From: a virus
Virus record (IMG/VR): IMGVR_UViG_3300032220_000952
Span: 1 to 60,261 of that record
DNA length: 60,261 nt
Strand: one strand, 5' to 3'
Part shown: positions 1 through 60,261 of the stretch, one piece after another
Layout: each line of letters starts with the position of its first letter
Position numbering within the stretch: position 1 is the stretch's first letter
Position numbers and translations under genes: made by a program
Notes under the pieces: generated by a model
Databases searched by the model: none
Told to the model about the DNA's origin: nothing
What the model saw: the letters and a program-made list of their open reading frames with translations, nothing else

Positions 1-826
1 AGTAGCGCTGAGAAATAAACCAAAAATAAATTCACCATTGTTATAACACCCCACAACTATATAATAACATTGTATAGTATATACTATATAGTAGTAGTAG
101 TATATAGAGAGACAGAGTAATCGTTTCTCTATATAGGATACATCATAACAATTTTTTATATTCCCCCCTCGCCGGGCCTTACATTGGTTACGATATGTTA
201 GGTATGATGTGTGATGTGTTAGCCCCAGCGCAAAATAATCGTGTGTTAGGAGCAATGAAATGAGTGTTATGGGAACGCTAAGGGGTGTTTTTTTGTTGTT
301 ATCATTTTTCCCCCAATATTTATGGAAGCTATATTTTCCGAAATTTGATACAGCTCTTCTAACTGATTTTTTGCTACACATTACCCTGTCATTATTGGGT
401 ATTTAGTACCATTCTCCACCCTATCATATCAGTCACATCCCCTATCCGGCTCTATTCCCATTTTTGATACCCCTTTTTTCTATCGGTTCTTTTAATGTTT
501 TTACCCTACCATATACTATAAAGTGGGGGAAAGTGGGGAATTGTGGGAAATTTCTCTATATTATACTTACTTTACCTAGCTATTTTACTTTCTTTTGGGT
601 GTTGTGGGTTAAGTGGGAATATTGTTAGTGTATTACTATAGTATATACTACTACTACTTGTCTTCTATATACTATTATTAGTATTACTATATAGTATTAT
701 TTTTTTTGTGTTTATTTCCCACTCATTCACTTCGTTCATTCGTTCGGTCCAGCGCATAAAAAAACCCCGATGGTTTATCGGGGTTCTCTCTCTCTCTTTA
801 TGATTTAATTATCACCATACTCATTT
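1..826. other. Non-coding, repeat-rich intergenic region
   Basis: No convincing gene is visible here on either strand. The region holds AT-only tracts, a hairpin (101-110 pairs with 126-135), a 14-base direct repeat (73-86 and 637-650), and a triplet-like GTA/TAC tract present as inverted copies at 90-106 and 642-658. Pyrimidine- and G-rich homopolymer stretches lie in between. A rho-independent terminator for the leftward genes sits at 763-785. Origin, packaging site or leader-RNA roles are possible, but nothing in the sequence decides between them. Confidence 0.7.
763..785 (-). terminator. Strong rho-independent terminator after the leftward gene array
   Basis: A perfect 9-bp stem (763-771 with 777-785) closes a 5-base loop. 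On the minus strand it is followed by a run of T residues (about 755-764). It lies about 40 bases beyond the stop of the last minus-strand gene, exactly where the leftward transcription unit should end. Confidence 0.9.
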
Positions 827-1534
827 TCAAGCATCATCATCCCTCACTATTTTAGTTCCATTCCAATCATCATATATTTCATATCCCCCACTTTTTATAA
901 CTGCTTTAAGAAATGGAATAATCTTTGTTAATTGATTGTCTGTTAAAGTTTCAAATTCGGGATGTTCTCCAAAAGTAAATTTATTACGCGGTTTTTTCTT
1001 TTGTTCGGGTGTATATCCTACCTTCTTAACGATACTTTCCATCTCATCATCTACTGCATCTGAATCTAAATCATATGAATCTAAAGTATTCACCATTTTT
1101 TCGTATAAATCCGAAGCCTCTTTTGCAAGTTTAGAATAAGACGGGGTAGGTTTTGGTGTTTGAGTGGGTTGACTAACAACCTTTGGTGCTTCTGGTTCTA
1201 CACTCCATATTGTATTAGTATTGGCGATATCTAATTTTGTGTTATCTGTAAAATCAACCGTAAATGAGTTGCTACCACTATTAAAGCGTTTTATTGTTTT
1301 TCCTTTATATGCAGTTGGATTAGATATTTTAGATTCATTACCAGTTATAAAAATTGTTGTTTTATCTGTAAAAACAACAGTATACCCATATTTGGATTTA
1401 TTATGTGTAAAGCTTTTTATTGTTTTTCCTTTAAGTTTATTTAAGTCACCCATAGGTCGGCGCATTTCCTTAGCTTCCACAATTACCTGTCTAACCTCTT
1501 CTCTGATTAGTTGTCTTAGTTGGTTTAGTTTCAT
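827..1534 (-). CDS. Putative head-packaged protein with capsid-targeting-like N-terminus and two internal repeats
   Basis: This 235-residue protein is of unknown function. Residues 1-20 form a charged amphipathic helix (MKLNQLRQLI then REEVRQVIVE) ending in I-V-E before Ala21. That matches the L/I-x-E cleavage rule of T4-type prohead proteases, and closely similar N-termini occur on the next genes. Residues about 35-63 and 77-103 are two related segments, each starting KGKTIK and containing an FTD motif followed by a beta-strand pattern, so they look like a duplicated small beta domain. A Pro/Thr/Gln-rich linker follows. It is the last gene before the terminator at 763-785. Packaging in the head is inferred. 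Confidence 0.7.
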   Translation of the reverse strand: MKLNQLRQLIREEVRQVIVEAKEMRRPMGDLNKLKGKTIKSFTHNKSKYGYTVVFTDKTTIFITGNESKISNPTAYKGKTIKRFNSGSNSFTVDFTDNTKLDIANTNTIWSVEPEAPKVVSQPTQTPKPTPSYSKLAKEASDLYEKMVNTLDSYDLDSDAVDDEMESIVKKVGYTPEQKKKPRNKFTFGEHPEFETLTDNQLTKIIPFLKAVIKSGGYEIYDDWNGTKIVRDDDA

Positions 1535-1565
1535 TGTTTGTTTCCTCTTTAGTGTTATTTAATAA

Positions 1566-2321
1566 TCAATTTTTAAGGGCATCTTTCACAATGAAATACT
1601 CATCATTTTTTAAATTATCTGAAAGAACACTTATAAAATCTGGCAAGTTTAGATTTGATTTTTTATATTTATCGGTAAAATATAGGGTAAGTTCCGTAAT
1701 TGTTGGTGCGAGTTTAAAATTAGAATCACCATACTTTGAATATGTTTTTCCTGGCTCGTCATACTTACGACTATCAGGTTCAAGTTTTTTCATATACCCG
1801 GTATCGTAACCACTTACTAAAGGATTGTTATTTGCACTACTACTAGTTTTCAATTTACGATAATATACATCTCGTGCCTCTAACGCTAACGAATAATTAG
1901 AAATTCCGGCATCACGAGCGGCTGTAAATGAAATATCTCTAATTGCATCTTGATATTTTGCAATATTAAAGTCTTTTATGGAGGTTAAGGTGATTTTTAT
2001 ACCATTATCACCACCAGATTTTATAATTTGTACTTTTGCACCGGGCAGTTTTTTCTTAACTTCAATCTCAACACTCTTAATATCATTATTAGTCGCATTA
2101 GCAATAACCACATCATATTTAGATTTTAATGAAAGAAGCTCTTCTTTAAATGGTTCTGTTTCTTTTTTATATTTATCCATTAAATTTTTTGATACTTCGG
2201 CAAATTTCTTCCCAGCGGTTATAATTTCTTTTTTTAAAATATTCGCATCGGTTGTGGATGATTCATTTAAAGCCTTTTTAGCTTCCTCTCTGATTAGTTG
2301 TCTTAACTCTGATAGTTTCAT
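1566..2321 (-). CDS. Putative head-packaged protein with capsid-targeting-like N-terminus
   Basis: This 251-residue protein is not recognised as a named family. It starts MKLSELRQLIREEAKKALNE, nearly the same helix as its neighbours, with L-N-E then Ser21 as a likely prohead-protease site. After that comes a Lys/Glu-rich, probably coiled-coil stretch (about 28-70), then a mixed alpha/beta region. A TATTTATA box lies 28 bases upstream of the ATG (2349-2356), and an AAAGAGG ribosome-binding site is visible. Delivery in the virion is an inference from the shared N-terminus. Confidence 0.65.
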   Translation of the reverse strand: MKLSELRQLIREEAKKALNESSTTDANILKKEIITAGKKFAEVSKNLMDKYKKETEPFKEELLSLKSKYDVVIANATNNDIKSVEIEVKKKLPGAKVQIIKSGGDNGIKITLTSIKDFNIAKYQDAIRDISFTAARDAGISNYSLALEARDVYYRKLKTSSSANNNPLVSGYDTGYMKKLEPDSRKYDEPGKTYSKYGDSNFKLAPTITELTLYFTDKYKKSNLNLPDFISVLSDNLKNDEYFIVKDALKN

Positions 2322-2363
2322 TATTTGATTCCTCTTTGATTTATATTATATAAATATTGTTCT

Positions 2364-2690
2364 TTAAGCTAATACATCTTCAAATGGGTACTTATCCAAA
2401 AGCCCCTTTTCCTTACACCACTTCTTCCATTCGGATGTCTTAAATAACTTTTCTGTCAATTTATCCCATTCATCATTAATTTTGTGCATAGAGGGTCGTG
2501 ACCAAAGTTGGTCCATACTTCTGGAGTTGTATAACATTTGTCTAGCACGACTTTCAATAAAGTATAACCTCTCCACATCCTTTATGAACTTAGGTGAGTA
2601 GTTGGCTTTATCAGAAGCGGATATAGTAACTTCGTTTATTACCGTTACAATCTCATCCCTAATCATCTGTCTTAACTCTGATAGTTTCAT
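2364..2690 (-). CDS. Small putative head-packaged protein
   Basis: The ATG at 2690 is chosen because the in-frame codon two positions upstream is only TTG. The 108-residue product begins MKLSELRQMIRDEIVTVINE, the same 20-residue helix and L/I-x-E ending as the preceding and following genes. The remainder is basic and helical, rich in Trp and Lys (W-K-K-W near the C-terminus), with no recognised domain. Its start lies a few bases after the stop of the Ntn-hydrolase-like gene, so the two are probably co-translated. Confidence 0.65.
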   Translation of the reverse strand: MKLSELRQMIRDEIVTVINEVTISASDKANYSPKFIKDVERLYFIESRARQMLYNSRSMDQLWSRPSMHKINDEWDKLTEKLFKTSEWKKWCKEKGLLDKYPFEDVLA

Positions 2691-2696
2691 ATACAA

Positions 2697-3509
2697 TTAT
2701 ACCTTAACAATTTCTATTTTTATTTTTGGTTCATATCCGGCAGGTAATTTAGTTTTTATACCCCCAAAATGTTGGACCTTATCTGAAAAATATGTAAACT
2801 GAAATACCCTATCAGTTAAATTCATCACCACCTGCGATGATGTAAACATCTTTTCAGTATCTCTCTTCATATTCAACATCGGTTTTGTTGGGAAAAACTC
2901 TTTACGCATCGCTGCCGCAATCTCCCTCCAGTCATCAACACCATCAACTTGCTTTTCTGCCGTTATTTTCCGTATTTTTGAGGATAAGTATTTTTCACCT
3001 TCGGTATAACCCGCATCAGTAAATACATGCCCATGATTTGTTCTTACTATCGGAGATTCAATGTTTCTTAATTTCACCTCAGGCTTATGCTTTGATGTAG
3101 TTTCAATACTTACCATATATTTTGGGGATGAAATAAAAGTATGCCCCTTTAAAGCCAATTTACTCTTACCTCGATATGTAAGAGCAGACCGGATAGCATC
3201 AATTAGTTTAGGTTGCTTTATTATATTTCTGATTTTATTCCCATCAGGACCAGGCTTTCCACCCTTTTTAATAATTTTATGCTCACTTTCATCCCGACCA
3301 ACCAAAAGAGCGGAGTTTACAACACCAATTCCAAACTCATTCATACCTTCACTCCAATCGGTTGTCAAATCGTATAAATATACTACCTCAACACCATCAA
3401 ATAATGTATGGATAATCTCTAATTTGGGTTTATACGCTCTATCCCTATTTTTTGCGAGTATAAACTTATCGCCAACTTCTTTGGAAACAATTATACACTC
3501 CTTAATCAT
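2697..3509 (-). CDS. Ntn-hydrolase-like protein
   Basis: This 270-residue protein resembles N-terminal-nucleophile hydrolases of the acyltransferase/TANGO2-like group. It has an early Cys (residue 5), an NRDR motif near residue 18, and an N-E-F-G-I-G-V-V-N-S segment like the family's GxNExGLxVxxN element. A G-H-V-F/N-H-G motif lies mid-protein. If Cys5 were the nucleophile, the first four residues would have to be removed. It is the only gene of the 0.8-5.7 kb cluster without the capsid-targeting-like N-terminus. The substrate is unknown, and the family call is tentative. Confidence 0.5.
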   Translation of the reverse strand: MIKECIIVSKEVGDKFILAKNRDRAYKPKLEIIHTLFDGVEVVYLYDLTTDWSEGMNEFGIGVVNSALLVGRDESEHKIIKKGGKPGPDGNKIRNIIKQPKLIDAIRSALTYRGKSKLALKGHTFISSPKYMVSIETTSKHKPEVKLRNIESPIVRTNHGHVFTDAGYTEGEKYLSSKIRKITAEKQVDGVDDWREIAAAMRKEFFPTKPMLNMKRDTEKMFTSSQVVMNLTDRVFQFTYFSDKVQHFGGIKTKLPAGYEPKIKIEIVKV

Positions 3510-3523
3510 TGGTTGCTTAGTTT

Positions 3524-4396
3524 TTAGTATCTACTAACTTTGGCCATAAACTTAGCCCACTTATCAGGCTCAAATTGGTCCTTCATCTTAACTATTAGAT
3601 TTGCTGCAGGAACTTTTAATGCGTTACTTGTCAATGATGATTTAACAACATAAGAACTACCTTCTTTTCTGTATATAGGTAAAACATCCTTAACATAGAT
3701 AGGTTCTTTTTCTAATGAATCCAAATCTTTTACCAGTCCGCTCTTTTTTACTAATGCAGCTCCAATAAAGTTTTCAGTAGATTCTTTGATTACCGATTCA
3801 TTCACCCCTTCAAGTAACCCAATTGCAATTTCTCTATCGTTATTATAAGTACCTTCTAATATCTTTACACGTACGATGTCTTTTTTGGCAATACTATCTC
3901 CGTTAAAAACTAAATCATTATACATTTTACCAACAGAACCTTTAATTCCTTTTTTGGACTTTGTATCGATTGATAATACTTTATTAGTTCTGCTAAAATA
4001 ATCTAACATATCGTAATCAAGATCTTTAGCATCTACTGTTTCGCCAGGACCTGGAAAGTTTTTAGTAGATTCTTTGATTACCGATTCATTCACCCCTTCA
4101 AGTAACCCAATTGCAATGTTGTTTACTTCTCTTTCTGCACCAGCTGCGTATTTCTTATTTACGATTGCGATTTTGTTACCCGATACTTTAACAGTATACA
4201 TAGGTATCATACTCGTTGAAAAGTCATACTTAATTCCAGCTTTTTTTAATTCAGCACCCACATTCATAAATGAACTTGCGTTTTTAACTGCTGCTTCTAT
4301 CTTATCTAAATCAGCATCGTATTTACCTTCAGTTAGTGATTTTGTAATATTTTTAATCTCTTCTCTGATTAGTTGTTTTAGTTGTTGTGGTTTCAT
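3524..4396 (-). CDS. Putative head-packaged protein with duplicated L-L-E-G segment
   Basis: This 290-residue protein of unknown function begins MKPQQLKQLIREEIKNITKS and then L-T-E before Gly24, a prohead-protease-like site. An identical stretch containing IAIGLLEGVNESVIKEST occurs twice, encoded by a perfect 54-bp direct repeat; each copy contains another L-L-E/G match to the protease rule. The rest is beta-rich, with several K-V-S-G type turns. A TATTTATA box lies 20 bases before the ATG (4416-4423), with a CGGAG-type ribosome site between. Confidence 0.7.
   Translation of the reverse strand: MKPQQLKQLIREEIKNITKSLTEGKYDADLDKIEAAVKNASSFMNVGAELKKAGIKYDFSTSMIPMYTVKVSGNKIAIVNKKYAAGAEREVNNIAIGLLEGVNESVIKESTKNFPGPGETVDAKDLDYDMLDYFSRTNKVLSIDTKSKKGIKGSVGKMYNDLVFNGDSIAKKDIVRVKILEGTYNNDREIAIGLLEGVNESVIKESTENFIGAALVKKSGLVKDLDSLEKEPIYVKDVLPIYRKEGSSYVVKSSLTSNALKVPAANLIVKMKDQFEPDKWAKFMAKVSRY
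3776..3829. repeat. 54-bp perfect direct repeat, copy 1
   Basis: This copy is identical to 4064-4117, 288 bases (96 codons) away within the same gene. Recombination between the copies would remove or add exactly 96 codons without breaking the frame. It encodes most of the segment around IAIGLLEGVNESVIKEST. Confidence 0.95.
4064..4117. repeat. 54-bp perfect direct repeat, copy 2
   Basis: This is the second copy of the in-frame repeat at 3776-3829, with no mismatch over 54 bases. Such identity at DNA level, not only protein level, points to a recent duplication or gene conversion. Confidence 0.95.
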
Positions 4397-4427
4397 TTTA
4401 TCTCCGTTATTATATTATAAATATACA

Positions 4428-5321
4428 TTAACTATTATTCCAAAGTAATTTTGAAAATTGTGAGTACATGTATTTATCTACTAATTTGTTTTCTAATTTT
4501 CTAAATTTTGTCAATCGGTCTCTTTTCCCTACATATGCATCCCCTTCGGTTTCTAATTTTATTTGATGTGTTAGTTCATGTATAACCGCATATTCTGGGT
4601 CACTCATTTTTTTTACATCAAAGGAAATATAAAGGGGTTTCATTGTTTTGGGATTATATGTAGTTGCAGCACCGGAGCCACCAACATTACCAAACTTAAC
4701 AGGTAATGGAGTTATCTTTTCGTTTCTACATAATGCTTCGTAATAAGCTTTTATGTTATTCGGATTATTTTGGTTTTCATTCAATTCTTCAGAAAGTATA
4801 TATTGATTTAATTTTTTTAGTGTGTTACCAATATTATTATCTTTATGTAATATCCCAATACCCCCTGCGGCTTCCCACTTTGTTATAAAATCTTTTCTAT
4901 CATCAATCAATATTGATGTTGGGGTAGCCCACTTTTGTTTTTGATAGTTGATTATTGTGGGTGGGTTTCCTAAATACTTTTTCACCCATATCAACTTACC
5001 CTTTTTGGATTCTGCTACATTGTATGATGGCGCTGATAGTATAATAGGGTCAAATCTTTTAATCTTTTTCCATAGTAATAAACCATTTTTCAATGGTGGT
5101 AATCCAGCCCAATACTGATGTTCTTTTATACCCTTTTGTTCAACAGTCTTATTGAAATCATCCCAAAATTGTTTTCTTTCTTCGGGAGTTTTGTATATTT
5201 GCCCAGTTGGTTTTCCCATAAACTTTTCATACCCTGCCACAAAATCAACCAACACACCATCCATATCGCAATATATTTGGTATTGTTGTGATTCTTTTAG
5301 TAGGTGGGTCAGTTTAATCAT
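4428..5321 (-). CDS. HAD phosphatase / HExxH zincin-like fusion with capsid-targeting-like N-terminus
   Basis: This 297-residue protein has three parts. Residues 1-10 (MIKLTHLLKE, then Ser) mimic the 10-residue T4 capsid-targeting peptide that ends in L/I-x-E. Residues about 15-175 are a HAD-type phosphatase with DMDGVLVDF at 19-27, a Ser/Ala-rich motif II near 95-100 and an I-D-D-R motif IV at about 139-142, resembling 5'-nucleotidase-like HADs. Residues about 185-297 carry H-E-L-T-H at 248-252, a zinc metallopeptidase signature. A further L-N-E at 180-182 sits exactly in the linker, so a head protease could separate the two enzymes. Its start overlaps the previous stop (ATGA). Confidence 0.7.
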   Translation of the reverse strand: MIKLTHLLKESQQYQIYCDMDGVLVDFVAGYEKFMGKPTGQIYKTPEERKQFWDDFNKTVEQKGIKEHQYWAGLPPLKNGLLLWKKIKRFDPIILSAPSYNVAESKKGKLIWVKKYLGNPPTIINYQKQKWATPTSILIDDRKDFITKWEAAGGIGILHKDNNIGNTLKKLNQYILSEELNENQNNPNNIKAYYEALCRNEKITPLPVKFGNVGGSGAATTYNPKTMKPLYISFDVKKMSDPEYAVIHELTHQIKLETEGDAYVGKRDRLTKFRKLENKLVDKYMYSQFSKLLWNNS

Positions 5322-5731
5322 TTTTTATCATCCGTCAATGGTCCCCCAACAACCCAAGCATCACAAGTTCGGGCTGAAGCACATTTAAACTTTAAAAATC
5401 TACAATACCCTAACTTTCCAGCATTAATAACATCATAAGAATCTTTTTCAGACCCTATCCCTTTAGCAATACAATCTAAAGTTTTTGTTGTTATATCAAA
5501 TGCAGCGCAATTACCACATACTGATTTTTTAGCATCATTTGGATTATCCAACTTCCACATATCAGCCTTATCCTGCCAAAATTTTTCATTTGGTTCATTT
5601 GGATTCAACGGCCCATACCCATATTCATTGATAGCTTTTTGCCTATTTTGTAAATTCAACTCTATGTTTTGAGTTGGAGCAGGGCATTTTTCAATCTCTG
5701 CTTCATTAAGTATTTTTCTTAGTTTAATCAT
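5318..5731 (-). CDS. Cys-rich phage protein with capsid-targeting-like N-terminus
   Basis: This 137-residue protein begins MIKLRKILNE followed by Ala, a 10-residue peptide ending L-N-E like T4 internal-protein targeting peptides. The C-terminal half has six ordered cysteines (72, 75, 87, 110, 117, 123) in the pattern C-G-N-C, C, G-Y-C, K-C, T-C-D-W/A. I recall this pattern from uncharacterised proteins of T4-like marine phages. Metal or iron-sulfur binding is plausible but unproven. A TATTTATA box (5735-5742) lies only 4 bases upstream of the ATG. Confidence 0.65.
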   Translation of the reverse strand: MIKLRKILNEAEIEKCPAPTQNIELNLQNRQKAINEYGYGPLNPNEPNEKFWQDKADMWKLDNPNDAKKSVCGNCAAFDITTKTLDCIAKGIGSEKDSYDVINAGKLGYCRFLKFKCASARTCDAWVVGGPLTDDKK

Positions 5732-5755
5732 ACATATAAATATGATTTTTTTGTG

Positions 5756-6013
5756 TTATCCGTTATATATGTTGTGGTTTTTTTCTATTAAGATATATAT
5801 CCCAGCTTTACCAAATGATACTTGATAACCCCAAAACCTATTATCCAAAGTAATTCCATAATCTTTTAAACAGGCTATTATTTTTGATTCACTTTGTCCA
5901 CGAAATATAGCGTGAACAGTACAATCGGCGTAATCAATAGATACACCATCTATTTGGGATATCATCCATTTTGGGGTGATATACAGTTCTTCAACGGGTA
6001 TTTGTATTACCAT
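5756..6013 (-). CDS. Hypothetical protein
   Basis: This 85-residue protein is not recognised. It looks like one small alpha/beta domain with no signal peptide or membrane segment. Its ATG lies inside the last codons of the membrane microprotein at 6007-6144 (7-base overlap), which suggests translational coupling. Confidence 0.6.
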   Translation of the reverse strand: MVIQIPVEELYITPKWMISQIDGVSIDYADCTVHAIFRGQSESKIIACLKDYGITLDNRFWGYQVSFGKAGIYILIEKNHNIYNG

Positions 6014-6144
6014 TCTTTATCCTCTTCATCAAACAAATCTAATCCTTTATATTCAGAATTGTTTTGTTTCATATTATCAACACCCCGTGCCCAACGAATG
6101 GACAGGGGTATTGCAATAAGTAGTATAATTAAAAATGATATCAT
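6007..6144 (-). CDS. 45-residue single-span membrane microprotein
   Basis: The product starts MISFLIILLIAIPLSIRWAR and ends in an acidic tail (L-F-D-E-E-D-K-E-W). Residues 3-17 form one transmembrane helix followed by positive residues, so the tail probably faces the cytoplasm. The start overlaps the upstream stop as ATGA (6141-6144), and the stop overlaps the downstream ATG. That tight fit on both sides is the main reason to believe this very short gene. The function is unknown. Confidence 0.7.
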   Translation of the reverse strand: MISFLIILLIAIPLSIRWARGVDNMKQNNSEYKGLDLFDEEDKEW

Positions 6145-6410
6145 CGTAATTGTGGGGTAATTAAAAAATGAATAACTTTAAAAAGTGATGTTCTTGAATC
6201 CTTTCCCTGTTCAGTCCATATCCACCTGTTTTCTTGTGAATCATCAATATGGGTTCTACCATCTAACCAATTTATCACCTCTTCCATATTCATATTCTTA
6301 CACACAACCCCCCATTGGTCTATAATATCAAATCCTTTGTTTAGAGTGTATTGATACCTTCTTATTTTGAGGTTTGCTCCCTCATTATTAATTAGTGTTA
6401 ATTCGTTCAT
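6141..6410 (-). CDS. Hypothetical protein
   Basis: This 89-residue protein has no recognised family. It is predicted soluble and mixed alpha/beta, with a W-L-D-G motif and a Trp-rich centre. It ends in an ATGA overlap with the membrane microprotein. Confidence 0.6.
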   Translation of the reverse strand: MNELTLINNEGANLKIRRYQYTLNKGFDIIDQWGVVCKNMNMEEVINWLDGRTHIDDSQENRWIWTEQGKDSRTSLFKVIHFLITPQLR

Positions 6411-6441
6411 AACTTATATTTTTTTTAATTGTTGGGGATGA

Positions 6442-7008
6442 TTATAGTGCCGCATATCGTAATATACACCCCGTATATCCTATAGGTCTATACTCTTCAG
6501 GATTATCTAATACTCTTTCTAACATATTACGAATCATTTGTTTATCATCCTCATATGTTCTTTTAGGCGCGTCAATATCTTGAGGAAACTCAGGTGACCA
6601 AGTTAATGTTATACTTTGTTTTGGTTCAAAGTTTTCTGGGTTATATGTTATAGGTGCAAACACACATCCATCTTTTACAGGCTTATACATTTCTCCGGGT
6701 TCATACATTTTTGGAGTAAATGATATAGTATAAACATAACCTACTTTATGTTTATGAGTTGGGTTATCCGAATCTGATATTTTAATAGATTTAGCGGCAT
6801 ATGTGGTTTTACTATCTTCCGTAATACCCGAAGGGAGTTGCATCCATATGATTTTATCAAACTCAAAATGTTTGATAAGTTCTGTTTCTACTTGAATACG
6901 TTGTTCTTCTGATAGTTTAGTTATCGATTCGCTGTTATCATTATAGCCGTAAACTTTATCTGTACTTCCACAGATTGATAATAATTTGTTTGTTAAATTT
7001 GATTTCAT
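6442..7008 (-). CDS. Hypothetical protein
   Basis: This 188-residue soluble protein was not recognised. It has an N-terminal helical part, then a beta-rich centre with many Thr/Ile/Tyr residues and P-x-Y motifs, and a helical end (M-L-E-R-V-L). It stands alone between the GIY-YIG endonuclease and the small-gene pair, with about 30 bases on each side. Confidence 0.6.
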   Translation of the reverse strand: MKSNLTNKLLSICGSTDKVYGYNDNSESITKLSEEQRIQVETELIKHFEFDKIIWMQLPSGITEDSKTTYAAKSIKISDSDNPTHKHKVGYVYTISFTPKMYEPGEMYKPVKDGCVFAPITYNPENFEPKQSITLTWSPEFPQDIDAPKRTYEDDKQMIRNMLERVLDNPEEYRPIGYTGCILRYAAL

Positions 7009-7025
7009 AATTTATTTTTTTAATT

Positions 7026-7682
7026 TCATAAATGTTTCTTTTTGTGTTGTACTAGATTACCATACCCACCAATTTGTTTGCTACAAATATCACAAACAAA
7101 TTTTTCTAAAGTTTTACCTTTGTTCCATGTAGGTTTTCCCTTTTTGGTTTCACTTATTTTGTTACTATGTTCTTTTGTTCTTGGTGGTTTTGGTTTCCTT
7201 AATTTTTCTCTATTCTCTCCTTTTTTCATTGGATTATTATCACCTGATAATGCAATGCTCATTTTATATCTATACTCATCAGATTTATGAAATCCATGTG
7301 ATATTCTTTTTTGTATTGTTTCTTCGGATTGCGTTACCCCAATTTGATATTCTCTTAATTTTTGTTTTTGCTCTTCTGTTCTTGCGTATCTTAACTTTTC
7401 TCTAACTTCATCTGATGGATTGAATAACCCCTCACCCCCATCTGTCATATTTGTCAACATATCTCTACCATATTTTTGAATTAAATATTTTTCAGTGTCA
7501 CATGCACCTTCCCATTCAATATCCGATTCAATAATTTCAACATCATATCCATATTTAGCAACAACGTTTTTCCAATGTATGTTTCTATTTCTATAAGAAT
7601 AAGCTCTTTCTTCATAAAGGCCAATCCCAACATAAAAAACTTCATTAGTATTTTTCTTTTTGTGTAAATAAACAACTGCCAT
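7026..7682 (-). CDS. GIY-YIG homing endonuclease with NUMOD-like repeats and C2H2 zinc finger
   Basis: This 218-residue protein carries the GIY-YIG core at the N-terminus (V-V-Y-L-H at 3-7 and F-Y-V-G-I-G near 16-21), with the usual downstream Arg and Glu region. The middle holds NUMOD3-like DNA-binding segments (S-G-D-N-N-P-M-K-K-G and K-G-K-P-T-W-N-K-G-K). A C2H2 finger closes the protein (Cys197, Cys200, His213, His217). It is free-standing and immediately downstream of thyA, a classic neighbourhood for such nucleases (I-TevI lies in the T4 td intron). A TATTTATA box lies 17 bases upstream (7699-7706). Confidence 0.85.
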   Translation of the reverse strand: MAVVYLHKKKNTNEVFYVGIGLYEERAYSYRNRNIHWKNVVAKYGYDVEIIESDIEWEGACDTEKYLIQKYGRDMLTNMTDGGEGLFNPSDEVREKLRYARTEEQKQKLREYQIGVTQSEETIQKRISHGFHKSDEYRYKMSIALSGDNNPMKKGENREKLRKPKPPRTKEHSNKISETKKGKPTWNKGKTLEKFVCDICSKQIGGYGNLVQHKKKHL

Positions 7683-7753
7683 ATATTATTTCTTTTGGTA
7701 TAAATATATGAAAGTTGTGAAAAAGGTGTTTTAATTGTAGGTTATTTTTCATG

Positions 7754-8887
7754 TCAATTGGACAGGGGCGCTTTAATTGATGGATGTGATCGGTAATTTT
7801 CAATAGTTAAATGATTTACCGAATATGATGGTAAACAATCTCCTTCTTTCCATTTAACTTCATCTTCGATTTTCAAAGTAGGCAATTCAAACGGAATTCT
7901 AACAATTTGTTCTTTTGCTTGCTCAACGTGGTTACTATACAAGTGTACATCACCTAAATTACCAATCAATTCATCAGGTACCATATTAACTTCTTTAGCA
8001 ATGATTTCAAGTAGTAATCCGTAACTAGCAATGTTAAACGGTAAACCTAAGAATGTATCTACTGAACGTTGATTCCACATTAAAGAGATTGCTCTGGTTG
8101 GGATGTTATACATTTCAAATTCAGGATTATAAACTCTACTATTAACACCCAATGTTTGACGTCGTCCACCTCCTGCTTTATTAAGTAATTCTATCCGTTC
8201 TCCTTTACTCAACTCTCTTGTATAAACTTGAAATCCATAATGACAAGGAGGAAGAACCATTTGGTCTAATTCTCCTACATTCCAAGCATTAACCATTAAT
8301 CGTCTTGAGTCTGGATTTGTTTTAAGGTCTTGGATTAGGTTTGCGATTTGGTCTATTGAATTTTCTGTTATTTCGGTAGTTGGGCCCCAAAATGTTCCAC
8401 CTAAACTTTTAGTATCCCTAGTTTTCCATTTTCTCCATTGCTTGCCATAGATTGGACCTAATTCACCCCACTTCTTAGCAAAGTCATCATCTGTTTTGAT
8501 TTTGTCGATGAATTCTTCTATGTTATAAAGTTCAGCGCCGACATTTCCGTTTGAGTAAAATACAGGTTTTAACCATTTAGGATTACTTTGTATTTTATTA
8601 CACTCCCAATAATTACGAAAAGCATCCCCTGTCCATATGTTGCAGTCATTTTCTAAGAGATACTTTATTGATGTATCACCTCGCAAGAACCATAACAATT
8701 CAGTTACAATTCCTTTGAAATACATTTTTTTGGTAGTTAAAAGTGGAAATTTACCATCTTTAAACTTGTATCTAATAGTGCGTCCAAATACGCTTAAAAC
8801 CTTACCATTACGAGTATCCTTTTTAATACCATTTTCCAATATATCTTTCAATAAATCAATATACTGTTCGTCTAATCCATTTTTCAT
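7754..8887 (-). CDS. thyA: Thymidylate synthase (ThyA type), enlarged
   Basis: The enzyme makes dTMP from dUMP using methylene-tetrahydrofolate, supporting phage DNA synthesis. Signatures are F-P-L-L-T-T-K-K (47-54), the active-site L-P-P-C-H-Y-G-F-Q (Cys215), R-R-L-M near 195 and Q-R-S-V-D-T-F-L-G-L-P-F-N near 273-285. At 377 residues it is about 100 longer than typical bacterial ThyA; extra segments lie near 95-180 (between the core strands) and 222-262, right after the active site. No frameshift is seen and all core motifs remain. Its ATG overlaps the stop of the upstream endonuclease (8884-8887). Confidence 0.95.
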   Translation of the reverse strand: MKNGLDEQYIDLLKDILENGIKKDTRNGKVLSVFGRTIRYKFKDGKFPLLTTKKMYFKGIVTELLWFLRGDTSIKYLLENDCNIWTGDAFRNYWECNKIQSNPKWLKPVFYSNGNVGAELYNIEEFIDKIKTDDDFAKKWGELGPIYGKQWRKWKTRDTKSLGGTFWGPTTEITENSIDQIANLIQDLKTNPDSRRLMVNAWNVGELDQMVLPPCHYGFQVYTRELSKGERIELLNKAGGGRRQTLGVNSRVYNPEFEMYNIPTRAISLMWNQRSVDTFLGLPFNIASYGLLLEIIAKEVNMVPDELIGNLGDVHLYSNHVEQAKEQIVRIPFELPTLKIEDEVKWKEGDCLPSYSVNHLTIENYRSHPSIKAPLSN

Positions 8888-9906
8888 ATTATTATAAATT
8901 TAAAATTAATGTTTTTATTTATTACCGAATCTCGTTTTAGTAGATTCTTTTCTTTTTCTTTATTAAATGTGTATGTTGATTTCACTTCAATTACTTTATT
9001 TTCTGATTTGATGTAAATATCAGGATAATACCGATGAGTTTTACCTTCATATTCATAGTGAAAAAAACCAATCTCATCGATTATATTCTGCACACCAACA
9101 ATAATATCACTTTCTTCATAATCAATAACTAACTTGGTCAATACTTTTGGTTCATATCCTTGAACTCTAATAACCTTTCCAGATGGAAACTCAAAATCAT
9201 GGTATGAATACCCACCAGATTGTTGTTTGACATTTATACTATCTACCTTTGATACCCATTCCTTACCATATTTTTCTAAAGCGGAGTTTACACACTTATC
9301 ATACCAATCATTCGTGGTTGAATAATACTCAACCCCATACTTTTCTATATTAGTATTTTTCATTTTAGAAAATAATTCATCTGACCCCATACCAACGCCC
9401 CCATATCTTTCAATACATGTATCGTTCCTTTTTGTGACTATTTCATTAGTTCTCATGGCATAATCACCCCAATTATTGATATGTGATTGTTTGTTTTTTT
9501 CAATTATTTCTGGTAATTTTGATGCTATATCAACACCATATTTATCAATATTAGTATTTTTTCGTTTTGATTGTATTTTATTAATTTCATTTTCAGACTT
9601 ATTATTCCAAGTAGATTTCATTTTTATAATTTGGTCTACATTTATATTTGAACAAACACTAGAACAAAAAGTCTTTTTAACATCTATTAGTAATTTATCA
9701 CACTCTTTACAGTTTTTAGGTTTGTTAGCGTAGCCTTCTTTTAAATAATTAAATCTAAATCGTAAGTGGATTTCTTTAGGTAGAAAATTAGTCATATCAA
9801 TTAGTGAGTTAAGAAATTTTTCATTTTCTTTTTGACGTAGTTTTTTTGTGTTAATACCACCTTTTTTATTTTTAAATTTGTTTAATATTTCAGTTATAAT
9901 ATTCAT
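8884..9906 (-). CDS. Homing endonuclease-like protein with zinc finger, YGV repeats and PD-(D/E)XK motif
   Basis: This 340-residue protein has an N-terminal Cys4-type element (C-K-E-C-D-K then F-C-S-S-V-C), followed by at least three repeats of the type N-T-N-I-D-K-Y-G-V that resemble the DNA-binding repeats of phage homing nucleases. The C-terminal nuclease signature is Y-Y-P-D-I-Y-I then K-V-I-E-V-K, the PD-(D/E)XK pattern. It lies directly upstream of thyA with an ATGA overlap. The fold of the nuclease is unrelated to the GIY-YIG enzyme on the other side of thyA. A TATTTATA box precedes it (9923-9930). Confidence 0.75.
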   Translation of the reverse strand: MNIITEILNKFKNKKGGINTKKLRQKENEKFLNSLIDMTNFLPKEIHLRFRFNYLKEGYANKPKNCKECDKLLIDVKKTFCSSVCSNINVDQIIKMKSTWNNKSENEINKIQSKRKNTNIDKYGVDIASKLPEIIEKNKQSHINNWGDYAMRTNEIVTKRNDTCIERYGGVGMGSDELFSKMKNTNIEKYGVEYYSTTNDWYDKCVNSALEKYGKEWVSKVDSINVKQQSGGYSYHDFEFPSGKVIRVQGYEPKVLTKLVIDYEESDIIVGVQNIIDEIGFFHYEYEGKTHRYYPDIYIKSENKVIEVKSTYTFNKEKEKNLLKRDSVINKNINFKFIII

Positions 9907-9992
9907 AATGGTTTTCCTTTATTATAAATATTATGTAATAACGGAAAAGTATGAAAAATCTTAAAATAATTGTTTATCCAGGGTGTTCATAA

Positions 9993-10430
9993 TTAAATTA
10001 TTTTAGTTCCTCTAACGACATATCTGATTTCGTTCATCACTCTATTATCACCAACAAAGGACAATAATCTCTCCTCAAAAACTTGGTAGATATGGGTAAA
10101 GTTATCATTTATAAAATCCTCCAACACTTTTTTTATTCCAGAGTTATCTGCAAGATTTGAAAAGTTTTCATCTAAATTATGAATTCTTAACAGAGGTACT
10201 TTTGTAATTTGACAATGGAATGCTCGTCCATTGTATTCAAATACAGGGTGTTCTACTTTTGTTATATTAATGTTTAATTCATTTAATGGAATATTGTACT
10301 TCCACGAGTCATTTCCCTCACCTATGGGAGATGTTTTTTCCTTAATAAATTTATCAAATGCTTCAGCCCATCCTAGTTGATTCCACACGGATACATCACC
10401 AAATTTATTTTTTATTATTTCTTTATTCAT
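9993..10430 (-). CDS. Hypothetical protein
   Basis: This 145-residue soluble protein of unknown function has mixed alpha/beta character with an N-terminal W-N-Q-L-G-W segment. It is the last member of a run of short coupled genes (11533 to 9993). Its ATG lies inside the end of the preceding gene at a repeated GAAAGTTATGA junction. Confidence 0.6.
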   Translation of the reverse strand: MNKEIIKNKFGDVSVWNQLGWAEAFDKFIKEKTSPIGEGNDSWKYNIPLNELNINITKVEHPVFEYNGRAFHCQITKVPLLRIHNLDENFSNLADNSGIKKVLEDFINDNFTHIYQVFEERLLSFVGDNRVMNEIRYVVRGTKII

Positions 10431-10710
10431 AACTTTCTATTATTTTATAACTATCAAATTTTAACCATACCTCATCTTCATTTAGGTTTAGTGTTGGGGA
10501 ACAATTATTTAAAATACCAGACTCGCAAATTCTTTTATATTCAACATCTTTCACATAATCTGATTTAGGTATTTGTCCATATCCAAGATTACATTTTTTT
10601 TGCCATTTATAAAAAAAAATCACATCTTGTTCTTCAGATAGAGGTATAATAAATTTTCTTTCATCATTATATCTACCCTCAAACCATTTTTCATTAATTT
10701 TAACTTTCAT
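10423..10710 (-). CDS. Hypothetical protein ending IIESYE
   Basis: This 95-residue protein was not recognised. It contains three Cys residues, W-F-E-G-R-Y near the start, and ends K-I-I-E-S-Y-E. The same ending occurs on two neighbouring genes, because each stop/start junction shares the bases GAAAGTTATGA. It overlaps the next gene by 8 bases. Confidence 0.6.
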   Translation of the reverse strand: MKVKINEKWFEGRYNDERKFIIPLSEEQDVIFFYKWQKKCNLGYGQIPKSDYVKDVEYKRICESGILNNCSPTLNLNEDEVWLKFDSYKIIESYE

Positions 10711-11047
10711 AACTTTCTATTGTTTTATCGTTGTATGTTATTGTGATTAGTTTGGTTGGTACATTGTGTTTGTCGCACATATAATTAGCAAAATCAAATT
10801 CTTCCATATTAGGTGTTAGGTCAGCTATCTTCCATCTTTCCATCATATCTAACTCTCGTTCTTCAATCTTCAACCCCCACCTTTCAGAGAATTCTGTATC
10901 GGTTTTACATTTGTTGATGAATTCTTCTTTTGTGTGGGGGATGGGTATATTTATTTTACCAATAGGAGTATCAACTTCCACTTGGTTTAACCATTTGATA
11001 TGACCACCTTTTAAGTAGTTCTCATACGCCTCATTAATAGTGCTCAT
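10700..11047 (-). CDS. Hypothetical protein, paralogue of 11180-11533
   Basis: This 115-residue protein shares long segments with the gene two positions upstream: K-E-E-F-I-N-K-C-K-T, W-G-L-K-I-E-E-R-E-L and K-L-I-T-I-T-Y-N followed by I-E-S-Y-E. The pair is therefore a local duplication, now separated by a membrane microprotein. No function is recognised. The start overlaps the stop of the microprotein (ATGA). Confidence 0.7.
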   Translation of the reverse strand: MSTINEAYENYLKGGHIKWLNQVEVDTPIGKINIPIPHTKEEFINKCKTDTEFSERWGLKIEERELDMMERWKIADLTPNMEEFDFANYMCDKHNVPTKLITITYNDKTIESYES

Positions 11048-11187
11048 AGTTTCAGTTTTTTGATAAATTCTTCGCCAATTTCGGGGTTAAACAAAAGGGA
11101 AACCCACATCACCCCCGTGAAAATTAGAAAAAACAGTGCAAACAATGACGAGAGGAAGATGAAAATAAAATTAAGCAGGCTACTCAT
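11044..11187 (-). CDS. 47-residue membrane microprotein
   Basis: The product begins MSSLLNFIFIFLSSLFALFF, and residues 5-33 can form one long or two short transmembrane helices. A short charged tail follows (E-I-G-E-E-F-I-K-K-L-K-L). The ATG overlaps the end of the upstream gene by 8 bases, and the stop overlaps the next start as ATGA. Coupled placement on both sides supports translation. No function is known. Confidence 0.7.
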   Translation of the reverse strand: MSSLLNFIFIFLSSLFALFFLIFTGVMWVSLLFNPEIGEEFIKKLKL

Positions 11188-11533
11188 AACTTTCTATTAT
11201 TTCGTTGTTGTATGTTATTGTGATTAGTTTGGCTGGGATGTTTTGACTATCCATATATTCCATTGTCTTAGGTTCTTTGTAATGAACTGATACCCAATTA
11301 TCTAATTTTTTCATCAGTTCATATCTTTCAAGTAAACTCAATTCTCTTTCCTCAATCTTTAATCCCCATGTTTTCGAGAACTCTGGATTGGTTTTACATT
11401 TGTTGATGAATTCTTCTTTATTAGTAATAGCATAGTTTGATATTGTAGTGTCGTTCATAAACTTATCTAACACCTTTCTTTGGTAATTAGCCCAAGCATC
11501 ACTAATAATCTGATTCATTTTTTCGTTATTCAT
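11180..11533 (-). CDS. Hypothetical protein, paralogue of 10700-11047
   Basis: This 117-residue protein shares the K-E-E-F-I-N-K-C-K-T, W-G-L-K-I-E-E-R-E-L and L-I-T-I-T-Y-N motifs with its neighbour, and ends in I-I-E-S-Y-E. It is predicted helical and soluble. The shared core and ending show duplication; the N-terminal halves differ. Confidence 0.7.
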   Translation of the reverse strand: MNNEKMNQIISDAWANYQRKVLDKFMNDTTISNYAITNKEEFINKCKTNPEFSKTWGLKIEERELSLLERYELMKKLDNWVSVHYKEPKTMEYMDSQNIPAKLITITYNNEIIESYE

Positions 11534-11536
11534 TTT

Positions 11537-11794
11537 TTATATTACTGCTATAACTTTTGTATTTACTTCATTGGTTTTTATTCCCTTTTTTAACACATTT
11601 TGAATGAAATTAAGAGCATCATCATAACTATCAAATAAAGTAGTAGAGGTGTAATCCCCACCATCATAATGTCTTATAGACTTCCAATAAGGTATTCCTA
11701 AAAAGGTTTTCCTTTTCTTTATCCAAAAATATGGTGTAGATTGTTTACCATACTCATTTACATACACACTTTCAAATATTTTGTAATTGCTCAT
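11537..11794 (-). CDS. Hypothetical protein
   Basis: This 85-residue protein has a Tyr/Trp-rich beta region (F-W-I-K-K-R-K) followed by a helix of the kind Y-D-D-A-L-N-F-I. This resembles small phage proteins that bind a ligand through a two-strand/helix unit. It is not recognised further. The ATG overlaps the previous stop (11791-11794, ATGA). Confidence 0.6.
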   Translation of the reverse strand: MSNYKIFESVYVNEYGKQSTPYFWIKKRKTFLGIPYWKSIRHYDGGDYTSTTLFDSYDDALNFIQNVLKKGIKTNEVNTKVIAVI

Positions 11795-12360
11795 AGAAAA
11801 TCAGGTTTTTTGTAATACTCCCATACTTCATCCAATTGTTTTGGGTCTTTCACCCACATAATCCAATCATCTTTTTTAATTTCTTCCTCCAACACATCAA
11901 TGTAAAATGTTTTCGGTGTAAATGGAAATCCTTTGATTTCCAAAGAACCATGAAATCGGTTTGTATTGTTGATAGCATCTTCTCGGGTCATATAAATAGA
12001 TCCCGACCAAGTTGTTCCATTAGGACATCTTTTGATAATAGCACTATTATATGTAACCCTACCATCGTTATCCTTAAACAATCCAGTTTCTCTTTTATTT
12101 TGATACCAGGGTTCACCTGCTAAAACACTAGCATCTCCCCACTCTTCATCTTTACCTGTAATAGGCCCCAGTGGTTTGTAGTTAGCTAATTTGTGAAATA
12201 AAGAGGCTACAATTGGTGCTGAACCACCTGAGTGTCCTTGTTTTGCGAAGACTTCCATTAGTTCCATAACCGCCTCTCCGATTGCTCCTCCATAATCAGA
12301 ATCTTCATCAAAGAAGCCTGCTAGTTCTAATTCAAATTTTGCGTGTGATGTTGTGCTCAT
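11791..12360 (-). CDS. Conserved phage protein of unknown function
   Basis: This 189-residue protein starts with an acidic helix and has the segment F-A-K-Q-G-H-S-G-G-S-A-P near residue 40. I recall that segment from many otherwise unrelated phage proteins without assigned function. The rest is beta-rich with a W-G-D-A-S motif and ends with helices rich in Trp and Asp. It is probably cytoplasmic. Confidence 0.6.
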   Translation of the reverse strand: MSTTSHAKFELELAGFFDEDSDYGGAIGEAVMELMEVFAKQGHSGGSAPIVASLFHKLANYKPLGPITGKDEEWGDASVLAGEPWYQNKRETGLFKDNDGRVTYNSAIIKRCPNGTTWSGSIYMTREDAINNTNRFHGSLEIKGFPFTPKTFYIDVLEEEIKKDDWIMWVKDPKQLDEVWEYYKKPDFL

Positions 12361-12364
12361 AATT

Positions 12365-12961
12365 TTATTTTGAATTTGTAAAGTTTACTTTTCCGTTAGG
12401 CATATCAATATTAATTGAGCTCAAAAGGCCTTTGTCGGTAGTAGTATTAGTCAACCTTATTCCAGTTCCATATTTTTTTGGATTAGGGACCATCTTATTA
12501 CCTATAATACAACCACATATACCACTTCCACCATTTTTTGGATTACAAGAGCAAATACTTCCATAAGGAACTTCATCGGGTTCTGAACTTAGACTGAATC
12601 CACCTGGATGACTTTTGTCCCAAGTTGGAATATTTGGAATAGTTTCATTGTGTGGAATAGATATATCATCTTGAATTTTTTCAAGAGCATCCAATTGTTT
12701 TTTGAATGCTTTTCTTTCAGTTTCTAAAACTAAAATATCCCTATCAAGTGATTTGATATGTGATTTAATATCACTAATTGCTCTTTCAATTTTGTTCATA
12801 GTATTTGTTTTTTCAGTTTTGTAGAAACCAAGACCTACAACTTCTTCCCAAAGTTGAGTCATAGTTGTTCTAATGGAGTCTTTTTGAGCTTGGTCTAAAA
12901 AACCAAAATCGTGCCTATATCGCATCGCCATAGAGTCAATTAATTTTGGGTCTGGTTTCAT
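12365..12961 (-). CDS. Coiled-coil protein with N-terminal conserved phage module
   Basis: This 198-residue protein has three visible parts. Residues 11-45 contain R-Y-R-H-D-F-G-F-L and Q-L-W-E-E-V-V-G-L-G-F-Y, a module I associate with small phage proteins. Residues about 52-95 form a coiled coil (M-N-K-I-E-R onward). The end is Gly/Cys-rich (C-S-C and C-G-C). The methionine at the coiled-coil start suggests a possible ancestral fusion of two small genes. Function unknown. Confidence 0.6.
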   Translation of the reverse strand: MKPDPKLIDSMAMRYRHDFGFLDQAQKDSIRTTMTQLWEEVVGLGFYKTEKTNTMNKIERAISDIKSHIKSLDRDILVLETERKAFKKQLDALEKIQDDISIPHNETIPNIPTWDKSHPGGFSLSSEPDEVPYGSICSCNPKNGGSGICGCIIGNKMVPNPKKYGTGIRLTNTTTDKGLLSSINIDMPNGKVNFTNSK

Positions 12962-12973
12962 AATTAATATAGT

Positions 12974-13252
12974 TTAAAAATTTTTTATTTCTCTTTCTAC
13001 TTCCACCCAAAAATTACTTTTCGGATGATTAGCCCAATAAGCAGTTTGGGATTCATCATCATCTTCTCTCATAAACTGAAATATTTCATTCACGATTGCC
13101 AATGCACATTCTTTGTAGTAAATGTTTGTTGGGAGAGGTTTCATTATACCATCAGAGTAATCAATTGATTGATTTTTACTGAACATAACTGATGTTATCA
13201 GTTGTTCGGCTTTTTCTTTTGGTGTAATCGTGATTGGTTTGTATTTAGACAT
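12974..13252 (-). CDS. Hypothetical phage protein
   Basis: This 92-residue helical protein contains E-K-A-E-Q-L-I near the start, then C-A-L-A-I-V-N-E-I, and an ending with W-V-E-V-E-R-E-I. That layout (a helix ending in A-x-x-V-x-E-I, then Y/F-W-x-E-V) is common in small phage proteins that have no assigned function. It precedes the 198-residue coiled-coil gene by 12 bases. Confidence 0.55.
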   Translation of the reverse strand: MSKYKPITITPKEKAEQLITSVMFSKNQSIDYSDGIMKPLPTNIYYKECALAIVNEIFQFMREDDDESQTAYWANHPKSNFWVEVEREIKNF

Positions 13253-13285
13253 ACATTTGTTGTTTATAGTTTTACAACCTATTAA

Positions 13286-13660
13286 TTAATCAATTTTTGA
13301 TTTAAACCCATCAATCAATAGAGATGCTGTTGCGTAATTTGTAGCAAGTGGTACATTATAAACATTACACACTCTCAATAGCATATTGACATCTACTATG
13401 TGTGGGTGAACTGCTAATGGGTCTACAAAGAAAACAACCCCATCTATCTTTCCATCTGCTATCATTGCTGCTATTTGCGCATCACCACCCAATGGACCTG
13501 ATTTTTTCTTTTCAACTTTAATTCCGGCGTGCTCTATATGAGTGCCCGTTGTACCTGTTGCAATGATTCTTTGGTTTTTGAAGAAATCTAATCTCTTCAT
13601 TATAAAAGCCACCATATCGGCTTTTTTACCATCGTGTGCTATAACTGCGATATTAAACAT
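13286..13660 (-). CDS. mgsA: Methylglyoxal synthase
   Basis: The enzyme converts dihydroxyacetone phosphate to methylglyoxal and phosphate. The 124-residue protein aligns with the family core: I-A-H-D at 7-10, T-G-T-T-G near 35-39, G-P-L-G-G-D-A-Q at 55-62 (catalytic Asp60), V-D-P-L at 79-82, P-H at 86-87 (counterpart of the catalytic His), Asp90 and N-Y-A-T-A-S near the end. Length is close to that of short bacterial enzymes; E. coli has about 150. A TTG-N20-TATATTTA promoter ends 4 bases before the ATG, so the message may be leaderless and separately expressed. Confidence 0.93.
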   Translation of the reverse strand: MFNIAVIAHDGKKADMVAFIMKRLDFFKNQRIIATGTTGTHIEHAGIKVEKKKSGPLGGDAQIAAMIADGKIDGVVFFVDPLAVHPHIVDVNMLLRVCNVYNVPLATNYATASLLIDGFKSKID

Positions 13661-13663
13661 ATG

Positions 13664-13694
13664 TAAATATACAAAATTTATTCCATATTTACAA
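13664..13694 (-). promoter_or_regulatory. Bacteroidota-type promoter of mgsA
   Basis: On the minus strand a TTG (13692-13694) and a TATATTTA element (13664-13671) are separated by exactly 20 bases. The -7 element ends 4 bases before the ATG, so transcription would start at or within a couple of bases of the start codon. Confidence 0.7.
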
Positions 13695-13959
13695 TACTTT
13701 CAATAATTTTTTTTACATTTTTTGAGTGAATTTTTACTTTGATGACGCCTTCACCATCAACTTTAATTCCATCCATCAATACCTTTTTAAGTTTGGACAA
13801 TTCATCATCGGTTATTTTATTTTCAACCGGTATTAATTCTACATTCAATTCCAAAACCTGCTCCTTTTGTGAAAAATAATATTTGGAGTTACTAAACCAT
13901 ATAAATTTATTAGGGGTCAATAATCCTTTCAAAAAGGAAATAAACTTGACCGGACTCAT
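13678..13959 (-). CDS. Hypothetical protein
   Basis: This 93-residue, Lys-rich protein has a likely beta-alpha-beta fold (L-E-L-N-V-E-L-I-P then a helix D-E-L-S-K-L-K-K-V-L). No family was recognised. The mgsA promoter lies inside its last codons. Confidence 0.55.
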   Translation of the reverse strand: MSPVKFISFLKGLLTPNKFIWFSNSKYYFSQKEQVLELNVELIPVENKITDDELSKLKKVLMDGIKVDGEGVIKVKIHSKNVKKIIESIVNME

Positions 13960-13976
13960 AACTACAATACTCCATA

Positions 13977-14171
13977 TTAAGTACCTACTTCTACCTCTTG
14001 AACACGATACTTTCTACCAGTTGTATCTAACTGAGTAGCCTGTTGAGCAAAATCTTCTGCTTCTTCTAATGTATCAAATTCATCTACCATATCATCCGCA
14101 TCCAATTTTGCTACCCAAATCTTTGGAGTGCTTGCAAATAATTGTTTGTAAACTCTAAATTTTATTGCCAT
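13977..14171 (-). CDS. Small protein of the FDTxEEAE type
   Basis: This 64-residue protein contains K-I-W-V-A-K-L-D-A-D-D near residue 17 and then D-T-L-E-E-A-E-D-F-A-Q-Q. A similar unit (W-E-F-D-T-E-E-S-A-E-Y-Y-A) is found in the gene at 24916-25107. The two appear to be distant paralogues of one small alpha/beta fold. Function unknown. Confidence 0.6.
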   Translation of the reverse strand: MAIKFRVYKQLFASTPKIWVAKLDADDMVDEFDTLEEAEDFAQQATQLDTTGRKYRVQEVEVGT

Positions 14172-14182
14172 TTTACCCCTTT

Positions 14183-14527
14183 TTAGAAATCATCCCCATC
14201 TCGAACAGAATTCCACACAATAGCATGACCTGAAGATTGTGTTATTTGTAGTATCGGGCCATATATAGGAACACCTGCTGTAAAAGTTAATCCAGTGCTA
14301 GTACCAACACCAATAAACCCACCATTTGCAACAGGATTAATACCATCCGTTTTCATTCTAATAACAGCAACCGATGATTGTATTGGATAGTAACAGTACG
14401 CAGTTGATACAATAGTACGATTATTAATAGAGCCTGATGGAACTGAAAAACTCATACTCACAGAGCCCGATAGATATGTTCCTCCACCTAAACCAAATTC
14501 ACTTTTTAATGGATGTATTTGAGCCAT
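14183..14527 (-). CDS. Hypothetical beta-rich protein, possibly virion-associated
   Basis: This 114-residue protein is rich in Gly, Ser, Thr and aromatic residues, with alternating beta-strand patterns, few charged residues and no signal peptide. The N-terminus (M-A-Q-I-H-P-L) is followed by S-M-S-F-S-V-P-S-G-S. Composition fits a virion decoration or fibre-associated beta protein, but this is only a guess. It precedes the small gene at 13977 by 11 bases. Confidence 0.5.
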   Translation of the reverse strand: MAQIHPLKSEFGLGGGTYLSGSVSMSFSVPSGSINNRTIVSTAYCYYPIQSSVAVIRMKTDGINPVANGGFIGVGTSTGLTFTAGVPIYGPILQITQSSGHAIVWNSVRDGDDF

Positions 14528-14545
14528 TATTTTCTCCTTTTTATT

Positions 14546-15304
14546 TTATAAACCACTCTTTTTCAATGCTCTTGCAGTTTCAACCCACTTTTTACCAATA
14601 GGGTTATACACAGGCCTTCTCATAAATTCATTTACAGCTTTTTGAACTGCGGCTGGTGGTGGACCATAGGTGGTGTTATCAATTATTCTATAATCTTTTG
14701 CACCAAATAAGGTTTGAAACTTACCCATGTTCTCTTGACAATCTTTCCAAATAGATGTTACTAACTCATCTGATAATGTTCTATCTCTACCACGATTTCT
14801 TTCCTTAGCAACTTCCAATGATGTATTTACAAACACCATCATACAATCGTATCCCAATGATTCAGCGTGCTGTTTTTGTTTTTTAATTTTTGCAAAATCA
14901 TCACCCGTTCCATCTATAATTAAACCTAAACGGCCTGCTTCATAGAAATCTCGTTGGGCCTTAGTTATTTGCTTTGCTCTATCCCTAATACCATTGGGTA
15001 CTTCCGTAATTTTCTTCCACAATTCAGGCTCTTCTTTTTCAATTCTACCCAAATCTTTTGGATTAATACCATTTTTCTTTAATTGTGCTTCAAACGCAGT
15101 ATCGGAATTAATTACTTTTAATCCAGACTGAGCAAAACTTGCTTTGAATCTTCTATCAATACCAAATATTTCTTCTGCGGTGAAACTTTTGCCTGAACCA
15201 GGCCCACCTGCCATAAATATACATTTTAATATACCAGGGTCATCAACACCTTCTATAAGGTAATTATTCTGAATAATTTTATTAAGTATTTCTTTTAATT
15301 TCAT
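14546..15304 (-). CDS. Zeta-toxin-like P-loop kinase with capsid-targeting-like N-terminus
   Basis: This 252-residue nucleotide kinase-like protein has a Walker A motif G-G-P-G-S-G-K-S near residue 33, a downstream I-N-S-D and I-I-D-G-T-G (Walker B region), and an Arg-rich lid (N-R-G-R-D-R). It resembles the zeta-toxin/AAA kinase proteins of T4-like marine phages, which phosphorylate small molecules or nucleic acid ends; the substrate is unknown. Residues 1-18 form a helix ending L-I-E before Gly19, like the 0.8-5.7 kb protein family. It may therefore be packaged and injected. A TATTTATA box lies 15 bases upstream (15319-15326). Confidence 0.75.
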   Translation of the reverse strand: MKLKEILNKIIQNNYLIEGVDDPGILKCIFMAGGPGSGKSFTAEEIFGIDRRFKASFAQSGLKVINSDTAFEAQLKKNGINPKDLGRIEKEEPELWKKITEVPNGIRDRAKQITKAQRDFYEAGRLGLIIDGTGDDFAKIKKQKQHAESLGYDCMMVFVNTSLEVAKERNRGRDRTLSDELVTSIWKDCQENMGKFQTLFGAKDYRIIDNTTYGPPPAAVQKAVNEFMRRPVYNPIGKKWVETARALKKSGL

Positions 15305-15327
15305 TATTATACTCCCAATATAAATAG

Positions 15328-15564
15328 TTATTTTTTTGTTTTAAATGAGTTTGAAATACCCTTAAAAAATCCAACAACAAATCCGGCAATTAATGAAATT
15401 AAAAATATTGGCGCAAGGATTGGCCACATAAAAGGCCACCCAATGATAGCACCATCACTTAAAGTAAATTTTTCATCAATGAACCTAAGTGCGTACAATG
15501 TAGGGCCAAATATTAAATAACCAACTAAGTATATTTGAATATATTCTATCATTATTTCCAACAT
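15328..15564 (-). CDS. Two-span membrane protein
   Basis: This 78-residue protein has two hydrophobic segments (about 10-26 and 45-68), the second Gly-rich (A-G-F-V-V-G-F-F-K-G), and a basic C-terminus (F-K-T-K-K). It overlaps the previous gene by 13 bases. Location in the inner membrane is likely; the role is unknown. Confidence 0.6.
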   Translation of the reverse strand: MLEIMIEYIQIYLVGYLIFGPTLYALRFIDEKFTLSDGAIIGWPFMWPILAPIFLISLIAGFVVGFFKGISNSFKTKK

Positions 15565-15800
15565 CTTTTAAGTACCGCAATCAAATCCCTTAAATCAGTT
15601 TCATTTTTTATTTTGAAATGGTCTGATTCAAAGAAATAACAGTACCAGTTATCATCTTTGATTTCATCGCTGGATGATGATATCAAACACAAATCACCAA
15701 CATCCAATGTATAATAGTGCCAATCCATAGGTGCGCCGGATTCTTCAGCAGTTACAATTGTTTTTTCAAATCCAAGTTCTAAAAATATTTCTTCTTTCAT
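15552..15800 (-). CDS. Hypothetical protein
   Basis: This 82-residue acidic protein has a Trp-His-Tyr-Tyr cluster near residue 27 and a likely helix at the end (L-R-D-L-I-A-V-L-K-R). It overlaps the previous stop as ATGA (15797-15800) and the next gene by 13 bases. No family was recognised. Confidence 0.55.
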   Translation of the reverse strand: MKEEIFLELGFEKTIVTAEESGAPMDWHYYTLDVGDLCLISSSSDEIKDDNWYCYFFESDHFKIKNETDLRDLIAVLKRCWK

Positions 15801-16087
15801 TCTTCAGTTTTTTTAAATTTAGGGCTACAACCCAAATAGATTGAGTTTTTGAATGGTGTTACTCTGTGAGTTTTAATTTTATGTTTTTTAATAACTTCAT
15901 CTACAATTTCAGAAAATTCGTATTCACAAATTTCATATGCCATAAAATCAATTACCTTTTGCCCATTTTCATCTATAGAGGCGTTATTCACTAATTCATC
16001 AAAATCAGCTGGTGGGGTAGATGCTTTATATAATTTTCTATAGCATTCCCTCATTGCTTCTTCTTCTTTTGCTGTTACATATATCAT
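15797..16087 (-). CDS. Hypothetical protein
   Basis: This 96-residue helical protein carries an acidic centre and a basic C-terminus with H-K-I-K-T-H-R. It directly follows the glutamine synthetase gene, with a 9-base gap. No recognisable domain is present. Confidence 0.55.
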   Translation of the reverse strand: MIYVTAKEEEAMRECYRKLYKASTPPADFDELVNNASIDENGQKVIDFMAYEICEYEFSEIVDEVIKKHKIKTHRVTPFKNSIYLGCSPKFKKTEE

Positions 16088-16096
16088 ATTTTTTAT

Positions 16097-17104
16097 TTAA
16101 TCACCACCAACCTCTTTTAAGGCATCCGAAATAACTTTAACAATTCTATAAGGGTCTGCGTTTGAAGCAGGCCTTCTATCTTCAACATATCCCCTCCAAG
16201 CTAATGATGTTTGAATGGGAACTCTTAAAGAAGCACCTCTATCAGAAACACCCCAACTAAACTTATCTATGGATTGTGTTTCATGCTTTCCTGTCAACCT
16301 TTGTTCGTTTGATGAACCATAGTTTTCAATGTGTTTTGCATGTCTACTTTCAAAGACATCAAATATTTTATAAAAGTATTCCATCCCCCCAATACTTCTC
16401 ATCGTATGATTTGAAAAGTTACAATGTAACCCACTACCATTCCAATCACCCATAACAGGCTTTGGGTGAAACTCAATTCTATATCCCCACTTTTCGGATA
16501 GTCGCTGTAAAATATATCGAGATATCCATAAATCATCTGCAGCAGATTTTGATGAGGTATTAAATATTTGATATTCCCATTGCCCCAAAAGAACCTCTGC
16601 GTTGGTGCCTGTTATTGATAATCCGGTATTTAAGCATATTTCAAGATGTTCATCTACAAAACTTCTACCATTTACCTGTTCAGTTCCCACACCACAATAA
16701 TACTTACCTTGTGGTGCTGGAAATCCATCTTTTGGAAAACCAATCGGTCTACCATTTTTTACAATGGTATATTCTTGCTCAAACCCATACCACACACTAT
16801 CGTAATCGGGTAAAATGTGCCGTATGTTACTTTCGTGGGGTGTTCTATCTGTATTATAAACTTCACACAAAACAAAATAACTTTTATATGACCCACCATC
16901 CATACAATTTTTGTATAAAGCAACAGGTTTAAGTATTCTATCTGAATAATGTCCTTCGGCCTGTTTGGTGGATGAACCATCAAAAGACCATTCCGGACAA
17001 TCAGATAAATTCATATCTCCTTCTTTTGCAAATATTTTAACTTTGCTCCTTAAATTGGGTTCAGGTGTATATCCATCTAACCAAATATATTCTAATTTTA
17101 CCAT
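16097..17104 (-). CDS. glnII: Glutamine synthetase, type II
   Basis: The enzyme joins glutamate and ammonia to give glutamine using ATP. The 335-residue protein matches the short GSII class: W-S-F-D-G-S-S-T near 39, Y-G-F-E-Q-E-Y-T near 106, a T-G-T-N-A-E segment (binding loop), G-D-W-N-G-S-G-L-H near 218, R-L-T-G-K-H-E-T and S-D-R-G-A-S-L-R-V-P, with D-R-R-P-A-S-N-A-D-P-Y at the end. The metal-binding Glu residues and the Arg set are all present, so it should be active. It could supply glutamine for nucleotide synthesis or alter host nitrogen sensing. No promoter of its own is visible. Confidence 0.94.
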   Translation of the reverse strand: MVKLEYIWLDGYTPEPNLRSKVKIFAKEGDMNLSDCPEWSFDGSSTKQAEGHYSDRILKPVALYKNCMDGGSYKSYFVLCEVYNTDRTPHESNIRHILPDYDSVWYGFEQEYTIVKNGRPIGFPKDGFPAPQGKYYCGVGTEQVNGRSFVDEHLEICLNTGLSITGTNAEVLLGQWEYQIFNTSSKSAADDLWISRYILQRLSEKWGYRIEFHPKPVMGDWNGSGLHCNFSNHTMRSIGGMEYFYKIFDVFESRHAKHIENYGSSNEQRLTGKHETQSIDKFSWGVSDRGASLRVPIQTSLAWRGYVEDRRPASNADPYRIVKVISDALKEVGGD

Positions 17105-17110
17105 ATTTTT

Positions 17111-17476
17111 TTATATTTTAATCCACTTTTGTTCACTGCTTAATTTAAAACTACCTAAGTGTTGTCTGTTCCATTGATTCGGTTCTATTAATGATAGGAA
17201 TGGTTCTCCATCATTTCCAATATATAAATAGTAATGTTTACCTATTATGGGTTCAAAATTGAACTTTGATTTATATACCAACTCATTCCACCTATATTCC
17301 TCAACAAGTTTTAAATACTCTTCTTTTAATTCCTCAAATTTAGTTGATAGTTGATTATTTACTTGAACGATACCCCTATTTTTCCATAGGTTTATATTAT
17401 CAGGCCGAATAGCAGGTGCCCCTACATTGCTACCATAAGGTAGTAAGCCGGGGCTTTCTGCAACATTATCACTCAT
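17111..17476 (-). CDS. DUF2452-like protein
   Basis: This 121-residue protein carries L-P-Y-G-S-N-V-G-A-P-A-I near residue 12, followed by a helix and a C-terminal part with Y-Y-L-Y and L-S-L-I-E-P-N-Q-W. This order fits the DUF2452 family known from Bacteroidota and eukaryotes, whose function is unknown. It overlaps the phosphatase stop by 8 bases and lies just before the glutamine synthetase. Confidence 0.65.
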   Translation of the reverse strand: MSDNVAESPGLLPYGSNVGAPAIRPDNINLWKNRGIVQVNNQLSTKFEELKEEYLKLVEEYRWNELVYKSKFNFEPIIGKHYYLYIGNDGEPFLSLIEPNQWNRQHLGSFKLSSEQKWIKI

Positions 17477-18194
17477 TTATTTTTCCTACTTTAAGTTCAC
17501 CATCATATATTAAATATTCTTTTGAAGGTAGAGCATCAATCATATAGTATTTACCCCCCATTGATTTATCTGTTGTTTTTATATCAATAGATTTAACTCC
17601 GGTATGTCCTACGATTTGTATAAATCTACCTTTGATAGAATCTTTTCCTCTTTTTCGATTTGACATTAACAAAGATCGTGGACGAATCCAAATTGGTGAT
17701 TGAACTACATCATCACCATAGGGGTCCCACCCATTAAATTTAAAAATAGATGGGGTGTATGTGAATGTTTCATTTAATTTCTCAACCAAATTATCACAAT
17801 TCCACATATTTCTAAACCACCTATCCATAAATACTGAAGATACACCTGCGTGTGTGCATAGAAACTTATCAAACGAATATGCCATTTGAAGATGTTCCAT
17901 ATTTTCTTTCAGCACCATTTCTATATCAAATTTAAGAGCGGATTGAAAACCACTATAAGTTTGACCAACATTCATATAATGAAAGTCGTGATTACCTACT
18001 AATAGGATAACCTCTTTACCGCTTGTCTTTTTATATTCAACTATTTCCTTAAAGTTGTGTATTTGGTCTATACCTGGTATACTAAAACTATCAAAGTAAT
18101 CTCCAATAAAGATAACCCTATCAGCGTTTTCTTTTGCTACAATGTCCTTCCAAATTGGACGGCCATGGATATCTCCAATGAATATTGTTTTCAT
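17469..18194 (-). CDS. Calcineurin-like metallophosphoesterase
   Basis: This 241-residue phosphoesterase has all core motifs: G-D-I-H-G-R near residue 7, G-D-Y-F-D-S near 30, G-N-H-D-F-H-Y and C-T-H-A-G. The order fits serine/threonine-phosphatase-like and diadenosine-tetraphosphatase-like enzymes; the substrate is unknown. The ATG at 18194 was chosen over a longer frame because a TTG-N20-TATATTTA promoter (18198-18228) occupies the extra region. The -7 element ends 4 bases before this ATG, so the message is probably leaderless. Confidence 0.85.
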   Translation of the reverse strand: MKTIFIGDIHGRPIWKDIVAKENADRVIFIGDYFDSFSIPGIDQIHNFKEIVEYKKTSGKEVILLVGNHDFHYMNVGQTYSGFQSALKFDIEMVLKENMEHLQMAYSFDKFLCTHAGVSSVFMDRWFRNMWNCDNLVEKLNETFTYTPSIFKFNGWDPYGDDVVQSPIWIRPRSLLMSNRKRGKDSIKGRFIQIVGHTGVKSIDIKTTDKSMGGKYYMIDALPSKEYLIYDGELKVGKINE

Positions 18195-18197
18195 ACT

Positions 18198-18228
18198 TAA
18201 ATATACAAAATAATTTCCGTATTTCCAA
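18198..18228 (-). promoter_or_regulatory. Bacteroidota-type promoter of the metallophosphoesterase
   Basis: TTG (18226-18228) and TATATTTA (18198-18205) stand 20 bases apart. About 60 bases around it, including the conserved stretch toward 18262, resemble the promoter at 18710-18740, so the two adjacent genes share a duplicated promoter region. Confidence 0.75.
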
Positions 18229-18262
18229 ATCTTACTTACACAAATATATCGTATTACTGGTG

Positions 18263-18691
18263 TTACCAATCGTTTTTAGAACCAACTTTTACTAAATCCA
18301 CACTTTCTGAATAATAGCCGTTTGATGAACCATACCAACGAATATCTACATATCCTTTTATGGTTGCTAATTTGTAAAATGTCCAAGTGAACGAATCTTC
18401 ATAATCGTAATAGTTATCACCTTCTTCAAGTTTCTTCTTTTCCTTTTCAGCTAATTGTTCAGGAGTATGTTCACTTGAACTGTTTTCTTCTGCAACCAAA
18501 ATAGGGCTACCTACCAAATCATTTAAGTCACCATTGATGTCATCTATTGATACGCCTTCGCAACAATCTTGTCTGTGGTACATTTTGTATTCAGTTCCAT
18601 CATCAACAGTGAAAATGATTTCATCGTTGGCTTCGTTTTTTACTACGGCAGTTAATGTTTTGCCTAAAAGTTGTTCAATTCCGGTTTCCAT
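18263..18691 (-). CDS. DUF7448-like conserved protein
   Basis: This 142-residue protein has a beta-rich start, then [19 protein letters not shown] and D-L-V-G-S-P-I. I associate this order with a conserved phage and bacterial domain of unknown function (DUF7448). An acidic insert follows, and the end contains [12 protein letters not shown]. It has its own promoter at 18710-18740. Confidence 0.6.
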
Positions 18692-18709
18692 TTTACTTAT
18701 TTTTATTTA

Positions 18710-18740
18710 CAAATATACAAAATAATTTCTATATTTCCAA
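18710..18740 (-). promoter_or_regulatory. Bacteroidota-type promoter (best consensus match)
   Basis: TTG (18738-18740) precedes TATATTTG (18710-18717) by exactly 20 bases. The -7 element matches the TAnnTTTG consensus fully. It leaves a leader of about 15 bases before the ATG at 18691. Confidence 0.8.
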
Positions 18741-18823
18741 ATTTTACTTACACAAATACATCATATTCCTGGTGTATAAGTGAAGGAAAACTGGACAAAT
18801 AAACGAGTTATAAAACAGTTTAT

Positions 18824-19012
18824 TCACATTTTAATTTTACCACATTCAGTACATTCAAAATAATATACTGCTGGTCCACCTCTTCTCATATAATCATGTT
18901 CACAAACCGATTTTATAACACCAAATAAACTCAATAAAAGGTTGTGTGCTTCGTTTTCAGTTATTGTTCCCTGTTCAAGCTCTTTTCCTATTTTGATAAT
19001 TTGTTCTTTCAT
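18824..19012 (-). CDS. Small zinc-ribbon-like protein
   Basis: The ATG at 19012 is used; the longer in-frame start is TTG. The 62-residue protein has a helical N-terminus and a C-terminal C-E-H (near residue 41), then C-T-E-C-G-K-I-K-M at the end. This Cys/His set could bind one zinc. Function unknown. Confidence 0.55.
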   Translation of the reverse strand: MKEQIIKIGKELEQGTITENEAHNLLLSLFGVIKSVCEHDYMRRGGPAVYYFECTECGKIKM

Positions 19013-19054
19013 ATCTTTTACTGCGTTTATTTGCAACCGTTAGGTTCAATTAAA

Positions 19055-19240
19055 TTATTGTTTTGAGTTTTTTAGTTTTTCTATCCACTCATTTTTGAAC
19101 CAATCAATGTTTTTGATTTTTTCCACAAACATAACTTTTGTCATTGGGTCTGTATCAAAAGAATATCGTTCAATCACAGATTGGTTCTCAAATGATTTAC
19201 AATAAAAGTCATAAAGTTCTTCTATTTCTTTTTCTTTCAT
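19055..19240 (-). CDS. Small charged helical protein
   Basis: This 61-residue protein is strongly charged and helical, starting M-K-E-K-E-I-E-E-L-Y. No domain was recognised. A TATTTATA octamer overlaps the first base of the start codon (19240-19247). Confidence 0.5.
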   Translation of the reverse strand: MKEKEIEELYDFYCKSFENQSVIERYSFDTDPMTKVMFVEKIKNIDWFKNEWIEKLKNSKQ

Positions 19241-19293
19241 ATAAATATTTTTAAAGGTAAAACAATAATTTAACTAAACCTAACAAAAAAAAT

Positions 19294-19548
19294 TTAATCC
19301 CAAGTACTACTAACATCTTCCAAGTTCTCACCAGTGAAAGATTTGAACCTAATTTTAAGATTATCTATAGTATCAAGTTCAATACCCCATATCTCATGAT
19401 CAGTATTTTGTTGGTATAATTCTTTATCAGGTGTTATGATAATCTTAAAATTATCATTTTCCTTGTGAAAAAACATTTGTCCACGTTGTTCATCTTCCAT
19501 ATACTGAACAAAGTATTGTGTTATTTGGTTCAAATCTTTTATATTCAT
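19294..19548 (-). CDS. Hypothetical protein
   Basis: This 84-residue protein has alternating strands (F-K-I-I-I-T-P-D, then W-G-I-E-L-D-T-I) and an acidic end. No family was recognised, and the gene stands alone with about 35-50 bases on each side. Confidence 0.5.
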   Translation of the reverse strand: MNIKDLNQITQYFVQYMEDEQRGQMFFHKENDNFKIIITPDKELYQQNTDHEIWGIELDTIDNLKIRFKSFTGENLEDVSSTWD

Positions 19549-19583
19549 ATTTTTATATTTTCATTGTTTCGAGATTTCCAAAT

Positions 19584-20090
19584 TTAATCCCACCAACTCT
19601 TTAGGCCTGTTTTCTTATCTTTTACGATATTACAAAATTCTTCCCATTCCTTTTTTTCCAATTCAGCTGAATATGCAAATACTTCACCATTGTGTTTTCT
19701 TTCTTCATCTGTTAGATTATCTTCATAAGTAAATGAGTTGCCATCAATATCCAATGGAATAAAATCACCATCACGATCAATTAACTCACCACATTTTTCT
19801 TCAGCCATATCCATATACACATAATTATCCAATTGGTTTTTTAGGATTTCACTTGCTCTTTCCATTTTAGCCGCTTTAGGAATGCGGGTAGAATCAACTT
19901 CTGTACTTTTAGTTTTAGTTTTATCAGCCATATGTTCAATAGCTATCTGCATAAATTGTAATAGAGAATGGTAATCCCACCACCTAAATTCATAAAGTGG
20001 TTTTCTAAACCTCCAAACATTTTTGAAAAAGTTTATTGTACATTTTACCTGATAGATAAATTCGGTGTAGTAGTATTTAAGGCTGTTCAT
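19584..20090 (-). CDS. Hypothetical protein
   Basis: This 168-residue helical protein has an aromatic, basic N-terminus (F-F-K-N-V-W-R-F-R-K-P-L-Y), a central helix and an acidic C-terminus. The first 50 residues could associate with membrane or nucleic acid. It overlaps the previous gene by 14 bases. Not recognised. Confidence 0.5.
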   Translation of the reverse strand: MNSLKYYYTEFIYQVKCTINFFKNVWRFRKPLYEFRWWDYHSLLQFMQIAIEHMADKTKTKSTEVDSTRIPKAAKMERASEILKNQLDNYVYMDMAEEKCGELIDRDGDFIPLDIDGNSFTYEDNLTDEERKHNGEVFAYSAELEKKEWEEFCNIVKDKKTGLKSWWD

Positions 20091-20475
20091 AGTCTGATAT
20101 TAATTGGTTAAGTAAAGCTGTCCTTTCCTCATCTGTCATAATTTGATATTTTGAGAGATAATAATCATTTACTTTATTATCTTCTAAATACTGATGTAGT
20201 TCTTCTATGGTTCTACATAGTTCATTCCCATCTTTATCTGTCATTGTTAAATCGGTTCGTTCTCCAAAATTCTTTTCATAACACCACCAATCAAATGTTT
20301 CTTTACCTTCCTGACCATAGATTGAACCAATCAACATAGAAATAACACTTTCGTATGGGCCTGTAAAGTTTATATGGTCAATACCTGCTTCATATGCTTT
20401 ATCTAATTTTTCTTGTTGTTCTTTAAGTTCAAGAACAATTCTTTCAAATACTTCCAGTCTTATGCTGTAATCCAT
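20077..20475 (-). CDS. Hypothetical protein
   Basis: This 132-residue acidic, mostly helical protein contains the segment T-F-D-W-W-C-Y-E and ends in a helix (E-R-T-A-L-L-N-Q-L-I). It overlaps both neighbours by 14-16 bases, which suggests coupled translation. No known domain. Confidence 0.55.
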   Translation of the reverse strand: MDYSIRLEVFERIVLELKEQQEKLDKAYEAGIDHINFTGPYESVISMLIGSIYGQEGKETFDWWCYEKNFGERTDLTMTDKDGNELCRTIEELHQYLEDNKVNDYYLSKYQIMTDEERTALLNQLISDYEQP

Positions 20476-20765
20476 TCTGTTTTGTTTTTAAGTTGAATAG
20501 TTTCACTCCCATCATACTCATTGATAATAAAATCTTCACCTTCATCTACCCACACTACGACTAAATCTCCAACTCCACCTGTATAAACACCCGGATAAGT
20601 ATTTTCAACATACTCGTTTGCACTATCATAATCTTCCGATTCAACCAATTCTACTAACTTTGGGTCAAATATTGCCTCAAGAGGAGCACCCCAAGTATAA
20701 AATCCACTCCCAAATCCATATGAAATAAGAACTGCTACTTTACCATCTTTAATTACTTTGTTCAT
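20460..20765 (-). CDS. Hypothetical protein
   Basis: This 101-residue acidic beta-rich protein contains the Gly/aromatic-rich segment Y-G-F-G-S-G-F-Y-T-W-G near residue 16. No domain was recognised. The start overlaps the previous stop as ATGA (20762-20765), which suggests coupled translation. Confidence 0.55.
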   Translation of the reverse strand: MNKVIKDGKVAVLISYGFGSGFYTWGAPLEAIFDPKLVELVESEDYDSANEYVENTYPGVYTGGVGDLVVVWVDEGEDFIINEYDGSETIQLKNKTEWITA

Positions 20766-21076
20766 ACTTTGGTCAATTTATATTTTACACCTTCAATTAT
20801 GATTTCTTTGTTCTCACAAGGCGTGGGTCGGTGGTCTATGATTTCACCTCTTGAATTCTCATAATAGATTCTATTACCTTTAGAATCGTACTCCCACTTT
20901 GCCCATACTCCCGCTGAATTCTCAACGTAGATTTTATTGCCTTGAGAATCCCATTCATACTTTGCCCAATCACCATATAAATTCTCATAATAGATTGTTC
21001 TATCATTCTTGTTTTTGATTTCCAAGAAACCGTTGGTCTCAAAATCCCATTTGATTTGTTGTGCTATTGTTTTCAT
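20762..21076 (-). CDS. YD/RHS-like repeat protein
   Basis: This 104-residue protein contains about three tandem units of the type Y-E-N-x-x-G-x-W-A-K-x-E-x-D-S-x-G-N-x-I (residues about 27-80). The pattern resembles YD/RHS-type beta-hairpin repeats and is common in Bacteroidota and their phages. The remaining N- and C-terminal parts are short. Such repeats often mediate binding; no function is assigned. Confidence 0.6.
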   Translation of the reverse strand: MKTIAQQIKWDFETNGFLEIKNKNDRTIYYENLYGDWAKYEWDSQGNKIYVENSAGVWAKWEYDSKGNRIYYENSRGEIIDHRPTPCENKEIIIEGVKYKLTKV

Positions 21077-21080
21077 ACTT

Positions 21081-21737
21081 TCATTTTTTATTTTCTAATT
21101 CTTCTAAATAATCCTCAATATCTTTTGAGGTCATATATGTTTTATTAAAGTCAGGCTCAATTGCTTTGATTTGTTTAATAGTATCTACTTTTTTACCAGC
21201 TCTGTAATAATAATCCTCAATAGCATCTGCTAAGTCTTGAATATATTTTGGTGCAGCAACTGAGATTCTTAAATCATACCAAGACCATTTTGTTTTATAG
21301 TCTGTGAATGTTATTCCTTTGGTTAGTTTTCTATGCAAATTATGTAGTGTTCTATTACGAACTCTTACAATTGATTTATCATTACCAAATACCTGAAGAA
21401 ATCTAAGAAACCAACGAGGACACCACCAAGGTTTTGCTTCATAATCCATAGCTAAAACTAATGGGACCATAGCTTTATTATAGTATTTGTCATCAGGTAC
21501 AGAACCTAAATAACCATACTTTTGGGAAAAGTTTTTGGGAAAGAATATGAAACAAATATCACTCCACTTTAAATCACGAGTATAAATTATTCCTTTCTTT
21601 CTTCCTTTCCAAAATAGTAGAGATTGTCCAAAGTCTTTGACTTTATCAATAAGCGGACGATTGTCCTTAATGTAAAATTTACTTTTTTTCATATCAAAGG
21701 GGTCTGAATCGTATAAGTCAGGGTTAATTTGTGTCAT
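21081..21737 (-). CDS. Hypothetical protein
   Basis: This 218-residue basic protein is rich in Trp, Phe and Lys. It has a hydrophobic aromatic region (W-S-D-I-C-F-I-F-F) near residue 58 and a Trp-Trp-Cys-Pro motif near residue 104, and ends in a charged helix. No family was recognised. It is probably cytoplasmic or membrane-attached. Confidence 0.5.
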   Translation of the reverse strand: MTQINPDLYDSDPFDMKKSKFYIKDNRPLIDKVKDFGQSLLFWKGRKKGIIYTRDLKWSDICFIFFPKNFSQKYGYLGSVPDDKYYNKAMVPLVLAMDYEAKPWWCPRWFLRFLQVFGNDKSIVRVRNRTLHNLHRKLTKGITFTDYKTKWSWYDLRISVAAPKYIQDLADAIEDYYYRAGKKVDTIKQIKAIEPDFNKTYMTSKDIEDYLEELENKK

Positions 21738-21740
21738 TTA

Positions 21741-21959
21741 TTAGTGTGTAATATCGTTTACTCTTCCTTCGAAAAGCGCAGATTCAAATTCCTCAATAAT
21801 CATATCGTATAACGGGTCATTTTCATCTATGTTACCATCAGCTGAAGATAGTGTATAGGTAAGACTTGCAAAGTCTTGCTCTTCAACCAGCTTATATTGG
21901 GTCCCTTCGTAATTGACTTTGATTATAGTTTTGTTTTGAATAATTTCAAATGTGTTCAT
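21741..21959 (-). CDS. Hypothetical protein
   Basis: This 72-residue acidic protein has an N-terminal beta-hairpin-like part (T-I-I-K-V-N-Y-E-G) and a C-terminal acidic helix. It lies between the membrane microprotein at 21975-22097 and the 218-residue gene. No domain was recognised. Confidence 0.5.
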   Translation of the reverse strand: MNTFEIIQNKTIIKVNYEGTQYKLVEEQDFASLTYTLSSADGNIDENDPLYDMIIEEFESALFEGRVNDITH

Positions 21960-21974
21960 AACTTTTATTTTATT

Positions 21975-22097
21975 TTACAATAATGGTTTAATTAGAGTAA
22001 AGGCTAAGTACCCCAACAAACAACCCATTAAGGCGGCGGATGCAACGAAAAATAGGTCGGTTATCAAATAAAAAATTCTGAATAGGTTGGTTCTCAT
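21975..22097 (-). CDS. 40-residue membrane microprotein
   Basis: The product starts MRTNLFRIFYLITDLFFVAS and has one long hydrophobic stretch (about 8-34) with a Gly-rich centre. A ribosome-binding site AAAGGAAACC lies 4-12 bases before the ATG. It fills the gap between two larger genes and has no recognised family. Confidence 0.65.
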   Translation of the reverse strand: MRTNLFRIFYLITDLFFVASAALMGCLLGYLAFTLIKPLL

Positions 22098-22108
22098 ATG
22101 GTTTCCTT

Positions 22109-22522
22109 TTATTGTTTGTTTAAATAATCAATAACTTTTTTGTAATGTTTCTTTTCAGCATTCCTAGCATCTTTCTCCAATGGATTATTCCAATACCCAT
22201 AAAAAATAGAATATACTGCATACTTTGTTTTCACAGGTTGTAGTGAGTGTTGGTATTCGTGTATAATGGTAGTTACTAATTTTTGTAAAGTACGAATCTT
22301 ATTATGATAAAGAATAATTTGGTTCTCATCAGGGTCAAAAGCACCATAAGTTAGTGGTTCATACTCATCACGAACCACCGATAATGATATGGGTATTTTG
22401 TACCTACGATTGATACCCATATTCTTTTTACACCACCGAAATACACGCTCTGATAGCAGTTTTTTTTCAGTTCGTGTCCAATTGGATAGGGACATACGTT
22501 GAGGATATTTTAGTTTTCTCAT
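22109..22522 (-). CDS. HExxH metallopeptidase-like protein
   Basis: This 137-residue protein carries T-T-I-I-H-E-Y-Q-H-S, a zinc HExxH signature, followed 25-30 residues later by N-P-L-E-K-D-A-R, where Glu or Asp could be the third ligand. It resembles small zincin-like proteins such as SprT/ImmA-type domains. The ATG at 22522 is chosen because the longer frame starts with GTG and a TTG-N20-TATATTTA promoter (22545-22575) lies within it. Confidence 0.7.
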   Translation of the reverse strand: MRKLKYPQRMSLSNWTRTEKKLLSERVFRWCKKNMGINRRYKIPISLSVVRDEYEPLTYGAFDPDENQIILYHNKIRTLQKLVTTIIHEYQHSLQPVKTKYAVYSIFYGYWNNPLEKDARNAEKKHYKKVIDYLNKQ

Positions 22523-22544
22523 ATCTTTTTCAATAAGTATAATG

Positions 22545-22575
22545 TAAATATACCACACAAATGGTATATTTCCAA
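22545..22575 (-). promoter_or_regulatory. Bacteroidota-type promoter of the zincin-like gene
   Basis: TTG (22573-22575) and TATATTTA (22545-22552) are 20 bases apart. The element precedes the ATG at 22522 by 22 bases. Upstream lies the shared stretch AACGCAAATTTAATATA, also seen before the promoter at 23021. Confidence 0.75.
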
Positions 22576-22617
22576 ATTTTGTATATTAAATTTGCGTTAA
22601 GTTTTTTGAGTAAAAAA

Positions 22618-22845
22618 TTAACTATTAAAGTACTCCCTCAAATGAGTAACTTTTTCAAGTCCAGACTCAAAATTACCCTCAACCCACCAAAAAAACTGAG
22701 CCCTCTCCCCCGTCATACCATCATTGGGTAATTGATTGAAAAGGTTTTTGGCCTGTTTATGCTGCCCATTATGGATACTCTCCAAAATATACTCATAATA
22801 CTCTTCTTTGGTTGAAAAACCAAAATCATTTAATAGTTCTGTCAT
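22618..22845 (-). CDS. Hypothetical protein
   Basis: This 75-residue protein starts at the ATG at 22845; a longer frame would begin with TTG. It is helical, beginning M-T-E-L-L-N-D-F-G-F, with a Trp-Trp motif near residue 55. No family was recognised. It is in the same transcript as the membrane microprotein upstream (gap of about 7 bases). Confidence 0.5.
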   Translation of the reverse strand: MTELLNDFGFSTKEEYYEYILESIHNGQHKQAKNLFNQLPNDGMTGERAQFFWWVEGNFESGLEKVTHLREYFNS

Positions 22846-22852
22846 TTTAAAA

Positions 22853-23011
22853 TTATTTAATAATATAATCAATTAATTGGGTAATTAGATAAAAAACCGA
22901 TATCAACTGATAAGCCATCATCGTCAAAAAGCCAAGCGTAATAATGGCCACCGATTGAACAAATATCCGAAGGGGTTTCATACTCATTAAGGTTGTTTCC
23001 ATATCAATCAT
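22853..23011 (-). CDS. 52-residue membrane microprotein
   Basis: The product starts MIDMETTLMSMKPLRIFVQS and carries one hydrophobic helix (about 18-45). Several in-frame ATGs occur, so the start could also be 23002. The promoter at 23021-23051 lies immediately upstream and supports expression, perhaps with a very short leader. Function unknown. Confidence 0.6.
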   Translation of the reverse strand: MIDMETTLMSMKPLRIFVQSVAIITLGFLTMMAYQLISVFYLITQLIDYIIK

Positions 23012-23020
23012 CTTACATAG

Positions 23021-23051
23021 TAAAGATACGAAGAAAACCCCATATTTCCAA
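23021..23051 (-). promoter_or_regulatory. Bacteroidota-type promoter in a terminator-promoter cassette
   Basis: TTG (23049-23051) and TATCTTTA (23021-23028) are 20 bases apart. The flanking 100 bases, including a hairpin at 23104-23119, are closely repeated at 31867-31964. The -7 element matches TAnnTTT(G/A). Confidence 0.75.
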
Positions 23052-23103
23052 GCTTTCTATATTAAATTTGCGTTAAATTTATCCACATTTTTTGTGGAAA
23101 AGT

Positions 23104-23119
23104 GTCCAATAAATTGGAC
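23104..23119 (-). terminator. Short perfect palindrome after the Nudix gene, possible terminator or operator
   Basis: GTCCAAT and ATTGGAC are separated by two bases. It follows the Nudix stop within 6 bases and is followed on the minus strand by ACTTTTCC and a second small hairpin (TCCACA/TGTGGA, near 23084-23100). A twin lies at 31949-31964. It fits a weak terminator but also a protein-binding palindrome. Confidence 0.5.
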
Positions 23120-23124
23120 AGTTC

Positions 23125-23529
23125 CTACTTAACCCTCTTTTTCCTAAAGAAACCCCCATAAGAACCCACCACAGAGGTTATAATATCCTTTGTAAGAGGT
23201 GTAAAGGTGTACTGCTTTAGGTTGGGTATCTCTACGAATTTAACTTCGGTATGCGCTCCCAGAGAGGCTTTTCCTGATACAAAATCACACATAAAGGGTA
23301 TTAATTCCACATCATCCCCTATGGCTGGTTTGAACTGGTGAAATGGTTGTATTTCTATCCCAAGCTCCTCTCTAAACTCTCTGATTAGTGCCTCATACTC
23401 CGTTTCCCCATCATCCACTTTACCACCAGGAAACTCCCAATACCCACCCCAATTGGGGTTGTTATCCAATCGTTTTCCTATTAAAACCTTATCCTCGTTC
23501 CTAAGTAATCCGCAAACTACTTTAATCAT
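23125..23529 (-). CDS. Nudix hydrolase, MutT-like
   Basis: This 134-residue protein contains the Nudix box G-G-K-V-D-D-G-E-T-E then E-A-L-I-R-E-F-R-E-E-L-G-I (about 36-58), the canonical GX5EX7REUXEEXGU pattern. W-E-F-P-G-G precedes it, as in MutT-type enzymes that hydrolyse (deoxy)nucleoside triphosphates such as 8-oxo-dGTP. It probably cleans the nucleotide pool or modifies nucleotide signals. A candidate -7 element CAAATATA (23541-23548, plus strand) lies 12 bases upstream, but its -33 match is weak. Confidence 0.9.
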   Translation of the reverse strand: MIKVVCGLLRNEDKVLIGKRLDNNPNWGGYWEFPGGKVDDGETEYEALIREFREELGIEIQPFHQFKPAIGDDVELIPFMCDFVSGKASLGAHTEVKFVEIPNLKQYTFTPLTKDIITSVVGSYGGFFRKKRVK

Positions 23530-23665
23530 CCTCTATTCTTCAAATATACCAAATTGCTTATATATGAATGGAGCACCCATTTTTTTCATTGTCATCGCCA
23601 CCTTCATTGTTACACCAATTATTCCACCCATATTGGTGTTCCAAAATAAAGATTGTATAAAATAG

Positions 23666-24259
23666 TTATTCACACTTAACTTTAAATTGACTTACAACAG
23701 TTGTTGTTGGTGGTACATTGTTGAAATAGTAACAATCACATACACCCAATTTCGTTGAATGAATTCTTTTATAAAACCCGGATGGGATAGTAGCGCCACC
23801 TGGTACTTTTTTAAGTGGTAGTTTAAAATCTACTCTAATGTAGACCTGAATATCATCTGCTTTCTGCCTCATCACCCTCTCAGATTCTTCTAACTCCTTC
23901 CACGGACCTCTATTCAAAGATTGGTGTTGAAGAGCAGAGTTTAAATAAGTGAATGTTTGTTTAAGTAGGTTTATATCACAACCAAATGCAGCTGCAGGGG
24001 CCATATGTCCCTTATCCCACTCATTTGCTACATAATCCGCATTATCGGATGTATGATATGATTTTTCTTTGTAGAAATCCAAACCTTTGCGAGATACTGA
24101 ATTTTCAGCACATTGAACTCTATACTTAATCCACTTTGGTTGCTCCAAAATTTCGGAATAAACCATTTCAAATATTTGGGTTTTAATATATACACTATCT
24201 CTCCCCTGTCCAAAGGAATATAGTGGTAAAAGTAGTAAAAGTAGTATTAGTTTTTTCAT
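23666..24259 (-). CDS. Secreted DNA/RNA non-specific endonuclease
   Basis: This 197-residue protein begins MKKLILLLLLLPLYSFGQG, a clear Bacteroidota signal peptide cut near residue 17. The nuclease core has W-D-K-G-H-M-A-P-A (the DRGH-type catalytic motif of the NucA/Serratia family) and N-S-A-L-Q-H-Q-S-L-N-R-G-P-W. A long hydrophobic Met-rich extension upstream is rejected because MKK fits the signal peptide. Export means it acts in the periplasm or outside, possibly degrading DNA of competing phages or released host DNA. Confidence 0.85.
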   Translation of the reverse strand: MKKLILLLLLLPLYSFGQGRDSVYIKTQIFEMVYSEILEQPKWIKYRVQCAENSVSRKGLDFYKEKSYHTSDNADYVANEWDKGHMAPAAAFGCDINLLKQTFTYLNSALQHQSLNRGPWKELEESERVMRQKADDIQVYIRVDFKLPLKKVPGGATIPSGFYKRIHSTKLGVCDCYYFNNVPPTTTVVSQFKVKCE

Positions 24260-24263
24260 AGTA

Positions 24264-24902
24264 TTAATCCTCATAGTGTTTTTTATTATTATCATCATCC
24301 CCATCATATAACCAATCGGGTAAATCATCATCAATTGTGTTTATTTCATAAGTATCATTATCATCCCAATCATCATCCCAATTGTAATCACCGTCATATC
24401 TCATATTAGATTGGGATTCTAACTCTTCAACACACTCTTCCAGCAAAGTATCTTTAATGGTAAAGATTTTTGATTCAATTGTATCAACAGAATCATAATC
24501 CTCTTTACTCATCAAAGAACTCAATTGCTTTTCAGTAGAAACCGAACCAATAGATGTTCCATAATAAGCACCAACACAGATGTATTCCATATGCTCGTAT
24601 GTCGCCCGTATTTCAAAATCCTCATCAATTTCTTTGAATATCTCACACATTCTATCTATTAAGTTGTGAGGAAATTCGCTGGTTGATGATAGAACTAACA
24701 TTGATTCATCACCAATAAATACATTACTTAATTCAGCCGAACAACTTCCGACACAATTAGTGTCTACATCCGAAATTTGTTCGTAGAATTGGCTTAGTAA
24801 CCAATCCGAATCATGCGTTTTAGGATTTACAAAAAGAGATGATAGCATAGATTGCAGGTCATCATTGCCTTTGATTCTAATAGTTGATAGTACTCTGTCC
24901 AT
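24264..24902 (-). CDS. Api92-like phage protein with acidic tail
   Basis: This 212-residue protein contains the segment Y-E-H-M-E-Y-I-C-V-G-A-Y-Y-G, which resembles the Api92/DUF1281-type domain of phage proteins, whose fold is ferredoxin-like. The C-terminus is very acidic (many Asp). The protein at 29088-29660 may be a second member. The TATTTATA octamer at 24902-24909 overlaps the start. Function unknown; the family call is uncertain. Confidence 0.45.
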   Translation of the reverse strand: MDRVLSTIRIKGNDDLQSMLSSLFVNPKTHDSDWLLSQFYEQISDVDTNCVGSCSAELSNVFIGDESMLVLSSTSEFPHNLIDRMCEIFKEIDEDFEIRATYEHMEYICVGAYYGTSIGSVSTEKQLSSLMSKEDYDSVDTIESKIFTIKDTLLEECVEELESQSNMRYDGDYNWDDDWDDNDTYEINTIDDDLPDWLYDGDDDNNKKHYED

Positions 24903-24915
24903 ATAAATAAATAGT

Positions 24916-25107
24916 TTAATTTTGTTCTTCGTGAATTTTTCCTATTGCTTTTACCTCATATTTGTATCCAGAATCTGAATTCGTTTCAAATACATTTGCA
25001 TAATACTCTGCCGATTCTTCGGTATCAAACTCCCAAACTTCACCATGCCCGTCCAATAAAATCACGGGAACATTCTTTTTAATGAATTTTACAATTACAA
25101 AGCTCAT
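24916..25107 (-). CDS. Small protein of the FDTEESAE type
   Basis: This 63-residue protein contains W-E-F-D-T-E-E-S-A-E-Y-Y-A (near 26-38), matching the unit in the gene at 13977-14171. It overlaps the J-domain gene stop as ATGA (25104-25107). Function unknown. Confidence 0.6.
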   Translation of the reverse strand: MSFVIVKFIKKNVPVILLDGHGEVWEFDTEESAEYYANVFETNSDSGYKYEVKAIGKIHEEQN

Positions 25108-25682
25108 TTATCCTCCAAATTAATTTTTTCTAATGGTATTTCTTTTCCTATTTGCTTTTCAACGCTTTTAATTACATTAATTCTATCTTGTGGATTTTTA
25201 GATGTACACCATATCCAAGCTAAAGATTTTTTTATATTATCAATTTCAATCTCATACCCTTTGATGTTTTTTTCAATAAGTATTTCATCATCGGTATCCA
25301 ACTCATATACTATATCATACTTAACTGCTAAATCAACCATTTCTATTAAATTATCAGTATCATATGCCTTTTTTAACCTTAAAAAATCATCACCACTACC
25401 CCCTCTATCAGGATGGGTTTTTATAGATAAGTTTTTAAATAATTTTTTGTATTTACTATCAACCTTTTTTTCAATCTGAGGTTTTGGTTTTGATGGTTCG
25501 GATGTATTGGGCTCATCAGGTCTAACTTCCCCCGTTTCCTCATTCACCCAATACTCCGTAACACCATCTTTTGAATCTCCCCCAGATTCATTTTTTTTAT
25601 TTTCAGACAAAAACTGTCCAAAAAAGGAGTTAAATTTATTTAGATAAGTATCAAAATCTGATTGCATATCCTCTAACTCCAT
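25104..25682 (-). CDS. J-domain (DnaJ-like) co-chaperone
   Basis: The J-domain lies in the centre: K-L-F-K-N-L-S-I-K-T-H-P-D-R-G-G-S-G carries the HPD tripeptide needed to stimulate DnaK ATPase, followed by F-L-R-L-K-K-A-Y-D. The preceding part is acidic and Pro-rich, and the end is helical and charged. The start is uncertain. Longer starts (ATG at 25748) overlap groEL, while 25682 and 25667 do not, and a GGAG ribosome-binding site fits 25667. It follows groEL, making a chaperone module. Confidence 0.85.
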   Translation of the reverse strand: MELEDMQSDFDTYLNKFNSFFGQFLSENKKNESGGDSKDGVTEYWVNEETGEVRPDEPNTSEPSKPKPQIEKKVDSKYKKLFKNLSIKTHPDRGGSGDDFLRLKKAYDTDNLIEMVDLAVKYDIVYELDTDDEILIEKNIKGYEIEIDNIKKSLAWIWCTSKNPQDRINVIKSVEKQIGKEIPLEKINLEDK

Positions 25683-25704
25683 TTGAATGTATTTACATTT
25701 CAAA

Positions 25705-27946
<2,242 letters not shown>

Positions 27947-27963
27947 ATTATGAAAAAAAAATA

Positions 27964-28257
27964 TTAGTTATCGGATAATTTTACCATCAAAATTTCACTT
28001 TCACGGTATAGATTATATTTTACTCCATCAATTTTAATTTGGATGCCTGTTCCATCTAAAAGAACTTCATCATCCACTCTTAATTTCATAGGTATCTTAA
28101 CACCTTGCTGAGTAAATAATCCATCACCAACTGCAACAATTTTTCCATTCATTGTTTCTTTTGCAGTTTCGGGTTTGTATAACCCACCTTTTGTTTTTTC
28201 ATCGTGCTTGCTTACCAAAACAAGCACATAATCATTCATTGGTTTATAGTTCATCAT
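27964..28257 (-). CDS. groES: GroES-like co-chaperonin (phage-encoded)
   Basis: This 97-residue protein has the GroES layout: Y-V-L-V-L-V-S near 10, a mobile loop with K-T-K-G-G-L-Y-K-P near 22, G-K-I-V-A-V-G-D-G near 38 and a beta-hairpin with V-D-D-E-V-L-L-D-G-T-G. Length equals typical GroES. It would form the cap of the GroEL cage, likely for phage-specific proteins. A promoter at 28278-28308 starts this module, and a ribosome-binding site lies just upstream. Confidence 0.92.
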   Translation of the reverse strand: MMNYKPMNDYVLVLVSKHDEKTKGGLYKPETAKETMNGKIVAVGDGLFTQQGVKIPMKLRVDDEVLLDGTGIQIKIDGVKYNLYRESEILMVKLSDN

Positions 28258-28277
28258 AACTCCTTTTGTTTTTTTGA

Positions 28278-28308
28278 TAAATATACAAAATAATTTTTAA
28301 ATTACCAA
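28278..28308 (-). promoter_or_regulatory. Bacteroidota-type promoter of the groES-groEL module
   Basis: TTG (28306-28308) and TATATTTA (28278-28285) are 20 bases apart. It sits at the 3' end of the preceding gene and leaves a leader of about 20 bases before groES. Confidence 0.75.
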
Positions 28309-28739
28309 AATTTTCCGTTAATAAAATCTTTTTGTTTTTCAATAGCCCTTTTTAGTTCCTTTTTATCAATAACAACCTTTTCTGCTTTTTTCTCAACAAT
28401 AGGTTTATTACTAACCAAATTTTTAGATTCACTCCATTCAATTCTTTTTTTTACCAACTCTCTCTCACCATCAGTCATTGATTTCGTTAAAACTGATGAT
28501 ATGTAGCAATACGGGTCTTCTGGGTCATCCAACTGCATATCGGAATAAATGCATCCAGGTTTACTCGCTGATTTGATTTTATAACAAGCCCACCCATCTT
28601 TTGAGTGATAGCATTCCATAACATACCCAACTTCTTTTTCAGCATACCATTTATAAGCCACCATATCTTTTACTTTGAAATGGTGTTTCTTTAGTTTGTG
28701 TTTATCTTTGTTTACATTTTTTACATTAGGCAGTTCCAT
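28302..28739 (-). CDS. Hypothetical protein
   Basis: This 145-residue basic protein has a Lys/His-rich N-terminus, a central region with Y-V-M-E-C-Y-H-S-K-D-G-W-A-C-Y, and a charged helical C-terminus. The fold might be a small SH3-like barrel followed by a helix. No family was recognised. It overlaps the promoter of groES at its 3' end. Confidence 0.55.
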   Translation of the reverse strand: MELPNVKNVNKDKHKLKKHHFKVKDMVAYKWYAEKEVGYVMECYHSKDGWACYKIKSASKPGCIYSDMQLDDPEDPYCYISSVLTKSMTDGERELVKKRIEWSESKNLVSNKPIVEKKAEKVVIDKKELKRAIEKQKDFINGKFW

Positions 28740-28744
28740 ACTGA

Positions 28745-29095
28745 TTAAATATCAATACCATTAAATCCACCATTTTTTTCAACTTCAATAGCAGTTGCCC
28801 TTTTTTCGGTCGGGTTTTTTACACTTTTGTTGTTAATCAGTATTCGTTCACTTCTACCAATACCCATTACCAATTGGTGGTATGGAATATTTAATAGTTG
28901 CATTTCTTGCTTTGTAATCAGGTTGTATTCGGGTGGACGAGCGGTTGTCAATACAATATAATAGCCTGAATTGTACCACTCGTTCATTTTTTTTACAACT
29001 CCCGGCAAAGCCATACTCGTTGTTGGGTTAATTTCTTCAAATGGAACCTGATATACAAGCGTTCCATCAATATCACAAAAAATCGTCTTACTCAT
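28745..29095 (-). CDS. HAD-family phosphatase (capsular or PNKP-type)
   Basis: This 116-residue protein has the HAD motif D-I-D-G-T-L-V near residue 8, a Y-I-V-L-T-T-A-R-P motif II/III region near 46, and a K-rich region with I-L-I-N-N-K-S-V. It resembles short phosphatases of the polynucleotide-kinase/capsule-synthesis type. The substrate is unknown. It overlaps the preceding gene by 8 bases. Confidence 0.75.
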   Translation of the reverse strand: MSKTIFCDIDGTLVYQVPFEEINPTTSMALPGVVKKMNEWYNSGYYIVLTTARPPEYNLITKQEMQLLNIPYHQLVMGIGRSERILINNKSVKNPTEKRATAIEVEKNGGFNGIDI

Positions 29096-29660
29096 TTTCC
29101 ATATTTTTTAAATGTTCAAAATATACATCAACTTCTTCATCCATCATATTTGATAGTTTATCACAATATGAATGATATTCTTCACCACCCTCTAAAAACT
29201 TATCTACATTCCAATCTTCCATATCAATATATTCATCCGAAGAATAACCTCTTGCTGCTAGGTGAACGCCTGCAAAATTGAAACCCTCATCTTCAAATTT
29301 GTTTTGAATCCAAACATCAGGCTTAATATCAGATAATACTTCTGCTAATTTTTCCACCCAGCCCATAATCGGGTCCCAAGCAGAATCTATATGTATCGTA
29401 ATAGTTCCATCATCACCATAATCACTCACACACCCATTAAACCACTTTGCTCCACATCTGTTTTCTACCCAATACCTATCATAATCACTACCACCATTGG
29501 GCCATATATTATCAAAAAGAGCATTTACCAATTGAACTGTTGATGTTGTTTCAAATGGGTTATCTGATTCGGTTTTTGGTTTAAAAATTTCTTTAATTTT
29601 TTCTACCACACCATCATCAGCGTTGTTGATGATGATATAATTAAATACGGTATTTGCCAT
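29088..29660 (-). CDS. Hypothetical protein, possible second Api92-like member
   Basis: This 190-residue acidic protein contains N-R-C-G-A-K-W-F-N-G, then a series of beta-strands with I-T-I-H-I-D-S-A-W-D, and an acidic end. The middle segment resembles the Api92/DUF1281 style N-R-W-G-T-K-W motif. It may share a fold with the protein at 24264-24902. It precedes the HAD gene with an 8-base overlap. Confidence 0.45.
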   Translation of the reverse strand: MANTVFNYIIINNADDGVVEKIKEIFKPKTESDNPFETTSTVQLVNALFDNIWPNGGSDYDRYWVENRCGAKWFNGCVSDYGDDGTITIHIDSAWDPIMGWVEKLAEVLSDIKPDVWIQNKFEDEGFNFAGVHLAARGYSSDEYIDMEDWNVDKFLEGGEEYHSYCDKLSNMMDEEVDVYFEHLKNMENE

Positions 29661-29700
29661 AAAAATATCTAATGTGTAATGTAGTTGTTGTTAGTTAATT

Positions 29701-30027
29701 TTAACCTTTAAGTAAATCTTTTTTTAATTTTAAATCAAATTTGTCCATACGAGAATCAATCCCTCGCTCAACTTTATCAATATCTAATCCTATTCTAGTA
29801 TGAACCTCATCTATATCTTTATAGATTTGATTCTCCAAATTATCAATCCTAAGATTTAGGAGTTGTAATTCTTCTCTCGTTGATTGAATCAGTTCCGTGT
29901 TCTGCATCTGAATATTGGTTATCTTTTCAGAATACCTATTAAATGTTTTTACCACACTAAACCAAGCCACAACCTCAGCCAACACCAAAGCTGTAACTAA
30001 CCCTAATGCAAAATAAATAATTTCCAT
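29701..30027 (-). CDS. Membrane-anchored coiled-coil protein
   Basis: The ATG at 30027 begins M-E-I-I-Y-F-A-L-G-L-V-T-A-L-V-L-A-E, one N-terminal transmembrane helix of about 20 residues. A long coiled coil follows (residues about 35-100), rich in Leu heptads (N-L-R-I-D-N-L-E). The product has 108 residues and a basic end. It could span or tether to the inner membrane. Role unknown. Confidence 0.6.
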   Translation of the reverse strand: MEIIYFALGLVTALVLAEVVAWFSVVKTFNRYSEKITNIQMQNTELIQSTREELQLLNLRIDNLENQIYKDIDEVHTRIGLDIDKVERGIDSRMDKFDLKLKKDLLKG

Positions 30028-30067
30028 AATTTTTTTCCTTTCTTTTTTTATTAAACAACAACTAACA

Positions 30068-30259
30068 CTACACAATAGATAATTTTCTTTTTAAGTTTTT
30101 AATATGTTTACACTCCGAACCCCTACCGAATTCATAAGCAGGGCAGTTACATATAAATCGTTTATGATTAAAAGATGTAACATTGTAGTATTTGAGCTTC
30201 TTTGTTTTTTTATCACGAGAACCCATTTCAATGTAAACTTGTTTCCAATCTAAACTCAT
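30068..30259 (-). CDS. SWIM-type zinc finger protein
   Basis: This 63-residue protein contains C-N-C-P-A-Y near residue 37, then S-E-C-K-H, the CxCx(n)CxH spacing of SWIM zinc fingers. It is basic (K-K-T-K-K-L-K-Y and K-R-K-L) and so likely binds nucleic acid. It sits directly upstream of the tRNA-like RNA at 30278. Confidence 0.7.
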   Translation of the reverse strand: MSLDWKQVYIEMGSRDKKTKKLKYYNVTSFNHKRFICNCPAYEFGRGSECKHIKNLKRKLSIV

Positions 30260-30277
30260 ATCTTTTATTTATTTTAG

Positions 30278-30360
30278 TAGTCAGGACAGGATTCGAACCT
30301 GTATTAGGGCTTACGACCTATGATACTCTATTTACTACAACGCCATGTAGCCACCTGACT
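30278..30360 (-). tRNA. tRNA-like RNA 1 (anticodon not assignable)
   Basis: On the minus strand a perfect 7-bp acceptor stem (AGTCAGG with CCTGACT), a discriminator A, a T-arm ACAGG-TTCGAAT-CCTGT and a D-arm (GCTAC/GTAGT around an 8-base loop containing GG) are clear. The middle (31 bases) does not fold as a standard 5-bp/7-base anticodon arm; the best fit is TAGG/CCTA with an 8-base loop. The CCA end is not encoded. It could be a divergent tRNA, a tRNA with an unusual anticodon arm, or a non-decoding tRNA mimic. Confidence 0.55.
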
Positions 30361-30366
30361 ATTTGT

Positions 30367-30576
30367 TTATTTTTCTAAAACATACCGCATCATTTCTTGC
30401 ATCTTGAGAATCAAAACTTTCATTTCATCCTCATTAAGATACAACCTACTGTTAGGTGTTTTATCATCTAATTCTTTGGTTTCTATGATGATTCCATCGA
30501 ACTCTTCCGTGGGGTAAATTCCAACATTCTGTTCTTCTGTTGAAATAATAGTTTTAATCCAAACTTTGTTTTTCAT
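30367..30576 (-). CDS. Hypothetical protein between two tRNA-like genes
   Basis: This 69-residue protein is acidic with two beta strands (V-W-I-K-T-I-I-S and G-I-I-I-E-T-K-E) and a C-terminal helix (M-K-V-L-I-L-K-M-Q-E-M). No family was recognised. It lies exactly between two tRNA-like RNAs on the same strand. Confidence 0.5.
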   Translation of the reverse strand: MKNKVWIKTIISTEEQNVGIYPTEEFDGIIIETKELDDKTPNSRLYLNEDEMKVLILKMQEMMRYVLEK

Positions 30577-30594
30577 AACTTTTTATTTTTTTTG

Positions 30595-30716
30595 TAGTCA
30601 GTACAGGATTCGAACCTGCGGAGAACGGCTTGATAGTTTCTGCGCGAGGGCTACTTAATTCGCCACCCCTCAATCTTTGTTCTCAATTACGCTGCGGATA
30701 CCACCGCCACCTGACT
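30595..30716 (-). ncRNA. tRNA-like RNA 2, 122 bases, expanded central arm
   Basis: The ends share the acceptor (AGTCAG with CTGACT; seventh pair mismatched) and the T-arm CAGG-TTCGAAT-CCTG with tRNA-like RNA 1. A short D-like hairpin follows (GCGG-TGGTAT-CCGC). The rest is not an anticodon arm: a 6-bp stem GAGAAC/GTTCTC encloses about 53 bases, including a GAGGG/CCCTC hairpin. It is 40 bases longer than a tRNA and far shorter than tmRNA. It may be a regulatory or degraded tRNA relative. Confidence 0.5.
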
Positions 30717-30810
30717 GTGTTGAGGATGAGAAGTCCTCTGTGTTGTAAGTGTTTTCATAATTACTTCTAATTATCTACATTCCTTTCTCAAGGGAACAAC
30801 ACAATGTTGA

Positions 30811-30975
30811 TTACTGTGCTACAGCAGCAGTAGTATCAACACTTCCACCACCCACCGTGTCTTGTGAGAGAGTTGAATCTACAGGTTCACCCATAGTTTC
30901 AGTTGTGGTGGTTTGGTTGTTTGAGCAAGCCGTAACTGTTACAGCAAGCATCAAAATTGCGATTAGTTTTTTCAT
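30811..30975 (-). CDS. Small lipoprotein
   Basis: The ATG at 30975 gives a 54-residue protein starting M-K-K-L-I-A-I-L-M-L-A-V-T-V-T-A-C-S; the lipobox V-T-A-C gives a lipidated Cys at residue 17. The mature part is short and rich in Thr, Ser and Asp/Glu, with no fold. A longer frame is rejected because MKK starts a proper signal peptide. It may be anchored to the inner or outer membrane of the host, for example for superinfection exclusion. Confidence 0.75.
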   Translation of the reverse strand: MKKLIAILMLAVTVTACSNNQTTTTETMGEPVDSTLSQDTVGGGSVDTTAAVAQ

Positions 30976-31021
30976 ATTGTTTTTTTTGTTTTTTTGTTTA
31001 AAAATCATCATAACCATAAGG

Positions 31022-31225
31022 TCAGGCGTGCTTTTCTTCCCAAATTCGTAAAGTTTCATCAATTTCTTCGGGGGAAAGTTTATCTCCCAATTCTTCTAAT
31101 TCGTTAGCAACATCATCAGAACACATACCATAGGTCTCAATCATACGATTAGCCTTCTCTTGGAGGTGAATAAATCGGCGAACATTTTCGTTTCTCACAA
31201 TAATGGGGGTTAGTATCTCAATCAT
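31022..31225 (-). CDS. Small helical protein with own promoter
   Basis: The ATG at 31225 gives 67 residues, starting M-I-E-I-L-T-P-I-I-V-R. It is helical and acidic. The start is chosen because a TTG-N20-TATATTTA promoter (31233-31263) would overlap a longer frame. Its -7 element ends 8 bases before this ATG. The presence of a private promoter suggests an early, separately needed gene. Function unknown. Confidence 0.6.
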   Translation of the reverse strand: MIEILTPIIVRNENVRRFIHLQEKANRMIETYGMCSDDVANELEELGDKLSPEEIDETLRIWEEKHA

Positions 31226-31232
31226 TACATAG

Positions 31233-31263
31233 TAAATATACAACAGAAAAATGGAGTTTCCAA
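31233..31263 (-). promoter_or_regulatory. Bacteroidota-type promoter
   Basis: TTG (31261-31263) and TATATTTA (31233-31240) are 20 bases apart. The upstream stretch resembles the promoters at 22545 and 23021, including TTTAACATACAAAG. Confidence 0.75.
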
Positions 31264-31412
31264 ACTTTGTATGTTAAATTTAGGTTAAATTTTTAACTTA
31301 ATTAAGCCATCATCAGTTCATTTTTAATTTTATGTATTTTATTATATTTTTAAATTATACCATAGGAAATCCGGCGGAGGAAATAGTTGTTGATGGTAGT
31401 GGTTTAGAATTT

Positions 31413-31835
31413 TTAGCTACCTACCAATGCAGCAACCAACGCATCGTGCGCTGCTCCTTTAGGTTGTTTAATCATTACACCATTATAATTGGTGTATTGT
31501 GGTGCGGATGAACTCCAACCTTTTGAGTGATTACTAAAAGCCCGTTGGCCATAGTTAGCAGCAACCATTGGTGATACCTTTCCAATATTATCCCAGCCAC
31601 TTTCCCACTTTTTCAGTTCGGTTTTTTCCTTAAAAGTGATACTATCTTCGGTAAACCCAGCAACCATTTTAGTTGGTGCTTTACGGAAAATGTTTTTACG
31701 CTCCTCACGATTTATCTCAATAAACAATATTGAGCGGACTTTTACCCTACAAACCTTTAGGTTCATAGTGTAATCCTTACCATTCACTGGGATGGTCACT
31801 GCGACAACTTTACCTTCCAAACTTTGTAGTTCCAT
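31413..31835 (-). CDS. Hypothetical protein under a strong promoter
   Basis: This 140-residue basic protein begins with beta strands (V-V-A-V-T-I-P-V) and ends with a low-complexity, Ser/Gln/Tyr-rich part and A-A-H-D-A-L-V-A-A-L. It has its own promoter at 31867-31897 (32 bases upstream) and is followed by a roughly 170-base gap with no gene. No domain was recognised. Confidence 0.55.
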   Translation of the reverse strand: MELQSLEGKVVAVTIPVNGKDYTMNLKVCRVKVRSILFIEINREERKNIFRKAPTKMVAGFTEDSITFKEKTELKKWESGWDNIGKVSPMVAANYGQRAFSNHSKGWSSSAPQYTNYNGVMIKQPKGAAHDALVAALVGS

Positions 31836-31866
31836 AATATAGGGGGGGTTTTTTTATCTTACATAG

Positions 31867-31897
31867 TAAAGATACGAAGAAAAACCCATATTTCCAA
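31867..31897 (-). promoter_or_regulatory. Bacteroidota-type promoter in a terminator-promoter cassette
   Basis: TTG (31895-31897) and TATCTTTA (31867-31874) are 20 bases apart. Flanking bases, including the palindrome at 31949-31964, repeat the region at 23021-23119 with few differences. Confidence 0.75.
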
Positions 31898-31948
31898 ACT
31901 TTTGAGATTAAAATTCCATTAAAGTTATCCACATTTGTGTGAAAAAGT

Positions 31949-31964
31949 GTCCAATTTATTGGAC
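31949..31964 (-). terminator. Palindrome GTCCAAT-TT-ATTGGAC, likely terminator or operator
   Basis: Seven-base arms are separated by two bases. On the minus strand it is followed by ACTTTTTC, and it lies within 8 bases of the stop at 31972. The twin copy lies at 23104-23119. Confidence 0.5.
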
Positions 31965-31971
31965 AGTTGGG

Positions 31972-32145
31972 TTATTTGTATGGAAACAACTTATTTAGGG
32001 TTTCCTGCCGTTCATCACACCCACAATCAGATTGTCCTGCAACGTGGGCTATTTTTTCAGCCAACTTATCCAATTTGGTTGCCGCTGTTACCTTTGCAAT
32101 GGTATCACCCAAACCTTTACTTTTTTGCCCCTTTTCTACGCCCAT
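31972..32145 (-). CDS. Small CGC protein, conserved in phages
   Basis: The ATG at 32145 (a longer start is only TTG) gives 57 residues: a Lys/Gly-rich start, a helix (T-I-A-K-V-T-A-A-T) and an end D-C-G-C-D-E-R-Q-E-T-L-N-K-L-F-P-Y. I recall short phage proteins with this D-C-G-C-D-E-R ending. The two Cys may bind metal. It overlaps the ClpS-like gene by 29 bases. Confidence 0.6.
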   Translation of the reverse strand: MGVEKGQKSKGLGDTIAKVTAATKLDKLAEKIAHVAGQSDCGCDERQETLNKLFPYK

Positions 32146-32362
32146 TTTGTATCTCCGTTTCAAACTTTAAATAGTTTAGTTTATTTTGGTAATCAGATAA
32201 TTCAGTATAACCACCCTCTTTTACACAGCAATTACCTGTTGTGTGGATTATATGAGCAATACTTGCGCACTGATTTAGGGGGTAATCAAACATATTTGAT
32301 AATATTAAAATGACATCATTAAAAGAATGGATATCATCATTATGAATAAATAATTTTGCCAT
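32117..32362 (-). CDS. ClpS-like adaptor protein
   Basis: This 81-residue protein has the ClpS core: L-F-I-H-N-D-D-I-H-S-F near residue 5 (the family's L-x-N-D-D-x-x-x-M/F pocket), then V-I-L-I-L-S-N-M-F and A-S-I-A-H-I-I-H-T-T-G-N-C. ClpS recognises N-end-rule substrates and hands them to ClpAP. A phage copy could redirect host proteolysis. The start ATG at 32362 is chosen over TTG. The short N-terminus that normally contacts ClpA is lacking, so it may inhibit rather than deliver. Confidence 0.75.
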   Translation of the reverse strand: MAKLFIHNDDIHSFNDVILILSNMFDYPLNQCASIAHIIHTTGNCCVKEGGYTELSDYQNKLNYLKFETEIQNGRRKGAKK

Positions 32363-32534
32363 CGGGTATATCAAATTTTTTCTGATATTTGTTTAGGTAA
32401 ATTGGTATTTCGTGCTCATTACACAACTCTGCTAATATTGGACGATTAGACCTATCCAACACATAGATAATATGAGTTTGGCCATTACTACCAAAATCTA
32501 CTTCATACTTTAGCTTTTTTACTCTTATTTTCAT
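32340..32534 (-). CDS. Hypothetical protein
   Basis: This 64-residue basic protein has likely beta strands (H-I-I-Y-V-L-D-R-S-N-R-P) and a K-rich end. It overlaps both neighbours by 23-32 bases, which is unusual in this compact region. No domain was recognised. Confidence 0.45.
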   Translation of the reverse strand: MKIRVKKLKYEVDFGSNGQTHIIYVLDRSNRPILAELCNEHEIPIYLNKYQKKFDIPDGKIIYS

Positions 32535-32718
32535 TTAGTTTCTCCATCCTATCGGTAAAGTTTTTCAACTTTTGGAGTTTTTCGTATTCTTCGTGTTTTA
32601 GATAAAAATCAACTAAATGCGGAATTACAAGCTTTTTATAATCCGCAATACCACGCTTCCTACTTAGAACAATCTCCAAAGTATCATCCATTGCCTTTTT
32701 TTCGTATTCGTTTACCAT
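32503..32718 (-). CDS. Small basic helical protein
   Basis: This 71-residue protein is helical and Lys-rich (Y-E-K-L-Q-K-L-K-N-F and N-K-S-K-K-A-K-V). A promoter-like TTG-N19-TATATTTG (32776-32805) lies inside the end of the preceding HAD gene, about 58 bases upstream. Function unknown. Confidence 0.5.
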   Translation of the reverse strand: MVNEYEKKAMDDTLEIVLSRKRGIADYKKLVIPHLVDFYLKHEEYEKLQKLKNFTDRMEKLNENKSKKAKV

Positions 32719-32728
32719 CTTATATATA

Positions 32729-33307
32729 TTAAAAAAGTTTTAATAAATCGTTAAATCTTGATTGTACTAATGATTCAAATATACGAACTTTTTTCTCAGG
32801 AACAAAGTGGTCTACCACTAATTTTGTTTTAATGTTTATGTTTGGGTATTTTGATTTAAGTTTATTTACCGCTTGAATGTTTGATGGAGAATCATCCATA
32901 AAGGCTATGTCGGTATATCCTTTTTCTATATGCTTTTCAATCCAATCTGCTTTATCTTTTGGATTATTACTACCCAACGCAACAGGATATACATCTAAAC
33001 CTAATTGGGTTTTAAAAAAGTGTCTAATTGGAAATCCTAAAGACCTGGCCGTCAATATAGTTACTTTTTTGGATGGGTTTGATAGCATTCTTTTTAGTAA
33101 TTCTACATTCTTTTTAATTAATTTTGGTTCTTTTAAGAGTTTGTTGAATTCCCCAAAATCAAACTTATCGCCGGGTTTTTCCTTATAAACAGCATATTCA
33201 CCTGGTGTAAGCATGGATTCTTTTCCATCTGAATCGATTACCCTTATTTTAGAAGATGTCTTTACTAAAGTATCATCTAAATCAAATATTCTTAAAACTT
33301 TTCCCAT
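32729..33307 (-). CDS. HAD-family phosphatase
   Basis: This 192-residue protein carries F-D-L-D-D-T-L-V-K (motif I, near 9-15), V-T-I-L-T-A-R-S near 81 (motif II), and M-D-D-S-P-S-N-I near 138 (motif IV). It resembles the HAD phosphatases seen in T4-like marine phages. The substrate is unknown. Its own promoter at 33313-33343 ends 6 bases before the ATG. Confidence 0.8.
   Translation of the reverse strand: MGKVLRIFDLDDTLVKTSSKIRVIDSDGKESMLTPGEYAVYKEKPGDKFDFGEFNKLLKEPKLIKKNVELLKRMLSNPSKKVTILTARSLGFPIRHFFKTQLGLDVYPVALGSNNPKDKADWIEKHIEKGYTDIAFMDDSPSNIQAVNKLKSKYPNINIKTKLVVDHFVPEKKVRIFESLVQSRFNDLLKLF
32776..32805 (-). promoter_or_regulatory. Internal Bacteroidota-type promoter in a HAD gene
   Basis: TTG (32803-32805) precedes TATATTTG (32776-32783) by 19 bases. 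It could drive the small gene at 32503-32718 and the ClpS-like gene. Position inside a coding sequence lowers confidence. Confidence 0.4.
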
Positions 33308-33312
33308 ACATA

Positions 33313-33343
33313 TAAATATACAAAAGAAAGTTTAATTATCCAA
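33313..33343 (-). promoter_or_regulatory. Bacteroidota-type promoter of the HAD gene
   Basis: TTG (33341-33343) and TATATTTA (33313-33320) are 20 bases apart, with the -7 element ending 6 bases from the ATG at 33307. Confidence 0.7.
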
Positions 33344-33348
33344 ACTTT

Positions 33349-33678
33349 TTAGAAACTTATTTTTGGGCTGGTTGTTCCGAAGCTATCTTTTCTCATAATA
33401 GTTTTTGCAATAAGTTTATTAGCTCTCTTCATAAATGGGATGTTTATGTTTGTTTTACTATCGTAAGCCACTATTTCATCATACTTTTTCATAAAATCTA
33501 AAAAAGACTGTTTATTTTTGGATAATCTTTTGAAAAATCCAATTAATTCGGCCTGAGATATCTCTTTTTTGTTTCTTGGGTCTTGCAACCTATCAAAAAA
33601 GTGCTTATCGGTTAAAACTATATCTATTGGGTTAAACTGAGAATCTGCGTAATTATCAACCCGTATCAAATCACTCAT
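33349..33678 (-). CDS. Phage protein that may be the -1 frameshift extension of the DUF5661-like gene
   Basis: The ATG at 33678 gives 109 residues with H-F-F-D-R-L-Q-D-P-R-N and I-P-F-M-K-R, motifs that I associate with marine T4-like phage proteins. The same frame is open far upstream: codons from about 33831 to 33679 read N-E-D-W-S-K-K-Y, then C-N-N-P-K-G-F-S-Q-K-A-H-C-A-G-R-K-A-R-Q, so no independent start is required. At 33821-33831 the upstream gene meets this frame at a run of nine A. A -1 shift would give one continuous protein of about 370 residues. Independent translation is the alternative. Confidence 0.7.
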   Translation of the reverse strand: MSDLIRVDNYADSQFNPIDIVLTDKHFFDRLQDPRNKKEISQAELIGFFKRLSKNKQSFLDFMKKYDEIVAYDSKTNINIPFMKRANKLIAKTIMRKDSFGTTSPKISF

Positions 33679-33782
33679 TGGTATTTCGTTTAATGATTTT
33701 GATTTAGTATCCTCACCCCTCTGTCTTGCTTTTCTTCCTGCACAATGCGCCTTTTGGGAAAATCCTTTTGGGTTATTACAAT

Positions 33783-34478
33783 CTATGGATTTTTTGTATT
33801 TTTTAGACCAATCCTCATTGACTTTTTTTTTAAAAGTTCAATAACCATATTTTCAATAGTTTTTAACTTATCGTAATATTTCGGGTCCTCAAAGATGTGG
33901 TCTTTTGCAATCTCAAATGCGACTTTTTTATCATCCGTATGTTCCATCTCCACTTTCACACCTTTAGCAATTTGAGATTTTATTTCATCCACACCAATAC
34001 CATGCTTTTTTGCCAAATCATTTAAAGAATACTTATCTGCCATTCCACCAGGAAAAGCATCTTCAAAAACTGATGGTGTTTTTATTTTAGCCCAACCACC
34101 GCCTGGTACATCAAATACACGAGATGGAATAGGGATTATACCATCCTTTGGTAACTTACTCCAATACTGCCTATCAATATGTATTACCCGTACCATATAA
34201 CTTCTGGTTCTATTATCAGCACCAACCATTTCTACTTCAACAGGTACAGGCACACCACCAATCTTTAACTTACCTTTGTATATACTACCTTTAGTATGTT
34301 TTGCTTCCTCTATACCAGCTTCGGGTGAAGGTGTTGGTGCAGGAGTTGGTTCTTCTGCGGGTGGTTCTTCTTCTTTTTTCTGAAGCAGGTCTATTGGAAA
34401 AGCATAGGTGTATCCACCACATCTCTTCCTAAACTCTTGTTCAGTTTCACCCTTTAGTTTTGAGGAGCACGTCGCCAT
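33783..34478 (-). CDS. DUF5661-like protein with candidate -1 frameshift site
   Basis: This 231-residue protein has an acidic, Pro/Glu-rich linker (about 35-55), a beta domain with K-G-S-I-Y-K-G-K-L-K-I-G-G and S-Y-M-V-R-V-I-H-I, and a helical part G-I-G-V-D-E-I-K with E-H-T-D-D-K-K-V-A-F-E-I-A and F-E-D-P-K-Y-Y, close to DUF5661. In-frame codons TTA-AAA-AAA-AAG near 33821 contain the classic A-AAA-AAG slippery heptamer; the zero frame stops about 13 codons later. It overlaps the upstream gene by 32 bases. Confidence 0.7.
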   Translation of the reverse strand: MATCSSKLKGETEQEFRKRCGGYTYAFPIDLLQKKEEEPPAEEPTPAPTPSPEAGIEEAKHTKGSIYKGKLKIGGVPVPVEVEMVGADNRTRSYMVRVIHIDRQYWSKLPKDGIIPIPSRVFDVPGGGWAKIKTPSVFEDAFPGGMADKYSLNDLAKKHGIGVDEIKSQIAKGVKVEMEHTDDKKVAFEIAKDHIFEDPKYYDKLKTIENMVIELLKKKSMRIGLKNTKNP

Positions 34479-35184
34479 TTTTTGTAATCCTTATATTTTC
34501 TTTTATAAATTTAGATATTGTTAGTTTGGATTCCACCAACTTTTCAATTTTCTCTCCTAAAGGTCTACCAATTGTCATTGATACATAAAATCCAATCGCA
34601 TCTACAATTCCAGTACCATCCCAATCAGATAAAGTTGCTATTGTAGGTCCAACCTCATACTCATATTTTTCAATAAGTTTTTCTTCATCACTCCCATTAT
34701 AAATTGCGGTTGGGAACAACGAAGCAACTTTTTTAGATTCGGAACGAAAGTTAGCATCCCTCAAAGCACCTATCAATATATGCTTTACTGCGAATTGATG
34801 TTCCGAACTACCTGGCTTTAAATTATTAAGTTTTCTTTTTAATAGTTGAGATACTTTTAAGTTTAGTTCACGATTTAATTCGTTTATACTACCCTCTTTT
34901 ATTATTGCTTTTAAATGCTTTTTGTATAAGTGCGCAAGAAATGGTATTAGTTCTTTTACCATTTTATCTTTATCAGCATCGGATACGGGTTTACCCATTT
35001 TCCGTTGTCTATCCAATGCTTTTTGGTATGATGTGTTAGTTCTACCACCTGTATCTTTATTTTGGTATGTAAATGATATTGGTGTATTGTAGATAGCATT
35101 GTATGCCTGGTCTTCTAAATTATTCTTTGTTATTACCAAAGCCTCTTTTAGAGGTTTTTCATTTTGTTCACATCCACAGCCCAT
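34447..35184 (-). CDS. Virion-like protein with Cys-rich N-terminus
   Basis: This 245-residue protein begins M-G-C-G-C-E-Q-N-E-K-P-L-K-E-A, which includes an L-K-E/A match to the head-protease rule, and is helical with Lys/Arg-rich centres. It also contains N-T-S-Y-Q-K-A-L-D-R-Q-R-K-M-G-K. A ribosome-binding site (AGAAAGG) precedes the ATG. No family was recognised. Position between holin and DUF5661 suggests a late gene. Confidence 0.5.
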   Translation of the reverse strand: MGCGCEQNEKPLKEALVITKNNLEDQAYNAIYNTPISFTYQNKDTGGRTNTSYQKALDRQRKMGKPVSDADKDKMVKELIPFLAHLYKKHLKAIIKEGSINELNRELNLKVSQLLKRKLNNLKPGSSEHQFAVKHILIGALRDANFRSESKKVASLFPTAIYNGSDEEKLIEKYEYEVGPTIATLSDWDGTGIVDAIGFYVSMTIGRPLGEKIEKLVESKLTISKFIKENIRITKNGDVLLKTKG

Positions 35185-35186
35185 AT

Positions 35187-35630
35187 TTATACCTTTCTTA
35201 TTCCTTTATGATTATCTATTTTATCAAGTATTTCATTTAACAAGCTCATCTTTATGTATCCAGCCATAGATGCGTTTTTAAGTGCGCTTATTAATTGAAA
35301 CACCATAAATGGAACAACGATTACTTCACTCAGCCACCCCGTACCATTAAATCCTTTTTCAACTATTAATATTGTGGATAGTATCATTATCCAAACAAAT
35401 GTATTTCTTAACACACTTAGTGCTTTATGTGTTTTAAATCCCTCTCTTTTTGAACCGGCGATTATTCCAAATATACCATCTAAAAACATTACACCAATTA
35501 CTGCGGTGTATTGGTCTTGATTGTTCATATATAGATTAAGAAAATAACTGCATATAAAAGCACATAAGCCTGATATGGATGTTATTGTTAATATCAACGG
35601 GTTGGTGAGTATTTGTAATTTACTTGTCAT
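35187..35630 (-). CDS. Phage holin-family protein
   Basis: This 147-residue protein has four hydrophobic spans (about 12-34, 41-57, 71-90, 98-116) and a K-R-E-G-F-K-T-H-K loop. The central F-L-D-G-I-F-G-I-I-A-G-S matches the phage holin family with a D-x-x-x-G-x-x-x-A core. It should make the inner-membrane hole for the endolysin encoded just upstream in the transcript. The lysis set is endolysin, two coiled-coil membrane proteins and this holin. Confidence 0.75.
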   Translation of the reverse strand: MTSKLQILTNPLILTITSISGLCAFICSYFLNLYMNNQDQYTAVIGVMFLDGIFGIIAGSKREGFKTHKALSVLRNTFVWIMILSTILIVEKGFNGTGWLSEVIVVPFMVFQLISALKNASMAGYIKMSLLNEILDKIDNHKGIRKV

Positions 35631-35631
35631 A

Positions 35632-36018
35632 CTATTCGTTCTTTAGTTTTTGTATTTCCGTTCTTAATAAATATTCTTCTACACTATCGTTCCACTTTTT
35701 CAAACGTATCATTTCAATCTTTTTTTCAACAACAAATTCCAAAGAATCAGCTTTCGTTTTTGCTTTTCTAGCTTTTTCGTATTTTATTTTTTTAGTGGGG
35801 GTGTATGCTGAATCACTCTGTCTAATAAATTCCTCTTCAATTATCTTTTCCCTACTTTGTGATATGTTATCAATCTCCCCTTCTAACCCAGATATTTTAT
35901 CTAGCAAAGCGGATTCAACATCTAAAAAGTTTTTTTCGGCACGCATATAACCATAATTATATCCCGCTATCCCACCAATAAAGGCAATTATTAATATGTA
36001 AAATTTTTCTAATCGCAT
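35632..36018 (-). CDS. Spanin-like inner membrane coiled-coil protein
   Basis: This 128-residue protein has one N-terminal transmembrane helix (I-L-I-I-A-F-I-G-G-I-A-G-Y) and a long coiled coil (about 30-70 and 85-125). This layout equals an i-spanin subunit. It overlaps the previous gene by 10 bases, and its stop lies 1 base before the holin start. The partner o-spanin is not evident; the lipoprotein at 30811 could serve but is distant. Confidence 0.55.
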   Translation of the reverse strand: MRLEKFYILIIAFIGGIAGYNYGYMRAEKNFLDVESALLDKISGLEGEIDNISQSREKIIEEEFIRQSDSAYTPTKKIKYEKARKAKTKADSLEFVVEKKIEMIRLKKWNDSVEEYLLRTEIQKLKNE

Positions 36019-36221
36019 TCTTCTACTAATTTAACTACAGTTTGTTGTAATTTTTCAACATCCTGCTCTAATTTATTAATTCTAACTTTCTGAGCTTCTA
36101 TTTGTTCTTTGTAAACCATCCTATTATCAACATACAAAAAAACGATCCCCACCAAAACCAAAAACATAATGGCTTTGATGGGGTCTTTTATAAAATCCTC
36201 AAATGATATAGGAAATTTCAT
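36009..36221 (-). CDS. Small membrane coiled-coil protein
   Basis: This 70-residue protein has one transmembrane helix (A-I-M-F-L-V-L-V-G-I-V-F-L) and a C-terminal coiled coil (I-N-K-L-E-Q-D-V-E-K-L). It is a small version of its neighbour at 35632-36018 and part of the lysis cassette. Role unknown, perhaps an accessory to holin or spanin. Confidence 0.55.
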   Translation of the reverse strand: MKFPISFEDFIKDPIKAIMFLVLVGIVFLYVDNRMVYKEQIEAQKVRINKLEQDVEKLQQTVVKLVEECD

Positions 36222-36224
36222 TTT

Positions 36225-36824
36225 TTATTTAAGTAATGCGTAATATTCTTTAAAGTGTTTGATACGGTCAGGTAAACCAATTGTACCACCATTTACTCTT
36301 TTAGTAATTGCGGTTACATCAGCATCAGTTGCGCCCTTATCTGCGATAGTATTCAAGCCATTGCTAGACCAAAACCAAGCAGCTGATAATAATGGATACT
36401 TTGTTGCTACTAAATCTGGGTTTGCAGCGATATCTTCGTTGATAGCTTTACCAAAAGCTACATAGTTGTTCTTACCTGTCAATTGAATATAACCTCTACC
36501 TCTAAACTTATATCCATCACCACTTACCTCATCACCATTACCCATTCTACCACCATATACTAAGTTAGCAATCTTCTCAGGCTTTCTTTCATATTGAAGA
36601 GCTTTAGCTTCAGTTGGGAAATATTTTTTGAAAATACCCAACAAACCTTTTGCACCATAGTTCAAATTTTCTTGAATGGCTTTAAAACCAGCACTTTCGT
36701 GTCCACATTGTGCTAAAAAGTGAGATAATCTCAAAGCTGAATCAATTTTGAATGTACTCATCACAGACGGGATTTGTCCAATTACTCCATCAGGAACATG
36801 CCCTTTTAACTTATTAATATCCAT
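36225..36824 (-). CDS. GH19 chitinase-fold endolysin
   Basis: This 199-residue muramidase-type enzyme has the GH19 catalytic helix L-A-Q-C-G-H-E-S-A-G-F (Glu43), then E-N-L-N-Y, and G-D-G-Y-K-F-R-G-R-G-Y-I-Q-L-T-G (near 103). No signal peptide is seen, so it requires the holin. The cleavage target is most likely peptidoglycan. A TATTTATA box lies 27 bases before the ATG (36851-36858), consistent with late expression. Confidence 0.92.
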   Translation of the reverse strand: MDINKLKGHVPDGVIGQIPSVMSTFKIDSALRLSHFLAQCGHESAGFKAIQENLNYGAKGLLGIFKKYFPTEAKALQYERKPEKIANLVYGGRMGNGDEVSGDGYKFRGRGYIQLTGKNNYVAFGKAINEDIAANPDLVATKYPLLSAAWFWSSNGLNTIADKGATDADVTAITKRVNGGTIGLPDRIKHFKEYYALLK

Positions 36825-36864
36825 AAATTATCCTTTCGTTTTGTTACTTATATAAATATGATTT

Positions 36865-37266
36865 TTATCGTAAAAAAGATTTAAAAACAGTTTCTTTTGC
36901 AACACCTAACAAAATATGCCCTACAAAAAATGATGCTGCCGGCCAAAAACCATAAACAGCAAACCCAAAACACACAGAAAGAACTTTCATCATCTGAAAA
37001 AAGTGTTCTGCATCACTAAATCCTACGAATAAGGTTGAACCATATGGATATCTTTCTGCTTTAGGCATTGGAACACCAAAGTGATACCATTTTTTTTCAT
37101 ATGGTAGTGGATTACCATCTTTATCTAATTTCCATTTACCCTTCCAAGAGTTTTTTGTATTCCATTTTTCATACTTACCTTTCCAATTATTTGAAATACA
37201 CTCATCTTCAAGTTCATTGAAGAACATAAACAAAAAACCAGCAACTAATATAACTAATAATTCCAT
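36865..37266 (-). CDS. Membrane protein with Trp/Lys-rich loop
   Basis: This 133-residue protein has hydrophobic segments at the start (about 2-17) and end (about 95-122). Between them lies a Trp/Lys-rich repeat-like loop (W-K-G-K-Y-E-K-W, then W-K-G-K-W-K-L) and P-Y-E-K-K-W-Y-H. The loop could face the periplasm or bind glycan. It resembles no family that I can name. It lies between the exported-protein cluster and the endolysin. Confidence 0.6.
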   Translation of the reverse strand: MELLVILVAGFLFMFFNELEDECISNNWKGKYEKWNTKNSWKGKWKLDKDGNPLPYEKKWYHFGVPMPKAERYPYGSTLFVGFSDAEHFFQMMKVLSVCFGFAVYGFWPAASFFVGHILLGVAKETVFKSFLR

Positions 37267-37280
37267 ATTTACTCCTTTTT

Positions 37281-37682
37281 TTATTTTTTAAATGCGGATT
37301 CTAATGATTTTCTTAAAGCAGAACTAAATTCGGTTCTTTCAAATGGTAGGTTTTCATCTTGCAATTGTAAAATCGTAGAAGATACTGATGTTTTGTTTGT
37401 ACCTTCCCCAAAATACTCTTTACCATCCATCGTTATTTTAGTTTTTACAACAGTTTTCTTTTGCTTAAATTCAAATGGACCCACTCTAATACCTTTCGTT
37501 GGTGCTTCAATTGATAAAATTTCTACAGTTACTGGTCTACCATCATCGCAGAGTGCGTATTTATCATTTACCAATTCAGTAACGATTTGTTTTGCACCAT
37601 AAGTTAATTTTGTATCAGGCACTCCATTCATATGAGCAAGTGTGATAACGCTTGAAATAAAGTAACATACTATTGTGTTCAT
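37281..37682 (-). CDS. Exported small protein in the CsgG cluster
   Basis: This 133-residue protein begins M-N-T-I-V-C-Y-F-I-S-S-V-I-T-L-A-H, a likely signal peptide. The mature part is mostly beta (V-T-V-E-I-L-S-I then V-V-K-T-K-I-T-M) with a C-terminal helix (S-A-L-R-K-S-L-E-S). Size (about 130) and position recall CsgE/CsgF-type curli accessory proteins, but no signature is visible, so this is only a hypothesis. Confidence 0.5.
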   Translation of the reverse strand: MNTIVCYFISSVITLAHMNGVPDTKLTYGAKQIVTELVNDKYALCDDGRPVTVEILSIEAPTKGIRVGPFEFKQKKTVVKTKITMDGKEYFGEGTNKTSVSSTILQLQDENLPFERTEFSSALRKSLESAFKK

Positions 37683-37694
37683 TGTGTTCTCCGT

Positions 37695-39410
37695 TTAATA
37701 AGTTAAAGTTGATTGATTTGTAAATCCTGGTGATAATAAATATAGGTTTGTTGTACCTCCACTCAAAGGAGTAAAAGTATAGGTAGATTGAACTCCGGGT
37801 ATTGAATTTCTTAAATCGGTTGTGCTGGTGGTTAAGGTTGTCCATTGTGAGTTTGTGAATAGTAAAGTTCTTTTAGTATAAGCCAATCCATTCACCCATT
37901 TGATTATTGTGTTTATATCACCAATCGTAATATTATTATCACCATTTAATTCATATTTGTGGTAGTGGTAAGACCTGAGTGGTGTTCTTTGTAAGATAAT
38001 ATCATCAACTCCTACAAAATCAATAGAAGATAGATTTGAGGTTGTAGTTGGGATTACTACTTCAATATACCATTCATCTCCGTTTGTTATTGGCTGTGAA
38101 AATGAATATTCCCCTAAAGTGTTTGTTGTAGATGTGGTTTGTTGAGTCCAAGGAGTGAATGTTGGTGCTAATACACCCAACTCCGATGTTTGTAATGAAT
38201 AGGTACTTTGATTGGGTCTTTTCCAAACAACAGCCAATCCATCACCCCCACCATATTCTTGCATCCTTGCTCTAAAAGTGTATTGAGTCCCCGCTACTAA
38301 GTTTATATTCCCATATATCGGCCCACTCATTCCGTGTCCACCATAATAACTTACTACAAAAGTTCCACCAATGAATAAATCACTACCATCATCTGAATTT
38401 ATACCAAATGAGTATGTCCCACTTACAGCAGGTATAAATGTCCCCGTAACTTCAACCGAATAGTAATCTCCATTATTGGGAACAGTTGCACCTGCATTTC
38501 TTATAGTTGTAAATGTATTAAAGTTTAAGCAAGTTGTTGTAGGTAATGTCCCCGACCATCTGAGTTGAGTATTCGTAAAGGTTGTATTGAACAATCTATC
38601 AAATTCAGTTGTGTTCGTTGGATGCGCCACATATTGTGATGTGTTTCCATTTCCAGCATGCGTTGAAAAAACCTTTACATCCATCACATTAGATAATCCA
38701 ATTGTTTGACCCCTCTTAAAAAGTTTTGTAAGTATGTTTGAAACAGGTACATCGTTTTCAGTTCTGATAATGCCTGAGTGTGTAAAAGGTATGAAGGGTG
38801 TAAACAATACAGATGAATTAGAAGTCGGACTCCAATTAACACCATTTCTACCGGTTGTTGTGATTATTTGTGAGTTATTGTTGTTTGATATCCCTTGAAG
38901 AGATGCACCAGAAGAACACCCCGGATGTGTACTGACATTTATTTGTATTGTATTTGTTGTTTCTGATAATACGATTTGAAAATCCGTAAAAAGTGTGGTG
39001 CTGGAATTACAGCTATAATAACCTATATGATAACTTACAACAAATTTTCGGTTTGGAGATGAACCAATAGTTTGGTATCTTACAAAGTAACCAGAGATTG
39101 GAAATAAATCCATAGCATTGGCATGAATACCATTACTTACTACACTATTAGGCGAACCACCAACAATATCACCACCTGCATTTGTAAAAGATATCCATCC
39201 GTTAGAACATATGTTGACGGTTGTAAAATTTGTTCCCCAATAACTGAATGTAAAACCTATTGGTAAATTAGATATAGTTTGGTCATCCCCTAAAGTTAAA
39301 GCAGTCCCAGCAGTTGATTCGTATGAGTAGGTGGGTGTTGATTGAGTATAACTCATTTGCCCAAATACCGAAAATGGTAGTAATAGTAATAATATCAACT
39401 TTTTCATCAT
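37695..39410 (-). CDS. Exported PA14-domain protein with dockerin-like repeat
   Basis: This 571-residue protein begins with a Bacteroidota signal peptide (M-M-K-K-L-I-L-L-L-L-L-P-F-S-V-F-G-Q). Residues about 310-405 form a PA14-type domain (T-G-T-F-I-P-A-V-S-G-T-Y-S-F, then S-D-D-G-S-D-L-F-I-G-G and A-G-T-Q-Y-T-F-R-A-R), usually carbohydrate-binding. Residues 487-508 are dockerin-like (N-G-D-N-N-I-T-I-G-D-I-N). The first 250 residues are beta-rich. The start overlaps the preceding gene as ATGA. It could be an adhesin or glycan-binding surface protein. Confidence 0.8.
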   Translation of the reverse strand: MMKKLILLLLLPFSVFGQMSYTQSTPTYSYESTAGTALTLGDDQTISNLPIGFTFSYWGTNFTTVNICSNGWISFTNAGGDIVGGSPNSVVSNGIHANAMDLFPISGYFVRYQTIGSSPNRKFVVSYHIGYYSCNSSTTLFTDFQIVLSETTNTIQINVSTHPGCSSGASLQGISNNNNSQIITTTGRNGVNWSPTSNSSVLFTPFIPFTHSGIIRTENDVPVSNILTKLFKRGQTIGLSNVMDVKVFSTHAGNGNTSQYVAHPTNTTEFDRLFNTTFTNTQLRWSGTLPTTTCLNFNTFTTIRNAGATVPNNGDYYSVEVTGTFIPAVSGTYSFGINSDDGSDLFIGGTFVVSYYGGHGMSGPIYGNINLVAGTQYTFRARMQEYGGGDGLAVVWKRPNQSTYSLQTSELGVLAPTFTPWTQQTTSTTNTLGEYSFSQPITNGDEWYIEVVIPTTTSNLSSIDFVGVDDIILQRTPLRSYHYHKYELNGDNNITIGDINTIIKWVNGLAYTKRTLLFTNSQWTTLTTSTTDLRNSIPGVQSTYTFTPLSGGTTNLYLLSPGFTNQSTLTY

Positions 39411-40630
39411 AACATCAATTTAGTTCCTGTTAATACCTGCCAATTTAAGAATGTTTGATTCAATTGATAAACGCCTGAAAAACTTATAGTCCATTTAAAC
39501 TTATCAGTTACTTTCAAATCGGTATTCACCATTGGTATGAATAAAAATCCACTCTTATACCATTGCCCTGCATAGAAATAAATATAGGGAGAATACACAG
39601 CTAATCCAAGAAAATTAACACCAATTGATTTTCCACCTTTAAAGTTTGTAAATCCCCCACCAATCAAAGACCAATTTCTAAAAGTATTTTTACTAATCTC
39701 ACCCAATGTAAAGGTTGTTCCTCCCATAAGTGTTATCTTATTTATTTTTTGGGCATTGAGTAGGGAAGCAGTTAAAAACCAATCTTCTTTAAAGTTACTC
39801 ATATACGATGTAGAAAATATACCCATATACTCTTTATACTTTAAAGAACCATACCCCGATACATTTAATATGTTTTGTCCAGTTTGATAGTTTATGTTTA
39901 TACCCTTAATAAAGGTTTGTGAGGTATTGACATGAGTTAGAGATGTATTGAATCTGAAATTATCACTACCCTTTTTTGTAATATCTGAATCGTTTCTTAT
40001 TATTACAATATCCCCCGTTGCTATTAAAGCACCATTTGATACTTTGGATGATGATTTACTCTTGCCACCTCCACCACCTCCTCCACCATCACCACTATTT
40101 TCACTTTCACCACCACTTGCCGTTTGTTGGTTTTGTTCTCCCACTACACCACCCTCACTACCTTCAGTTGAGGAACTGCTGTTATTGTTGTTATTATTGC
40201 TTCCACCATCACTTCTCGGTGCGGGTGGGGGTGTGGGTATGCTTCCAACAGAACTGCCGATAGAACTCGCCATAGATACTACTGATGTTAGGTTAGCAAC
40301 TCCTCCCGCAGTTACACTACCTATAAAGTTAGAAACATTATTTGATGCTTCCGCTCCTTCGGCTGCGCAAGGGTTTGAGCCGGGAGGTAAAGCATCTCTG
40401 ATAGATTGTACCCATTGCTCATACGCCCCACCACTCAATTCAGCATAGGTAAATATGCGGTATTGTCCCGCATAAAACATTGTTACTTCAGATGATTGTG
40501 TTTGTAATTGAATTGATTCAGTTCTACCATTACATGGGTTGATATAAGAATAGGTGAAACTCTGAGCGTGTACACTCAAAATTCCACCTATAATTAAGAT
40601 AGTAGTAAGTAGTAGTTTTTTACCAACCAT
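39407..40630 (-). CDS. Exported Gly/Ser-rich protein with C-terminal beta-barrel-like domain
   Basis: The ATG at 40630 is preferred over TTG. The 407-residue product has a signal peptide ending V-H-A-Q, a beta N-terminus, then a low-complexity linker (about 135-200: Asn, Ser, Glu, Gly runs) and a C-terminal domain with alternating strands (I-N-Y-Q-T-G-Q-N-I-L-N-V-S) ending in L-T-G-T-K-L-M-L. The end resembles an outer membrane beta-barrel with a hydrophobic C-terminal strand. It overlaps the CsgG-like gene by 11 bases, so the two may form a unit. Confidence 0.7.
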   Translation of the reverse strand: MVGKKLLLTTILIIGGILSVHAQSFTYSYINPCNGRTESIQLQTQSSEVTMFYAGQYRIFTYAELSGGAYEQWVQSIRDALPPGSNPCAAEGAEASNNVSNFIGSVTAGGVANLTSVVSMASSIGSSVGSIPTPPPAPRSDGGSNNNNNNSSSSTEGSEGGVVGEQNQQTASGGESENSGDGGGGGGGGKSKSSSKVSNGALIATGDIVIIRNDSDITKKGSDNFRFNTSLTHVNTSQTFIKGININYQTGQNILNVSGYGSLKYKEYMGIFSTSYMSNFKEDWFLTASLLNAQKINKITLMGGTTFTLGEISKNTFRNWSLIGGGFTNFKGGKSIGVNFLGLAVYSPYIYFYAGQWYKSGFLFIPMVNTDLKVTDKFKWTISFSGVYQLNQTFLNWQVLTGTKLML

Positions 40631-41315
40631 TTTGCTCAAGACGCTTTACGAGGTTCATTGTCGCAACCTCCAAAGCCTTCTGAGTAGCAATACCAACGGT
40701 TGATTGGTCAAATCCCATTGTAGGGTTTTTAAAGTAACCCTCACCAAATTGTGTAGATTGTCCTTGACCTGAAGCAACTATAAATTGTGAGTTTTCTACA
40801 TTTACTAAACGAATTTGGATACCCATAATGGTTGTATTCGTTTTCTTTAATTTACCCTTATCATAGTTTTCTGCGTATGAAACTGAAAAATCGTAGATTT
40901 CAGCATAAACTATGTATTTAGGTAAACGAATACCCTGCATTTTAAGTTTTGTTTTACCATCATCTAAACCATCAATCTTCTTTTCCCATGCATCCAACAT
41001 TTGGTTTACAACGGCATCTTTTTCTTCAGTAAATTCAAAACGATTAGTATATAATAGGTTTTCTATAATACGATTAGATACACCTAAGCCAAGTCTTTTT
41101 TCTCTCAATTCAGGAAATGTCTCCCAAAGTTCTTTGTTTACATTTAATTTTGAAAGTTGAAGCGTTTGTTTCTTACCTGTGTAGGTAGAGATAGATTCCA
41201 ATGTTCTATCTGTCTTTTCAAAATCCGCTTGATATTGTGTAGTTGATATAGATGATTTACACCCACTCAATAACAACAAGCAACTTACGATTGGAATTAA
41301 AACTATTTCTCTCAT
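40620..41315 (-). CDS. CsgG-like outer membrane lipoprotein
   Basis: This 231-residue protein has a lipobox L-S-G-C (Cys19) and the CsgG pattern: I-I-E-N-L-L-Y-T-N-R-F-E-F-T-E, a beta sheet (Y-A-E-I-Y-D-F-S-V-S and I-Q-I-R-L-V-N-V), V-G-I-A-T-Q-K-A-L-E-V-A, then a final helix L-V-K-R-L. CsgG forms the outer membrane secretion pore for curli. Related genes occur in marine T4-like phages, where the role is unclear. It is followed by two exported proteins and sits near lysis genes. It starts with an ATGA overlap at 41312-41315. Confidence 0.75.
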   Translation of the reverse strand: MREIVLIPIVSCLLLLSGCKSSISTTQYQADFEKTDRTLESISTYTGKKQTLQLSKLNVNKELWETFPELREKRLGLGVSNRIIENLLYTNRFEFTEEKDAVVNQMLDAWEKKIDGLDDGKTKLKMQGIRLPKYIVYAEIYDFSVSYAENYDKGKLKKTNTTIMGIQIRLVNVENSQFIVASGQGQSTQFGEGYFKNPTMGFDQSTVGIATQKALEVATMNLVKRLEQNGW

Positions 41316-41710
41316 TCTTCACCTTCCTGTTCTGCTTGTTTAGCTCTCAATCTCTTCATTCTCTCAGCAGGTGTTTCTTTCTTTTCTTCAACAGGTGCTG
41401 CTGCAGCAGGAGCTGCGGTTTGAGCTGGTGCTACTTCTCTGATAGTTTCCTTTTCTCTGATTACAGTAGTTCCACCACCACTACCTGCGGATGAATTACT
41501 TTGGTTGTTGTTCTCCAAATTAAGATTGATTACTGGTGCTGCGGCAGGTGCGGCCTGTTCCGTTTTGGTTTCTTCACTATCGTTTCCACCACCACCAAAT
41601 AAGGTTGTGGAAATCCACACACCACCACCCGTAACTACAGTGGCGAGTGTTCCAACGATGGTCTTTTTTAATCCACCCCAAGTACCATCATTTTCTGTCT
41701 CTTCTGCCAT
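41312..41710 (-). CDS. Membrane protein with Ala/Pro-rich low-complexity tail
   Basis: This 132-residue protein has one hydrophobic segment (T-I-V-G-T-L-A-T-V-V-T-G-G-G-V-W-I), then a Gly/Asn/Ala/Pro/Glu-rich tail and a basic, coiled-coil C-terminus (E-R-M-K-R-L-R-A-K-Q-A-E). The tail is unlikely to fold. It overlaps the CsgG-like gene at its stop (ATGA). It may anchor or organise the exported cluster. Confidence 0.6.
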   Translation of the reverse strand: MAEETENDGTWGGLKKTIVGTLATVVTGGGVWISTTLFGGGGNDSEETKTEQAAPAAAPVINLNLENNNQSNSSAGSGGGTTVIREKETIREVAPAQTAAPAAAAPVEEKKETPAERMKRLRAKQAEQEGEE

Positions 41711-41723
41711 TTTTTCTCCTTTT

Positions 41724-43625
41724 TTAGAATTTAAATATTTTGTAAACTTTTTGCTTTTCGTTAGTGGTTAATCTTACAAAGTAAAAACCTGTCTTTAAAT
41801 CACTAACATTGATTTTTTTCGTAACTACTTCATTTTGATTTACGAACTCTTTTTCTGAGTAAAAGTTTTTACCCATATAATCGTAGATTTCGTATGTTAA
41901 ATATCCCCAATTGGTTTGGAAATAATCTATGTTTAAGTTGTCTTGAACTGGATTTGGATATATTCTAAACCCATTTACTAATTCGTTTACAAGTTCTCTT
42001 GCTCTTCTACCATTAACCACAGTCGCATCTACAGGTGAAGGGATGATATTCAAATCTTCTGCTTTTTCATTTCCCGCTGCTTTGTTGGTTATTTTAATAG
42101 GTGATTGTTCCCAGTTTTGATTTAAGATTTCAAATTGGAAATTAAACATTTGAGTTGGGTTGGTGATAAGTGATGGAGACATTTTAGATTCGTGTCCACC
42201 CCAAGTTATCTCACCAGGTTTTGCTGAAATGAATGCGTTCCAAGCACTTGCTTCAGGCCCTACATTAACATTTGTAAACCTAAAAATGGTTGGGTCATAC
42301 TTTAAAGATAATTGTGCTGCACCTACTTTGTTTCCATGTGTGATAAAGGTAACAGCAACATTTACTGAATTATCATCTGAAATAGTTAATTTAGGTATTC
42401 TAAATTGGACTGAATCTTCAATGTTTTGATAGATTGTTCCTTCATCCAATACATAAGATGTTCCGCTTGTTGGGTTGTTTACTCTTTGAATTTGGAATGA
42501 TAAGTTGTTTAATCCAGTATTTGTTACATCCCCTAAAACATACCCTCTATAACTTAAGGAACTTAATCCATTCAATGGAACATCAATGTTAGTTGTACCT
42601 ATGATATTGGTTTGGAATACATCTGGGTTAGCCATAATCGTAGCGTATTCTCCTGCGGTATAGTACCTAACATTGTATTCATTTGCTACTACAGGAGACC
42701 AAGTAGTTCTACCCGTTGCTAAACGATTAAATATTAAATAAGCATCGGATACGGATAATGTGTTATTGCGGTTTACATCACCTTGTTGGAACTCGTATGC
42801 TTGGGCAGTATCAGCGTAAATACTCATATCGGATAATCTATAAGCATCGGTAATGTTGATAGCTGAATTATCAGATAGGGTATCTAAATTTGATACTAAC
42901 TTAACATTGTAGAAAGATGTATCGTATGGGATTTTAATTCCTGCTAAACCAGCAGCGTCTGTTACAAATCTTTCACCACGACTATAAGTTTGTGTGGTTT
43001 TCAGTTTGTAATCAAATGCGAATGGCATATCCGGCGCAGGTGTTCCATCTACATTTAATAAGGTTACGGGGAACACCAAAGTATCCATTTGGAATCTACC
43101 TCCGTAGCTGTAAACACCTAAAGCGTTATCAACACCAGCGGTTGTGGTTGCTATGTTTGTGTAGGCAGGGGTAGATTGAACTTCTAATGAATCAACGGAA
43201 GAAGGATTGAACCCAACTGCGTGTGGGAGTAAAACTTCAAATACAGCACCATCAGGCCAATCAAATACTGCTGATGTCCCAGTATAGATTGCCGTTGCGT
43301 TTACCCAACCAGGTTGACTATAGTAAGAACCATACTTTGTATTAATTCCAGTTGCGGTTGGTCCCCATTTTACAATAGGTTGTTTGAACGATGTGGTGGG
43401 GTAGAAAAATCTAACCTGAAAACCAGCGTAGTTTGTAGCAGTTGGATTGTGATAGTGTAAATATACTACAGTAGTGTCCTCTAATACACTACCCAATGTA
43501 AACACCGTATCAATCAAAAAGTGTGGTGAGTTTGAGTTTGGCGATACTAATACTTCCGTTCTTCCGTTTTGAGCAAATACTCCAAATGGTAAAAGTAACG
43601 CAAATAATAAAATAAGTTTTTTCAT
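41724..43625 (-). CDS. T9SS-secreted protein with dockerin-like repeats and cohesin-like domain
   Basis: This 633-residue exported protein begins M-K-K-L-I-L-L-F-A-L-L-L-P-F-G-V-F-A-Q (signal peptide). Two dockerin-like repeats lie at 252-269 and 282-305 (S-A-I-N-I-T-D-A-Y, then R-N-N-T-L-S-V-S-D-A-Y), and a cohesin-like domain at about 410-505 (V-G-A-A-Q-L-S-L-K-Y-D-P, then G-E-I-T-W-G-G). The end (about 555-633) has F-R-I-Y-P-N-P-V, then L-K-T-G-F-Y-F-V-R-L, the type A sorting domain of the type IX secretion system. The host T9SS would export and may anchor it. Confidence 0.85.
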   Translation of the reverse strand: MKKLILLFALLLPFGVFAQNGRTEVLVSPNSNSPHFLIDTVFTLGSVLEDTTVVYLHYHNPTATNYAGFQVRFFYPTTSFKQPIVKWGPTATGINTKYGSYYSQPGWVNATAIYTGTSAVFDWPDGAVFEVLLPHAVGFNPSSVDSLEVQSTPAYTNIATTTAGVDNALGVYSYGGRFQMDTLVFPVTLLNVDGTPAPDMPFAFDYKLKTTQTYSRGERFVTDAAGLAGIKIPYDTSFYNVKLVSNLDTLSDNSAINITDAYRLSDMSIYADTAQAYEFQQGDVNRNNTLSVSDAYLIFNRLATGRTTWSPVVANEYNVRYYTAGEYATIMANPDVFQTNIIGTTNIDVPLNGLSSLSYRGYVLGDVTNTGLNNLSFQIQRVNNPTSGTSYVLDEGTIYQNIEDSVQFRIPKLTISDDNSVNVAVTFITHGNKVGAAQLSLKYDPTIFRFTNVNVGPEASAWNAFISAKPGEITWGGHESKMSPSLITNPTQMFNFQFEILNQNWEQSPIKITNKAAGNEKAEDLNIIPSPVDATVVNGRRARELVNELVNGFRIYPNPVQDNLNIDYFQTNWGYLTYEIYDYMGKNFYSEKEFVNQNEVVTKKINVSDLKTGFYFVRLTTNEKQKVYKIFKF

Positions 43626-43645
43626 TTTACTCCTTTAAGGTTTAA

Positions 43646-43990
43646 CTATTGTTCATTTGATGATAGCGAAACCCCATCTTCTTCGTCCATTTTCTGAACA
43701 AGCATCTTATCTCTATCTTCGTTAGAGAACCAAAAGTCTACTACTTTGTTTAGATTACCCACAAAAGCACCTAAAAGGATAAGTAGTAACTCTTTCCACG
43801 CTTCTTCAATACTTGCTTTGAACATTACTGCTAAAACAATACCAAATACGATAAAAAAGAATGTAAATAAAATTAGTAATGTAATTTTCCAACGATTTGA
43901 CTGCATCGTTTGGAGCATGAAATTGAATCTTTGGTCATTTTCAACTCTTTGAAAATCTTCGTTGTATAGTAATTTGTTAATAAGTCCCAT
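43646..43990 (-). CDS. Holin-like two-span membrane protein
   Basis: This 114-residue protein has an N-terminal charged region, two transmembrane segments (about 35-57 and 64-83) and a short loop. The end has L-G-A-F-V-G-N-L-N-K-V-V-D-F-W. That layout resembles small holin-like proteins of marine phages. It is followed by the T9SS cargo gene and preceded by another holin-like gene. Confidence 0.6.
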   Translation of the reverse strand: MGLINKLLYNEDFQRVENDQRFNFMLQTMQSNRWKITLLILFTFFFIVFGIVLAVMFKASIEEAWKELLLILLGAFVGNLNKVVDFWFSNEDRDKMLVQKMDEEDGVSLSSNEQ

Positions 43991-43992
43991 AA

Positions 43993-44244
43993 TTATTCCT
44001 CACCTTTGTCGCAGTTACAATCTTTCTTTTTGAAAATCTTATCTGCGGATGCTAAACCTAAAGCTCCAAAAGCAAGTGCAGCAACTGCATTTACTAATGA
44101 ATCAGCTGGGGCGATGTGGGATTCGGTGAATTGATTGTGGTACATTGTAACACATAGTGTTAATGCTGATAAAATACCCACAAATCGTTTGGATGAAAAT
44201 CCTCCTTTTTCGTCTTGGAAGATTTCAGTAAAAAATCTCTTCAT
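43993..44244 (-). CDS. Holin-like small membrane protein
   Basis: This 83-residue protein has two hydrophobic helices (about 20-35 and 48-70) and ends with a Cys-rich charged tail (D-C-N-C-D-K-G-E-E). The N-terminus has E-K-G-G-F-S-S-K-R-F-V-G-I-L-S-A-L-T-L, a segment that I recall from small Bacteroidota phage membrane proteins. A TATTTATA box (44306-44313) lies 62 bases before the ATG. Confidence 0.55.
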   Translation of the reverse strand: MKRFFTEIFQDEKGGFSSKRFVGILSALTLCVTMYHNQFTESHIAPADSLVNAVAALAFGALGLASADKIFKKKDCNCDKGEE

Positions 44245-44302
44245 AGTCTTGTCCTTTCATTGTTTTTAACATAACCAAATTGACAAAACCAAATTTAAAA
44301 CC

Positions 44303-44509
44303 TTATATAAATAGGTAATTTTTTGGAATAACCCACTCCATTCCAAACGGGTCTAAAATTTTTATTTCATTTCCCAGAAGTTCTTTTATCTGAACTCTCT
44401 CCCCTTCTAACAGGCTTCCCCTGTGGTTGGAGAATGTCATCAACATTCTCACCCTTTCTCCCTTTTTTGGGCTTAAACTTTTCAAATCCTGCGGGTTCTC
44501 CATAATCAT
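44303..44509 (-). CDS. Small beta-barrel-like protein
   Basis: This 68-residue protein has short beta strands (R-V-R-M-L-M-T-F-S, then V-Q-I-K-E-L and I-K-I-L-D-P), like a small SH3 barrel. No family was recognised. It is the last gene before the secreted and holin-like cluster and follows the glycan island. Confidence 0.5.
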   Translation of the reverse strand: MIMENPQDLKSLSPKKGERVRMLMTFSNHRGSLLEGERVQIKELLGNEIKILDPFGMEWVIPKNYLFI

Positions 44510-44526
44510 AATTTTTTAAATCTACT

Positions 44527-45714
44527 TTAGGCATAATTATTCACAATTTTTATTAAATCATTTTCGTAATGTCTTACTGAACTAATATGGAATTTAAATA
44601 TATCCATTTCATAATAACCAACTGATATTTCATTCTCTGTTAAAATCTCCGATAATCTTTCAATAAATATAAAGTTATTTTGGTTTAACATCGTACCATC
44701 AAACTCAACAACAATATCATTTTCGCAAATAGGGTCGTGGTGGTTAATTAAACGAATTCTTCTACTTAAATCAAACTTTGTATTTTTTTGTTCTTCATCA
44801 ATGTAATTGGTGGTTATCATACCATATCCATCTTCTATGTATATTTTATCACACCAAGGTTCTAATGTTCTCAACAACTCTAAATTACAATTGTTTACTA
44901 CTAAACCAACACCGTATTTGTGGGGGATGATTGGATACTGATACTCATCGTTTTTTATCCAACTACCCCATTTACGCAGATAGTTTCGGGCAGCAGATTG
45001 TTTCATATTATGAAAATCTACATCTTTGGTAACTTGCTCTATTCCATCCTGAAACTGACCTCCTCTACAAGTTAGATGATACACAAAAGCTGTCCATATT
45101 TGTGTAATATCATATCCATTTAAAATAAATCTATTAAAAATATCACTATCTTCGTGATAAGAGTGAAAAGTTTCATCGTGCATCCCAATTTTAGTAATAT
45201 CTTCTTTATAACAAGCCCATGGAGCAAATATCCCTTTGGTTGTTATGTTTTGATTTTTCGTAATTAACTCCCTCACAAATTCATCAAATTCTTCTTTTTT
45301 AAAATCTTCAGGATAAAGTCCAAAGTTTTTAACTATTTTTTCTTTTCCTTCTGGGTGTAATGGTGGTTCAATTCTAGTTCCGGCTACAATACTACCCCGT
45401 TTCAAAAACTTTAAAATATTTTCATCAAACCCTCTAGCCACATACATATCAGCGTGAAACATACAAACTATTTCAGTAGTTGCCATTTCAATACACTTAT
45501 TATAAGCATGGGCAATTCCTTGTGGTTTATTTAAATCATTTTTAAGGTATTGAATTCCGTTTTCAATTAACCATGTTTCTGTCCCATCCTCATCCATATC
45601 AACATAGACAATAATATGGTGTTCAATAGCACTATTTTCTTTAATAGATTTAATACTATTTTTTAAGTATCTAAGATTGTTTTTGCTTGGGATACAAAAA
45701 GTTATTTTATTCAT
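44527..45714 (-). CDS. GT2-type glycosyltransferase
   Basis: This 395-residue protein starts M-N-K-I-T-F-C-I-P-S-K-N-N (ATG at 45714; the longer frame starts with TTG). It has the GT-A fold: N-N-L-R-Y-L-K-N-S-I-K-S-I, V-Y-V-D-M-D, a D-x-D-like H-A-D-M-Y, and a catalytic loop F-H-S-Y-H-E-D-S-D-I. The C-terminal half is of unknown type. It would add a sugar in the glycan pathway of this region. Confidence 0.8.
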   Translation of the reverse strand: MNKITFCIPSKNNLRYLKNSIKSIKENSAIEHHIIVYVDMDEDGTETWLIENGIQYLKNDLNKPQGIAHAYNKCIEMATTEIVCMFHADMYVARGFDENILKFLKRGSIVAGTRIEPPLHPEGKEKIVKNFGLYPEDFKKEEFDEFVRELITKNQNITTKGIFAPWACYKEDITKIGMHDETFHSYHEDSDIFNRFILNGYDITQIWTAFVYHLTCRGGQFQDGIEQVTKDVDFHNMKQSAARNYLRKWGSWIKNDEYQYPIIPHKYGVGLVVNNCNLELLRTLEPWCDKIYIEDGYGMITTNYIDEEQKNTKFDLSRRIRLINHHDPICENDIVVEFDGTMLNQNNFIFIERLSEILTENEISVGYYEMDIFKFHISSVRHYENDLIKIVNNYA

Positions 45715-45715
45715 A

Positions 45716-46273
45716 TCAAACCCAATGTGTAAATTTAACTCCAATTTTTTCAATTTCTTTTATCAATTCAATTGTACTGTTTTTATCTTCCCCATTTTCT
45801 AAAATAGGATACATATCTTTGTGTGAATGAAACTCTACAAATAAATCATTTAGATATTGAATTGAATTATCTTCTATCATTTTTCTCAAAACAGCATATT
45901 CCGCACCTTCTATATCCATTTTAACAACTATAAAATCATCTTTAGAAAAATTTTGTATTATAAATTCGCTAAAATCCAAACACATTACATCAATAGAGCC
46001 ATAGTAATTTTTTCCTATATGGTTTTTATATATAGATGATGAATCGGTGTTTGGGTATGCAATATTAAACGTAATTATTTCATTATTAGTATATATTGCT
46101 TTATTAATGTAATGAATATTATTGTGAATATTTTGTTCGTTGTGCTCTTGCCATAAATAAGTGTTAGGTTCAAATGAGTATATTTCCCAACTACTATCCA
46201 TATTATACATTTGTATGAATTTCATTAAACCCTCTGCCAAATGCGTCCCGCAATCTAAAAATATTTTTTTCAT
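45716..46273 (-). CDS. FkbM-family methyltransferase
   Basis: This 185-residue SAM-dependent methyltransferase has the motif F-L-D-C-G-T-H near residue 5, F-E-P-N-T near 34, and V-V-K-M-D-I-E-G-A-E-Y near 118, the FkbM pattern. It likely O-methylates a sugar. It lacks the N-terminal helices of typical FkbM proteins, so it is a short member. Two other FkbM genes lie nearby. Confidence 0.8.
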   Translation of the reverse strand: MKKIFLDCGTHLAEGLMKFIQMYNMDSSWEIYSFEPNTYLWQEHNEQNIHNNIHYINKAIYTNNEIITFNIAYPNTDSSSIYKNHIGKNYYGSIDVMCLDFSEFIIQNFSKDDFIVVKMDIEGAEYAVLRKMIEDNSIQYLNDLFVEFHSHKDMYPILENGEDKNSTIELIKEIEKIGVKFTHWV

Positions 46274-46285
46274 ACTATCTAATTA

Positions 46286-47119
46286 TTATTTTGGTAAACA
46301 CAATAAGTTATGACCAGATTTCGGTGATATATCAGTATGTGTTTTAATTTTATTTCCTAAATTGTTAATATCAAATACACCATTACGTTCATCATAGCAC
46401 TCATAGTTTAAATCGGCTATAACATATAATAGTTCATCTATTTCTTTAAAATTTAAACCATCGTATAATTCTGTTATTAATACAGGTTTACATTCAGTTA
46501 TAATAGGTTTAAGGGTTGGAATTATATTTTTATCATGTCCTTCAGCATCTATTTTGATTAAACTAATATTATTTATTAAATTATTGTGGTGTTCTTTTAA
46601 AAAATCGGCTGTATTTACAGCAAAAACATCCAATGGAATAGTATGGCCGGTGACCCCGATACCAGCATTTAAAGATTCCGCGTATCCGCCATTACAAAAA
46701 CCATAGTCGGAATAATGAAAGGTTAAGTTTGTATTTTTTGTAGAACATGCTAAATTGTAAGGAATAATATTTTGATGTATGGTTGAATTTAATTCCAACA
46801 CTTCATAAGCAACTGGATTTGGTTCGAATGAAATAACTTTATTTGCAAATAGTGAAAAAGCTATGGACATATTTCCTACTTGGGCACCAATATCTATTAC
46901 ATTTGAATTTGGTCTAATTAACTTCTTTATATTATTTAATATGGTATTGGTAAATAATTCGCGTTGCTCCCAATTTCCTTGATATGGGTGATTCCATTTA
47001 TAATATTTAAAATTATATTCAATAATATTGTAATTAACAATACTGCTTGAATAGTGAAAGTTATTTTTTTTTAAAAATTGTATAACTTCTTCTCTGTATT
47101 CTTTAATTTCTTTTAACAT
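46286..47119 (-). CDS. FkbM-family methyltransferase
   Basis: This 277-residue protein has N-V-I-D-I-G-A-Q-V-G-N-M-S near residue 75, F-E-P-N-P-V-A near 100, and L-I-K-I-D-A-E-G-H-D-K near 192, the FkbM signature. It likely O-methylates a glycan. It overlaps the preceding gene by 7 bases. Confidence 0.85.
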   Translation of the reverse strand: MLKEIKEYREEVIQFLKKNNFHYSSSIVNYNIIEYNFKYYKWNHPYQGNWEQRELFTNTILNNIKKLIRPNSNVIDIGAQVGNMSIAFSLFANKVISFEPNPVAYEVLELNSTIHQNIIPYNLACSTKNTNLTFHYSDYGFCNGGYAESLNAGIGVTGHTIPLDVFAVNTADFLKEHHNNLINNISLIKIDAEGHDKNIIPTLKPIITECKPVLITELYDGLNFKEIDELLYVIADLNYECYDERNGVFDINNLGNKIKTHTDISPKSGHNLLCLPK

Positions 47120-47997
47120 AAAATTTTATTTTTAAATTTTTCTAATTCATTTAAAAGATTTGCTTCAGCGTGTCTTTTAAACTCCAATTGCTTATCAATT
47201 AAGTGTAAATATTTTTGATATGGATTATGGCGGTATTTAAAATTTTCTATAACTATTACTTCTTCTAGCACAAATTGTTGTATATTGTAATTACAGTTCT
47301 TCATTATATCACAACACAACATAACATATGTATCATCCACGCCATATGGTCCAAATGAATCAGGAATATCTGTTAATTTTAATAATTTAGTGGATAGCAA
47401 ATTAAACCAACCACCACCGAATTTAAAATAATTTATACTTTTTAAATTTACATCACCACTAAAAGAATAGTTGACAATTTTAAAAGGATCAACATTCCTA
47501 TATCTTTCTAAATTTGGTGATAAATTGATAAAATTTTTGTTTACTAAAGAATCCCAACTATTATCCCACATTTTCATTATTTCCGGTGATATAACGTAAT
47601 AATCAATATTAATTTTTTTAGAAGATTCTATCAAATAAAAAAAATGCTCGGGTTTAAATATAACATCACAATCTAAATAAAGAATATTATCAGAGGTGGT
47701 TGAACGTACAGCTTCTCTTCTTTTATCATCACACCCCATACATTTATTATCATCATCAATCACAAACTGAATTTCCGCCCAATCCCACAATTTTTTTATT
47801 TGATTAAATTTATCGATGAAAAATTGTTTAGGTATTTGTGATTTTTTCCAGTCAACTAAATTTAAATTTAAAGTGGTATCTATTATTATTTTATCTTCCG
47901 GATTGAGATAATAACTACCAATTTTAAATTGTAATGATTGCCATTCAAACCAGTCTATTTCATGTGGTAGTAGATGAACTACTATATGCGTTTTCAT
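47113..47997 (-). CDS. GT-A-like glycosyltransferase
   Basis: This 294-residue protein has Y-L-D-C-D-V-I-F near residue 107, a D-x-D metal motif, and F-S-G-D-V and G-G-G-W-F-N-L near 178-200. The overall pattern fits a GT-A-fold transferase of unassigned family. It overlaps its neighbours by 4-7 bases. Confidence 0.65.
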   Translation of the reverse strand: MKTHIVVHLLPHEIDWFEWQSLQFKIGSYYLNPEDKIIIDTTLNLNLVDWKKSQIPKQFFIDKFNQIKKLWDWAEIQFVIDDDNKCMGCDDKRREAVRSTTSDNILYLDCDVIFKPEHFFYLIESSKKINIDYYVISPEIMKMWDNSWDSLVNKNFINLSPNLERYRNVDPFKIVNYSFSGDVNLKSINYFKFGGGWFNLLSTKLLKLTDIPDSFGPYGVDDTYVMLCCDIMKNCNYNIQQFVLEEVIVIENFKYRHNPYQKYLHLIDKQLEFKRHAEANLLNELEKFKNKILC

Positions 47998-48845
47998 TTT
48001 AGTAAATGTTTAAATTTATTTTTGTTTATTTTTATATATTCGGGCAAGTTTACATTATCTATCCAATATTTAAATTCATTTCTACCCAGAATATCTGTAT
48101 TATTTTTTAAACTGTTAGAAATGCTGTTTTTAATATAATCATTATTATATTCTTGATGGCCAAAGTTTTCTATTTTGGTTTTAATTCTATCAACACCACC
48201 TTGATAAGAAAAATGCCAACCAGCATTATCAATATAGGTGTATGTAGTTTTATTTGGAGTATCTAAGTGATTTACACTTGCATTTTTAATATTTTTAAAT
48301 TTACTATAATAAGTTCCGGCCCATTCTTCACTACTACGCATGTTAAGATACATAGAAAAAACCAATTGTTTACACTTATATATTTGATTATCATCTATAA
48401 CATAACTAATATTTGGATTCCAAATTTCATCCAAATCCGATATATAGCACACGTCATCATCGGCAATTCCAGCATTAATTAAAGCATCTTTCATACATTC
48501 TTTTTGATAAAATTCACGCATCCAATGAAACTGCCCATATGGTACATTTGTAGTAGTTAAACAATTCAAATATTTTTGTTTATCAATAGTTGTTGATGCA
48601 TTCAAAAATCTGAATTGAAGCTCCTCATACGATTTTGGGGTATCATCAACTATATGATGTATTATTTTGTGTGCATATTTTTTAAATAATTCTTTATTTT
48701 CATCATAAAATAATTTTTTATTTAATCCAGAAAAAGAAATGTTTGATTCAACAATTACAAATTTATCTACAACATTTTCAAGTGTATTTAATCTAATTTC
48801 TAATAATTCTAATTCATTAAAGAATATAAAGCAATCGTATATCAT
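47994..48845 (-). CDS. GT17-family glycosyltransferase
   Basis: This 283-residue protein carries Y-D-C-F-I-F-F-N-E-L-E-L-L-E-I-R-L near the start, K-F-V-I-V-E-S-N, F-Y-D-E-N-K-E-L-F and Y-I-S-D-L-D-E-I, a hallmark of GT17 (beta-1,4-mannosyl-glycoprotein GlcNAc-transferase family). The substrate in phage or host is unknown. It overlaps the next gene at ATGA (48842-48845). Confidence 0.88.
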   Translation of the reverse strand: MIYDCFIFFNELELLEIRLNTLENVVDKFVIVESNISFSGLNKKLFYDENKELFKKYAHKIIHHIVDDTPKSYEELQFRFLNASTTIDKQKYLNCLTTTNVPYGQFHWMREFYQKECMKDALINAGIADDDVCYISDLDEIWNPNISYVIDDNQIYKCKQLVFSMYLNMRSSEEWAGTYYSKFKNIKNASVNHLDTPNKTTYTYIDNAGWHFSYQGGVDRIKTKIENFGHQEYNNDYIKNSISNSLKNNTDILGRNEFKYWIDNVNLPEYIKINKNKFKHLLK

Positions 48846-49744
48846 TTTAAGTAAATTTTTGTTTGATTAATAAATAAATTTAATTCTCTTTTACATTCAT
48901 CGTATGTTTGTAAATTTCCAAATCTATCCATATAAATAAAATCTTTATATAAATTACAACCCATAGACCAATACCCGTTAGATATATTATGTCTTGCCCA
49001 ATATTTTGGAGCAATAATTAATTTTGCTAACTCATTTGTTAAAGCTGGGAAATATCCAAAGCTAGAGTTGGATAAAATTAACCACTTTGCGTTTTTTATT
49101 ATTGAATAATCCTCCCCAACACCCATGTGAAAAACATTATCGGATAACTCAGGTAATAAATTTTTTACACAATTTGGATTTTCGGTAATTACAGCAAAAG
49201 TCATTTGGGGATTAATACTTAGCATATGATTAATAGCATTAACCCAATATGTTCTAGATAAAAATAATGTATCATCACCCTCATAGTCCCGTATATTTAA
49301 AATACACACATCATCATTTGAAAAATCATATATATCATATTCGGGCTTAACACATAACCATTTTTTAATATCATTTTTATAATCATAAAAATAATCTTCC
49401 GATTGTAATAATCCATCTATTTTGCAATTATCATGTAACGATAACACATTATAATCAGTCAACCGTATATCACACCCTATAGTTGCATCGTGCTGACTAG
49501 TATTTAATTTGATTCTACATTCTTTTTCTTTGTAGTAATTAGTAATTGCGCTAATATCAACAGGCAATCCTAAATCCAAATCCATAAAATACACTCCTTT
49601 ATCGTTGTATCTTCTATCTCCAAAGTTTTCTAAACCAGTGAAACCAAATTCATACCCATTGCGTAGTGCAATAGCTCTTGTTGTAACATATACAGCAAGT
49701 TGGTTTCCAAAACCCTGTCCATAATAAAATTCGGTTGTTATCAT
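48842..49744 (-). CDS. GT11-like fucosyltransferase
   Basis: This 300-residue protein begins with Y-Y-G-Q-G-F-G-N-Q-L-A-V-Y, the GxGNQ element of alpha-1,2-fucosyltransferases, and has A-K-W-L-I-L-S-N-S-S-F-G-Y-F near residue 220, where typical members show S-N-S-S-F-S-W-W. The Trp-Trp pair is lost. The family is GT11 or a relative. It overlaps the GT17 gene by 4 bases. Confidence 0.65.
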   Translation of the reverse strand: MITTEFYYGQGFGNQLAVYVTTRAIALRNGYEFGFTGLENFGDRRYNDKGVYFMDLDLGLPVDISAITNYYKEKECRIKLNTSQHDATIGCDIRLTDYNVLSLHDNCKIDGLLQSEDYFYDYKNDIKKWLCVKPEYDIYDFSNDDVCILNIRDYEGDDTLFLSRTYWVNAINHMLSINPQMTFAVITENPNCVKNLLPELSDNVFHMGVGEDYSIIKNAKWLILSNSSFGYFPALTNELAKLIIAPKYWARHNISNGYWSMGCNLYKDFIYMDRFGNLQTYDECKRELNLFINQTKIYLK

Positions 49745-49762
49745 TAGATATAAATTTTATAG

Positions 49763-51115
49763 TTAATTGGATATTAAGTTATTATAATTATGATTTTTTC
49801 CATGAAAGCCAAATGTTAATATACCATTATTTTCCGGTATTGGTGTTTCAAAAGAAAATTTTGATGCAACATCAATTGGTGCAAATTTACAACCATTTGC
49901 TTCATAAATGTGCTTGTTATGACAACAAAAAAATCCATCTTCGTTGTAAAACCCAAAGTAAGACTTCCACTCAAGATCCAATTCACTAGCTAATCTAAGT
50001 AGTTTTTTACTTCGCAGTGAAAAACCACCATTTCCAACTCGTTGTAAGTTACCATAACTATCTTTAAATGAAAAATCATCTTCAGGTATTGGCCACGGAG
50101 CTCCTATATAATCATATTCTAAAAACAAACCATCCCATTGTTCTGCATTAACAACAAACCCATCCTCTTGTATAATAAGGGCAAATTCAGTATTAATATA
50201 TTTATGTAATTCATATACAATAAATTTACTGTATTCATCGGTATTTAGTATGGGGTTAATTTTAATAACATCTATATTATCTAACACACATTCTTCACTT
50301 GTTAATAATAAAACATTTTTAAATTCAATATTTTTTACAGAATATTGTAACGCTTTTATAGCACGTTGCACATTAACAGATGTAACACATACTAGTGTAA
50401 CATTTTCTAAATACTTTTTGTATTTTTTAGTAATGTAGTGCACTTCTTTTTCTATAATTTTATCATTAACTATTGTATTTGTTGTTCTGTTAGGATGTTC
50501 TCTATTTACAACAGTAACATAGTTACAAATACTTGGTAGTCCAAATTTATCATACAAACGTTTATAATAGTCAACATCAACCAACCATATTAGATTTTCA
50601 TCAAACTCCAAAACATTTTTATTTTTAAACATTAAAACACTGGGTGAACTAATAGTATTTTCACCATAATGAATATTATCGTGATATTTAGGATATACTG
50701 TGTTGTAAAAATTTATTCCATCATTGGAATGACAGCAAGCTGTCACCATCCAATGGTTGTAATTTCCTACAAAATGATATATTTGATAGTATAAACTGTT
50801 TTCATCTACCAAAAAATCATCTTGACAAAGTATTTTTATAACATCACCCGAAGCCTTTGATATTACATTGTTTAAATTGGGCGCAAGTGTTCCGTATTTT
50901 TTTTGATAAAAAAAGTGTTTTATATTTAATTTATTAGACCATTCATAACACAAATTTTTTATTTCATCATTTTTACTATGATCTGAAATAATAATTTCAA
51001 AGTTAGTGTAAGTTTGTTTGGCTAATTTTTGAAAAGAAAAATCTAAATATTTTTTTCCGTTTCCACCCATTTCATATGTTGGTATGCATACACTAATTAA
51101 AGGTAAATTATTCAT
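49763..51115 (-). CDS. Two-domain GT2 / DUF5672 glycosyltransferase
   Basis: The 450-residue protein has an N-terminal GT2 domain (P-L-I-S-V-C-I-P-T-Y-E-M, then S-D-H-S-K-N-D and C-Q-D-D-F-L-V, about 1-225). The C-terminal part (about 238-440) matches DUF5672: L-V-C-V-T-S-V-N-V-Q-R-A, I-I-Q-E-D-G-F-V-V-N, Y-D-Y-I-G-A-P-W and V-G-N-G-G-F-S-L-R-S. A fusion that adds two sugars in turn is likely. Confidence 0.85.
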   Translation of the reverse strand: MNNLPLISVCIPTYEMGGNGKKYLDFSFQKLAKQTYTNFEIIISDHSKNDEIKNLCYEWSNKLNIKHFFYQKKYGTLAPNLNNVISKASGDVIKILCQDDFLVDENSLYYQIYHFVGNYNHWMVTACCHSNDGINFYNTVYPKYHDNIHYGENTISSPSVLMFKNKNVLEFDENLIWLVDVDYYKRLYDKFGLPSICNYVTVVNREHPNRTTNTIVNDKIIEKEVHYITKKYKKYLENVTLVCVTSVNVQRAIKALQYSVKNIEFKNVLLLTSEECVLDNIDVIKINPILNTDEYSKFIVYELHKYINTEFALIIQEDGFVVNAEQWDGLFLEYDYIGAPWPIPEDDFSFKDSYGNLQRVGNGGFSLRSKKLLRLASELDLEWKSYFGFYNEDGFFCCHNKHIYEANGCKFAPIDVASKFSFETPIPENNGILTFGFHGKNHNYNNLISN

Positions 51116-51116
51116 T

Positions 51117-51794
51117 TTAAAAAACTTTTTTTAATTTGCTTATATTCATTGTAATGTTATTTGGCGCATTAATTGGTGCGTTGATGGGTTTTGTATCAAA
51201 TTCTTTTTTTGTAAGACTATGCCAAGTTTTTATTTCAGTACCTACATTATAAATACCAAAACAATTTTTATAAATTAACTTTATAATTAACTCTGATATT
51301 TTATTTACATAATCACCATTTGTAAATTGATTATCCCATGCGTTTTTATATGGAAATGGGTATGGTTTATGAGATGTTCTAACTATTAAATAGTTTTTAC
51401 ATTTTAATTGTATGTGGGCATCACCAAGTAATTTTGTGTAACCATACCAGGTTTCTAAATGAACAGGAACATCTTCCTCTGATGCTTCTGTTTTAGAATT
51501 TGCATAAATATAATCAGTAGATATATGAGCAAGTTTTTTTCCTGTCTCGTTACAAAAATTTACTAATGTATCAACAAACTCATAATTTACTTTCCAATGC
51601 AATTCTTTATTATTTGAATATGTGTCTGTATTTGCTATGCAATTAATGATAACGTCATATTCAGAAAGTTTAAACATCCATTGGTTAAAGTCAAAAATAT
51701 CTATTCCATCTTTTTTTCTTGAAATATAATCCCAATTAGTTTGTTTAACCAATTCAGAACCTAATAAACCATCACCAAGAATTACTATTTTCAT
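51117..51794 (-). CDS. RmlD-like NAD(P)-dependent sugar reductase
   Basis: This 225-residue short-chain dehydrogenase-like enzyme has V-I-L-G-D-G-L-L-G-S-E-L (G-x-x-G-x-x-G variant), I-S-T-D-Y-I-Y-A near 93 and Y-G-Y-T-K-L-L-G near 117 (Y-x-x-x-K active pair). It resembles dTDP-4-dehydrorhamnose reductase but is shorter. It likely completes a deoxy-sugar path. It overlaps the 3-dehydrase gene as ATGA (51791-51794). Confidence 0.8.
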   Translation of the reverse strand: MKIVILGDGLLGSELVKQTNWDYISRKKDGIDIFDFNQWMFKLSEYDVIINCIANTDTYSNNKELHWKVNYEFVDTLVNFCNETGKKLAHISTDYIYANSKTEASEEDVPVHLETWYGYTKLLGDAHIQLKCKNYLIVRTSHKPYPFPYKNAWDNQFTNGDYVNKISELIIKLIYKNCFGIYNVGTEIKTWHSLTKKEFDTKPINAPINAPNNITMNISKLKKVF

Positions 51795-53077
51795 TTAAAA
51801 TTTTTTACAACGGATTCAATATATTCAAAAACTACATCAGTATAGTGTGGTGCGGCCCCAATAAAAAATACTTTATCTAAAACTTTATTAGCTTCAGGAT
51901 AGTTTGATGAATTGTCTAAAAATGAATATCCCGGATGTAACAAAATATTACCTGCAAAATAATTTCTCGTCTGAATTTTATTTTTTTCCAAATGTTCAAC
52001 TAATTTATGCTTTAACCCTTCTTCTTCACAAACAAATGGAGTACCAAACCAACTTACATCCGCTTTATCCAAAGATTTAATACCCCTAATTCCTTTTATA
52101 TTTGAGGTAAAAATATTCTCAATTGTTTCTTTTGATTTTTTTCTATTAGTTTCAATCTCATCAAATTTATCCAATTGAACAGAACCTATAGCCCCCTGTA
52201 AATCCAATGGTTTTAAATTATAGCCCATATTTGAAAAAACATATTTATGGTCTATTATACCATCATATGAATCTAACCAATTATTAAATCTTTTACCACA
52301 AGTACCACAACTTAACAAATTAGCTGAACCCACGCAGTAGCAATCTCTACCCCACCATGCTATACTTGTTAATAATTTTTTTAATTCTTCTTCATTAGTC
52401 CCAATCAACCCACCTTCTCCAGTAGAAATATGGTGTGCTGGGTAGAATGAATTTGAGTATGCTATATAATACTCATTTAAATATTTGCCACCCCATTTTG
52501 AACCCAAACTATCACAGTTATCTCCAATTAGTTTTAAATTGTATTTTTCACAAATTTCAATAAGTTTATCAAAATCTGGCGGATTGCCTAAAACGGGGGA
52601 AACAAATATTGCTTTAGTTTTATTTGTTATTTTTGATTCTATTTGATTTAAATCAAAATTCAAAGTATCCCATTCAATATCTACAAATACAGGCTTAAGT
52701 CTATTTTGATATAAAACAGATATTGTTGTGGCAAAACCAACAGGTGAAACAATAACTTCATCATCATCTTCCCAACCAAAATATTTTTTTAAAGCGGTTA
52801 TCATTACTAAATTTGCAGAGCTACCTGAGTTTACCATTTGGTTGAATTTTGAATTAAATTTTTTACCAAATTTTCTTTCAAATTTCCAAACTTCTTCTCC
52901 AGCAGTAATCCATTTACCATTTAAAAATGTATTAACAGCAGCTTCTATTTCTTTATTATCCCAATATGGGCCTGAGTAGTAAATGGGTGTAGTTCCCGCT
53001 TTGAATTCTTTAGAATTGTATATGTAGGGGGCTACATGATTTCCAATTAAAGATTTAATTTCATTTTGTAAAATCAT
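51791..53077 (-). CDS. rfbH: RfbH-type sugar 3-dehydrase (PMP and [2Fe-2S] dependent)
   Basis: This 428-residue DegT/DnrJ/EryC1-family protein has the cofactor-binding S-N-S-F-Y-P-A-H-H-I-S-T-G-E-G-G. His215 replaces the usual Lys, as in E1/RfbH-type CDP-4-keto-6-deoxyglucose 3-dehydrases. Four cysteines (246, 248, 257, 260) in W-G-R-D-C-Y-C and S-C-G-T-C match the E1 [2Fe-2S] cluster. Such enzymes remove the C3 hydroxyl to make 3,6-dideoxyhexoses. The required reductase partner was not seen. Confidence 0.85.
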   Translation of the reverse strand: MILQNEIKSLIGNHVAPYIYNSKEFKAGTTPIYYSGPYWDNKEIEAAVNTFLNGKWITAGEEVWKFERKFGKKFNSKFNQMVNSGSSANLVMITALKKYFGWEDDDEVIVSPVGFATTISVLYQNRLKPVFVDIEWDTLNFDLNQIESKITNKTKAIFVSPVLGNPPDFDKLIEICEKYNLKLIGDNCDSLGSKWGGKYLNEYYIAYSNSFYPAHHISTGEGGLIGTNEEELKKLLTSIAWWGRDCYCVGSANLLSCGTCGKRFNNWLDSYDGIIDHKYVFSNMGYNLKPLDLQGAIGSVQLDKFDEIETNRKKSKETIENIFTSNIKGIRGIKSLDKADVSWFGTPFVCEEEGLKHKLVEHLEKNKIQTRNYFAGNILLHPGYSFLDNSSNYPEANKVLDKVFFIGAAPHYTDVVFEYIESVVKNFK

Positions 53078-53133
53078 ATTTTAATTTTTGTATTTTATTT
53101 TTTAAATTTATATAAAAACTATTTTATATAGAG

Positions 53134-54021
53134 TTATACAAAGTATTTAAAATTTGTTTGATCATATTTAGTATAAAGACCATAGCATGGCACAACACCC
53201 CATAAAGGAATATATACTTCATTTGAAATACCAAAAAATAAAGAACTTAATGCATAATTACTTTTTGATAAAATTAATGTTTCGCAATTACACAATAAAA
53301 ACAAATCATAAGACTCATCAGTATTTGAAATACATTTGTAAGGAATATCCTCTAAATTTTCTTTTGGGTTTGTAATAACAATCACTTCATAATCAGTCTT
53401 ATCTTTTTTTAAAGAATCTACAATAGATTGTATTCTATTAAATGGTATCGGTGCTTGTCCGCTACAATTTGGATTTATTCTTAAAACATCATCATGTGTA
53501 ATATGATTTGCTATATTACCATTTTCAATATGATTTTTAAAGTGAGTTGCACACACTCGCCCATCATAATCCGGTCTATTTCTAACATCCTCAAGCCGCA
53601 AATGTATTAGAATAGTTTTTTTAGGATTAAATGGTATTGTATAACCGTTTGCAGCGCCTCTATCCATAAATGAATTTTTTATATCGGATGTATAGAGCTG
53701 TTTAAATGCTGAAAACATATCAATCTTCACATTAAGTAATGTTCTTGAAAAGGTTTCAAAGTGAGTTGGTGCAGCTAAATCAACAAATTGTGTAAAATCT
53801 TCATTTTGAATTGTAGAATTATGCTTATCTATAATATCAAATAAAGTTTGTACAAAAATAGTACGATTGTAATTTTGATTATAATAATTATATGCCCGTA
53901 TAATGTCCCTACTATGATACCTGATATACATTTTGTTGTTTACGGCATATAGTATTTGTGCTACCATATCCGCTATATTACCACCAAGCCTATCACTTGA
54001 ACCAAATAAATCTATATACAT
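53134..54021 (-). CDS. Putative fucosyltransferase-fold glycosyltransferase
   Basis: This 295-residue protein starts M-Y-I-D-L-F-G-S-S-D-R-L-G-G-N-I-A-D-M-V, has I-L-I-H-L-R-L-E-D-V-R near 139 (like the H-x-R-x-x-D of GT11/GT37-type enzymes), and L-S-K-S-N-Y-A-L-S-S-L near 258. A GT-B fold of fucosyltransferase type is likely; the exact family is uncertain. About 56 bases without a gene separate it from rfbH. Confidence 0.6.
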   Translation of the reverse strand: MYIDLFGSSDRLGGNIADMVAQILYAVNNKMYIRYHSRDIIRAYNYYNQNYNRTIFVQTLFDIIDKHNSTIQNEDFTQFVDLAAPTHFETFSRTLLNVKIDMFSAFKQLYTSDIKNSFMDRGAANGYTIPFNPKKTILIHLRLEDVRNRPDYDGRVCATHFKNHIENGNIANHITHDDVLRINPNCSGQAPIPFNRIQSIVDSLKKDKTDYEVIVITNPKENLEDIPYKCISNTDESYDLFLLCNCETLILSKSNYALSSLFFGISNEVYIPLWGVVPCYGLYTKYDQTNFKYFV

Positions 54022-54022
54022 A

Positions 54023-55003
54023 TTATTTTGATAATTTATTTCTCCAATAATTTAATAAATCTTCCATAGTTTGTTGAATTGTTATTTTAGGCTCCCAACC
54101 TGTCAAATTAACCAATTCAGTAGAGTCTCCGATTTGAACCTGTATATCAATTGGTCTGTAATATGGTTCATATATTTTTTGTTCTACTTCACCATATTCA
54201 AACATAGATGAATTAATTAACAAATCGGTGTAGTATTGCATTTTATGAACTTCGCTACCACACACATTATAAACATTACCATTACTTTTTGGATTTAGCA
54301 TCAATAAGTAATAAGCATTTACACAATCTCTAACATCAATAACTACTCGCTCAGTTTGTAGGTTTCCAATCTTTAATATTTTTTCTTGTAACCCAAGTTC
54401 CATACAAGCTATTTGATATGCATCGGAACTTATACTAAATATCTTACCCCTACGCGGTCCTGTATGACTGAATGCTCTAGTTACAAACCCATCTAAAAAC
54501 CCATTACTAGTTCTCTCCTGAATGTATAAATCCATAGCTGCTTTTGATGCTCCATATGGATTGCTTGGTTTAATAGGCGTATCAACCGTCAATTTACCAA
54601 CATCTTTACAAGTATCACCATAAACTTCACTTGTTGAACAAAACATTAATCTGGTTTTAGATCCTTCCAATGCTGTTATTAAATTCATAGTTGCCGTAAC
54701 ATTTTCTTCATAAGTTAAAATTGGGTCTTTAAAACTTGTAGGTGGGTGTGATTGAGCTGCAAGATGGAATACTCCATCAAACTTTTCATTTTTTAAAAGC
54801 TTATCAATACTATAATAGTGCTTTAAATCTAAATAATGAAATTTAATTTTATTAAGTTCATCTAAACTCATAATATCAATTAAATCCAATTCCCTACCAT
54901 TTGCCGTTCTAACTATACCATGAACTTCGTGTCCATTTTCTAATAACAGTTTTGCCAAATTAGGACCTGCAAATCCTGTAATTCCTGTGATGAGATATTT
55001 CAT
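54023..55003 (-). CDS. gmd: GDP-mannose 4,6-dehydratase-like enzyme
   Basis: This 326-residue protein of the extended short-chain dehydrogenase class has G-I-T-G-F-A-G-P-N-L near 7, H-L-A-A-Q-S-H-P-P-T near 81, F-C-S-T-S-E-V-Y-G near 119 and P-Y-G-A-S-K-A-A near 148, and the GMD-like T-R-A-F-S-H-T-G-P-R-R-G. It should make GDP-4-keto-6-deoxymannose. A GDP-rhamnose reductase role is the alternative. Confidence 0.82.
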   Translation of the reverse strand: MKYLITGITGFAGPNLAKLLLENGHEVHGIVRTANGRELDLIDIMSLDELNKIKFHYLDLKHYYSIDKLLKNEKFDGVFHLAAQSHPPTSFKDPILTYEENVTATMNLITALEGSKTRLMFCSTSEVYGDTCKDVGKLTVDTPIKPSNPYGASKAAMDLYIQERTSNGFLDGFVTRAFSHTGPRRGKIFSISSDAYQIACMELGLQEKILKIGNLQTERVVIDVRDCVNAYYLLMLNPKSNGNVYNVCGSEVHKMQYYTDLLINSSMFEYGEVEQKIYEPYYRPIDIQVQIGDSTELVNLTGWEPKITIQQTMEDLLNYWRNKLSK

Positions 55004-55026
55004 TTTTATTTATTTTTATTTATTAT

Positions 55027-55782
55027 TTAACAATATATGTAATTAACACAATCATACCAAAAGAATGATTTGTTAGTTGTTCCCCAGCCTGTTATACCAC
55101 TATCAGCTTTTAAACAATCAATTTGTAATTCTGGTTTATATGATTGTTTAATAGCCGTTGATAAATGGGCTCCACCTGACCAAAGACATATAAATCGTTT
55201 ACATGAATAAATTAAATCAGTATAGTTAAAAATACCATTTGTTTTTATTGGTATAAACCCAAAAGTATTTAACAAATCAATATCAATAACCGATTTTCCA
55301 TAACTATTTTCACTTAAAGAATATATAACTTTTTCATTTTTAAATGATTCAATATGATTCAAAATCACATTAGTATTGTGAGAATAGTTTGCAACGGATG
55401 CGGCATTTAAATCTAAAAATATATAATCATTATATTCTTTTAAATTATTTGGTTTATAATAAATTTTAGGATAATCACTATCGCCATTCATACCATATAG
55501 ATTTTCTATATTCTTATGTATGGATAGTGATGTATTAAATTCTACTACATTATTTAATGCTAACCCCCAATTTTCTATATGCCCACAATTTGCTTCATCT
55601 GACGAAAACCCTTTGATATATGGATTAGATTTCCATATTAAATCATAATGTTTCATATCTCTAAATACGGACTTATCGCTGATATAACAATCAAATCCGT
55701 TTTTATGAAACACTTCTGGTAAAGTTGAAAACGCTAAGTGGTCTCCTAACCCTCCCCAATTTATGTATAATATTTTTTTCAT
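55027..55782 (-). CDS. GT9-like glycosyltransferase
   Basis: This 251-residue protein begins I-L-Y-I-N-W-G-G-L-G-D-H-L-A-F-S-T-L-P (G-G-x-G-D motif), as in GT9/ADP-heptose-type transferases, and has C-L-W-S-G-G-A-H-L-S-T-A near 204. The fold is GT-B-like and shortened. Substrate unknown. Confidence 0.6.
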   Translation of the reverse strand: MKKILYINWGGLGDHLAFSTLPEVFHKNGFDCYISDKSVFRDMKHYDLIWKSNPYIKGFSSDEANCGHIENWGLALNNVVEFNTSLSIHKNIENLYGMNGDSDYPKIYYKPNNLKEYNDYIFLDLNAASVANYSHNTNVILNHIESFKNEKVIYSLSENSYGKSVIDIDLLNTFGFIPIKTNGIFNYTDLIYSCKRFICLWSGGAHLSTAIKQSYKPELQIDCLKADSGITGWGTTNKSFFWYDCVNYIYC

Positions 55783-55791
55783 TGTTATTTT

Positions 55792-56460
55792 TTATCTTAA
55801 ATTCCAAGAAGCTTGTGGGTCGGAAATATTTGAAAATATAGTTCCATTAAAATTATTAATTACAGTTTGATGCAATCCCAAAGCGTCTTGAGAATTGTTA
55901 TAACTATGGTATTCTATACCTATATATTTAAAATCATTTAAGCTATGTAATATAGTTGGTAAAATATCATACTCACCGCCTTCACAATCTATTTTAAAAT
56001 ATGTACAACCATTGATTAAATATTTATCAATTGTTTCAGTTTTACAATGTGAAACTTTACCTCCAATCTGATATATGGATGAACCTCCACTATTTGTTTC
56101 CGGTGTAGATATGTATATATCACCATCTTCCACATTTGTAATAGCCGTTTGATGTAATTCAAAATCGTTTTCTGAAAATCCATTAAGTATTATATTTTTT
56201 TTAAAGTTTTCAAAATTTTCCAATACGGGTTCAAAAGCTATAACTTTACATCCAAACCTTTTTTTAATATAGATTGAAAACATACCAACATTTGCACCAA
56301 TATCAATAACGGTATCATTTTCATTCAAAGATATTGCTTCTAAACCATAAAAGTTATTCAAAAATTCATTCCAAACATAAGGTACAGTATCTGACCTTTT
56401 TTTGTCTTGAAATGTAAATAACTGATCATCTTTTGTAAATGTAAAAATTTCTGTGTTCAT
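55792..56460 (-). CDS. FkbM-family methyltransferase
   Basis: This 222-residue protein has T-V-I-D-I-G-A-N-V-G-M-F-S near 50, A-F-E-P-V-L-E-N near 74, and F-K-I-D-C-E-G-G-E-Y-D near 156, the FkbM pattern with a Glu-Gly-Gly variant. Likely a glycan O-methyltransferase. It precedes the GT9-like gene by 9 bases. Confidence 0.85.
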   Translation of the reverse strand: MNTEIFTFTKDDQLFTFQDKKRSDTVPYVWNEFLNNFYGLEAISLNENDTVIDIGANVGMFSIYIKKRFGCKVIAFEPVLENFENFKKNIILNGFSENDFELHQTAITNVEDGDIYISTPETNSGGSSIYQIGGKVSHCKTETIDKYLINGCTYFKIDCEGGEYDILPTILHSLNDFKYIGIEYHSYNNSQDALGLHQTVINNFNGTIFSNISDPQASWNLR

Positions 56461-56525
56461 TTTGTTTTAAATTTTATTTTATCAAGCAATGTACTAAACC
56501 ACTTGAATTCATATATAATATTTTT

Positions 56526-57299
56526 TCATTTTAATTGATATAAAAAATTAAATGCGCTAATATCTTCTATTTCATTAAAGTTATTTTCATTAAAAGTACT
56601 AATTGGTTTTTTTCCGTGACACGCATTACCCCTTTCAACTTTAGAAACAAATTCAGAATATGTTCTTATATAGTAATGGTTAAGTTGAGCGATGTTGTCA
56701 TTAGCCAAGTAATTATGTGAGGCGGTGCCTCTGTTAAAATTCGGGTCCACCCACATTTCAGTATCCCAATGATTATTGTGTTTCATTTCAGGTCTTAATT
56801 TACAAATACTTTTAAATTGGTGGTGTAAATCTTTTTTTCTTTTTGTGAACCTTTTAACTGAACTAGTTTCAGAATAATCAAAATCTTTTATATTGTTATC
56901 TCCAAACATCGCCCAATTTATTACTAAACAATTAAAATCTTTATAATCGTCTATAAATAATTTTATGTCTTTTGTTTTTTTCAATACTAAAAATTCGTCT
57001 ACATCAAAAAAAGCAGCCCATTCATATTCTGTGTGATATTTTTTTGCAAAATCTACATAACATTTTGTTTGTATATTTTTAACCCATTCAGGCTCATTTG
57101 ATTCCACATAGTTTGAGAACGATTTACCATCATAAATGTGAAAATGCACCCTTTCGTTTGGTATTGGATTTTTAAATCTCCAATCGTTTTGGAAAATATG
57201 AATATCATCAAATCCAAGAAGTAAATGGTAATCAATCCATTCTTGTAAATAGTAATCTTCTTCTTTAGCTATACAAACTAACGATATCTTTTTTTTCAT
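56526..57299 (-). CDS. GT92-like glycosyltransferase
   Basis: This 257-residue protein contains A-K-E-E-D-Y-Y-L-Q-E-W-I-D-Y-H near residue 10, D-D-I-H-I-F-Q-N-D, and W-A-A-F-F-D-V-D-E-F-L near 93, the D-x-D and GT92/DUF23 motif set. Donor and acceptor unknown. About 66 bases of AT-rich DNA separate it from the FkbM gene that follows. Confidence 0.8.
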   Translation of the reverse strand: MKKKISLVCIAKEEDYYLQEWIDYHLLLGFDDIHIFQNDWRFKNPIPNERVHFHIYDGKSFSNYVESNEPEWVKNIQTKCYVDFAKKYHTEYEWAAFFDVDEFLVLKKTKDIKLFIDDYKDFNCLVINWAMFGDNNIKDFDYSETSSVKRFTKRKKDLHHQFKSICKLRPEMKHNNHWDTEMWVDPNFNRGTASHNYLANDNIAQLNHYYIRTYSEFVSKVERGNACHGKKPISTFNENNFNEIEDISAFNFLYQLK

Positions 57300-57305
57300 A
57301 TAATA

Positions 57306-58052
57306 TTAGTTATAATTAGGTGTGTATAGTGAATTAATTTTAAAATCATTATTATACAATGCGTACATAGCTCTTTCTAATAAATATGCTTCTCCAGGCT
57401 GTTTACTCCAAGAACAATACATTTTCATAGTATTATAAAAATTTAAATTATATCGTAAAATATCCTGTTTATTAAAAATGTAATTACAACCAGGAGCAAA
57501 TCGTGTGTAATCATAAAGTATTGGATTTTCAAATATTGAAAACATTAAATCTTGATAGGTTGATACATATTTGTATCCAAATTGACCGTTAACCTGACCA
57601 TTAACGATGGATATATGTTCGTAGTATTCATCGGTATCTTCTGTTACAAATCCAGAGCAACCATTGGTGAATTGAGGTGCTTCTCGTATATAATTTTCAA
57701 TTGGTGTAAATGTTTGATTATTTATAATTTTAATAAATTTTAAAAAACCACAATGTCTAGGAACTACATTTCCTTTACAAAAAATAATTACTTCTGGCAA
57801 ATTATAATAATTATTTGTAATATAATCAAATATATCATATACATTTGCACCAACATTTTTTTGGTGTATTATTTTATCAGATGGTTCAAATCTATGAGCC
57901 TTATCATAAATTAAGTAATTATCTGTAAAATCAAAAAACCAAGATTCTTCCAATGCTTCTGGTAACATATTATAATCTGTTATAACTAGCAATGCATCAT
58001 TAGTAATAATTTTTGGAAATTTATATACTGGGTGTTTTTTTTGAATTATCAT
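57306..58052 (-). CDS. DUF3431-like glycan-island protein
   Basis: The ATG at 58052 is chosen over a TTG start that overlaps the fucosyltransferase. The 248-residue product has H-Q-K-N-V-G-A-N-V-Y-D-I near 66, Y-Y-N-L-P-E-V-I-I-F-C-K-G, and a G-S-G-F-like N-G-C-S-G-F. These motifs resemble DUF3431, which is linked to glycan enzymes. No catalytic residue can be named. Confidence 0.6.
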   Translation of the reverse strand: MIIQKKHPVYKFPKIITNDALLVITDYNMLPEALEESWFFDFTDNYLIYDKAHRFEPSDKIIHQKNVGANVYDIFDYITNNYYNLPEVIIFCKGNVVPRHCGFLKFIKIINNQTFTPIENYIREAPQFTNGCSGFVTEDTDEYYEHISIVNGQVNGQFGYKYVSTYQDLMFSIFENPILYDYTRFAPGCNYIFNKQDILRYNLNFYNTMKMYCSWSKQPGEAYLLERAMYALYNNDFKINSLYTPNYN

Positions 58053-58075
58053 AATGTAATTTTTAAGATTAAATT

Positions 58076-58813
58076 TTAAATTACTAACCAATTTTGTGGA
58101 TATAGATAGGATAGATTTCTATCTTCAGAAAACCATTTAGTGGGGGCAATCACTTTTTTATTTATATTTTTATTTAAAAATGCGCCCCACCAACTAAAAG
58201 TACTATTACATATCACATTATGATGGCACAATGACATTAAACACATATCTTCAAATTGATTTCCTTGAATAAAAACAACTCCATCAGGAAATACTTGCTT
58301 ACACCAATCAATATCATCGGAAAATATCAAAAAAGTATAGTCGTTATCATTAAAGTAATTTAAAGCTTCTTGAATATATTCGGGTGTAATCACCCAATAG
58401 TCGGAATGATTAATATAGTCTTGTCTACGAACGTGAATAGATACTGGATTTTTATACAAATTAATTATTTGATTACATTTAGTAAGTATGTGGGGTTTAA
58501 ATTTGAATTCTTTTATTATTTCTTCTTCATGTCCGCTGATGTATTCATAGGTTTGAAAATACCCATCTATAACAACATTATCCCCCTCTATGTTTCCTAT
58601 TGTACAATTTAAATCAAATCCCTCTAATAAATCCAATTTATAGGGAATCCAAATATTATTGGTAAAGTCAAAACAACCATTTTTTTTTATATTTGTATTA
58701 TCCGGCAATATAATAGGTTGTTTCATAGCAATTGAAATGACTTTTAAGGCAGCATACTGAAACATTTGGTTTCCCAATCTTCCACTATAACCAATACTTT
58801 TATGTGTTATCAT
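58076..58813 (-). CDS. Alpha-1,2-fucosyltransferase (GT11)
   Basis: This 245-residue protein has S-G-R-L-G-N-Q-M-F-Q-Y-A-A-L near residue 9, V-S-I-H-V-R-R-Q-D-Y near 123, and C-N-S-T-F-S-W-W-G-A-F-L-N near 207, the full GT11 signature. It transfers fucose from GDP-fucose, fitting the GDP-mannose enzymes in this island. It overlaps the truncated methyltransferase by 14 bases. Confidence 0.92.
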   Translation of the reverse strand: MITHKSIGYSGRLGNQMFQYAALKVISIAMKQPIILPDNTNIKKNGCFDFTNNIWIPYKLDLLEGFDLNCTIGNIEGDNVVIDGYFQTYEYISGHEEEIIKEFKFKPHILTKCNQIINLYKNPVSIHVRRQDYINHSDYWVITPEYIQEALNYFNDNDYTFLIFSDDIDWCKQVFPDGVVFIQGNQFEDMCLMSLCHHNVICNSTFSWWGAFLNKNINKKVIAPTKWFSEDRNLSYLYPQNWLVI

Positions 58814-59018
58814 AACATTCTAAAAAATATGTTTGATCTATTTCAACTGAAAGAATTTTATTAAAGCCCAAGTCTAGGGCTTTTAGTATGCCATCTCCAT
58901 GATGAGTGCATGTTTCAAAAAATATATTATGATTAAATTTATATTTTTTGGATAATTCAAAAAAAGTTAATCCTTTAATTCCTTCAACTGTGACTTGAGA
59001 ATGTGTTTTATATATCAT
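58800..59018 (-). pseudogene. Truncated SAM-dependent methyltransferase
   Basis: The 72-residue product has F-F-E-T-C-T-H-H-G-D-G-I (a degenerate SAM-binding loop) and F-N-K-I-L-S-V-E-I-D-Q-T-Y, then stops. Full methyltransferases of this type continue for about 150 more residues, and none is found in the next frame. The fucosyltransferase gene begins within it. It is probably a remnant, though a short functional protein cannot be excluded. Confidence 0.6.
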
Positions 59019-60049
59019 ATAATTTGCTTATTAATCCAATAATATGTGTCTAAAATTCCATCATAAAGTGATTTAGTTGGCTCCCACTTCATTTTTTCTT
59101 TATATAATGTATTATCTGAATTTCTGCCTCTAACACCAACCGGACATTTGAATCCATATTTTTCTTTAAATTCACTACCACCTATATTTTTGATAGTAAT
59201 GTTTTTACCTGAAGCATCAATAGCAAATTGTGCAAGTTGATTAATAGTAACCATTTCTTCTGAACCAATATTAACCGGGCCTAAAAACCCATCTTGCCTC
59301 ATAAACCTCAATACTGCTTCTACACATTCATCAATATAAAGAAATGAACGAGTTTGTTGTCCATCACCCCAAACCTCTATCTCACCACCATCAGGAGTTT
59401 CTGCTGCTTTTCTACACATAGCGGCTGGTGCTTTTTCTTTACCACCTTTCCAAGTTCCCATAGGACCAAATATGTTATGAAATCTAGCTACTCTAACATC
59501 TAAACCATAATTGCGATTAAATGCTAAAAATAAGCGCTCACTAAATAATTTTTCCCACCCATATTCAGAATCGGGATTTGCAGGATAAGCGGAGGATTCT
59601 TCGCAATTTGGGTTATTTGGGTCTAATTGATTATGTTCAGGATACATACAAGCTGATGAACTATAAAAGATTCGTTTTATGGAATGTCTAATTGCTTCAG
59701 GAGTCACATTTAAATTAATTAAGGCTGAGTTGTGCATTACATTTGCATCGTTCTCACCTGTAAAAATATACCCCGCCCCACCCATATCGGCTGCTAATTG
59801 ATATACTTCATCAAATGACAGTTCTTTATCGGCTAATGAGCGTTGATTTGGAGAAAACATTACTCTACTTACTAACTTTGGGTCTCGTAAATCTCCGCAG
59901 ATATATTCATCACAAATATCTTCATTGTTCCAATATTCGTGTTTGGGTTTAATGTCTACTATACGAACCCAAAATCCTTCATTTTTAAGTCGCTTTGCCA
60001 AATGGCCTCCAATAAAGCCTCCCCCACCTAATACTAATGCTGTTTTCAT
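59015..60049 (-). CDS. gme: GDP-mannose 3,5-epimerase-like enzyme
   Basis: This 344-residue protein closely follows plant-type GME: G-G-G-G-F-I-G-G-H-L near 8, L-A-A-D-M-G-G-A-G-Y, Y-S-S-S-A-C-M-Y-P-E with the catalytic Cys, E-Y-G-W-E-K with the Tyr-Lys pair, F-H-N-I-F-G-P-M-G-T-W-K-G-G, and V-R-G-R-N-S-D-N. It converts GDP-mannose to GDP-L-galactose or GDP-gulose and feeds surface glycans. It overlaps the previous gene by 4 bases. Confidence 0.9.
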   Translation of the reverse strand: MKTALVLGGGGFIGGHLAKRLKNEGFWVRIVDIKPKHEYWNNEDICDEYICGDLRDPKLVSRVMFSPNQRSLADKELSFDEVYQLAADMGGAGYIFTGENDANVMHNSALINLNVTPEAIRHSIKRIFYSSSACMYPEHNQLDPNNPNCEESSAYPANPDSEYGWEKLFSERLFLAFNRNYGLDVRVARFHNIFGPMGTWKGGKEKAPAAMCRKAAETPDGGEIEVWGDGQQTRSFLYIDECVEAVLRFMRQDGFLGPVNIGSEEMVTINQLAQFAIDASGKNITIKNIGGSEFKEKYGFKCPVGVRGRNSDNTLYKEKMKWEPTKSLYDGILDTYYWINKQII

Positions 60050-60261
60050 AATGTTTCGTAATAGTTGTTTTGTTTTTCTTGCCTTTCAATTGTTTTGGGA
60101 TGATACAACGACCACTCTTCTTCCATAGGAAGGTAAGCGAATTGTTTATGTCCATCAAGTCTCTCATGTACTTTATTTATCCATTTTATTTCAGGAGTGT
60201 TTCTATAAATACGAGTTTGAAAATCAGGCCAATTCACCCATCCATTTTCATTTACATTCCA
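60046..60261 (-). CDS. Glycosyltransferase family 2, C-terminal part (cut by window edge)
   Basis: The frame is open to the last base of the window, so the start lies outside. The visible 71 residues contain V-N-W-P-D-F-Q-T-R-I-Y-R-N, I-K-W-I-N-K-V-H-E-R and E-E-W-S-L-Y-H-P-K-T-I-E-R-Q-E-K-Q-N, a C-terminal pattern common in GT2-type glycosyltransferases. It overlaps the GME gene start as ATGA. Confidence 0.7.
   Translation of the reverse strand, partial: WNVNENGWVNWPDFQTRIYRNTPEIKWINKVHERLDGHKQFAYLPMEEEWSLYHPKTIERQEKQNNYYETL

What the first reader, a model, noticed from the sequence alone, without database searches (positions are those of the whole stretch)
30278..30360. tRNA-like RNA with perfect acceptor and T-arm but no standard anticodon arm
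Seen: 7-bp acceptor, D-arm and T-arm are excellent, but the 31 central bases fold at best as TAGG/CCTA with an 8-base loop. It could be a frameshift-type tRNA with an expanded loop, an unusual tRNA for the host code, or a decoy recognised by tRNA enzymes.
Basis: seen in the sequence. Interest (0 to 1): 0.7.

Follow-up and report, generated by a model that had tools for sequence, protein, structure and literature searches.

The report
Phage tRNA-shaped RNAs with swappable cores
The odd tRNA-like sequence belongs to a large, apparently undescribed family of virus-encoded RNAs that keep the two ends of a transfer RNA but replace its decoding part with one of hundreds of different folded inserts, which related viruses swap wholesale at the same genome position, as one would expect from an RNA-based arms race.

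Summary
On the minus strand, 30360-30278 has a 7-bp acceptor, a D-arm, a perfect T-arm and no anticodon arm. ARAGORN finds nothing and no Rfam family reaches its threshold. It is not a frameshift tRNA. It is one copy of a family I found in hundreds of viral contigs (670 copies, 342 loci). The ends are nearly constant (AGTCAGGTGGC ... ACAGGTTCGAATCCTGTCCTGACTAC) and the core is hypervariable: 362 core clusters, 260 seen once, about 945 estimated. A second, longer copy lies at 30716-30595. Copies share the 5' leader (U-1), the encoded C74 and the tRNA-Leu-type D-arm of normal tRNAs in the same phages, so they should be processed as tRNAs. Cores are folded RNAs: double compensatory changes occur within clusters, and one core can recur in unrelated flanks or on a different acceptor stem. 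At matching loci with 85-97%-identical flanks, cores are either the same or unrelated, almost never intermediate; 10 of 27 loci carry two to seven unrelated alleles. Normal tRNAs do not behave like this. Best reading: an exchangeable RNA-effector cassette on a tRNA scaffold in Bacteroidota phages, probably for host-phage or phage-phage conflict. Expression and function are untested.

The parts
30278..30360 (-). Copy 1: whole tRNA-like RNA, A1 to A73 (83 nt)
   Evidence: same core in about 15 other viral contigs
30354..30360 (-). Acceptor 5' strand AGUCAGG (U-1 at 30361, as in 80% of scaffold copies)
30334..30351 (-). D-arm, stem GCUAC/GUAGU, loop AUGGCGUU; covaries CUAC/GUAG with CGAC/GUCG in relatives
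30321..30333 (-). Conserved unpaired linker AAAUAGAGUAUCA standing where the anticodon arm should be
30305..30320 (-). Core hairpin UAGG-UCGUAAGC-CCUA, invariant in the sub-family; lies where a long variable arm would lie
30286..30302 (-). T-arm ACAGG-UUCGAAU-CCUGU
30277..30285 (-). Acceptor 3' strand CCUGACU, discriminator A73, encoded C74 (no encoded CCA)
30595..30716 (-). Copy 2: 122-nt sibling with the same ends and an unrelated 70-nt core containing GAGAAC...GUUCUC and GAGGG...CCCUC. Its innermost acceptor pair (G7) is mismatched here; the near-identical contig L075 has CCTGACT there
30722..30802 (-). Neighbouring RNA of a second hypervariable family: GTGTTGTTCCCTTGAGAAAGGAA [core] CAACACAGAGGACTTCTCATCCTC, with complementary end loops, directly upstream of copy 2

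Best explanation
The element is a phage small-RNA gene built as a cassette. SHOWN from sequence: constant tRNA-Leu-derived ends (acceptor, D-arm, T-arm, tRNA elbow) enclose an exchangeable, folded core in place of the anticodon arm and variable arm; cores are replaced whole between related phages at the same locus, and the same core occurs at unrelated loci and in unrelated phages. INFERRED (likely): the transcript, from its own promoter or from a longer mRNA, is cut by host RNase P after U-1, trimmed at the 3' end and completed to CCA like the phage's real tRNAs, giving a stable small RNA that carries the core; cores are exchanged by homologous recombination in the constant ends. INFERRED (less sure, about 0.35): the core is an RNA effector (aptamer, decoy or inhibitor) aimed at host defence factors or at rival phages, which would explain several copies per phage, hundreds of core types and wholesale allelic replacement.
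For: Family: 670 copies in 342 loci, 561 unique, 362 core clusters, 260 singletons, Chao1 about 945, up to 13 copies in 14 kb. A search on structure alone also finds this acceptor as the one big class that ARAGORN misses (AGTCAGG 294 copies, 217 uncalled; nearly all other frequent acceptors called). tRNA-like maturation: U-1 in 80% (normal tRNAs of the same contigs 67%, base frequency 32%) with the same A-rich leader; C74 encoded in 309/311 copies and 293/293 normal tRNAs while CCA is encoded in only 8 and 21; D-arm GTGGCGGAATTGGTAGACGC as in normal tRNA-Leu of these phages. Cores are RNA: across 32 clusters, 36 of 462 predicted core pairs have a double compensatory change against only 34 non-pairing cells in all; cores fold better than shuffles (mean z -0.69, genomic control -0.17); one core sits on AGTCAGG-type and on AGTGCAG/CTGCACT acceptors, another on AGTCAGG and GACCGGG. 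Cassette exchange: at loci with flanks 85-97% identical, 94 of 109 pairs have unrelated cores and only 1 of 130 pairs with flanks below 99.5% has identity 0.7-0.95; 10 of 27 independent loci carry 2-7 unrelated alleles, normal tRNAs 4 of 41 and only at moderate divergence; L006 and L016 have flanks 98.7% and 100% identical with unrelated cores. Bacteroidota: TANNTTTG promoter element ending 4 nt upstream in 13 copies, a Por_Secre_tail protein in the window, GroEL nearest to Bacteroides/Flavobacterium phage genes among others, four of six MAG hits assigned to Bacteroidota.
Against: No transcript data. Enzyme recognition, CCA addition and charging are inferred from sequence. The aim of the cores is unknown, and no motif is shared by all cores. 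Many of the syntenic pairs come from one 15-member locus. Contigs were picked by exact end sequences, which inflates end conservation (partly controlled). No true empty site was seen.
Confidence: 0.6

Rival explanations
1. A functional but unusual tRNA: frameshift suppressor with an expanded loop, or a tRNA for an altered code.
For: Acceptor, D-arm and T-arm are tRNA-like and the ends are of tRNA-Leu type. ARAGORN labels some copies with assorted anticodons.
Against: Anticodon labels are scattered (Cys, Ser, Pro, Ile, Tyr, Glu and so on); most copies give none. Cores differ at the same locus between close relatives. Normal tRNA sets are present in several contigs.
Confidence: 0.04
2. Decayed tRNA genes (pseudogenes) in a tRNA region.
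For: The anticodon arm is missing; most contigs that carry copies also carry real tRNAs.
Against: Acceptor and T-arm pairs are kept almost perfectly over hundreds of copies, U-1 and C74 are kept, and cores show compensatory changes. Decay would strike the stems too.
Confidence: 0.03
3. Only the tRNA-shaped shell matters (a decoy or stopper for tRNA-binding or tRNA-cutting host proteins), and the core is filler carried along by recombination.
For: Ends are conserved, cores have no common motif, and core structure is only modestly better than shuffles on average. Defence systems that cut tRNAs exist, for example Septu on tRNA-Tyr (abstract of PMC13096335).
Against: Individual cores persist, with compensatory changes, in unrelated phages and on different acceptor stems. 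Filler should drift and give intermediate identities, which are nearly absent.
Confidence: 0.15
4. Guide RNAs: the core is an antisense segment held in a stable tRNA frame and pairs with host or rival-phage mRNAs.
For: Cores are hypervariable and exchanged; single-stranded stretches such as the 13-nt linker are conserved in the sub-family.
Against: No excess of complementarity to the own locus or to other phage loci over shuffled cores, nor of either window core to the window. Cores conserve helices. Host transcripts could not be tested.
Confidence: 0.15
5. The ends act as DNA: recombination or integration sites (integron-like or terminal inverted repeats), with the cargo moving as a DNA cassette.
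For: The ends form an inverted repeat (AGTCAGG/CCTGACT), are nearly invariant in sequence, and mark the borders of exchange. Some loci hold one and others two copies.
Against: Acceptor stems that change on both sides keep pairing. Tertiary tRNA positions, U-1 and C74 are kept, which a DNA site would not need. No empty sites and no shared recombinase gene were seen.
Confidence: 0.1

Closest known systems
Bacteriophage T4 species 1 RNA (rnaC) and species 2 RNA (rnaD)
   Same: Stable RNAs of unknown function encoded in a phage tRNA cluster. Read here, rnaC ends in a perfect T-arm CCGGG-UUCGAAU-CCCGG plus an acceptor-like strand, has no anticodon arm, and carries an oversized folded core with a hairpin next to the T-arm (z -4.6). 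rnaD carries GGUUCCCUGAGUAAGGAAU, like the 5' end of the second family in this window.
   Different: rnaC's acceptor-like stem has two U.U mismatches. It was recovered in many T4-like phages in one search, with no sign of many unrelated cores. Different host phylum; homology is not shown.
Recombinant 'tRNA scaffold' (Ponchon and Dardel; PMC3753655)
   Same: Acceptor stem, T-arm and D-arm kept; the anticodon stem-loop replaced by an insert of choice, so that E. coli enzymes treat the fusion as a tRNA.
   Different: Man-made. The phage family would be a natural version with hundreds of inserts and natural exchange.
tmRNA (ssrA) tRNA-like domain
   Same: tRNA-like ends around a non-tRNA insert.
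   Different: No Rfam tmRNA hit at gathering score, ARAGORN tmRNA search empty, no conserved tag frame looked for or seen, and third acceptor pair U-A instead of the G-U used for alanine (known biology).
MHV68 TMERs (vtRNA plus miRNA hairpins; PMC6315926)
   Same: Virus-encoded tRNA-like RNA used as carrier of other RNA structures, several copies per genome.
   Different: Cargo lies downstream of the vtRNA, not inside it; animal virus, Pol III and Dicer pathway.
Bacillus cereus tRNA-Other (PMC3399842)
   Same: Pseudo-tRNA with a role outside translation.
   Different: Single bacterial gene that keeps a Trp anticodon and is part of a larger RNA; no core exchange.

Membership tests
Canonical tRNA (RF00005) | 7-bp acceptor, D-arm and T-arm with elbow nucleotides | tested here: met
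Canonical tRNA (RF00005) | 5-bp anticodon stem with 7-nt loop | tested here: not met
   best alternative is UAGG/CCUA with 8-nt loop next to the T-arm
Canonical tRNA (RF00005) | Covariance-model score at or above gathering (29 bits) | tested here: not met
   for the window; some other copies of the family do reach 30-48 bits
Canonical tRNA (RF00005) | Charged with an amino acid and used on ribosomes | not testable with these tools
   Needs RNA from infected cells
tmRNA | tRNA-like domain with G3-U70 and tag reading frame | tested here: not met
   Third pair is U-A; ARAGORN tmRNA search empty; no Rfam hit at gathering score
Bacteroidota-phage tRNA-scaffold RNA family (defined here) | AGTCAGGTGGC 5' end and CAGGTTCGAATCCTGTCCTGACTAC 3' end, 69 to about 230 nt | tested here: met
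Bacteroidota-phage tRNA-scaffold RNA family (defined here) | U or C at -1 and encoded C74, as in normal tRNAs of the same phages | tested here: met
   both window copies (U-1 in copy 1, C-1 in copy 2)
Bacteroidota-phage tRNA-scaffold RNA family (defined here) | Core replaced by an unrelated one at the same locus in a relative | tested here: inconclusive
   Shown for 10 of 27 loci of the family. For the window only the near-identical relative L075 is available and it carries the same cores; copy 1's core does occur in unrelated flanks
T4 species 1 RNA (rnaC) | Sequence homology | not tested
   Only architecture compared; different ends and core

The most novel reading that the evidence does not exclude
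Phages of Bacteroidota carry a polymorphic RNA-effector system: constant tRNA ends give processing and recombination handles, while a pool of the order of a thousand folded cores is shuffled among phages under diversifying selection, acting as RNA inhibitors or decoys against host defences or rival phages. T4's unexplained species 1 and 2 RNAs would be single fixed members of the same kind of RNA.
Probability: 0.35. Interest if true: 0.95.

Novelty: categorically new. Interest (0 to 1): 0.86.

Why it matters
If true, phages have a natural counterpart of the laboratory tRNA scaffold: a standard stable RNA frame into which changing functional RNA domains are slotted and traded. Polymorphic cassettes are familiar for proteins (toxins, receptor-binding tips, anti-restriction genes) but I know of none made of small structured RNAs. 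It would open a pool of several hundred unknown RNA domains, many presumably with protein targets. It also gives a testable idea for T4 species 1 and 2 RNAs, which a 2022 T4 omics paper still lists as RNAs of unknown function (PMC9697503). It shows as well that tRNA finders miss, or mislabel with scattered anticodons, a common class of phage RNA.

Tried and rejected
Introns in the anticodon loop: ARAGORN with introns found nothing at default stringency; relaxed runs gave only implausible folds. Rfam at E<=10 in the neighbourhood gave only two sub-threshold chance-level hits. Antisense targets: no excess over shuffled cores in own loci or other phage loci or in the window. Common motif in cores: none beyond D-arm remnants. 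A linked protein: no gene family accompanies the copies; the most widespread ORF cluster is in 28 of about 200 loci. Empty sites: apparent ones were loci with one copy against two. Synteny between a window copy and an isolated phage: no DNA match in GenBank phages. First pair count on the alignment was one column off in the D-arm and redone. Literature: ten searches of open PMC text found no description of such a family; subscription papers and bioRxiv-only preprints are mostly not covered.

Full report
What is there. It is, read on the minus strand: U(-1)-AGUCAGG-UG-GCUAC-AUGGCGUU-GUAGU-linker-UAGG-UCGUAAGC-CCUA-AU-ACAGG-UUCGAAU-CCUGU-CCUGACU-A-C. The acceptor and T-arm are perfect, the D-arm has its GG, and no anticodon arm exists. 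ARAGORN and Rfam at gathering score see nothing, and a permissive Rfam search gives only two sub-threshold chance-level hits. A second copy with the same ends and a different, 70-nt core lies upstream on the same strand at 30595-30716; in it one acceptor pair is mismatched, while a near-identical relative (L075) has the paired base.

The family. Two narrower scans were not capped and added 41 and 59 contigs, most of them new. In all I collected 670 copies in 342 loci: 561 unique sequences falling into 362 clusters by core, 260 of them seen once, Good's coverage 0.54, Chao1 about 945. Up to 13 copies occur in 14 kb, in regions that also hold near-complete sets of ordinary tRNAs. Copies lie between genes, nearly always on the same strand as the neighbours (222 against 22), and only 7 of 229 fall inside an ORF of 100 aa or more. 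A search based only on structure (T-arm plus complementary acceptor strands) shows the same thing without the sequence bias: 294 copies with acceptor AGTCAGG, 217 of them not called by ARAGORN, while nearly all tRNAs with other frequent acceptors are called.

Why I think the ends are handled as tRNA. In normal tRNAs of the same contigs the base after the discriminator is C in 293 of 293, though CCA is encoded in only 21. The scaffold has C in 309 of 311 and CCA in 8. The 5' leader is the same in both sets: U(-1) in 67% of tRNAs and 80% of scaffold copies, A-rich before it; U(-1) is a known RNase P preference. The D-arm GTGGCGGAATTGGTAGACGC is that of tRNA-Leu of these phages. The elbow bases (GG in the D-loop, UUCGAAU in the T-loop) are conserved. 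At one multi-allele locus a Bacteroidota-type promoter element TATATTTG ends four bases before the RNA, so transcription there should begin close to its 5' end; TANNTTTG is found upstream of 27 of 338 copies against 1-5 in control windows. Processing itself is inferred, not shown.

Why I think the cores are functional RNA. Across 32 clusters with three or more members, 36 of 462 predicted core pairs show a change on both sides that keeps pairing, against 34 non-pairing cells in total. One cluster has GGGUAC/GUACUC, GGGUAU/AUACUC, GAUAAC/GUUAUC and GAACAC/GUGUUC in the same helix. Cores fold somewhat better than shuffled ones (mean z -0.69 against -0.17 for random genomic pieces). The window's own core occurs in about 15 viral contigs with at least seven unrelated flanks, with a U-A to G-C swap in the D-stem. 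The core of L057 recurs in a complete 60.9-kb phage genome, MW202828, on acceptor AGTGCAG/CTGCACT instead of AGTTAGG/CCTGACT, both strands changed. L037's core recurs in L078 on GACCGGG. So core and acceptor vary independently.

Cassette exchange. I compared copies whose 400-bp flanks match on both sides. With flanks 85-97% identical, 94 of 109 pairs have unrelated cores (identity below 0.7). Over all 130 pairs with flanks below 99.5%, exactly one has a core identity between 0.7 and 0.95. Ordinary tRNAs in the same contigs give 1 of 53 unrelated in the 85-97% band and many intermediates. By independent locus, 10 of 27 scaffold loci carry two to seven unrelated alleles, against 4 of 41 tRNA loci, all four with flanks below 88% and moderate core divergence. 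L006 and L016 have flanks 98.7% and 100% identical, share a rare GACGAC 3' end, and differ wholly in the core. In the largest locus the alignment breaks inside the D-arm and resumes at the T-stem. Some loci hold two copies where others hold one. The pair counts lean on one 15-member locus; the locus counts do not.

Host. The window encodes a protein with a Por_Secre_tail sorting domain, typical of Bacteroidota; its GroEL is 47% identical to that of Bacteroides phages, though the single best hits are records named Acinetobacter phage. The promoter element is of Bacteroidota type, and four of six MAG contigs with the 3' end are assigned to Sediminibacterium, Flavobacterium, Saprospiraceae and Chitinophagaceae. 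The carrying contigs range from a podovirus-like 61-kb genome to contigs of more than 250 kb, so the family crosses phage groups.

Mechanism. I commit to this: a small RNA is cut out and end-matured by tRNA enzymes, its core is the working part, and recombination in the constant ends trades cores (0.6 for this architecture). Because cores turn over by replacement at one locus while flanks hardly change, I think the working part faces changing opponents, host defence or other phages (about 0.35). Antisense action found no support against phage sequences but hosts could not be tested. A shell-only decoy with neutral cores is the main rival.

Compared with what is known. The nearest natural RNA I could find is T4 species 1 RNA (rnaC). 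Its 3' half is a perfect T-arm and an acceptor-like strand, it has no anticodon arm, and it carries a large folded core. It is stable, late, and of unknown function (PMC9697503). It is widespread in T4-like phages and shows no sign of core swapping, so I claim similarity of build, not membership. The laboratory tRNA scaffold (PMC3753655) is the same design made by hand. tmRNA and tRNA membership fail on tested features. Ten literature searches found no description of this family, but they cover only open-licence papers.

Noticed in passing
window 30722-30802 (-); many loci, e.g. L107, L114, L248: Second hypervariable RNA family with constant ends GTGTTGTTCCCTTGAGAAAGGAA and CAACACAGAGGACTTCTCATCCTC. 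Loops TTGAGAA and TTCTCAA can kiss, and one copy has a matching double change (TTGATAA/TTATCA). 62 two-ended copies in my loci, 37 core clusters; 34 are followed directly by the tRNA-scaffold RNA. The 5' end alone is in at least 119 contigs.
   Followed up: partly
L332 1409-1672 (-) = T4 AF158101 70908-71171: T4 species 1 RNA (rnaC) has tRNA-like ends and an oversized core. T4 species 2 RNA (rnaD) carries GGTTCCCTGAGTAAGGAAT and a later GATGCCCTCTTACATC hairpin, resembling the second family. Both are of unknown function.
   Followed up: partly
L072, L112, L127, L139, L148, L172: Another tRNA-like class of 145-176 nt, acceptor e.g. TGTAAGG/CTTACA-G, with an anticodon-like hairpin whose loop reads GUC (Asp-like, discriminator G) and a giant variable arm with conserved GGGTTGACCACAAAGCCGGC.
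   Followed up: no
L021, L040, L086 (77-nt candidates): tRNA-like 77-mers with a common body TATCYCCTYATGCTTATACC..GTAGAAAGRGTAATTGGTTACAT but different acceptor stems: the reverse of the main family (constant core, varying ends).
   Followed up: no
L114 1-4300: This locus is packed with further intergenic repeats with paired ends and differing middles (e.g. ATGGTTACTG..CAGTAACCAT, GGTGTTA..TCAACACC, TATTGATAG..CTATCAAC), suggesting still more RNA cassette families.
   Followed up: no
L209 1533-1978 (Tenacibaculum phage pT24, LC168164): An isolated Bacteroidota jumbo phage has entries annotated tRNA-Sup and two tRNA-Undet, plus unannotated tRNA-like pieces between them; a possible laboratory system.
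   Followed up: partly
all loci with tRNAs: In phage tRNA genes of these contigs C74 is encoded in 293 of 293 cases although full CCA is encoded in only 21, a striking rule that may reflect 3'-end processing in these hosts.
   Followed up: partly
window 25705-27312, 51791-53077, 41724-43625: The phage encodes a GroEL, an aminotransferase, several glycosyltransferases and a Por_Secre_tail/cohesin protein on the minus strand.
   Followed up: no

What the first reader, a model, noticed from the sequence alone, without database searches (positions are those of the whole stretch)
30595..30716. 122-base tRNA-like RNA with an expanded central arm
Seen: it shares the acceptor start (AGTCAGGTGGC) and the T-arm with the RNA at 30278, so the two are likely duplicates. 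About 75 bases replace the anticodon region, held by GAGAAC/GTTCTC. It is too short for tmRNA and for a typical group I intron. It may be a new class of phage tRNA mimic.
Basis: partly seen in the sequence, partly recalled or inferred. Interest (0 to 1): 0.75.

Follow-up and report, generated by a model that had tools for sequence, protein, structure and literature searches.

The report
Phage tRNA-bodied RNAs carrying swappable cargo
The odd 122-base RNA belongs to a large and, as far as I could find, undescribed family in viruses of Bacteroidota bacteria, in which a tRNA-shaped frame carries a different folded RNA 'cargo' in place of the decoding arm, and the cargo is exchanged between viruses.

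Summary
On the minus strand, window 30595-30716 folds as a tRNA acceptor stem, D-arm and T-arm, with about 73 nt of unrelated sequence replacing the anticodon and variable arms. It is not an oddity or a local duplication. It is one of at least 475 distinct RNAs (316 unrelated cargo groups) with near-constant tRNA ends, in more than 200 IMG/VR contigs. I found none in cultured phages, plasmids or 394 of 395 sampled Bacteroidota genomes. Compensatory changes support the tRNA fold: the 15-48 Levitt pair, D-stem, T-stem, and whole acceptors rewritten in step. Leader (U-1) and trailer (C74) match 826 ordinary tRNAs of the same loci, so shared tRNA maturation is likely. Some copies sit inside phage tRNA arrays. 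Cargo is more structured than chance and conserved within groups. It is swapped as a cassette: 46 of 59 flank-matched pairs carry different cargo. A second scaffold with its own variable insert lies just upstream of the finding. Most likely these are trans-acting phage effector RNAs displayed on a tRNA scaffold. Maturation, stability and effector function are inferred; targets are unknown. I found no antisense to own phage genomes or rRNA.

The parts
30595..30716 (-). the RNA of the finding: tRNA body with 73-nt cargo (A1 at 30716, A73 at 30595; encoded C74 at 30594)
   Evidence: sequence; same RNA in L096, L225 and the 219-kb phage G004
30710..30716 (-). acceptor stem 5' strand AGTCAGG
   Evidence: pairs with 30596-30602; dominant acceptor of the family
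30596..30602 (-). acceptor stem 3' strand ACTGACT (CCTGACT in the relatives), followed by A73
30694..30707 (-). D-arm GCGG-TGGTAT-CCGC; G15 with C48 is the covarying Levitt pair
   Evidence: 15-48 pair: A-T 257, G-C 10 of 310
30621..30693 (-). cargo that replaces anticodon and variable arms; closed by GAGAAC (30679-30684) and GTTCTC (30621-30626), inner hairpin GAGGG...CCCTC
   Evidence: about 98% identical in 4 phage contigs; unrelated to the other cargo groups
30603..30619 (-). T-arm GCAGG-TTCGAAT-CCTGT
   Evidence: canonical T-loop; T-stem covaries in the family
30278..30360 (-). second family member, 83 nt, cargo around ATCATAGGTCGTAAGCCCTA; cargo found in 15 other virus contigs
   Evidence: D-stem CTAC/GTAG versus CGAC/GTCG; in G008 only such RNAs are alike at the DNA level
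30722..30802 (-). different RNA scaffold directly upstream: stem GTGTTG/CAACAC, hairpin TTCC-cTTGAGAAa-GGAA, variable insert, hairpin GAGG-acTTCTCAt-CCTC; loops complementary (kissing loop)
   Evidence: compensatory loop change in L009 (TTGATAA / TTATCA)

Best explanation
The RNA is one cassette of a phage family of tRNA-scaffolded cargo RNAs. Supported by sequence: a tRNA elbow (acceptor, D-arm, T-arm, 15-48 pair) is kept while the anticodon and variable arms are replaced by one of hundreds of unrelated, structured cargo domains; the genes lie alone or inside phage tRNA arrays; cargo is exchanged at constant sites. Inferred from signals shared with the same phages' tRNAs: host RNase P cuts at A1, the 3' end is formed at C74 and CCA-completed, and the tRNA body gives defined ends and resistance to decay in a host group that, from general knowledge, lacks Hfq. 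Inferred, least certain: after maturation the cargo acts in trans as an effector RNA during infection, most plausibly against rapidly changing host targets such as defence proteins or host RNAs, which would explain its diversity and swapping.
For: Family size and constant ends. Phage-specific: versus 10, 18, 66. tRNA fold by covariation: 15-48 pair, D-stem, T-stem, entire acceptors replaced in step such as ATTAAAG/CTTTAAT and ACCAAAG/CTTTGGT. Same maturation signals as 826 ordinary tRNAs: U-1 82% versus 69%, C74 98.7% versus 98.2%. Located in tRNA arrays; some copies pass Rfam's tRNA cut-off. Cargo structured: mean MFE z -0.70 over 231 groups; two-sided compensatory changes 17 versus 6.1 shuffled, broken pairs 17 versus 32.6. 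Cassette exchange: 46 of 59 flank-matched pairs differ in cargo, 375 of 411 same-cargo pairs share no flank; one site with 7 copies, 7 cargos in 6 contigs. Some copies have their own Bacteroidota -7 box: 29 versus 3.5 expected.
Against: No expression data exist here. No target was found: no excess antisense to own phage genome, no sense or antisense match to a Bacteroidota rRNA operon, no shared cargo motif. No partner gene recurs. This RNA's own cargo stem shows no variation, so its structure is not confirmed by covariation.
Confidence: 0.6

Rival explanations
1. tRNA decoys: the tRNA body is the active part, soaking up or blocking host anti-phage nucleases, synthetases or modification enzymes that act on tRNA; the replaced anticodon arm makes it uncleavable and varies freely.
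For: Keeps the elbow and acceptor but no anticodon; sits among tRNA genes that phages use against tRNA-cutting defences. tRNA-cleaving defences such as PARIS and Septu are documented (PMC12409363, PMC13096335, abstracts seen).
Against: Does not explain why cargo is conserved and structured within groups or why a second, non-tRNA scaffold carries variable inserts in the same places.
Confidence: 0.2
2. Processing punctuation: tRNA ends serve only as RNase P and 3' cleavage sites that cut phage polycistronic messages; the cargo is a spacer.
For: Co-directional between genes (182 same-strand versus 13 opposite); leader and trailer like tRNA.
Against: A spacer would not keep 98% identity or compensatory base pairs; ordinary tRNAs would suffice; up to 11 in one locus among real tRNAs.
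Confidence: 0.08
3. A self-propagating RNA-gene cassette: constant ends are homology for recombination between phages and the cargo brings little benefit.
For: Cassette exchange at fixed sites.
Against: Ends covary as RNA helices, which DNA homology alone would not require; no recombinase recurs nearby.
Confidence: 0.08
4. Ordinary tRNA with an intron, or a decayed tRNA.
For: ARAGORN calls some members tRNA with scattered anticodons.
Against: Members down to 67 nt; no half anticodon arm beside the insert; constant ends with compensatory change; 316 cargo groups.
Confidence: 0.02
5. A tmRNA-like RNA that enters the ribosome.
For: tmRNA also replaces the anticodon arm of a tRNA-like domain.
Against: No tmRNA match at cut-off in Rfam; the only sub-threshold hit, 9.2 bits against a gathering score of 84, is to the other RNA; 67-150 nt leaves no tag reading frame plus pseudoknots; acceptor is U3-A70, not the alanine G3-U70; phage G004 has a separate full-size tmRNA.
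Confidence: 0.02

Closest known systems
tmRNA (SsrA) tRNA-like domain
   Same: tRNA acceptor, D-like and T arms with the anticodon arm replaced by another functional RNA
   Different: tmRNA is one conserved gene with reading frame and pseudoknots and alanine identity; here hundreds of unrelated short cargos, several per phage
Pseudo-tRNA tRNAOther of Bacillus cereus (PMC3399842)
   Same: tRNA-like gene on a mobile region that does not serve translation (abstract)
   Different: single element; no swappable cargo known
Engineered 'tRNA scaffold' for recombinant RNA (general knowledge)
   Same: a foreign RNA replaces the anticodon arm and the tRNA body protects and matures it
   Different: man-made; this would be a natural counterpart
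Ordinary phage tRNA arrays (PMC6409571)
   Same: same loci, strand, leader and trailer signals
   Different: no anticodon arm; acceptor AGTCAGG shared by most members whatever their cargo
Theta (HDV-like) ribozymes beside phage tRNAs (PMC10879173)
   Same: non-coding RNA next to tRNAs of Bacteroidota phages
   Different: self-cleaving ribozymes proposed for tRNA 3' processing; no Rfam ribozyme match here

Membership tests
tRNA (RF00005) | paired acceptor, D-arm, T-arm with canonical T-loop | tested here: met
tRNA (RF00005) | anticodon arm with 5-bp stem and 7-nt loop (U33) | tested here: not met
   no such arm in either window RNA; ARAGORN finds 0 tRNAs in the window
tRNA (RF00005) | score above the Rfam gathering cut-off | tested here: not met
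   finding not reported; about a dozen other members pass
tRNA (RF00005) | aminoacylation | not testable with these tools
   A73 and Leu-type D-arm are suggestive only (307 of 475)
tmRNA | Rfam tmRNA model, tag reading frame, alanine G3-U70 | tested here: not met
   U3-A70; no tmRNA model matches the finding
group I intron in a tRNA | exons that join to a normal anticodon arm; intron of about 200 nt or more | tested here: not met
   cargo mostly under 100 nt, no flanking half-arms
tRNA-bodied cargo RNA family (this work) | constant tRNA ends plus unrelated structured middle | tested here: met
tRNA-bodied cargo RNA family (this work) | tRNA-type leader (U-1) and encoded C74 | tested here: inconclusive
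   family-wide 82% and 98.7%; the finding has C at -1 (30717) and C74 at 30594
HDV-like/theta, hammerhead and other catalogued ribozymes | match to an Rfam ribozyme model | tested here: not met

The most novel reading that the evidence does not exclude
Phages of Bacteroidota carry an interchangeable arsenal of effector RNAs, each displayed on a constant tRNA frame (and on a second kissing-loop frame), swapped between phages as cassettes to counter host defences or take over host RNAs in bacteria without Hfq.
Probability: 0.4. Interest if true: 0.95.

Novelty: categorically new. Interest (0 to 1): 0.85.

Why it matters
It would be a natural tRNA scaffold: a constant, host-matured RNA frame with hundreds of exchangeable functional domains, common in environmental virus contigs yet missed by tRNA finders and Rfam. 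It makes the role of non-coding 'dark' stretches in phage tRNA arrays directly testable and offers hundreds of natural structured RNAs of unknown target.

Tried and rejected
Antisense of cargo to own phage genome: 11.44 versus 11.51 nt in shuffles. Sense or antisense to a Bacteroidota rRNA operon: no excess. Common cargo motif: only D-arm and T-loop remnants. A universal stem closing the cargo: weak, 1.9 sd. Linked protein family: none; the commonest neighbour families occur in 13 of 196 loci. Cargo shared between the two scaffolds: only short marginal matches. Rfam: tRNA only. I first took the acceptor sequence to be invariant; the unbiased set shows it is dominant (about three quarters), with compensated alternatives.

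Full report
WHAT IS THERE. The window is a 60,261-base virus record. The finding is on the minus strand and reads, 5' to 3': AGTCAGG-TG-GCGG-TGGTAT-CCGC-[AGCGTAATT GAGAAC AAAGATTGAGGGGTGGCGAATTAAGTAGCCCTCGCGCAGAAACTATCAAGCC GTTCTC]-C-GCAGG-TTCGAAT-CCTGT-ACTGACT-A. It lies between co-directional genes, with a second such RNA at 30278-30360. ARAGORN and Rfam report neither. The host is very probably a Bacteroidota: the window encodes a type IX secretion tail domain, and a terminase from a related locus matches almost only Bacteroides, Flavobacterium and similar phages.

A FAMILY, NOT AN ODDITY. It was not found in 50,697 phage records or in plasmids at the sensitivity used. A finder based on tRNA geometry collected 475 distinct RNAs from 3.66 Mb with 4 hits in reversed sequence. 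They are 67 nt or longer and the middles fall into 316 groups, 230 of them singletons (Chao1 about 825). The finding's own RNA recurs in L096, in L225 and in a 219-kb phage with an almost unchanged middle. The second window RNA has its middle in 15 other virus contigs; with G008 the window shares no DNA similarity except such RNAs.

IT FOLDS AND MATURES LIKE A tRNA (fold supported by covariation; maturation inferred). Position 15 covaries with position 48 (A-T 257, G-C 10 of 310); the finding is of the G-C type. D-stems and T-stems change in step. In loci fetched without using the acceptor, most non-tRNA structures have AGTCAGG or a one-base variant, and the rest have wholly rewritten but still complementary acceptors. 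The base before the RNA is U in 82% and C74 is encoded in 98.7%; 826 ordinary tRNAs of the same loci show 69% and 98.2%. The finding itself has C at -1. Members lie within arrays of real tRNAs in G003 and G007, and about a dozen members pass Rfam's tRNA cut-off. A minority have their own Bacteroidota-type promoter just upstream (29 versus 3.5 expected).

THE CARGO IS SELECTED AND EXCHANGED. Middles fold better than shuffles (mean z -0.70 over 231 groups) and within groups keep pairs through two-sided changes (17 versus 6.1 shuffled; broken 17 versus 32.6; example). These controls do not correct for relatedness. Among pairs of copies with both flanks homologous, 46 of 59 carry different cargo; among same-cargo pairs in different loci, 375 of 411 share no flank. 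A few of the flank-matched pairs are neighbours in one locus rather than orthologous sites. The clearest case is one site between two genes that holds seven different cargos in six contigs. This is cassette exchange.

A SECOND SCAFFOLD. The two hairpin loops are complementary; L009 changes both in step. Of the 81 loci fetched by this pattern alone that gave a full element, 43 also hold a tRNA-bodied RNA.

HOW IT MIGHT WORK. Constant, tRNA-matured ends and a swappable structured core are what one expects of a display scaffold for effector RNAs. The exchange of cargo points to an arms race. This last step is inference: searches for antisense targets in own genomes, for rRNA mimicry or antisense, for shared motifs and for partner genes found nothing, so targets are probably host molecules not present in these data. 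Scaffold-as-decoy is the main rival.

LIMITS. There are no expression data. The pattern searches favour AGTCAGG ends; correct for this in part. The 30595-30716 cargo stem has no covariation of its own. The literature search covers only open-licence papers.

Noticed in passing
window 30722-30802 (minus); L237, L072, L171, L222 and others: Second RNA scaffold with kissing loops and a variable insert, widespread in virus contigs and often directly 5' of a tRNA-bodied RNA.
   Followed up: partly
L325 982-1133, L346 2090-2242, L315 9644-9798: A separate tRNA-bodied RNA of about 150 nt with acceptor GGTTCTA (or GTCCGTA) and a conserved core ACTCCTTAATACTAGGATCGGAG.
   Followed up: no
L164, L070, L090, L139 and relatives; L222 1553-1643; L083 11140-11229: Cargo that itself contains a canonical T-arm hairpin (e.g. 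TCGG-TTCGAGT-CCGA), giving an RNA with two T-arms.
   Followed up: no
G004 50202-50333 (L280 10202-10333): Member whose Leu-type D-arm is replaced by a GTAGCTCAGTTGGTTAGAGC-type D-arm while acceptor AGTCAGG is kept.
   Followed up: no
window 31225-31292, 31848-31968, 23012-23123: Intergenic element repeated more than ten times in related phage G007; looks like a shared promoter region.
   Followed up: no
window 20762-21083 and 18685-18824: Sequences with many dispersed diverged copies in the 219-kb phage G004.
   Followed up: no
window 25705-27312 (minus) and 41724-43625 (minus): Phage-encoded GroEL and a protein with cohesin and type IX secretion sorting domains.
   Followed up: no

Follow-up and report, generated by a model that had tools for sequence, protein, structure and literature searches.

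Organization of the locus

The window (the whole 60,261-nucleotide stretch of DNA analysed, IMG/VR virus record IMGVR_UViG_3300032220_000952) contains the following genes:

43646..44244, minus strand: p114 and p83, small membrane proteins directly upstream of COH (holin-like by eye)
41724..43625, minus strand: COH, 633 aa (Pfam/NCBIfam, AF2 model, VIA, Ca-ligand columns)
41312..41710, minus strand: p132, 132 aa, with a Pro/Ala/Asn linker and a charged C-terminus (alignment)
40620..41315, minus strand: LP, a 231 aa lipoprotein with a CsgG fold (AF2, Foldseek, VIA; LLSGC lipobox by eye)
39407..40639, minus strand: OMP, 410 aa, with a leader, two conserved Cys and a low-complexity linker (alignment)
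37695..39410, minus strand: slot protein, 571 aa (Pfam, alignment, hhalign with COH)
37281..37682, minus strand: p133a, 133 aa, a CsgG-like paralogue of LP (hhalign 97.9%, E 5.9e-13)
36865..37266, minus strand: p133b, 133 aa, present only in close relatives
36225..36824, minus strand: endolysin (GH19-like), adjoining the cassette (PHROG 181, E 1.9e-73; Pfam)
35187..35630, minus strand: holin (Phage_holin_4_1), downstream of the endolysin (Pfam, 24.1 bits; cut-off 22.2)

The predicted envelope operon consists of COH, p132, the CsgG-fold lipoprotein LP, a presumed outer-membrane barrel (OMP), a dockerin-bearing glycan-binding protein (the slot protein) and p133a. Both open reading frames on which a preliminary description of this DNA centred, COH and the slot protein, are present at the positions above. 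Its suggestion that the two lie in one transcript is consistent with a common strand and with intergenic distances between -20 and +20 nt along the genes p83 to p133b; the gaps at p114/p83 are 2 and 20 nt, and a same-strand gap of 40 nt separates p133b from the endolysin gene. Promoter-like sites (41, against a mean of 34.9, sd 6.8) and terminator-like sites (4, against 4.6, sd 2.5) are near chance overall, and therefore no transcript boundary is claimed. Weak Pfam matches of small proteins (calcyon, thymosin and so on) were rejected as chance. We have high confidence in the anatomy of the cassette as described here.

COH carries two cohesins, a dockerin and a type IX sorting domain

COH can be divided into the following segments:

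N-terminus: leader MKKLILLFALLLPFGVFAQ (read by eye)
aa ~30-180: cohesin 1 (AF2 model and VIA)
aa ~182-246: Ig/CarboxypepD-like domain
aa ~248-304: dockerin
aa ~315-375: X segment
aa ~400-540: cohesin 2 (Pfam, AF2 model and VIA)
aa ~552-633: type IX secretion system (T9SS) type A sorting domain (Pfam and NCBIfam)

The cohesin-like domain recorded previously is confirmed: cohesin 2 is matched by Pfam Cohesin (E 2.2e-6, residues 407-517); in the AF2 model of COH (pLDDT 80.3), its residues 400-540 align with 6kgd_A (Z 16.0, 2.3 Å over 138; VIA). The cohesin fold of the first domain (residues 30-179 of the model) is likewise matched, with Z 14.3 and 2.8 Å over 139 (VIA). With two cohesins and a dockerin of its own, COH has an architecture that goes beyond the preliminary description.

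Neither COH nor the slot protein of the window has a dockerin match in Pfam, and the case for dockerins therefore had to draw on relatives. A Dockerin_1 match is obtained in 14 of 39 COH homologues (best 7.8e-5; E<=0.1), and in the second repeat D283, N285 and D294 are kept in 39/39 homologues, as are S, N or D at position 5 and T, S or D at position 9. The calcium-ligand positions of the main dockerin repeat, on which the earlier reading depends, are thus conserved, and that reading survives the sequence-based check set for it. The first repeat is irregular, with one extra residue. Neither COH nor the slot protein matches a PHROGs family.

The C-terminal sorting domain, which had gone unremarked in the preliminary description, scores 53.8 bits against Por_Secre_tail (cut-off 27; E 2.4e-14, residues 555-630) and 39.6 bits against TIGR04183 (cut-off 23), and its fold matches the NucA tail in 8glk_D (Z 11.4; VIA). 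A T9SS tail is found in 36 of 39 COH homologues (E<=0.1); in the L144/L105 group, COH has lost it. In one marine clade there is a PorV/PorQ-family protein (98.6 bits, against an NCBIfam cut-off of 90), and COH lies directly upstream of its gene in 9/9 viral contigs. The sorting domain would give the previously proposed surface assembly a concrete route, and we consider it quite probable that the products of the cassette are located at the surface.

The slot protein carries an exchangeable glycan-binding module

The slot protein comprises the following segments:

N-terminus: leader (by eye)
aa ~15-207: extra N-terminal domain
aa 312-406: PA14 (Pfam, E 5.1e-13)
aa 416-571: dockerin segment

Both features first ascribed to this protein, PA14 and a dockerin, are borne out: the last 156 residues of the family can be aligned to COH 209-374 (hhalign, probability 99.25%, E 5.9e-20). 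Of the 44 slot proteins, eight match Dockerin_1 (best 0.0011; E<=0.1). The repeat has D at position 12 and D, E or N at position 1 in all 44, and N, D, S or T at position 3 in 43 of them; the first repeat is degenerate, such that there is one canonical repeat only. No T9SS domain was found in the slot protein.

Among the 44 slot proteins, lectin C occurs in 19, PA14 in 12 and laminin-G in four. In the pair L109/L110, LP is 99% and COH 96% identical, while the slot proteins share 37%; overall, slot proteins are <40% identical in 5 of 31 pairs with LP >=95%. By sequence comparison, near-identical cassettes have exchanged their glycan-binding module, with C-type lectin, PA14 and laminin-G as the alternatives. 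PA14, which the preliminary description pictured as the module presented, is just one of several exchangeable ones.

LP has a CsgG fold

A sequence search of the PDB with LP gave no credible match, and the fold assignment consequently rests on the AF2 model (pLDDT 73.9). This model matches 4uv2_P (CsgG) with Z 14.4, over 167 residues at 5.2 Å (VIA); CsgG entries score Z 13.2-14.4, and the next unrelated entry 11.4. TraT was considered as the nearest LP relative and rejected, its Z of 8.6 lying below the CsgG scores (VIA). PF03783 does not match the LP of the window, and its cut-off is passed by 2 of 33 LP family members, both bacterial. The model has long strands at residues 134-194, where the two transmembrane beta-hairpins of a CsgG pore might lie, but their tips appear hydrophilic by eye.

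The window p133a seemingly has no leader; searches of the PDB with p133a and OMP profiles, and with the single p133a sequence, returned implausible matches only. A weak profile match links OMP to OMP-like proteins encoded next to CsgG-like genes in bacteria; its C-terminal part seems beta-barrel-like, and we presume OMP to be an outer-membrane barrel. p132 has a possible N-terminal transmembrane segment, and is 61% identical to its immuto counterpart over aa 1-51.

The cassette is widespread in phages

Seventy-nine loci were fetched from IMG/VR, of which one (LP truncated) and 26 (short flanks) were dropped, leaving 52. COH and OMP are present in all 52, p132 in 51, the slot protein in 48 and p133a in 52 (49 downstream, three upstream). 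COH is kept without a slot protein in four loci, and in 41 there is an endolysin gene no more than 7 kb away. LP relatives number at least 511 in IMG/VR, four in 84,980 species genomes, and occur in 2 of 395 genomes of one phylum. Judged from these sequences, the cassette is phage-borne, and is found in many viruses of Bacteroidota. One carrier is a cultured Flavobacterium phage, vB_FspM_immuto_2-6A (Immutovirus), where the cassette spans gp013-gp019; gp013 is annotated as a C-type lectin and gp015 as a cohesin domain protein. Immutovirus and locus L033 each have one gene for the cohesin-T9SS portion and another for the dockerin portion, which suggests action between chains. A leader-like N-terminus can be read by eye in gp015 and in both L033 proteins.

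A proposed apparatus for host-surface display

We propose that the cassette encodes an apparatus for display on the host surface. As its sequence suggests, COH would be exported by Sec and then, via its C-terminal sorting domain, by the host T9SS, to become a small surface-exposed scaffoldin. The variable glycan-binding protein would dock onto the cohesins of COH through its dockerin, and other COH copies might do likewise to give chains, in keeping with the split genes of Immutovirus. LP, p133a and the presumed barrel may form a base in the outer membrane or a route across it. The slot protein, with its leader but without a T9SS signal, is perhaps what this structure serves. Situated among late lysis genes, the cassette probably gives the infected cell and the resulting debris a coat of lectin, which would alter what can adhere to that cell. 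The lectin could mask or occupy surface glycans, reducing superinfection and the loss of progeny on receptors, and may be swapped as hosts and competitors change.

These parts are not equally secure. Cohesin-dockerin binding in trans, predicted from sequence, is somewhat favoured; the full account, masking included, is our best explanation and has a reasonable, if less than even, chance of being correct; and the masking role of the lectin is put forward tentatively. A search for virions sharing the lectin family of the slot found no support in 14 virus records: there is one lectin C match in eight and one PA14 match in five, and the single match clearly outside the slot is PA14 in an ORF of ~1825 aa (G401). 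Tail fibres may use other folds. A masking lectin might be expected to share the fold of a virion adhesin, and so this lack of support counts against masking. The lysis-gene neighbourhood also counts against the proposal, because it suits a role in lysis equally. Further points against the full account are that the dockerins of the window proteins go undetected by Pfam, that four loci have COH but no slot protein, that COH of the L144/L105 group is without its T9SS tail, and that p133a of the window seemingly has no leader.

Such a role would consist of outer-membrane disruption, with p132 (inner membrane) and LP resembling an unusual spanin pair, while the scaffold exported through the T9SS, together with the lectin, would weaken the surface layer. 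The nearby endolysin in most loci, the holin and endolysin neighbours in the window, the 4 nt overlap of the p132 and LP genes and the lipoprotein character of the window LP (by eye) all speak for it. However, LP of immuto and of several relatives has, as read by eye, a leader of the non-lipid type, and swapping of the lectin is hard to account for by lysis; we consider this explanation unlikely.

Alternatively, there may be no complex in trans: the cohesin and dockerin of COH could bind within the chain or be structural relics, the slot protein being an independent secreted lectin. Both partners do occur on COH, the slot protein is missing from four loci, and its dockerin has a single canonical repeat. 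Yet Immutovirus and L033 encode COH in two separate genes, exchange of the lectin leaves the dockerin frame in place, and the calcium-ligand positions are conserved; we rate this reading as distinctly unlikely. Adhesion or aggregation, whereby infected cells would attach to particles, algae or other cells nearby and so help progeny to find hosts, would suit the lectin C, PA14 and laminin-G modules and a cohesin/dockerin scaffold capable of polymerising, but placement among lysis genes leaves little time for any payoff, and we regard it as improbable. Decoration of the virion with these proteins, for use in adhesion, is least credible, and highly improbable: sugar-binding modules are common on virions, but tailed phages assemble in the cytoplasm, and inspection by eye shows leader-like or membrane features in the cassette proteins, with a T9SS tail on COH.

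The display apparatus can be drawn in a more elaborate form: a surface organelle, built on the infected cell by a widespread lineage of Bacteroidota phages, in which T9SS-exported scaffoldin subunits, each with two cohesins and one dockerin, chain themselves together and stand on a CsgG-fold ring and outer-membrane barrel, bearing a plug-in lectin exchanged between phages via its dockerin and, in some clades, served by a phage-owned PorV/PorQ-like shuttle. This full picture is somewhat unlikely to hold in every part. If the proposed display is correct, these phages do more than break the cell: late in infection they rebuild its surface with the help of the host T9SS and a cellulosome-type docking code. 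This would make superinfection exclusion and the avoidance of debris in Bacteroidota open to experiment, and the plug-in dockerin would be a natural means of swapping lectin modules. Parts of a secretion system may even be supplied by phages, as the PorV/PorQ-like gene suggests. A cultured system exists in immuto on Flavobacterium sp. LMO8.

Comparison with known systems

The preliminary description envisaged a two-component cohesin-dockerin complex resembling a mini-cellulosome. The pairing is supported by homology, but the cassette has at least six conserved genes, and COH has two cohesins plus a dockerin. Although the predicted docking resembles that of cellulosomes, the set is not a mini-cellulosome of two components: no catalytic subunit was found (no glycoside hydrolase is among 25 of the 26 Pfam families found in the 44 slot proteins), and a CsgG-fold lipoprotein and presumed outer-membrane barrel also belong to the set. 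Cellulosomal scaffoldins and dockerins share with the cassette the cohesin fold, dockerin repeats with conserved calcium ligands and exchangeable plug-in partners; unlike them, the cassette is phage-borne, has a T9SS tail, and has one canonical repeat in the slot dockerin. The curli channel CsgG is similar in that LP has its fold and bacterial LP homologues pass the CsgG cut-off; the curli partners CsgA/B/E/F have no Pfam match among ten window genes (E<=1).

T9SS cargo in phages is already known from Cryophage (PMC7468147, 2020), which encodes proteins that end in T9SS type A tails and vary between variants, one of them with PA14; the authors suggested superinfection exclusion. There, the PA14 protein itself has the T9SS tail, whereas here the tail is on a separate scaffold and is accompanied by the CsgG-fold/OMP set ('cohesin' and 'curli' are absent from the main text of PMC7468147). 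A literature search outside subscription journals and preprints, covering CsgG-like proteins, T9SS, cohesin/dockerin and PorV in phages, found only the Cryophage paper on point among those listed; in the main text of PMC7077304, 'lectin', 'mass spec' and 'secret' are absent.

Immutovirus has the same gene set as the window, annotated only piecewise, with COH split into gp014 and gp015 and a C-type lectin in place of PA14. Llp of phage T5 is a receptor-blocking lipoprotein and TraT acts in surface exclusion, both as single lipoproteins. If the masking guess is right, the cassette would work similarly, as a multi-gene system.

Domain content of COH and the slot protein

Both open reading frames of the preliminary description are present, at 37695–39410 (the 571-aa slot protein) and 41724–43625 (the 633-aa COH). 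The PA14 domain proposed for the former and the cohesin proposed for the latter were confirmed by Pfam (E = 5.1e-13 and 2.2e-6, respectively), and a T9SS type A sorting domain was detected in COH as well (E = 2.4e-14). In the structure that AF2 predicts for COH (mean pLDDT 80.3, pTM 0.56), two cohesin folds (residues 400–540 and 30–179) and the T9SS tail (residues 552–633) are recognizable; given the low pTM, domain placement, and hence any internal docking, is not readable from the model. The slot protein's extra N-terminal domain (aa ~15–207) lies in a separate 395-aa gene in L007 (17197–18381) and L009 (16095–17279), a case of fusion or fission of modules.

Pfam detects no dockerin in either protein of the window; among homologues, at E ≤ 0.1, it detects one in 14/39 for COH and in 8/44 for the slot protein. 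Dockerin-like repeats had been claimed for both proteins, and the segments are indeed homologous: profile comparison aligns slot residues 416–571 to COH residues 209–374 (99.25%, E = 5.9e-20). The calcium-binding residues, whose absence would have spoken against the proposed complex, are present in COH repeat 2 of all homologues (ligand positions D, N, S/N/D, T/S/D and D, each 39/39). In the slot repeat, ligand position 12 is D in 44/44, with more variation at positions 1, 3, 5 and 9.

LP, p133a, OMP and p132

The modelled fold of the lipoprotein LP (231 aa; AF2 pLDDT 73.9) is similar to CsgG: CsgG chains are its best PDB matches (Foldseek E = 1.2e-8), and comparison with CsgG (VIA) gives Z = 14.4 over 167 aligned residues at 5.2 Å (next unrelated entry, 11.4). 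The window LP has no CsgG Pfam match; within the LP family, we found the cut-off (20.8 bits) passed only by bacterial homologues (L142, 28.6 bits; L143, 33.0 bits). LP also has a relative in the small protein p133a (97.9%, E = 5.9e-13). In the window clade, p133a (37281–37682) begins where the mature N-terminus lies in relatives, and so apparently lacks a leader.

OMP has a leader, two conserved Cys and a low-complexity linker; its C-terminal part we read, from its sequence, as a barrel. In the bacterial loci L142 and L143, LP is clustered with an OMP-like gene and another CsgG-like gene. Since the phage OMP profile matches the OMP-like proteins of these loci weakly (69.6%), LP, p133a and OMP might represent an old bacterial module. 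Downstream of the CsgG-like pair in L142 (Ignavibacteriales), a gene at 11370–13844 partly matches NCBIfam 'anti-phage protein ProA' (65 bits, far below the cut-off of 1500).

The beginning of the OMP gene, which codes for the leader, contains a 19-pair RNA hairpin (40550–40591, minus strand; MFE −34.1 kcal/mol, z −4.6, equalled in 0/200 shuffles). Its outer stem arms are unchanged across 8 aligned sequences, which could reflect coding constraint or translational control. Many homologues of the small protein p132 end in Trp (ESW/APW/PKW; e.g., L106, L112, L145, L144); proteins of the window's subgroup end in a charged, helix-like stretch.

Distribution, gene order and module swapping

The cassette belongs to phages. 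At least 511 LP relatives occur in IMG/VR (of 600 candidate stretches), as against 4 loci among 84,980 species genomes; one phylum has them in 2/395 genomes, including the Flavobacterium MAG holding the L144 contig. The 'phages' collection yields four records, every one the cultured Flavobacterium phage immuto (Immutovirus).

Gene order was compared in 52 of 79 IMG/VR LP loci, those flanked by ≥5 kb on the upstream and ≥6 kb on the downstream side (26 with short flanks and one with a truncated LP were left out), assigning families with our own profiles (E ≤ 1e-4); because the p133a profile also matches LP, these two were told apart by position. The order is conserved: COH is found in 52 loci, p132 in 51, OMP in 52, the slot gene in 48, and p133a downstream in 49 and upstream in 3. 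An endolysin lies within 7 kb of the cassette in 41/52.

The slot module is swapped. Among 44 slot proteins, 19 carry a C-type lectin, 12 PA14 and four laminin-G. Across 62 cassettes (52 distinct), the 31 pairs with LP ≥95% identical have a median slot identity of 79%, falling below 40% in five; L109 and L110 share 99% identity in LP, 96% in COH and 37% in the slot protein.

Variants bearing on mechanism

COH is two genes (363 + 243 aa) in immuto and L033, which places cohesin 2 and the T9SS tail on one chain and the dockerin on another; immuto gp015 has its own leader-like N-terminal start. The COH of the L144/L105 group lacks the T9SS tail and is followed by a 122–123 aa lipoprotein with CSDLE/CSDIE at the lipobox, presumably similar to the signal by which Flavobacterium exports surface lipoproteins. 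In one clade (L079 8190–9041; L154–L162), a PorV/PorQ-family protein (98.6 bits, family cut-off 90; under the PorV and PorQ equivalog cut-offs) is encoded directly downstream of the T9SS-tailed COH in 9/9 viral contigs. From its divergence, our guess is that this clade is marine.

A second Por_Secre_tail match occurs in 4/16 cassette-bearing records (two above cut-off, two under). L150 (1241–2812), L151 (2817–4370) and L152 (2380–3927) encode another protein with a T9SS tail, which is ~520 aa long and looks, by eye, like a beta-helix. The neighbouring 533-aa protein in L152 (3951–5549) has an end resembling, by eye only, a T9SS type B/gliding-motility C-terminal domain.

Proposed function

These sequence features suggest that COH is exported by the T9SS, that the cassette proteins are located at the cell surface, that cohesin and dockerin would dock in trans, and that LP, p133a and OMP probably form an outer-membrane base. 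The display might, speculatively, mask surface glycans against re-adsorption and superinfection. A search for the same lectin family on virions gave this idea no support in 14 virus records: lectin C matches 8 and PA14 matches 5, and the only match clearly outside the slot is PA14 in a ~1825-aa ORF of record G401. We rank second a role in outer-membrane lysis, which the late lysis neighbours (endolysin, 36225–36824; holin, 35187–35630) fit also. Beyond these, the window encodes:

44527–60049, minus strand: glycan gene run adjoining the cassette
25705–27312: phage-encoded GroEL-type chaperonin
16097–17104: phage-encoded glutamine synthetase-like protein

The glycan run comprises family 2 glycosyltransferases, GT11, a GDP-mannose dehydratase-like protein, an epimerase, a DegT aminotransferase and an FkbM methyltransferase; through these genes, the phage might additionally modify glycans on the cell surface or the virion.

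Comparison with known systems

In the open-access (PMC) literature we found no earlier account of a phage cohesin/dockerin display set, CsgG-fold lipoprotein or PorV/PorQ-like protein. The docking parts would work like those of a cellulosome; we do not class the cassette as one, because the Pfam families listed for the 44 slot proteins yielded no enzyme subunit. T9SS cargo in a phage, a PA14 protein among it, has been described for Cryophage, whose authors suggest superinfection exclusion as one role (PMC7468147).

Follow-up and report, generated by a model that had tools for sequence, protein, structure and literature searches.

Published suggestions as to why phages carry CsgG genes are uptake, the making of curli fibres, sibling capture and lysis. 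We analysed one such gene in a 60,261-nt record (the window) from a virus of Bacteroidota, in which it belongs to a cassette spanning about 37.3-43.6 kb. Its links here are with cargo of the type IX secretion system (T9SS) and with swappable lectins, not with lysis or curlin. The genes of the cassette are as follows.

41724..43625, minus strand: scaffold ("T9") with a signal peptide and a dockerin-like repeat (both by eye), a cohesin and a C-terminal type A T9SS sorting domain.
41312..41710, minus strand: open reading frame of a small protein that has a single hydrophobic, TM-like stretch at its N-terminus (by eye) and ends in a charged C-terminus.
40620..41315, minus strand: CsgG-superfamily lipoprotein with short hairpins, assigned by its lipobox, Foldseek match, structural Z, homologues and hairpin lengths.
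39407..40630, minus strand: putative barrel partner, assigned by its predicted model, its NalP match and its position after the CsgG-like gene.
37695..39410, minus strand: exported protein of sugar-binding type with PA14 and a conserved C-terminal dockerin-like module, in a swappable slot, assigned by Pfam PA14, the slot domains of relatives and the L003/L016 swap.
37281..37682, minus strand: second small protein with a CsgG-like (anticodon-binding-like) pattern, assigned by hhalign to the CsgG-like family.

The reading frame at 40620-41315 represents a genuine phage gene, conserved and belonging to the CsgG superfamily, and its product is not a standard curli pore. The intact frame (231 aa) and the lipobox (LLSGC, by eye) that an earlier note had described were both confirmed. 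The CsgG-type motifs that it had reported hold for the fold and the superfamily, but not as a direct sequence match in Pfam or the PDB. The window protein itself falls below the Pfam CsgG (PF03783) cut-off, single-sequence CsgG searches (Pfam, PHROGs, PDB and the record) returned nothing, and a PDB search with the family profile gave no credible chain. CsgG membership rests on the fold and on intermediate sequences. Two cellular homologues, L064 and L066, which are 39% and 36% identical to the window protein, pass Pfam CsgG at 28.6 and 28.1 bits (cut-off 20.8), making Pfam membership transitive. The predicted fold, although of modest confidence (pLDDT 63), had CsgG as its top structural match (Foldseek E 1.7e-8; VIA Z 14.2), above all other matches and including membrane-bound forms. 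The likeness to CsgG of curli (type VIII) secretion extends over nearly the whole mature protein, and PelC was a second-tier match (Z 10.6). A BFVD search gave one named CsgG (E 7e-9) and many ERF/Rad52-like proteins ranking lower. When the family was compared with 13 CsgG profile to profile, the match was weak (probability 0.4, or 2.6 after adding the two cellular homologues), both alignments being shallow. The lipobox is present in most of the 39 family members (27 by regex and 7 more by eye) but is not universal, as 5 are without it.

The two pore hairpins are shortened in the phage protein. Their median lengths are 28 and 26 residues in the 39 family members versus 34 and 38 in the 13 CsgG, so that they are 6 and 12 residues shorter and resemble those of four short non-curli paralogues. 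The family thus lacks a CsgG-length pair of membrane-spanning hairpins. In the model, hairpin 2 has no return strand, in a region of low confidence. The earlier note had proposed a CsgG-type pore, to be refuted by a predicted structure that lacks the CsgG insertion hairpins. That outcome was largely obtained, although hairpin 1 is still extended (134-152/155-172). The short hairpins and the absent return strand in the model argue against a pore formed by this protein. What is supported is a CsgG-superfamily lipoprotein that has a barrel protein as its partner and probably acts in the outer membrane. Judging from the predicted models, the barrel appears to be supplied by the overlapping next gene, separately from the CsgG-like hairpins.

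The reading frame and predicted model of that next gene confirm the exported protein described earlier, its linker being of Gly/Ser/Asn and its end a barrel. The overlap of the pair also stands, with the start of the second gene moved from TTG 40639 to ATG 40630 (MVGKK..., common to relatives), and amounts to 11 nt (ATGGTTGGTAA). The pair described there is only part of the cassette. Both genes are conserved (62 loci) and co-occur, and the two reading frames are therefore not due to chance. The barrel gene comes after the CsgG-like gene in 52 of 55 loci, and in 51 of the 55 it starts -31 to +6 nt from the CsgG-like stop. The model consists of a signal peptide, an N-domain (25-80), a helix (100-127), the disordered linker and an outer-membrane-type barrel (201-405), in which 12 antiparallel strands are predicted to close a barrel matching solved ones. 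Its confidence is modest (pLDDT 55), mostly about 57-78 over the barrel and lower at 351-360 and 392-407. It resembles the autotransporter translocators NalP (Z 17.9) and EspP (Z 17.4), and also FapF (Z 12.5). A CsgF likeness of the N-domain (probability 85) was rejected as a signal-peptide artefact, the mature parts giving a probability of 1. Flavobacterial CsgG has a C-terminal extension that looks barrel-like by eye, whereas the phage cassette has a separate barrel gene; comparison of the two gave a probability of 1.2, leaving homology unsupported. The OMP-like proteins near L064 and L066 have a similar layout by eye, and their comparison with the barrel protein gave no homology.

The scaffold carries a type A T9SS sorting domain above cut-off (Por_Secre_tail, 53.8 bits, cut-off 27; TIGR04183, 39.6 bits, cut-off 23) and a cohesin (PF00963, 28.3 bits, cut-off 24.1). 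Among the 32 scaffolds scanned, the T9SS tail was found in all and the cohesin in 31. Dockerin_1 (PF00404) matched 8 of the 32 scaffolds and 5 of 26 adhesins, the window's own scaffold and adhesin being without a match. A dockerin-like motif regex hit 45 of 48 distinct scaffolds and 20 of 42 distinct adhesins, missing the adhesins closest to the window's own.

The lectin/PA14 gene shares 4 nt with the barrel gene, and PA14 in its product scores 49.5 bits (cut-off 24). Lectin_C (13) and PA14 (9) occupy the slot among the 26 adhesins, and all ten adhesins scanned singly had a lectin, PA14 or LamG domain. A T9SS tail of their own was sought in the 26 lectin proteins and found in none, which leaves their export route unexplained by such a tail. 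The sugar-binding half of the slot protein can change while the rest of the cassette stays nearly identical. Between loci L003 and L016, the CsgG-like protein is 100% identical, the barrel 99%, the second CsgG-like protein 100% and the scaffold 95%, and in the slot protein the sugar-binding half differs and the C-terminal 139 aa are common at 94%.

The cassette is conserved across loci. Over the 55 loci, the second CsgG-like protein is present in 54, the scaffold in 51 and the adhesin C-terminal module in 47. The small protein at 41312..41710, which overlaps the CsgG-like gene by 4 nt and had no match in a Pfam search, lies upstream of that gene in 52. The second CsgG-like protein aligned to the CsgG-like family (hhalign probability 61, E 8e-5), and the family HMM also matched its homologues at 30-34 bits. 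The tie of the CsgG-superfamily gene to T9SS cargo and swappable lectins holds down to about 37% protein identity and also in a cultured phage, Flavobacterium phage immuto. A promoter and terminator scan performed no better than shuffles.

We propose, with about an even chance of being right, that the cassette encodes an outer-membrane ring-plus-barrel which, together with the host T9SS, presents variable sugar-binding proteins at the surface of infected cells. The CsgG-superfamily lipoprotein, having lost most of its pore hairpins, would form a periplasmic ring seated on the dedicated single-chain 12-strand barrel, as the PelC ring sits on PelB; a ring with a single barrel has a described precedent in PelBC (PMC12141448). 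The host T9SS would export the cohesin scaffold via its C-terminal sorting domain. The interchangeable lectin/PA14 protein may be exported or held at the surface via its conserved dockerin-like end, possibly binding the cohesin, and the ring-barrel complex. In this way the infected cell would gain sugar-binding proteins chosen by the phage, whose likeliest use is adhesion, aggregation ("sibling capture") or the blocking of competing phages. If true, the phage would draw on the host T9SS with an entire conserved cassette instead of a lone cargo gene. In favour of this reading, PorV/PorQ-family genes adjoin the CsgG-like gene in L141 and L142, PorV being described as carrying type A CTDs (PMC12618676), and in L066 a gene for a T9SS-tailed product is found shortly upstream of the cellular homologue. 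It is weakened by the modest confidence of both models, the rank of PelC below CsgG among the fold matches, the few Dockerin_1 hits, the family members that lack a lipobox and the absence of T9SS tails from the lectin proteins.

A true CsgG-type pore, in which nine copies insert their hairpins in the outer membrane to secrete or take up material and the barrel gene is accessory, is unlikely. The arguments for it are the structural match to CsgG, membrane-bound forms included, the extended hairpin 1, and the phage CsgG/CsgF systems described in pelagiphages and Melnitz (PMC7029224, PMC9004378, PMC9599517). However, the hairpins have the lengths of non-curli paralogues, the barrel protein no longer resembles CsgF after removal of the signal peptides, and a Pfam search of the 60-kb record, possibly a fragment, found no curlin repeats (CsgA/B), CsgE or CsgF. 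It is also unlikely that the CsgG-like/barrel pair is the active part of a complex for surface exclusion or uptake, with the lectins as unrelated passengers. For other phage curli and T9SS cargo genes, parts in superinfection and uptake have been suggested (PMC9599517, PMC7468147), and among the cassette products of near relatives it is usually the CsgG-like protein that is most conserved. The near-constant scaffold and adhesin module, and a swap confined to the sugar-binding half of the slot, argue against passengers.

An outer-membrane lysis device, spanin-like or a gated pore, acting with holin and endolysin is suggested by the neighbours of the cassette in this record.

43646-44244: small 2-TM-like open reading frames (by eye).
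36225-36824: GH19 endolysin.
35187-35630: holin.

The placement between holin-like genes and a lysis cassette is thus literally true here, but it is no conserved arrangement across loci. The fetched flank holds a GH19 endolysin on the same strand in only 23 of 55 loci, or 7 of 23 clusters formed at 90% identity. The endolysin is a variable neighbour of the CsgG-like gene, while the T9SS-tailed cohesin protein and the swappable lectin slot are near-constant ones. Lectin, cohesin and T9SS tail would also be superfluous for lysis. Although lysis has been put forward as the function of Melnitz CsgGF (PMC9004378), these synteny counts demote lysis as the main role, and we consider it improbable. 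Receptor-binding proteins of phages often bear variable lectin or PA14 domains, so the products could be virion parts (receptor-binding lectins and decoration). Tailed virions are assembled in the cytoplasm, however, and the signal peptides on the scaffold, barrel and lectin proteins and the lipobox on the CsgG-like protein (all by eye), with the T9SS tail on the scaffold, make this highly improbable.

The proposed display device shares features with several known systems. The phage curli clusters described for pelagiphages and Melnitz likewise hold a CsgG-superfamily gene within a multi-gene cluster, but they encode CsgF, with curlin repeats in pelagiphages, whereas this cassette has T9SS cargo, cohesin, lectins and a 12-strand barrel. 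Type A T9SS tails on phage proteins, with variable content including a PA14 gene, are reported for cryophages (PMC7468147), where the relevant passages mention neither a CsgG-like/barrel device nor curli; here, the tail is on a constant cohesin scaffold and the variable PA14/lectin protein has none. The PelB-PelC exporter, like the predicted pair, combines a lipoprotein ring fold with a separate outer-membrane barrel, but it exports a sugar polymer (an exopolysaccharide), unlike the role proposed here, and the likeness comes from fold and architecture. RemA of Flavobacterium johnsoniae is described as a lectin adhesin of type A T9SS export (PMC12618676), with lectin and sorting tail in one protein, which this cassette splits over two. 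Open-access (PMC) literature searches found no description of this cassette.

More tentatively, and with the odds somewhat against it, large phages of Bacteroidota and related phyla may carry their own split-CsgG outer-membrane module (ring gene plus barrel gene) plugged into host type IX secretion, with a cellulosome-like cohesin-dockerin surface layer of quickly swapped lectins as a phage-made adhesive coat.

The CsgG-like gene of the window lies in a cassette of minus-strand genes, with lysis genes nearby:

41724-43625, minus strand, scaffold with cohesin domain and type IX secretion system (T9SS) tail
40620-41315, minus strand, CsgG-like lipoprotein
39407-40630, minus strand, barrel partner
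37695-39410, minus strand, adhesin, the sugar-binding slot
36225-36824, GH19 endolysin near the cassette
35187-35630, holin near the cassette

The ORF at 40620-41315 encodes a 231-aa protein with a lipobox, and most, not all, family members carry the lipid anchor. Its AlphaFold2 model is of modest confidence (pLDDT 63, pTM 0.57). CsgG was the best Foldseek match (E 1.7e-8; 18 top rows), and VIA placed eight CsgG entries first (Z 12.8-14.2), with the next match at 11.4; PelC, FlgT, and LptE rank after CsgG. Pfam CsgG gave no match for the window protein itself. The earlier note had named an outer-membrane pore as a possibility. Of the two hairpins that make the CsgG barrel, the first is extended in the model and the second appears as a single strand in a low-confidence region. 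In a joint alignment, 39 family members (37 phage, 2 cellular) have hairpins of 28 (28-29) and 26 (26-30) residues; the corresponding lengths are 34 and 38 in 13 CsgG proteins, and four short paralogues have medians of 28 and 28. Because the hairpins are short and the second is modeled as one strand only, the CsgG-like protein is unlikely to form a barrel by itself.

The overlapping next gene, starting at ATG 40630 (overlap 11 nt), encodes a candidate for this part. Its model (pLDDT 55, modest confidence) has a small N-domain followed by a helix and a disordered linker, then a barrel closed by 12 strands, and matches the autotransporter translocators NalP (Z 17.9) and EspP (17.4) and, lower, FapF (12.5). 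Among 55 loci with enough flank, 52 have, within 6 kb downstream of the CsgG-like gene, an ORF that carries the N-domain motif and is at least 250 aa long, and in 51 the barrel ORF starts -31 to +6 nt relative to the CsgG-like stop. The loci lacking such an ORF are L161, L162, and L172; in L172, as judged by eye, a small barrel-like ORF comes immediately after the CsgG-like gene, and about 2.2 kb further on lies an ORF with an N-domain/linker/barrel-like layout. The simplest mechanism would be a short-hairpin CsgG-type ring seated on a dedicated barrel, for which PelBC (PMC12141448) offers an analogy of such a ring on a separate barrel. By eye, a 139-aa barrel-like protein lies directly 3′ of the CsgG-like gene in two loci:

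L065, 8655-9074
L172, 8051-8470

IMG/VR relatives of the CsgG-like protein occupy 62 loci. An alignment-based pattern search gave at least 569 relatives among the 600 matches listed, and 78 loci were kept. Among 50,697 phage records, a related gene was found only in the four records of immuto, a phage of Flavobacterium sp. LMO8 (36.8% identity, E 5e-36), where it is annotated as hypothetical. Near relatives are rare in cellular genomes: scanning 84,980 species genomes by pattern gave 4 loci. Two of these (L065, L067) look like phage because GH19 and small-membrane-protein neighbours are present; L064 (Ignavibacteriales) and L066 (Cloacimonadota) appear cellular and themselves pass Pfam CsgG. 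Profile searches of 197, 199, and 124 genomes matched 2, 2, and 3 genomes, each total counting the seed genome; the four non-seed matches were weak, and the two scanned in Pfam were CsgG-family. By eye, flavobacterial CsgG proteins in L078, L083, and L087 (457-495 aa) carry a C-terminal extension resembling an outer-membrane barrel; E. coli CsgG has no such extension.

Cassette conservation was assessed with HMMs in 55 loci (the 78 minus 23 with short flanks). The second CsgG-like protein was detected in 54 loci, the small protein encoded upstream in 52, and the barrel in 49; the T9SS scaffold (51) and the adhesin C-terminal module (47) are upper figures, since their HMMs overlap and some ORFs match both. 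Two small membrane proteins were found in 40/55 and 21/55 loci and a same-strand endolysin in 23/55. The loci are not independent, as the CsgG-like proteins form 23 clusters at 90% identity and 5 at 70%. Of the 23 clusters, 22 contain the second CsgG-like protein, 21 the scaffold, 19 the barrel (by HMM), 18 the adhesin module, and 7 the endolysin.

All 32 scaffolds scanned have a T9SS type A tail and 31 a cohesin; immuto differs in that its protein is shorter (363 aa) and a cohesin domain is annotated in a separate protein that comes next. The 26 downstream slot proteins matched Lectin_C (13), PA14 (9), and Dockerin_1 (5, a weak assignment), with no T9SS tail among the families listed, and each of the ten scanned singly carries a domain of the lectin, PA14, or LamG type. 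The loci L003 and L016 are nearly identical in both CsgG-like proteins (100% each), the barrel (99%), and the scaffold (95%), whereas the slot holds a C-type lectin in L003 and PA14 in L016. As the C-terminal 139 aa of the slot protein remain 94% identical while the heads differ, the protein seems to combine a constant C-terminus for docking with an exchangeable sugar-binding head.

That T9SS cargo and exchangeable sugar-binding proteins accompany the CsgG-like gene in nearly all loci suggests a device acting at the surface of infected cells. The scaffold would then exit via the host T9SS through PorV (PMC12618676). Roles proposed for phage curli genes include sibling capture, uptake, exclusion, and lysis (PMC7029224, PMC9599517, and PMC9004378). 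Phage T9SS cargo has been published for Cryophage (PMC7468147) and crAss-like BACON neighbours (PMC6949934). We found no description of the combined cassette in the open-access literature searched.

Neighbourhoods vary in other loci. In the L140-L145 group of phage contigs, an outer-membrane protein (OMP) gene lies near the CsgG-like gene, and its product matches the PorV/PorQ family (cut-off 90) in L141 (90.1, at the cut-off) and L142 (125.4, above it):

L140, 6190-7044
L141, 6167-7021
L142, 5646-6521
L145, 6212-7066

A ferredoxin-like ORF was also seen by eye in L140, L141, and L145. In the Cloacimonadota MAG (L066, 5414-9899), a T9SS-tailed 840-aa protein is encoded directly upstream of the CsgG-like gene, together with a 413-aa OMP-like gene, an arrangement that is possibly a cellular form of the cassette. 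In the Ignavibacteriales MAG (L064, 7977-15413), the CsgG-like gene and a CsgG-like paralogue stand in a row with genes for an 825-aa protein, a protein that by eye is CHASE2/cyclase-like, and an OMP-like protein; the cyclase-like protein recalls the adenylate cyclase of pelagiphage curli clusters.

Nearly all long ORFs of the 60,261-base window are on the minus strand, and a tRNA scan of it found none. Other features are:

7754-8887, thymidylate synthase (377 aa), adjoining a homing-endonuclease-like gene (region 7754-9906)
25705-27312, phage-encoded GroEL (phrog_5725, E 6e-158)
44527-60049, extended series of glycosyltransferase, aminotransferase, and sugar-nucleotide enzyme genes

The region 7754-9906 possibly contains an intervening element. 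The glycosyltransferase and sugar-nucleotide run at 44.5-60 kb may mean that the phage also remodels surface sugars.
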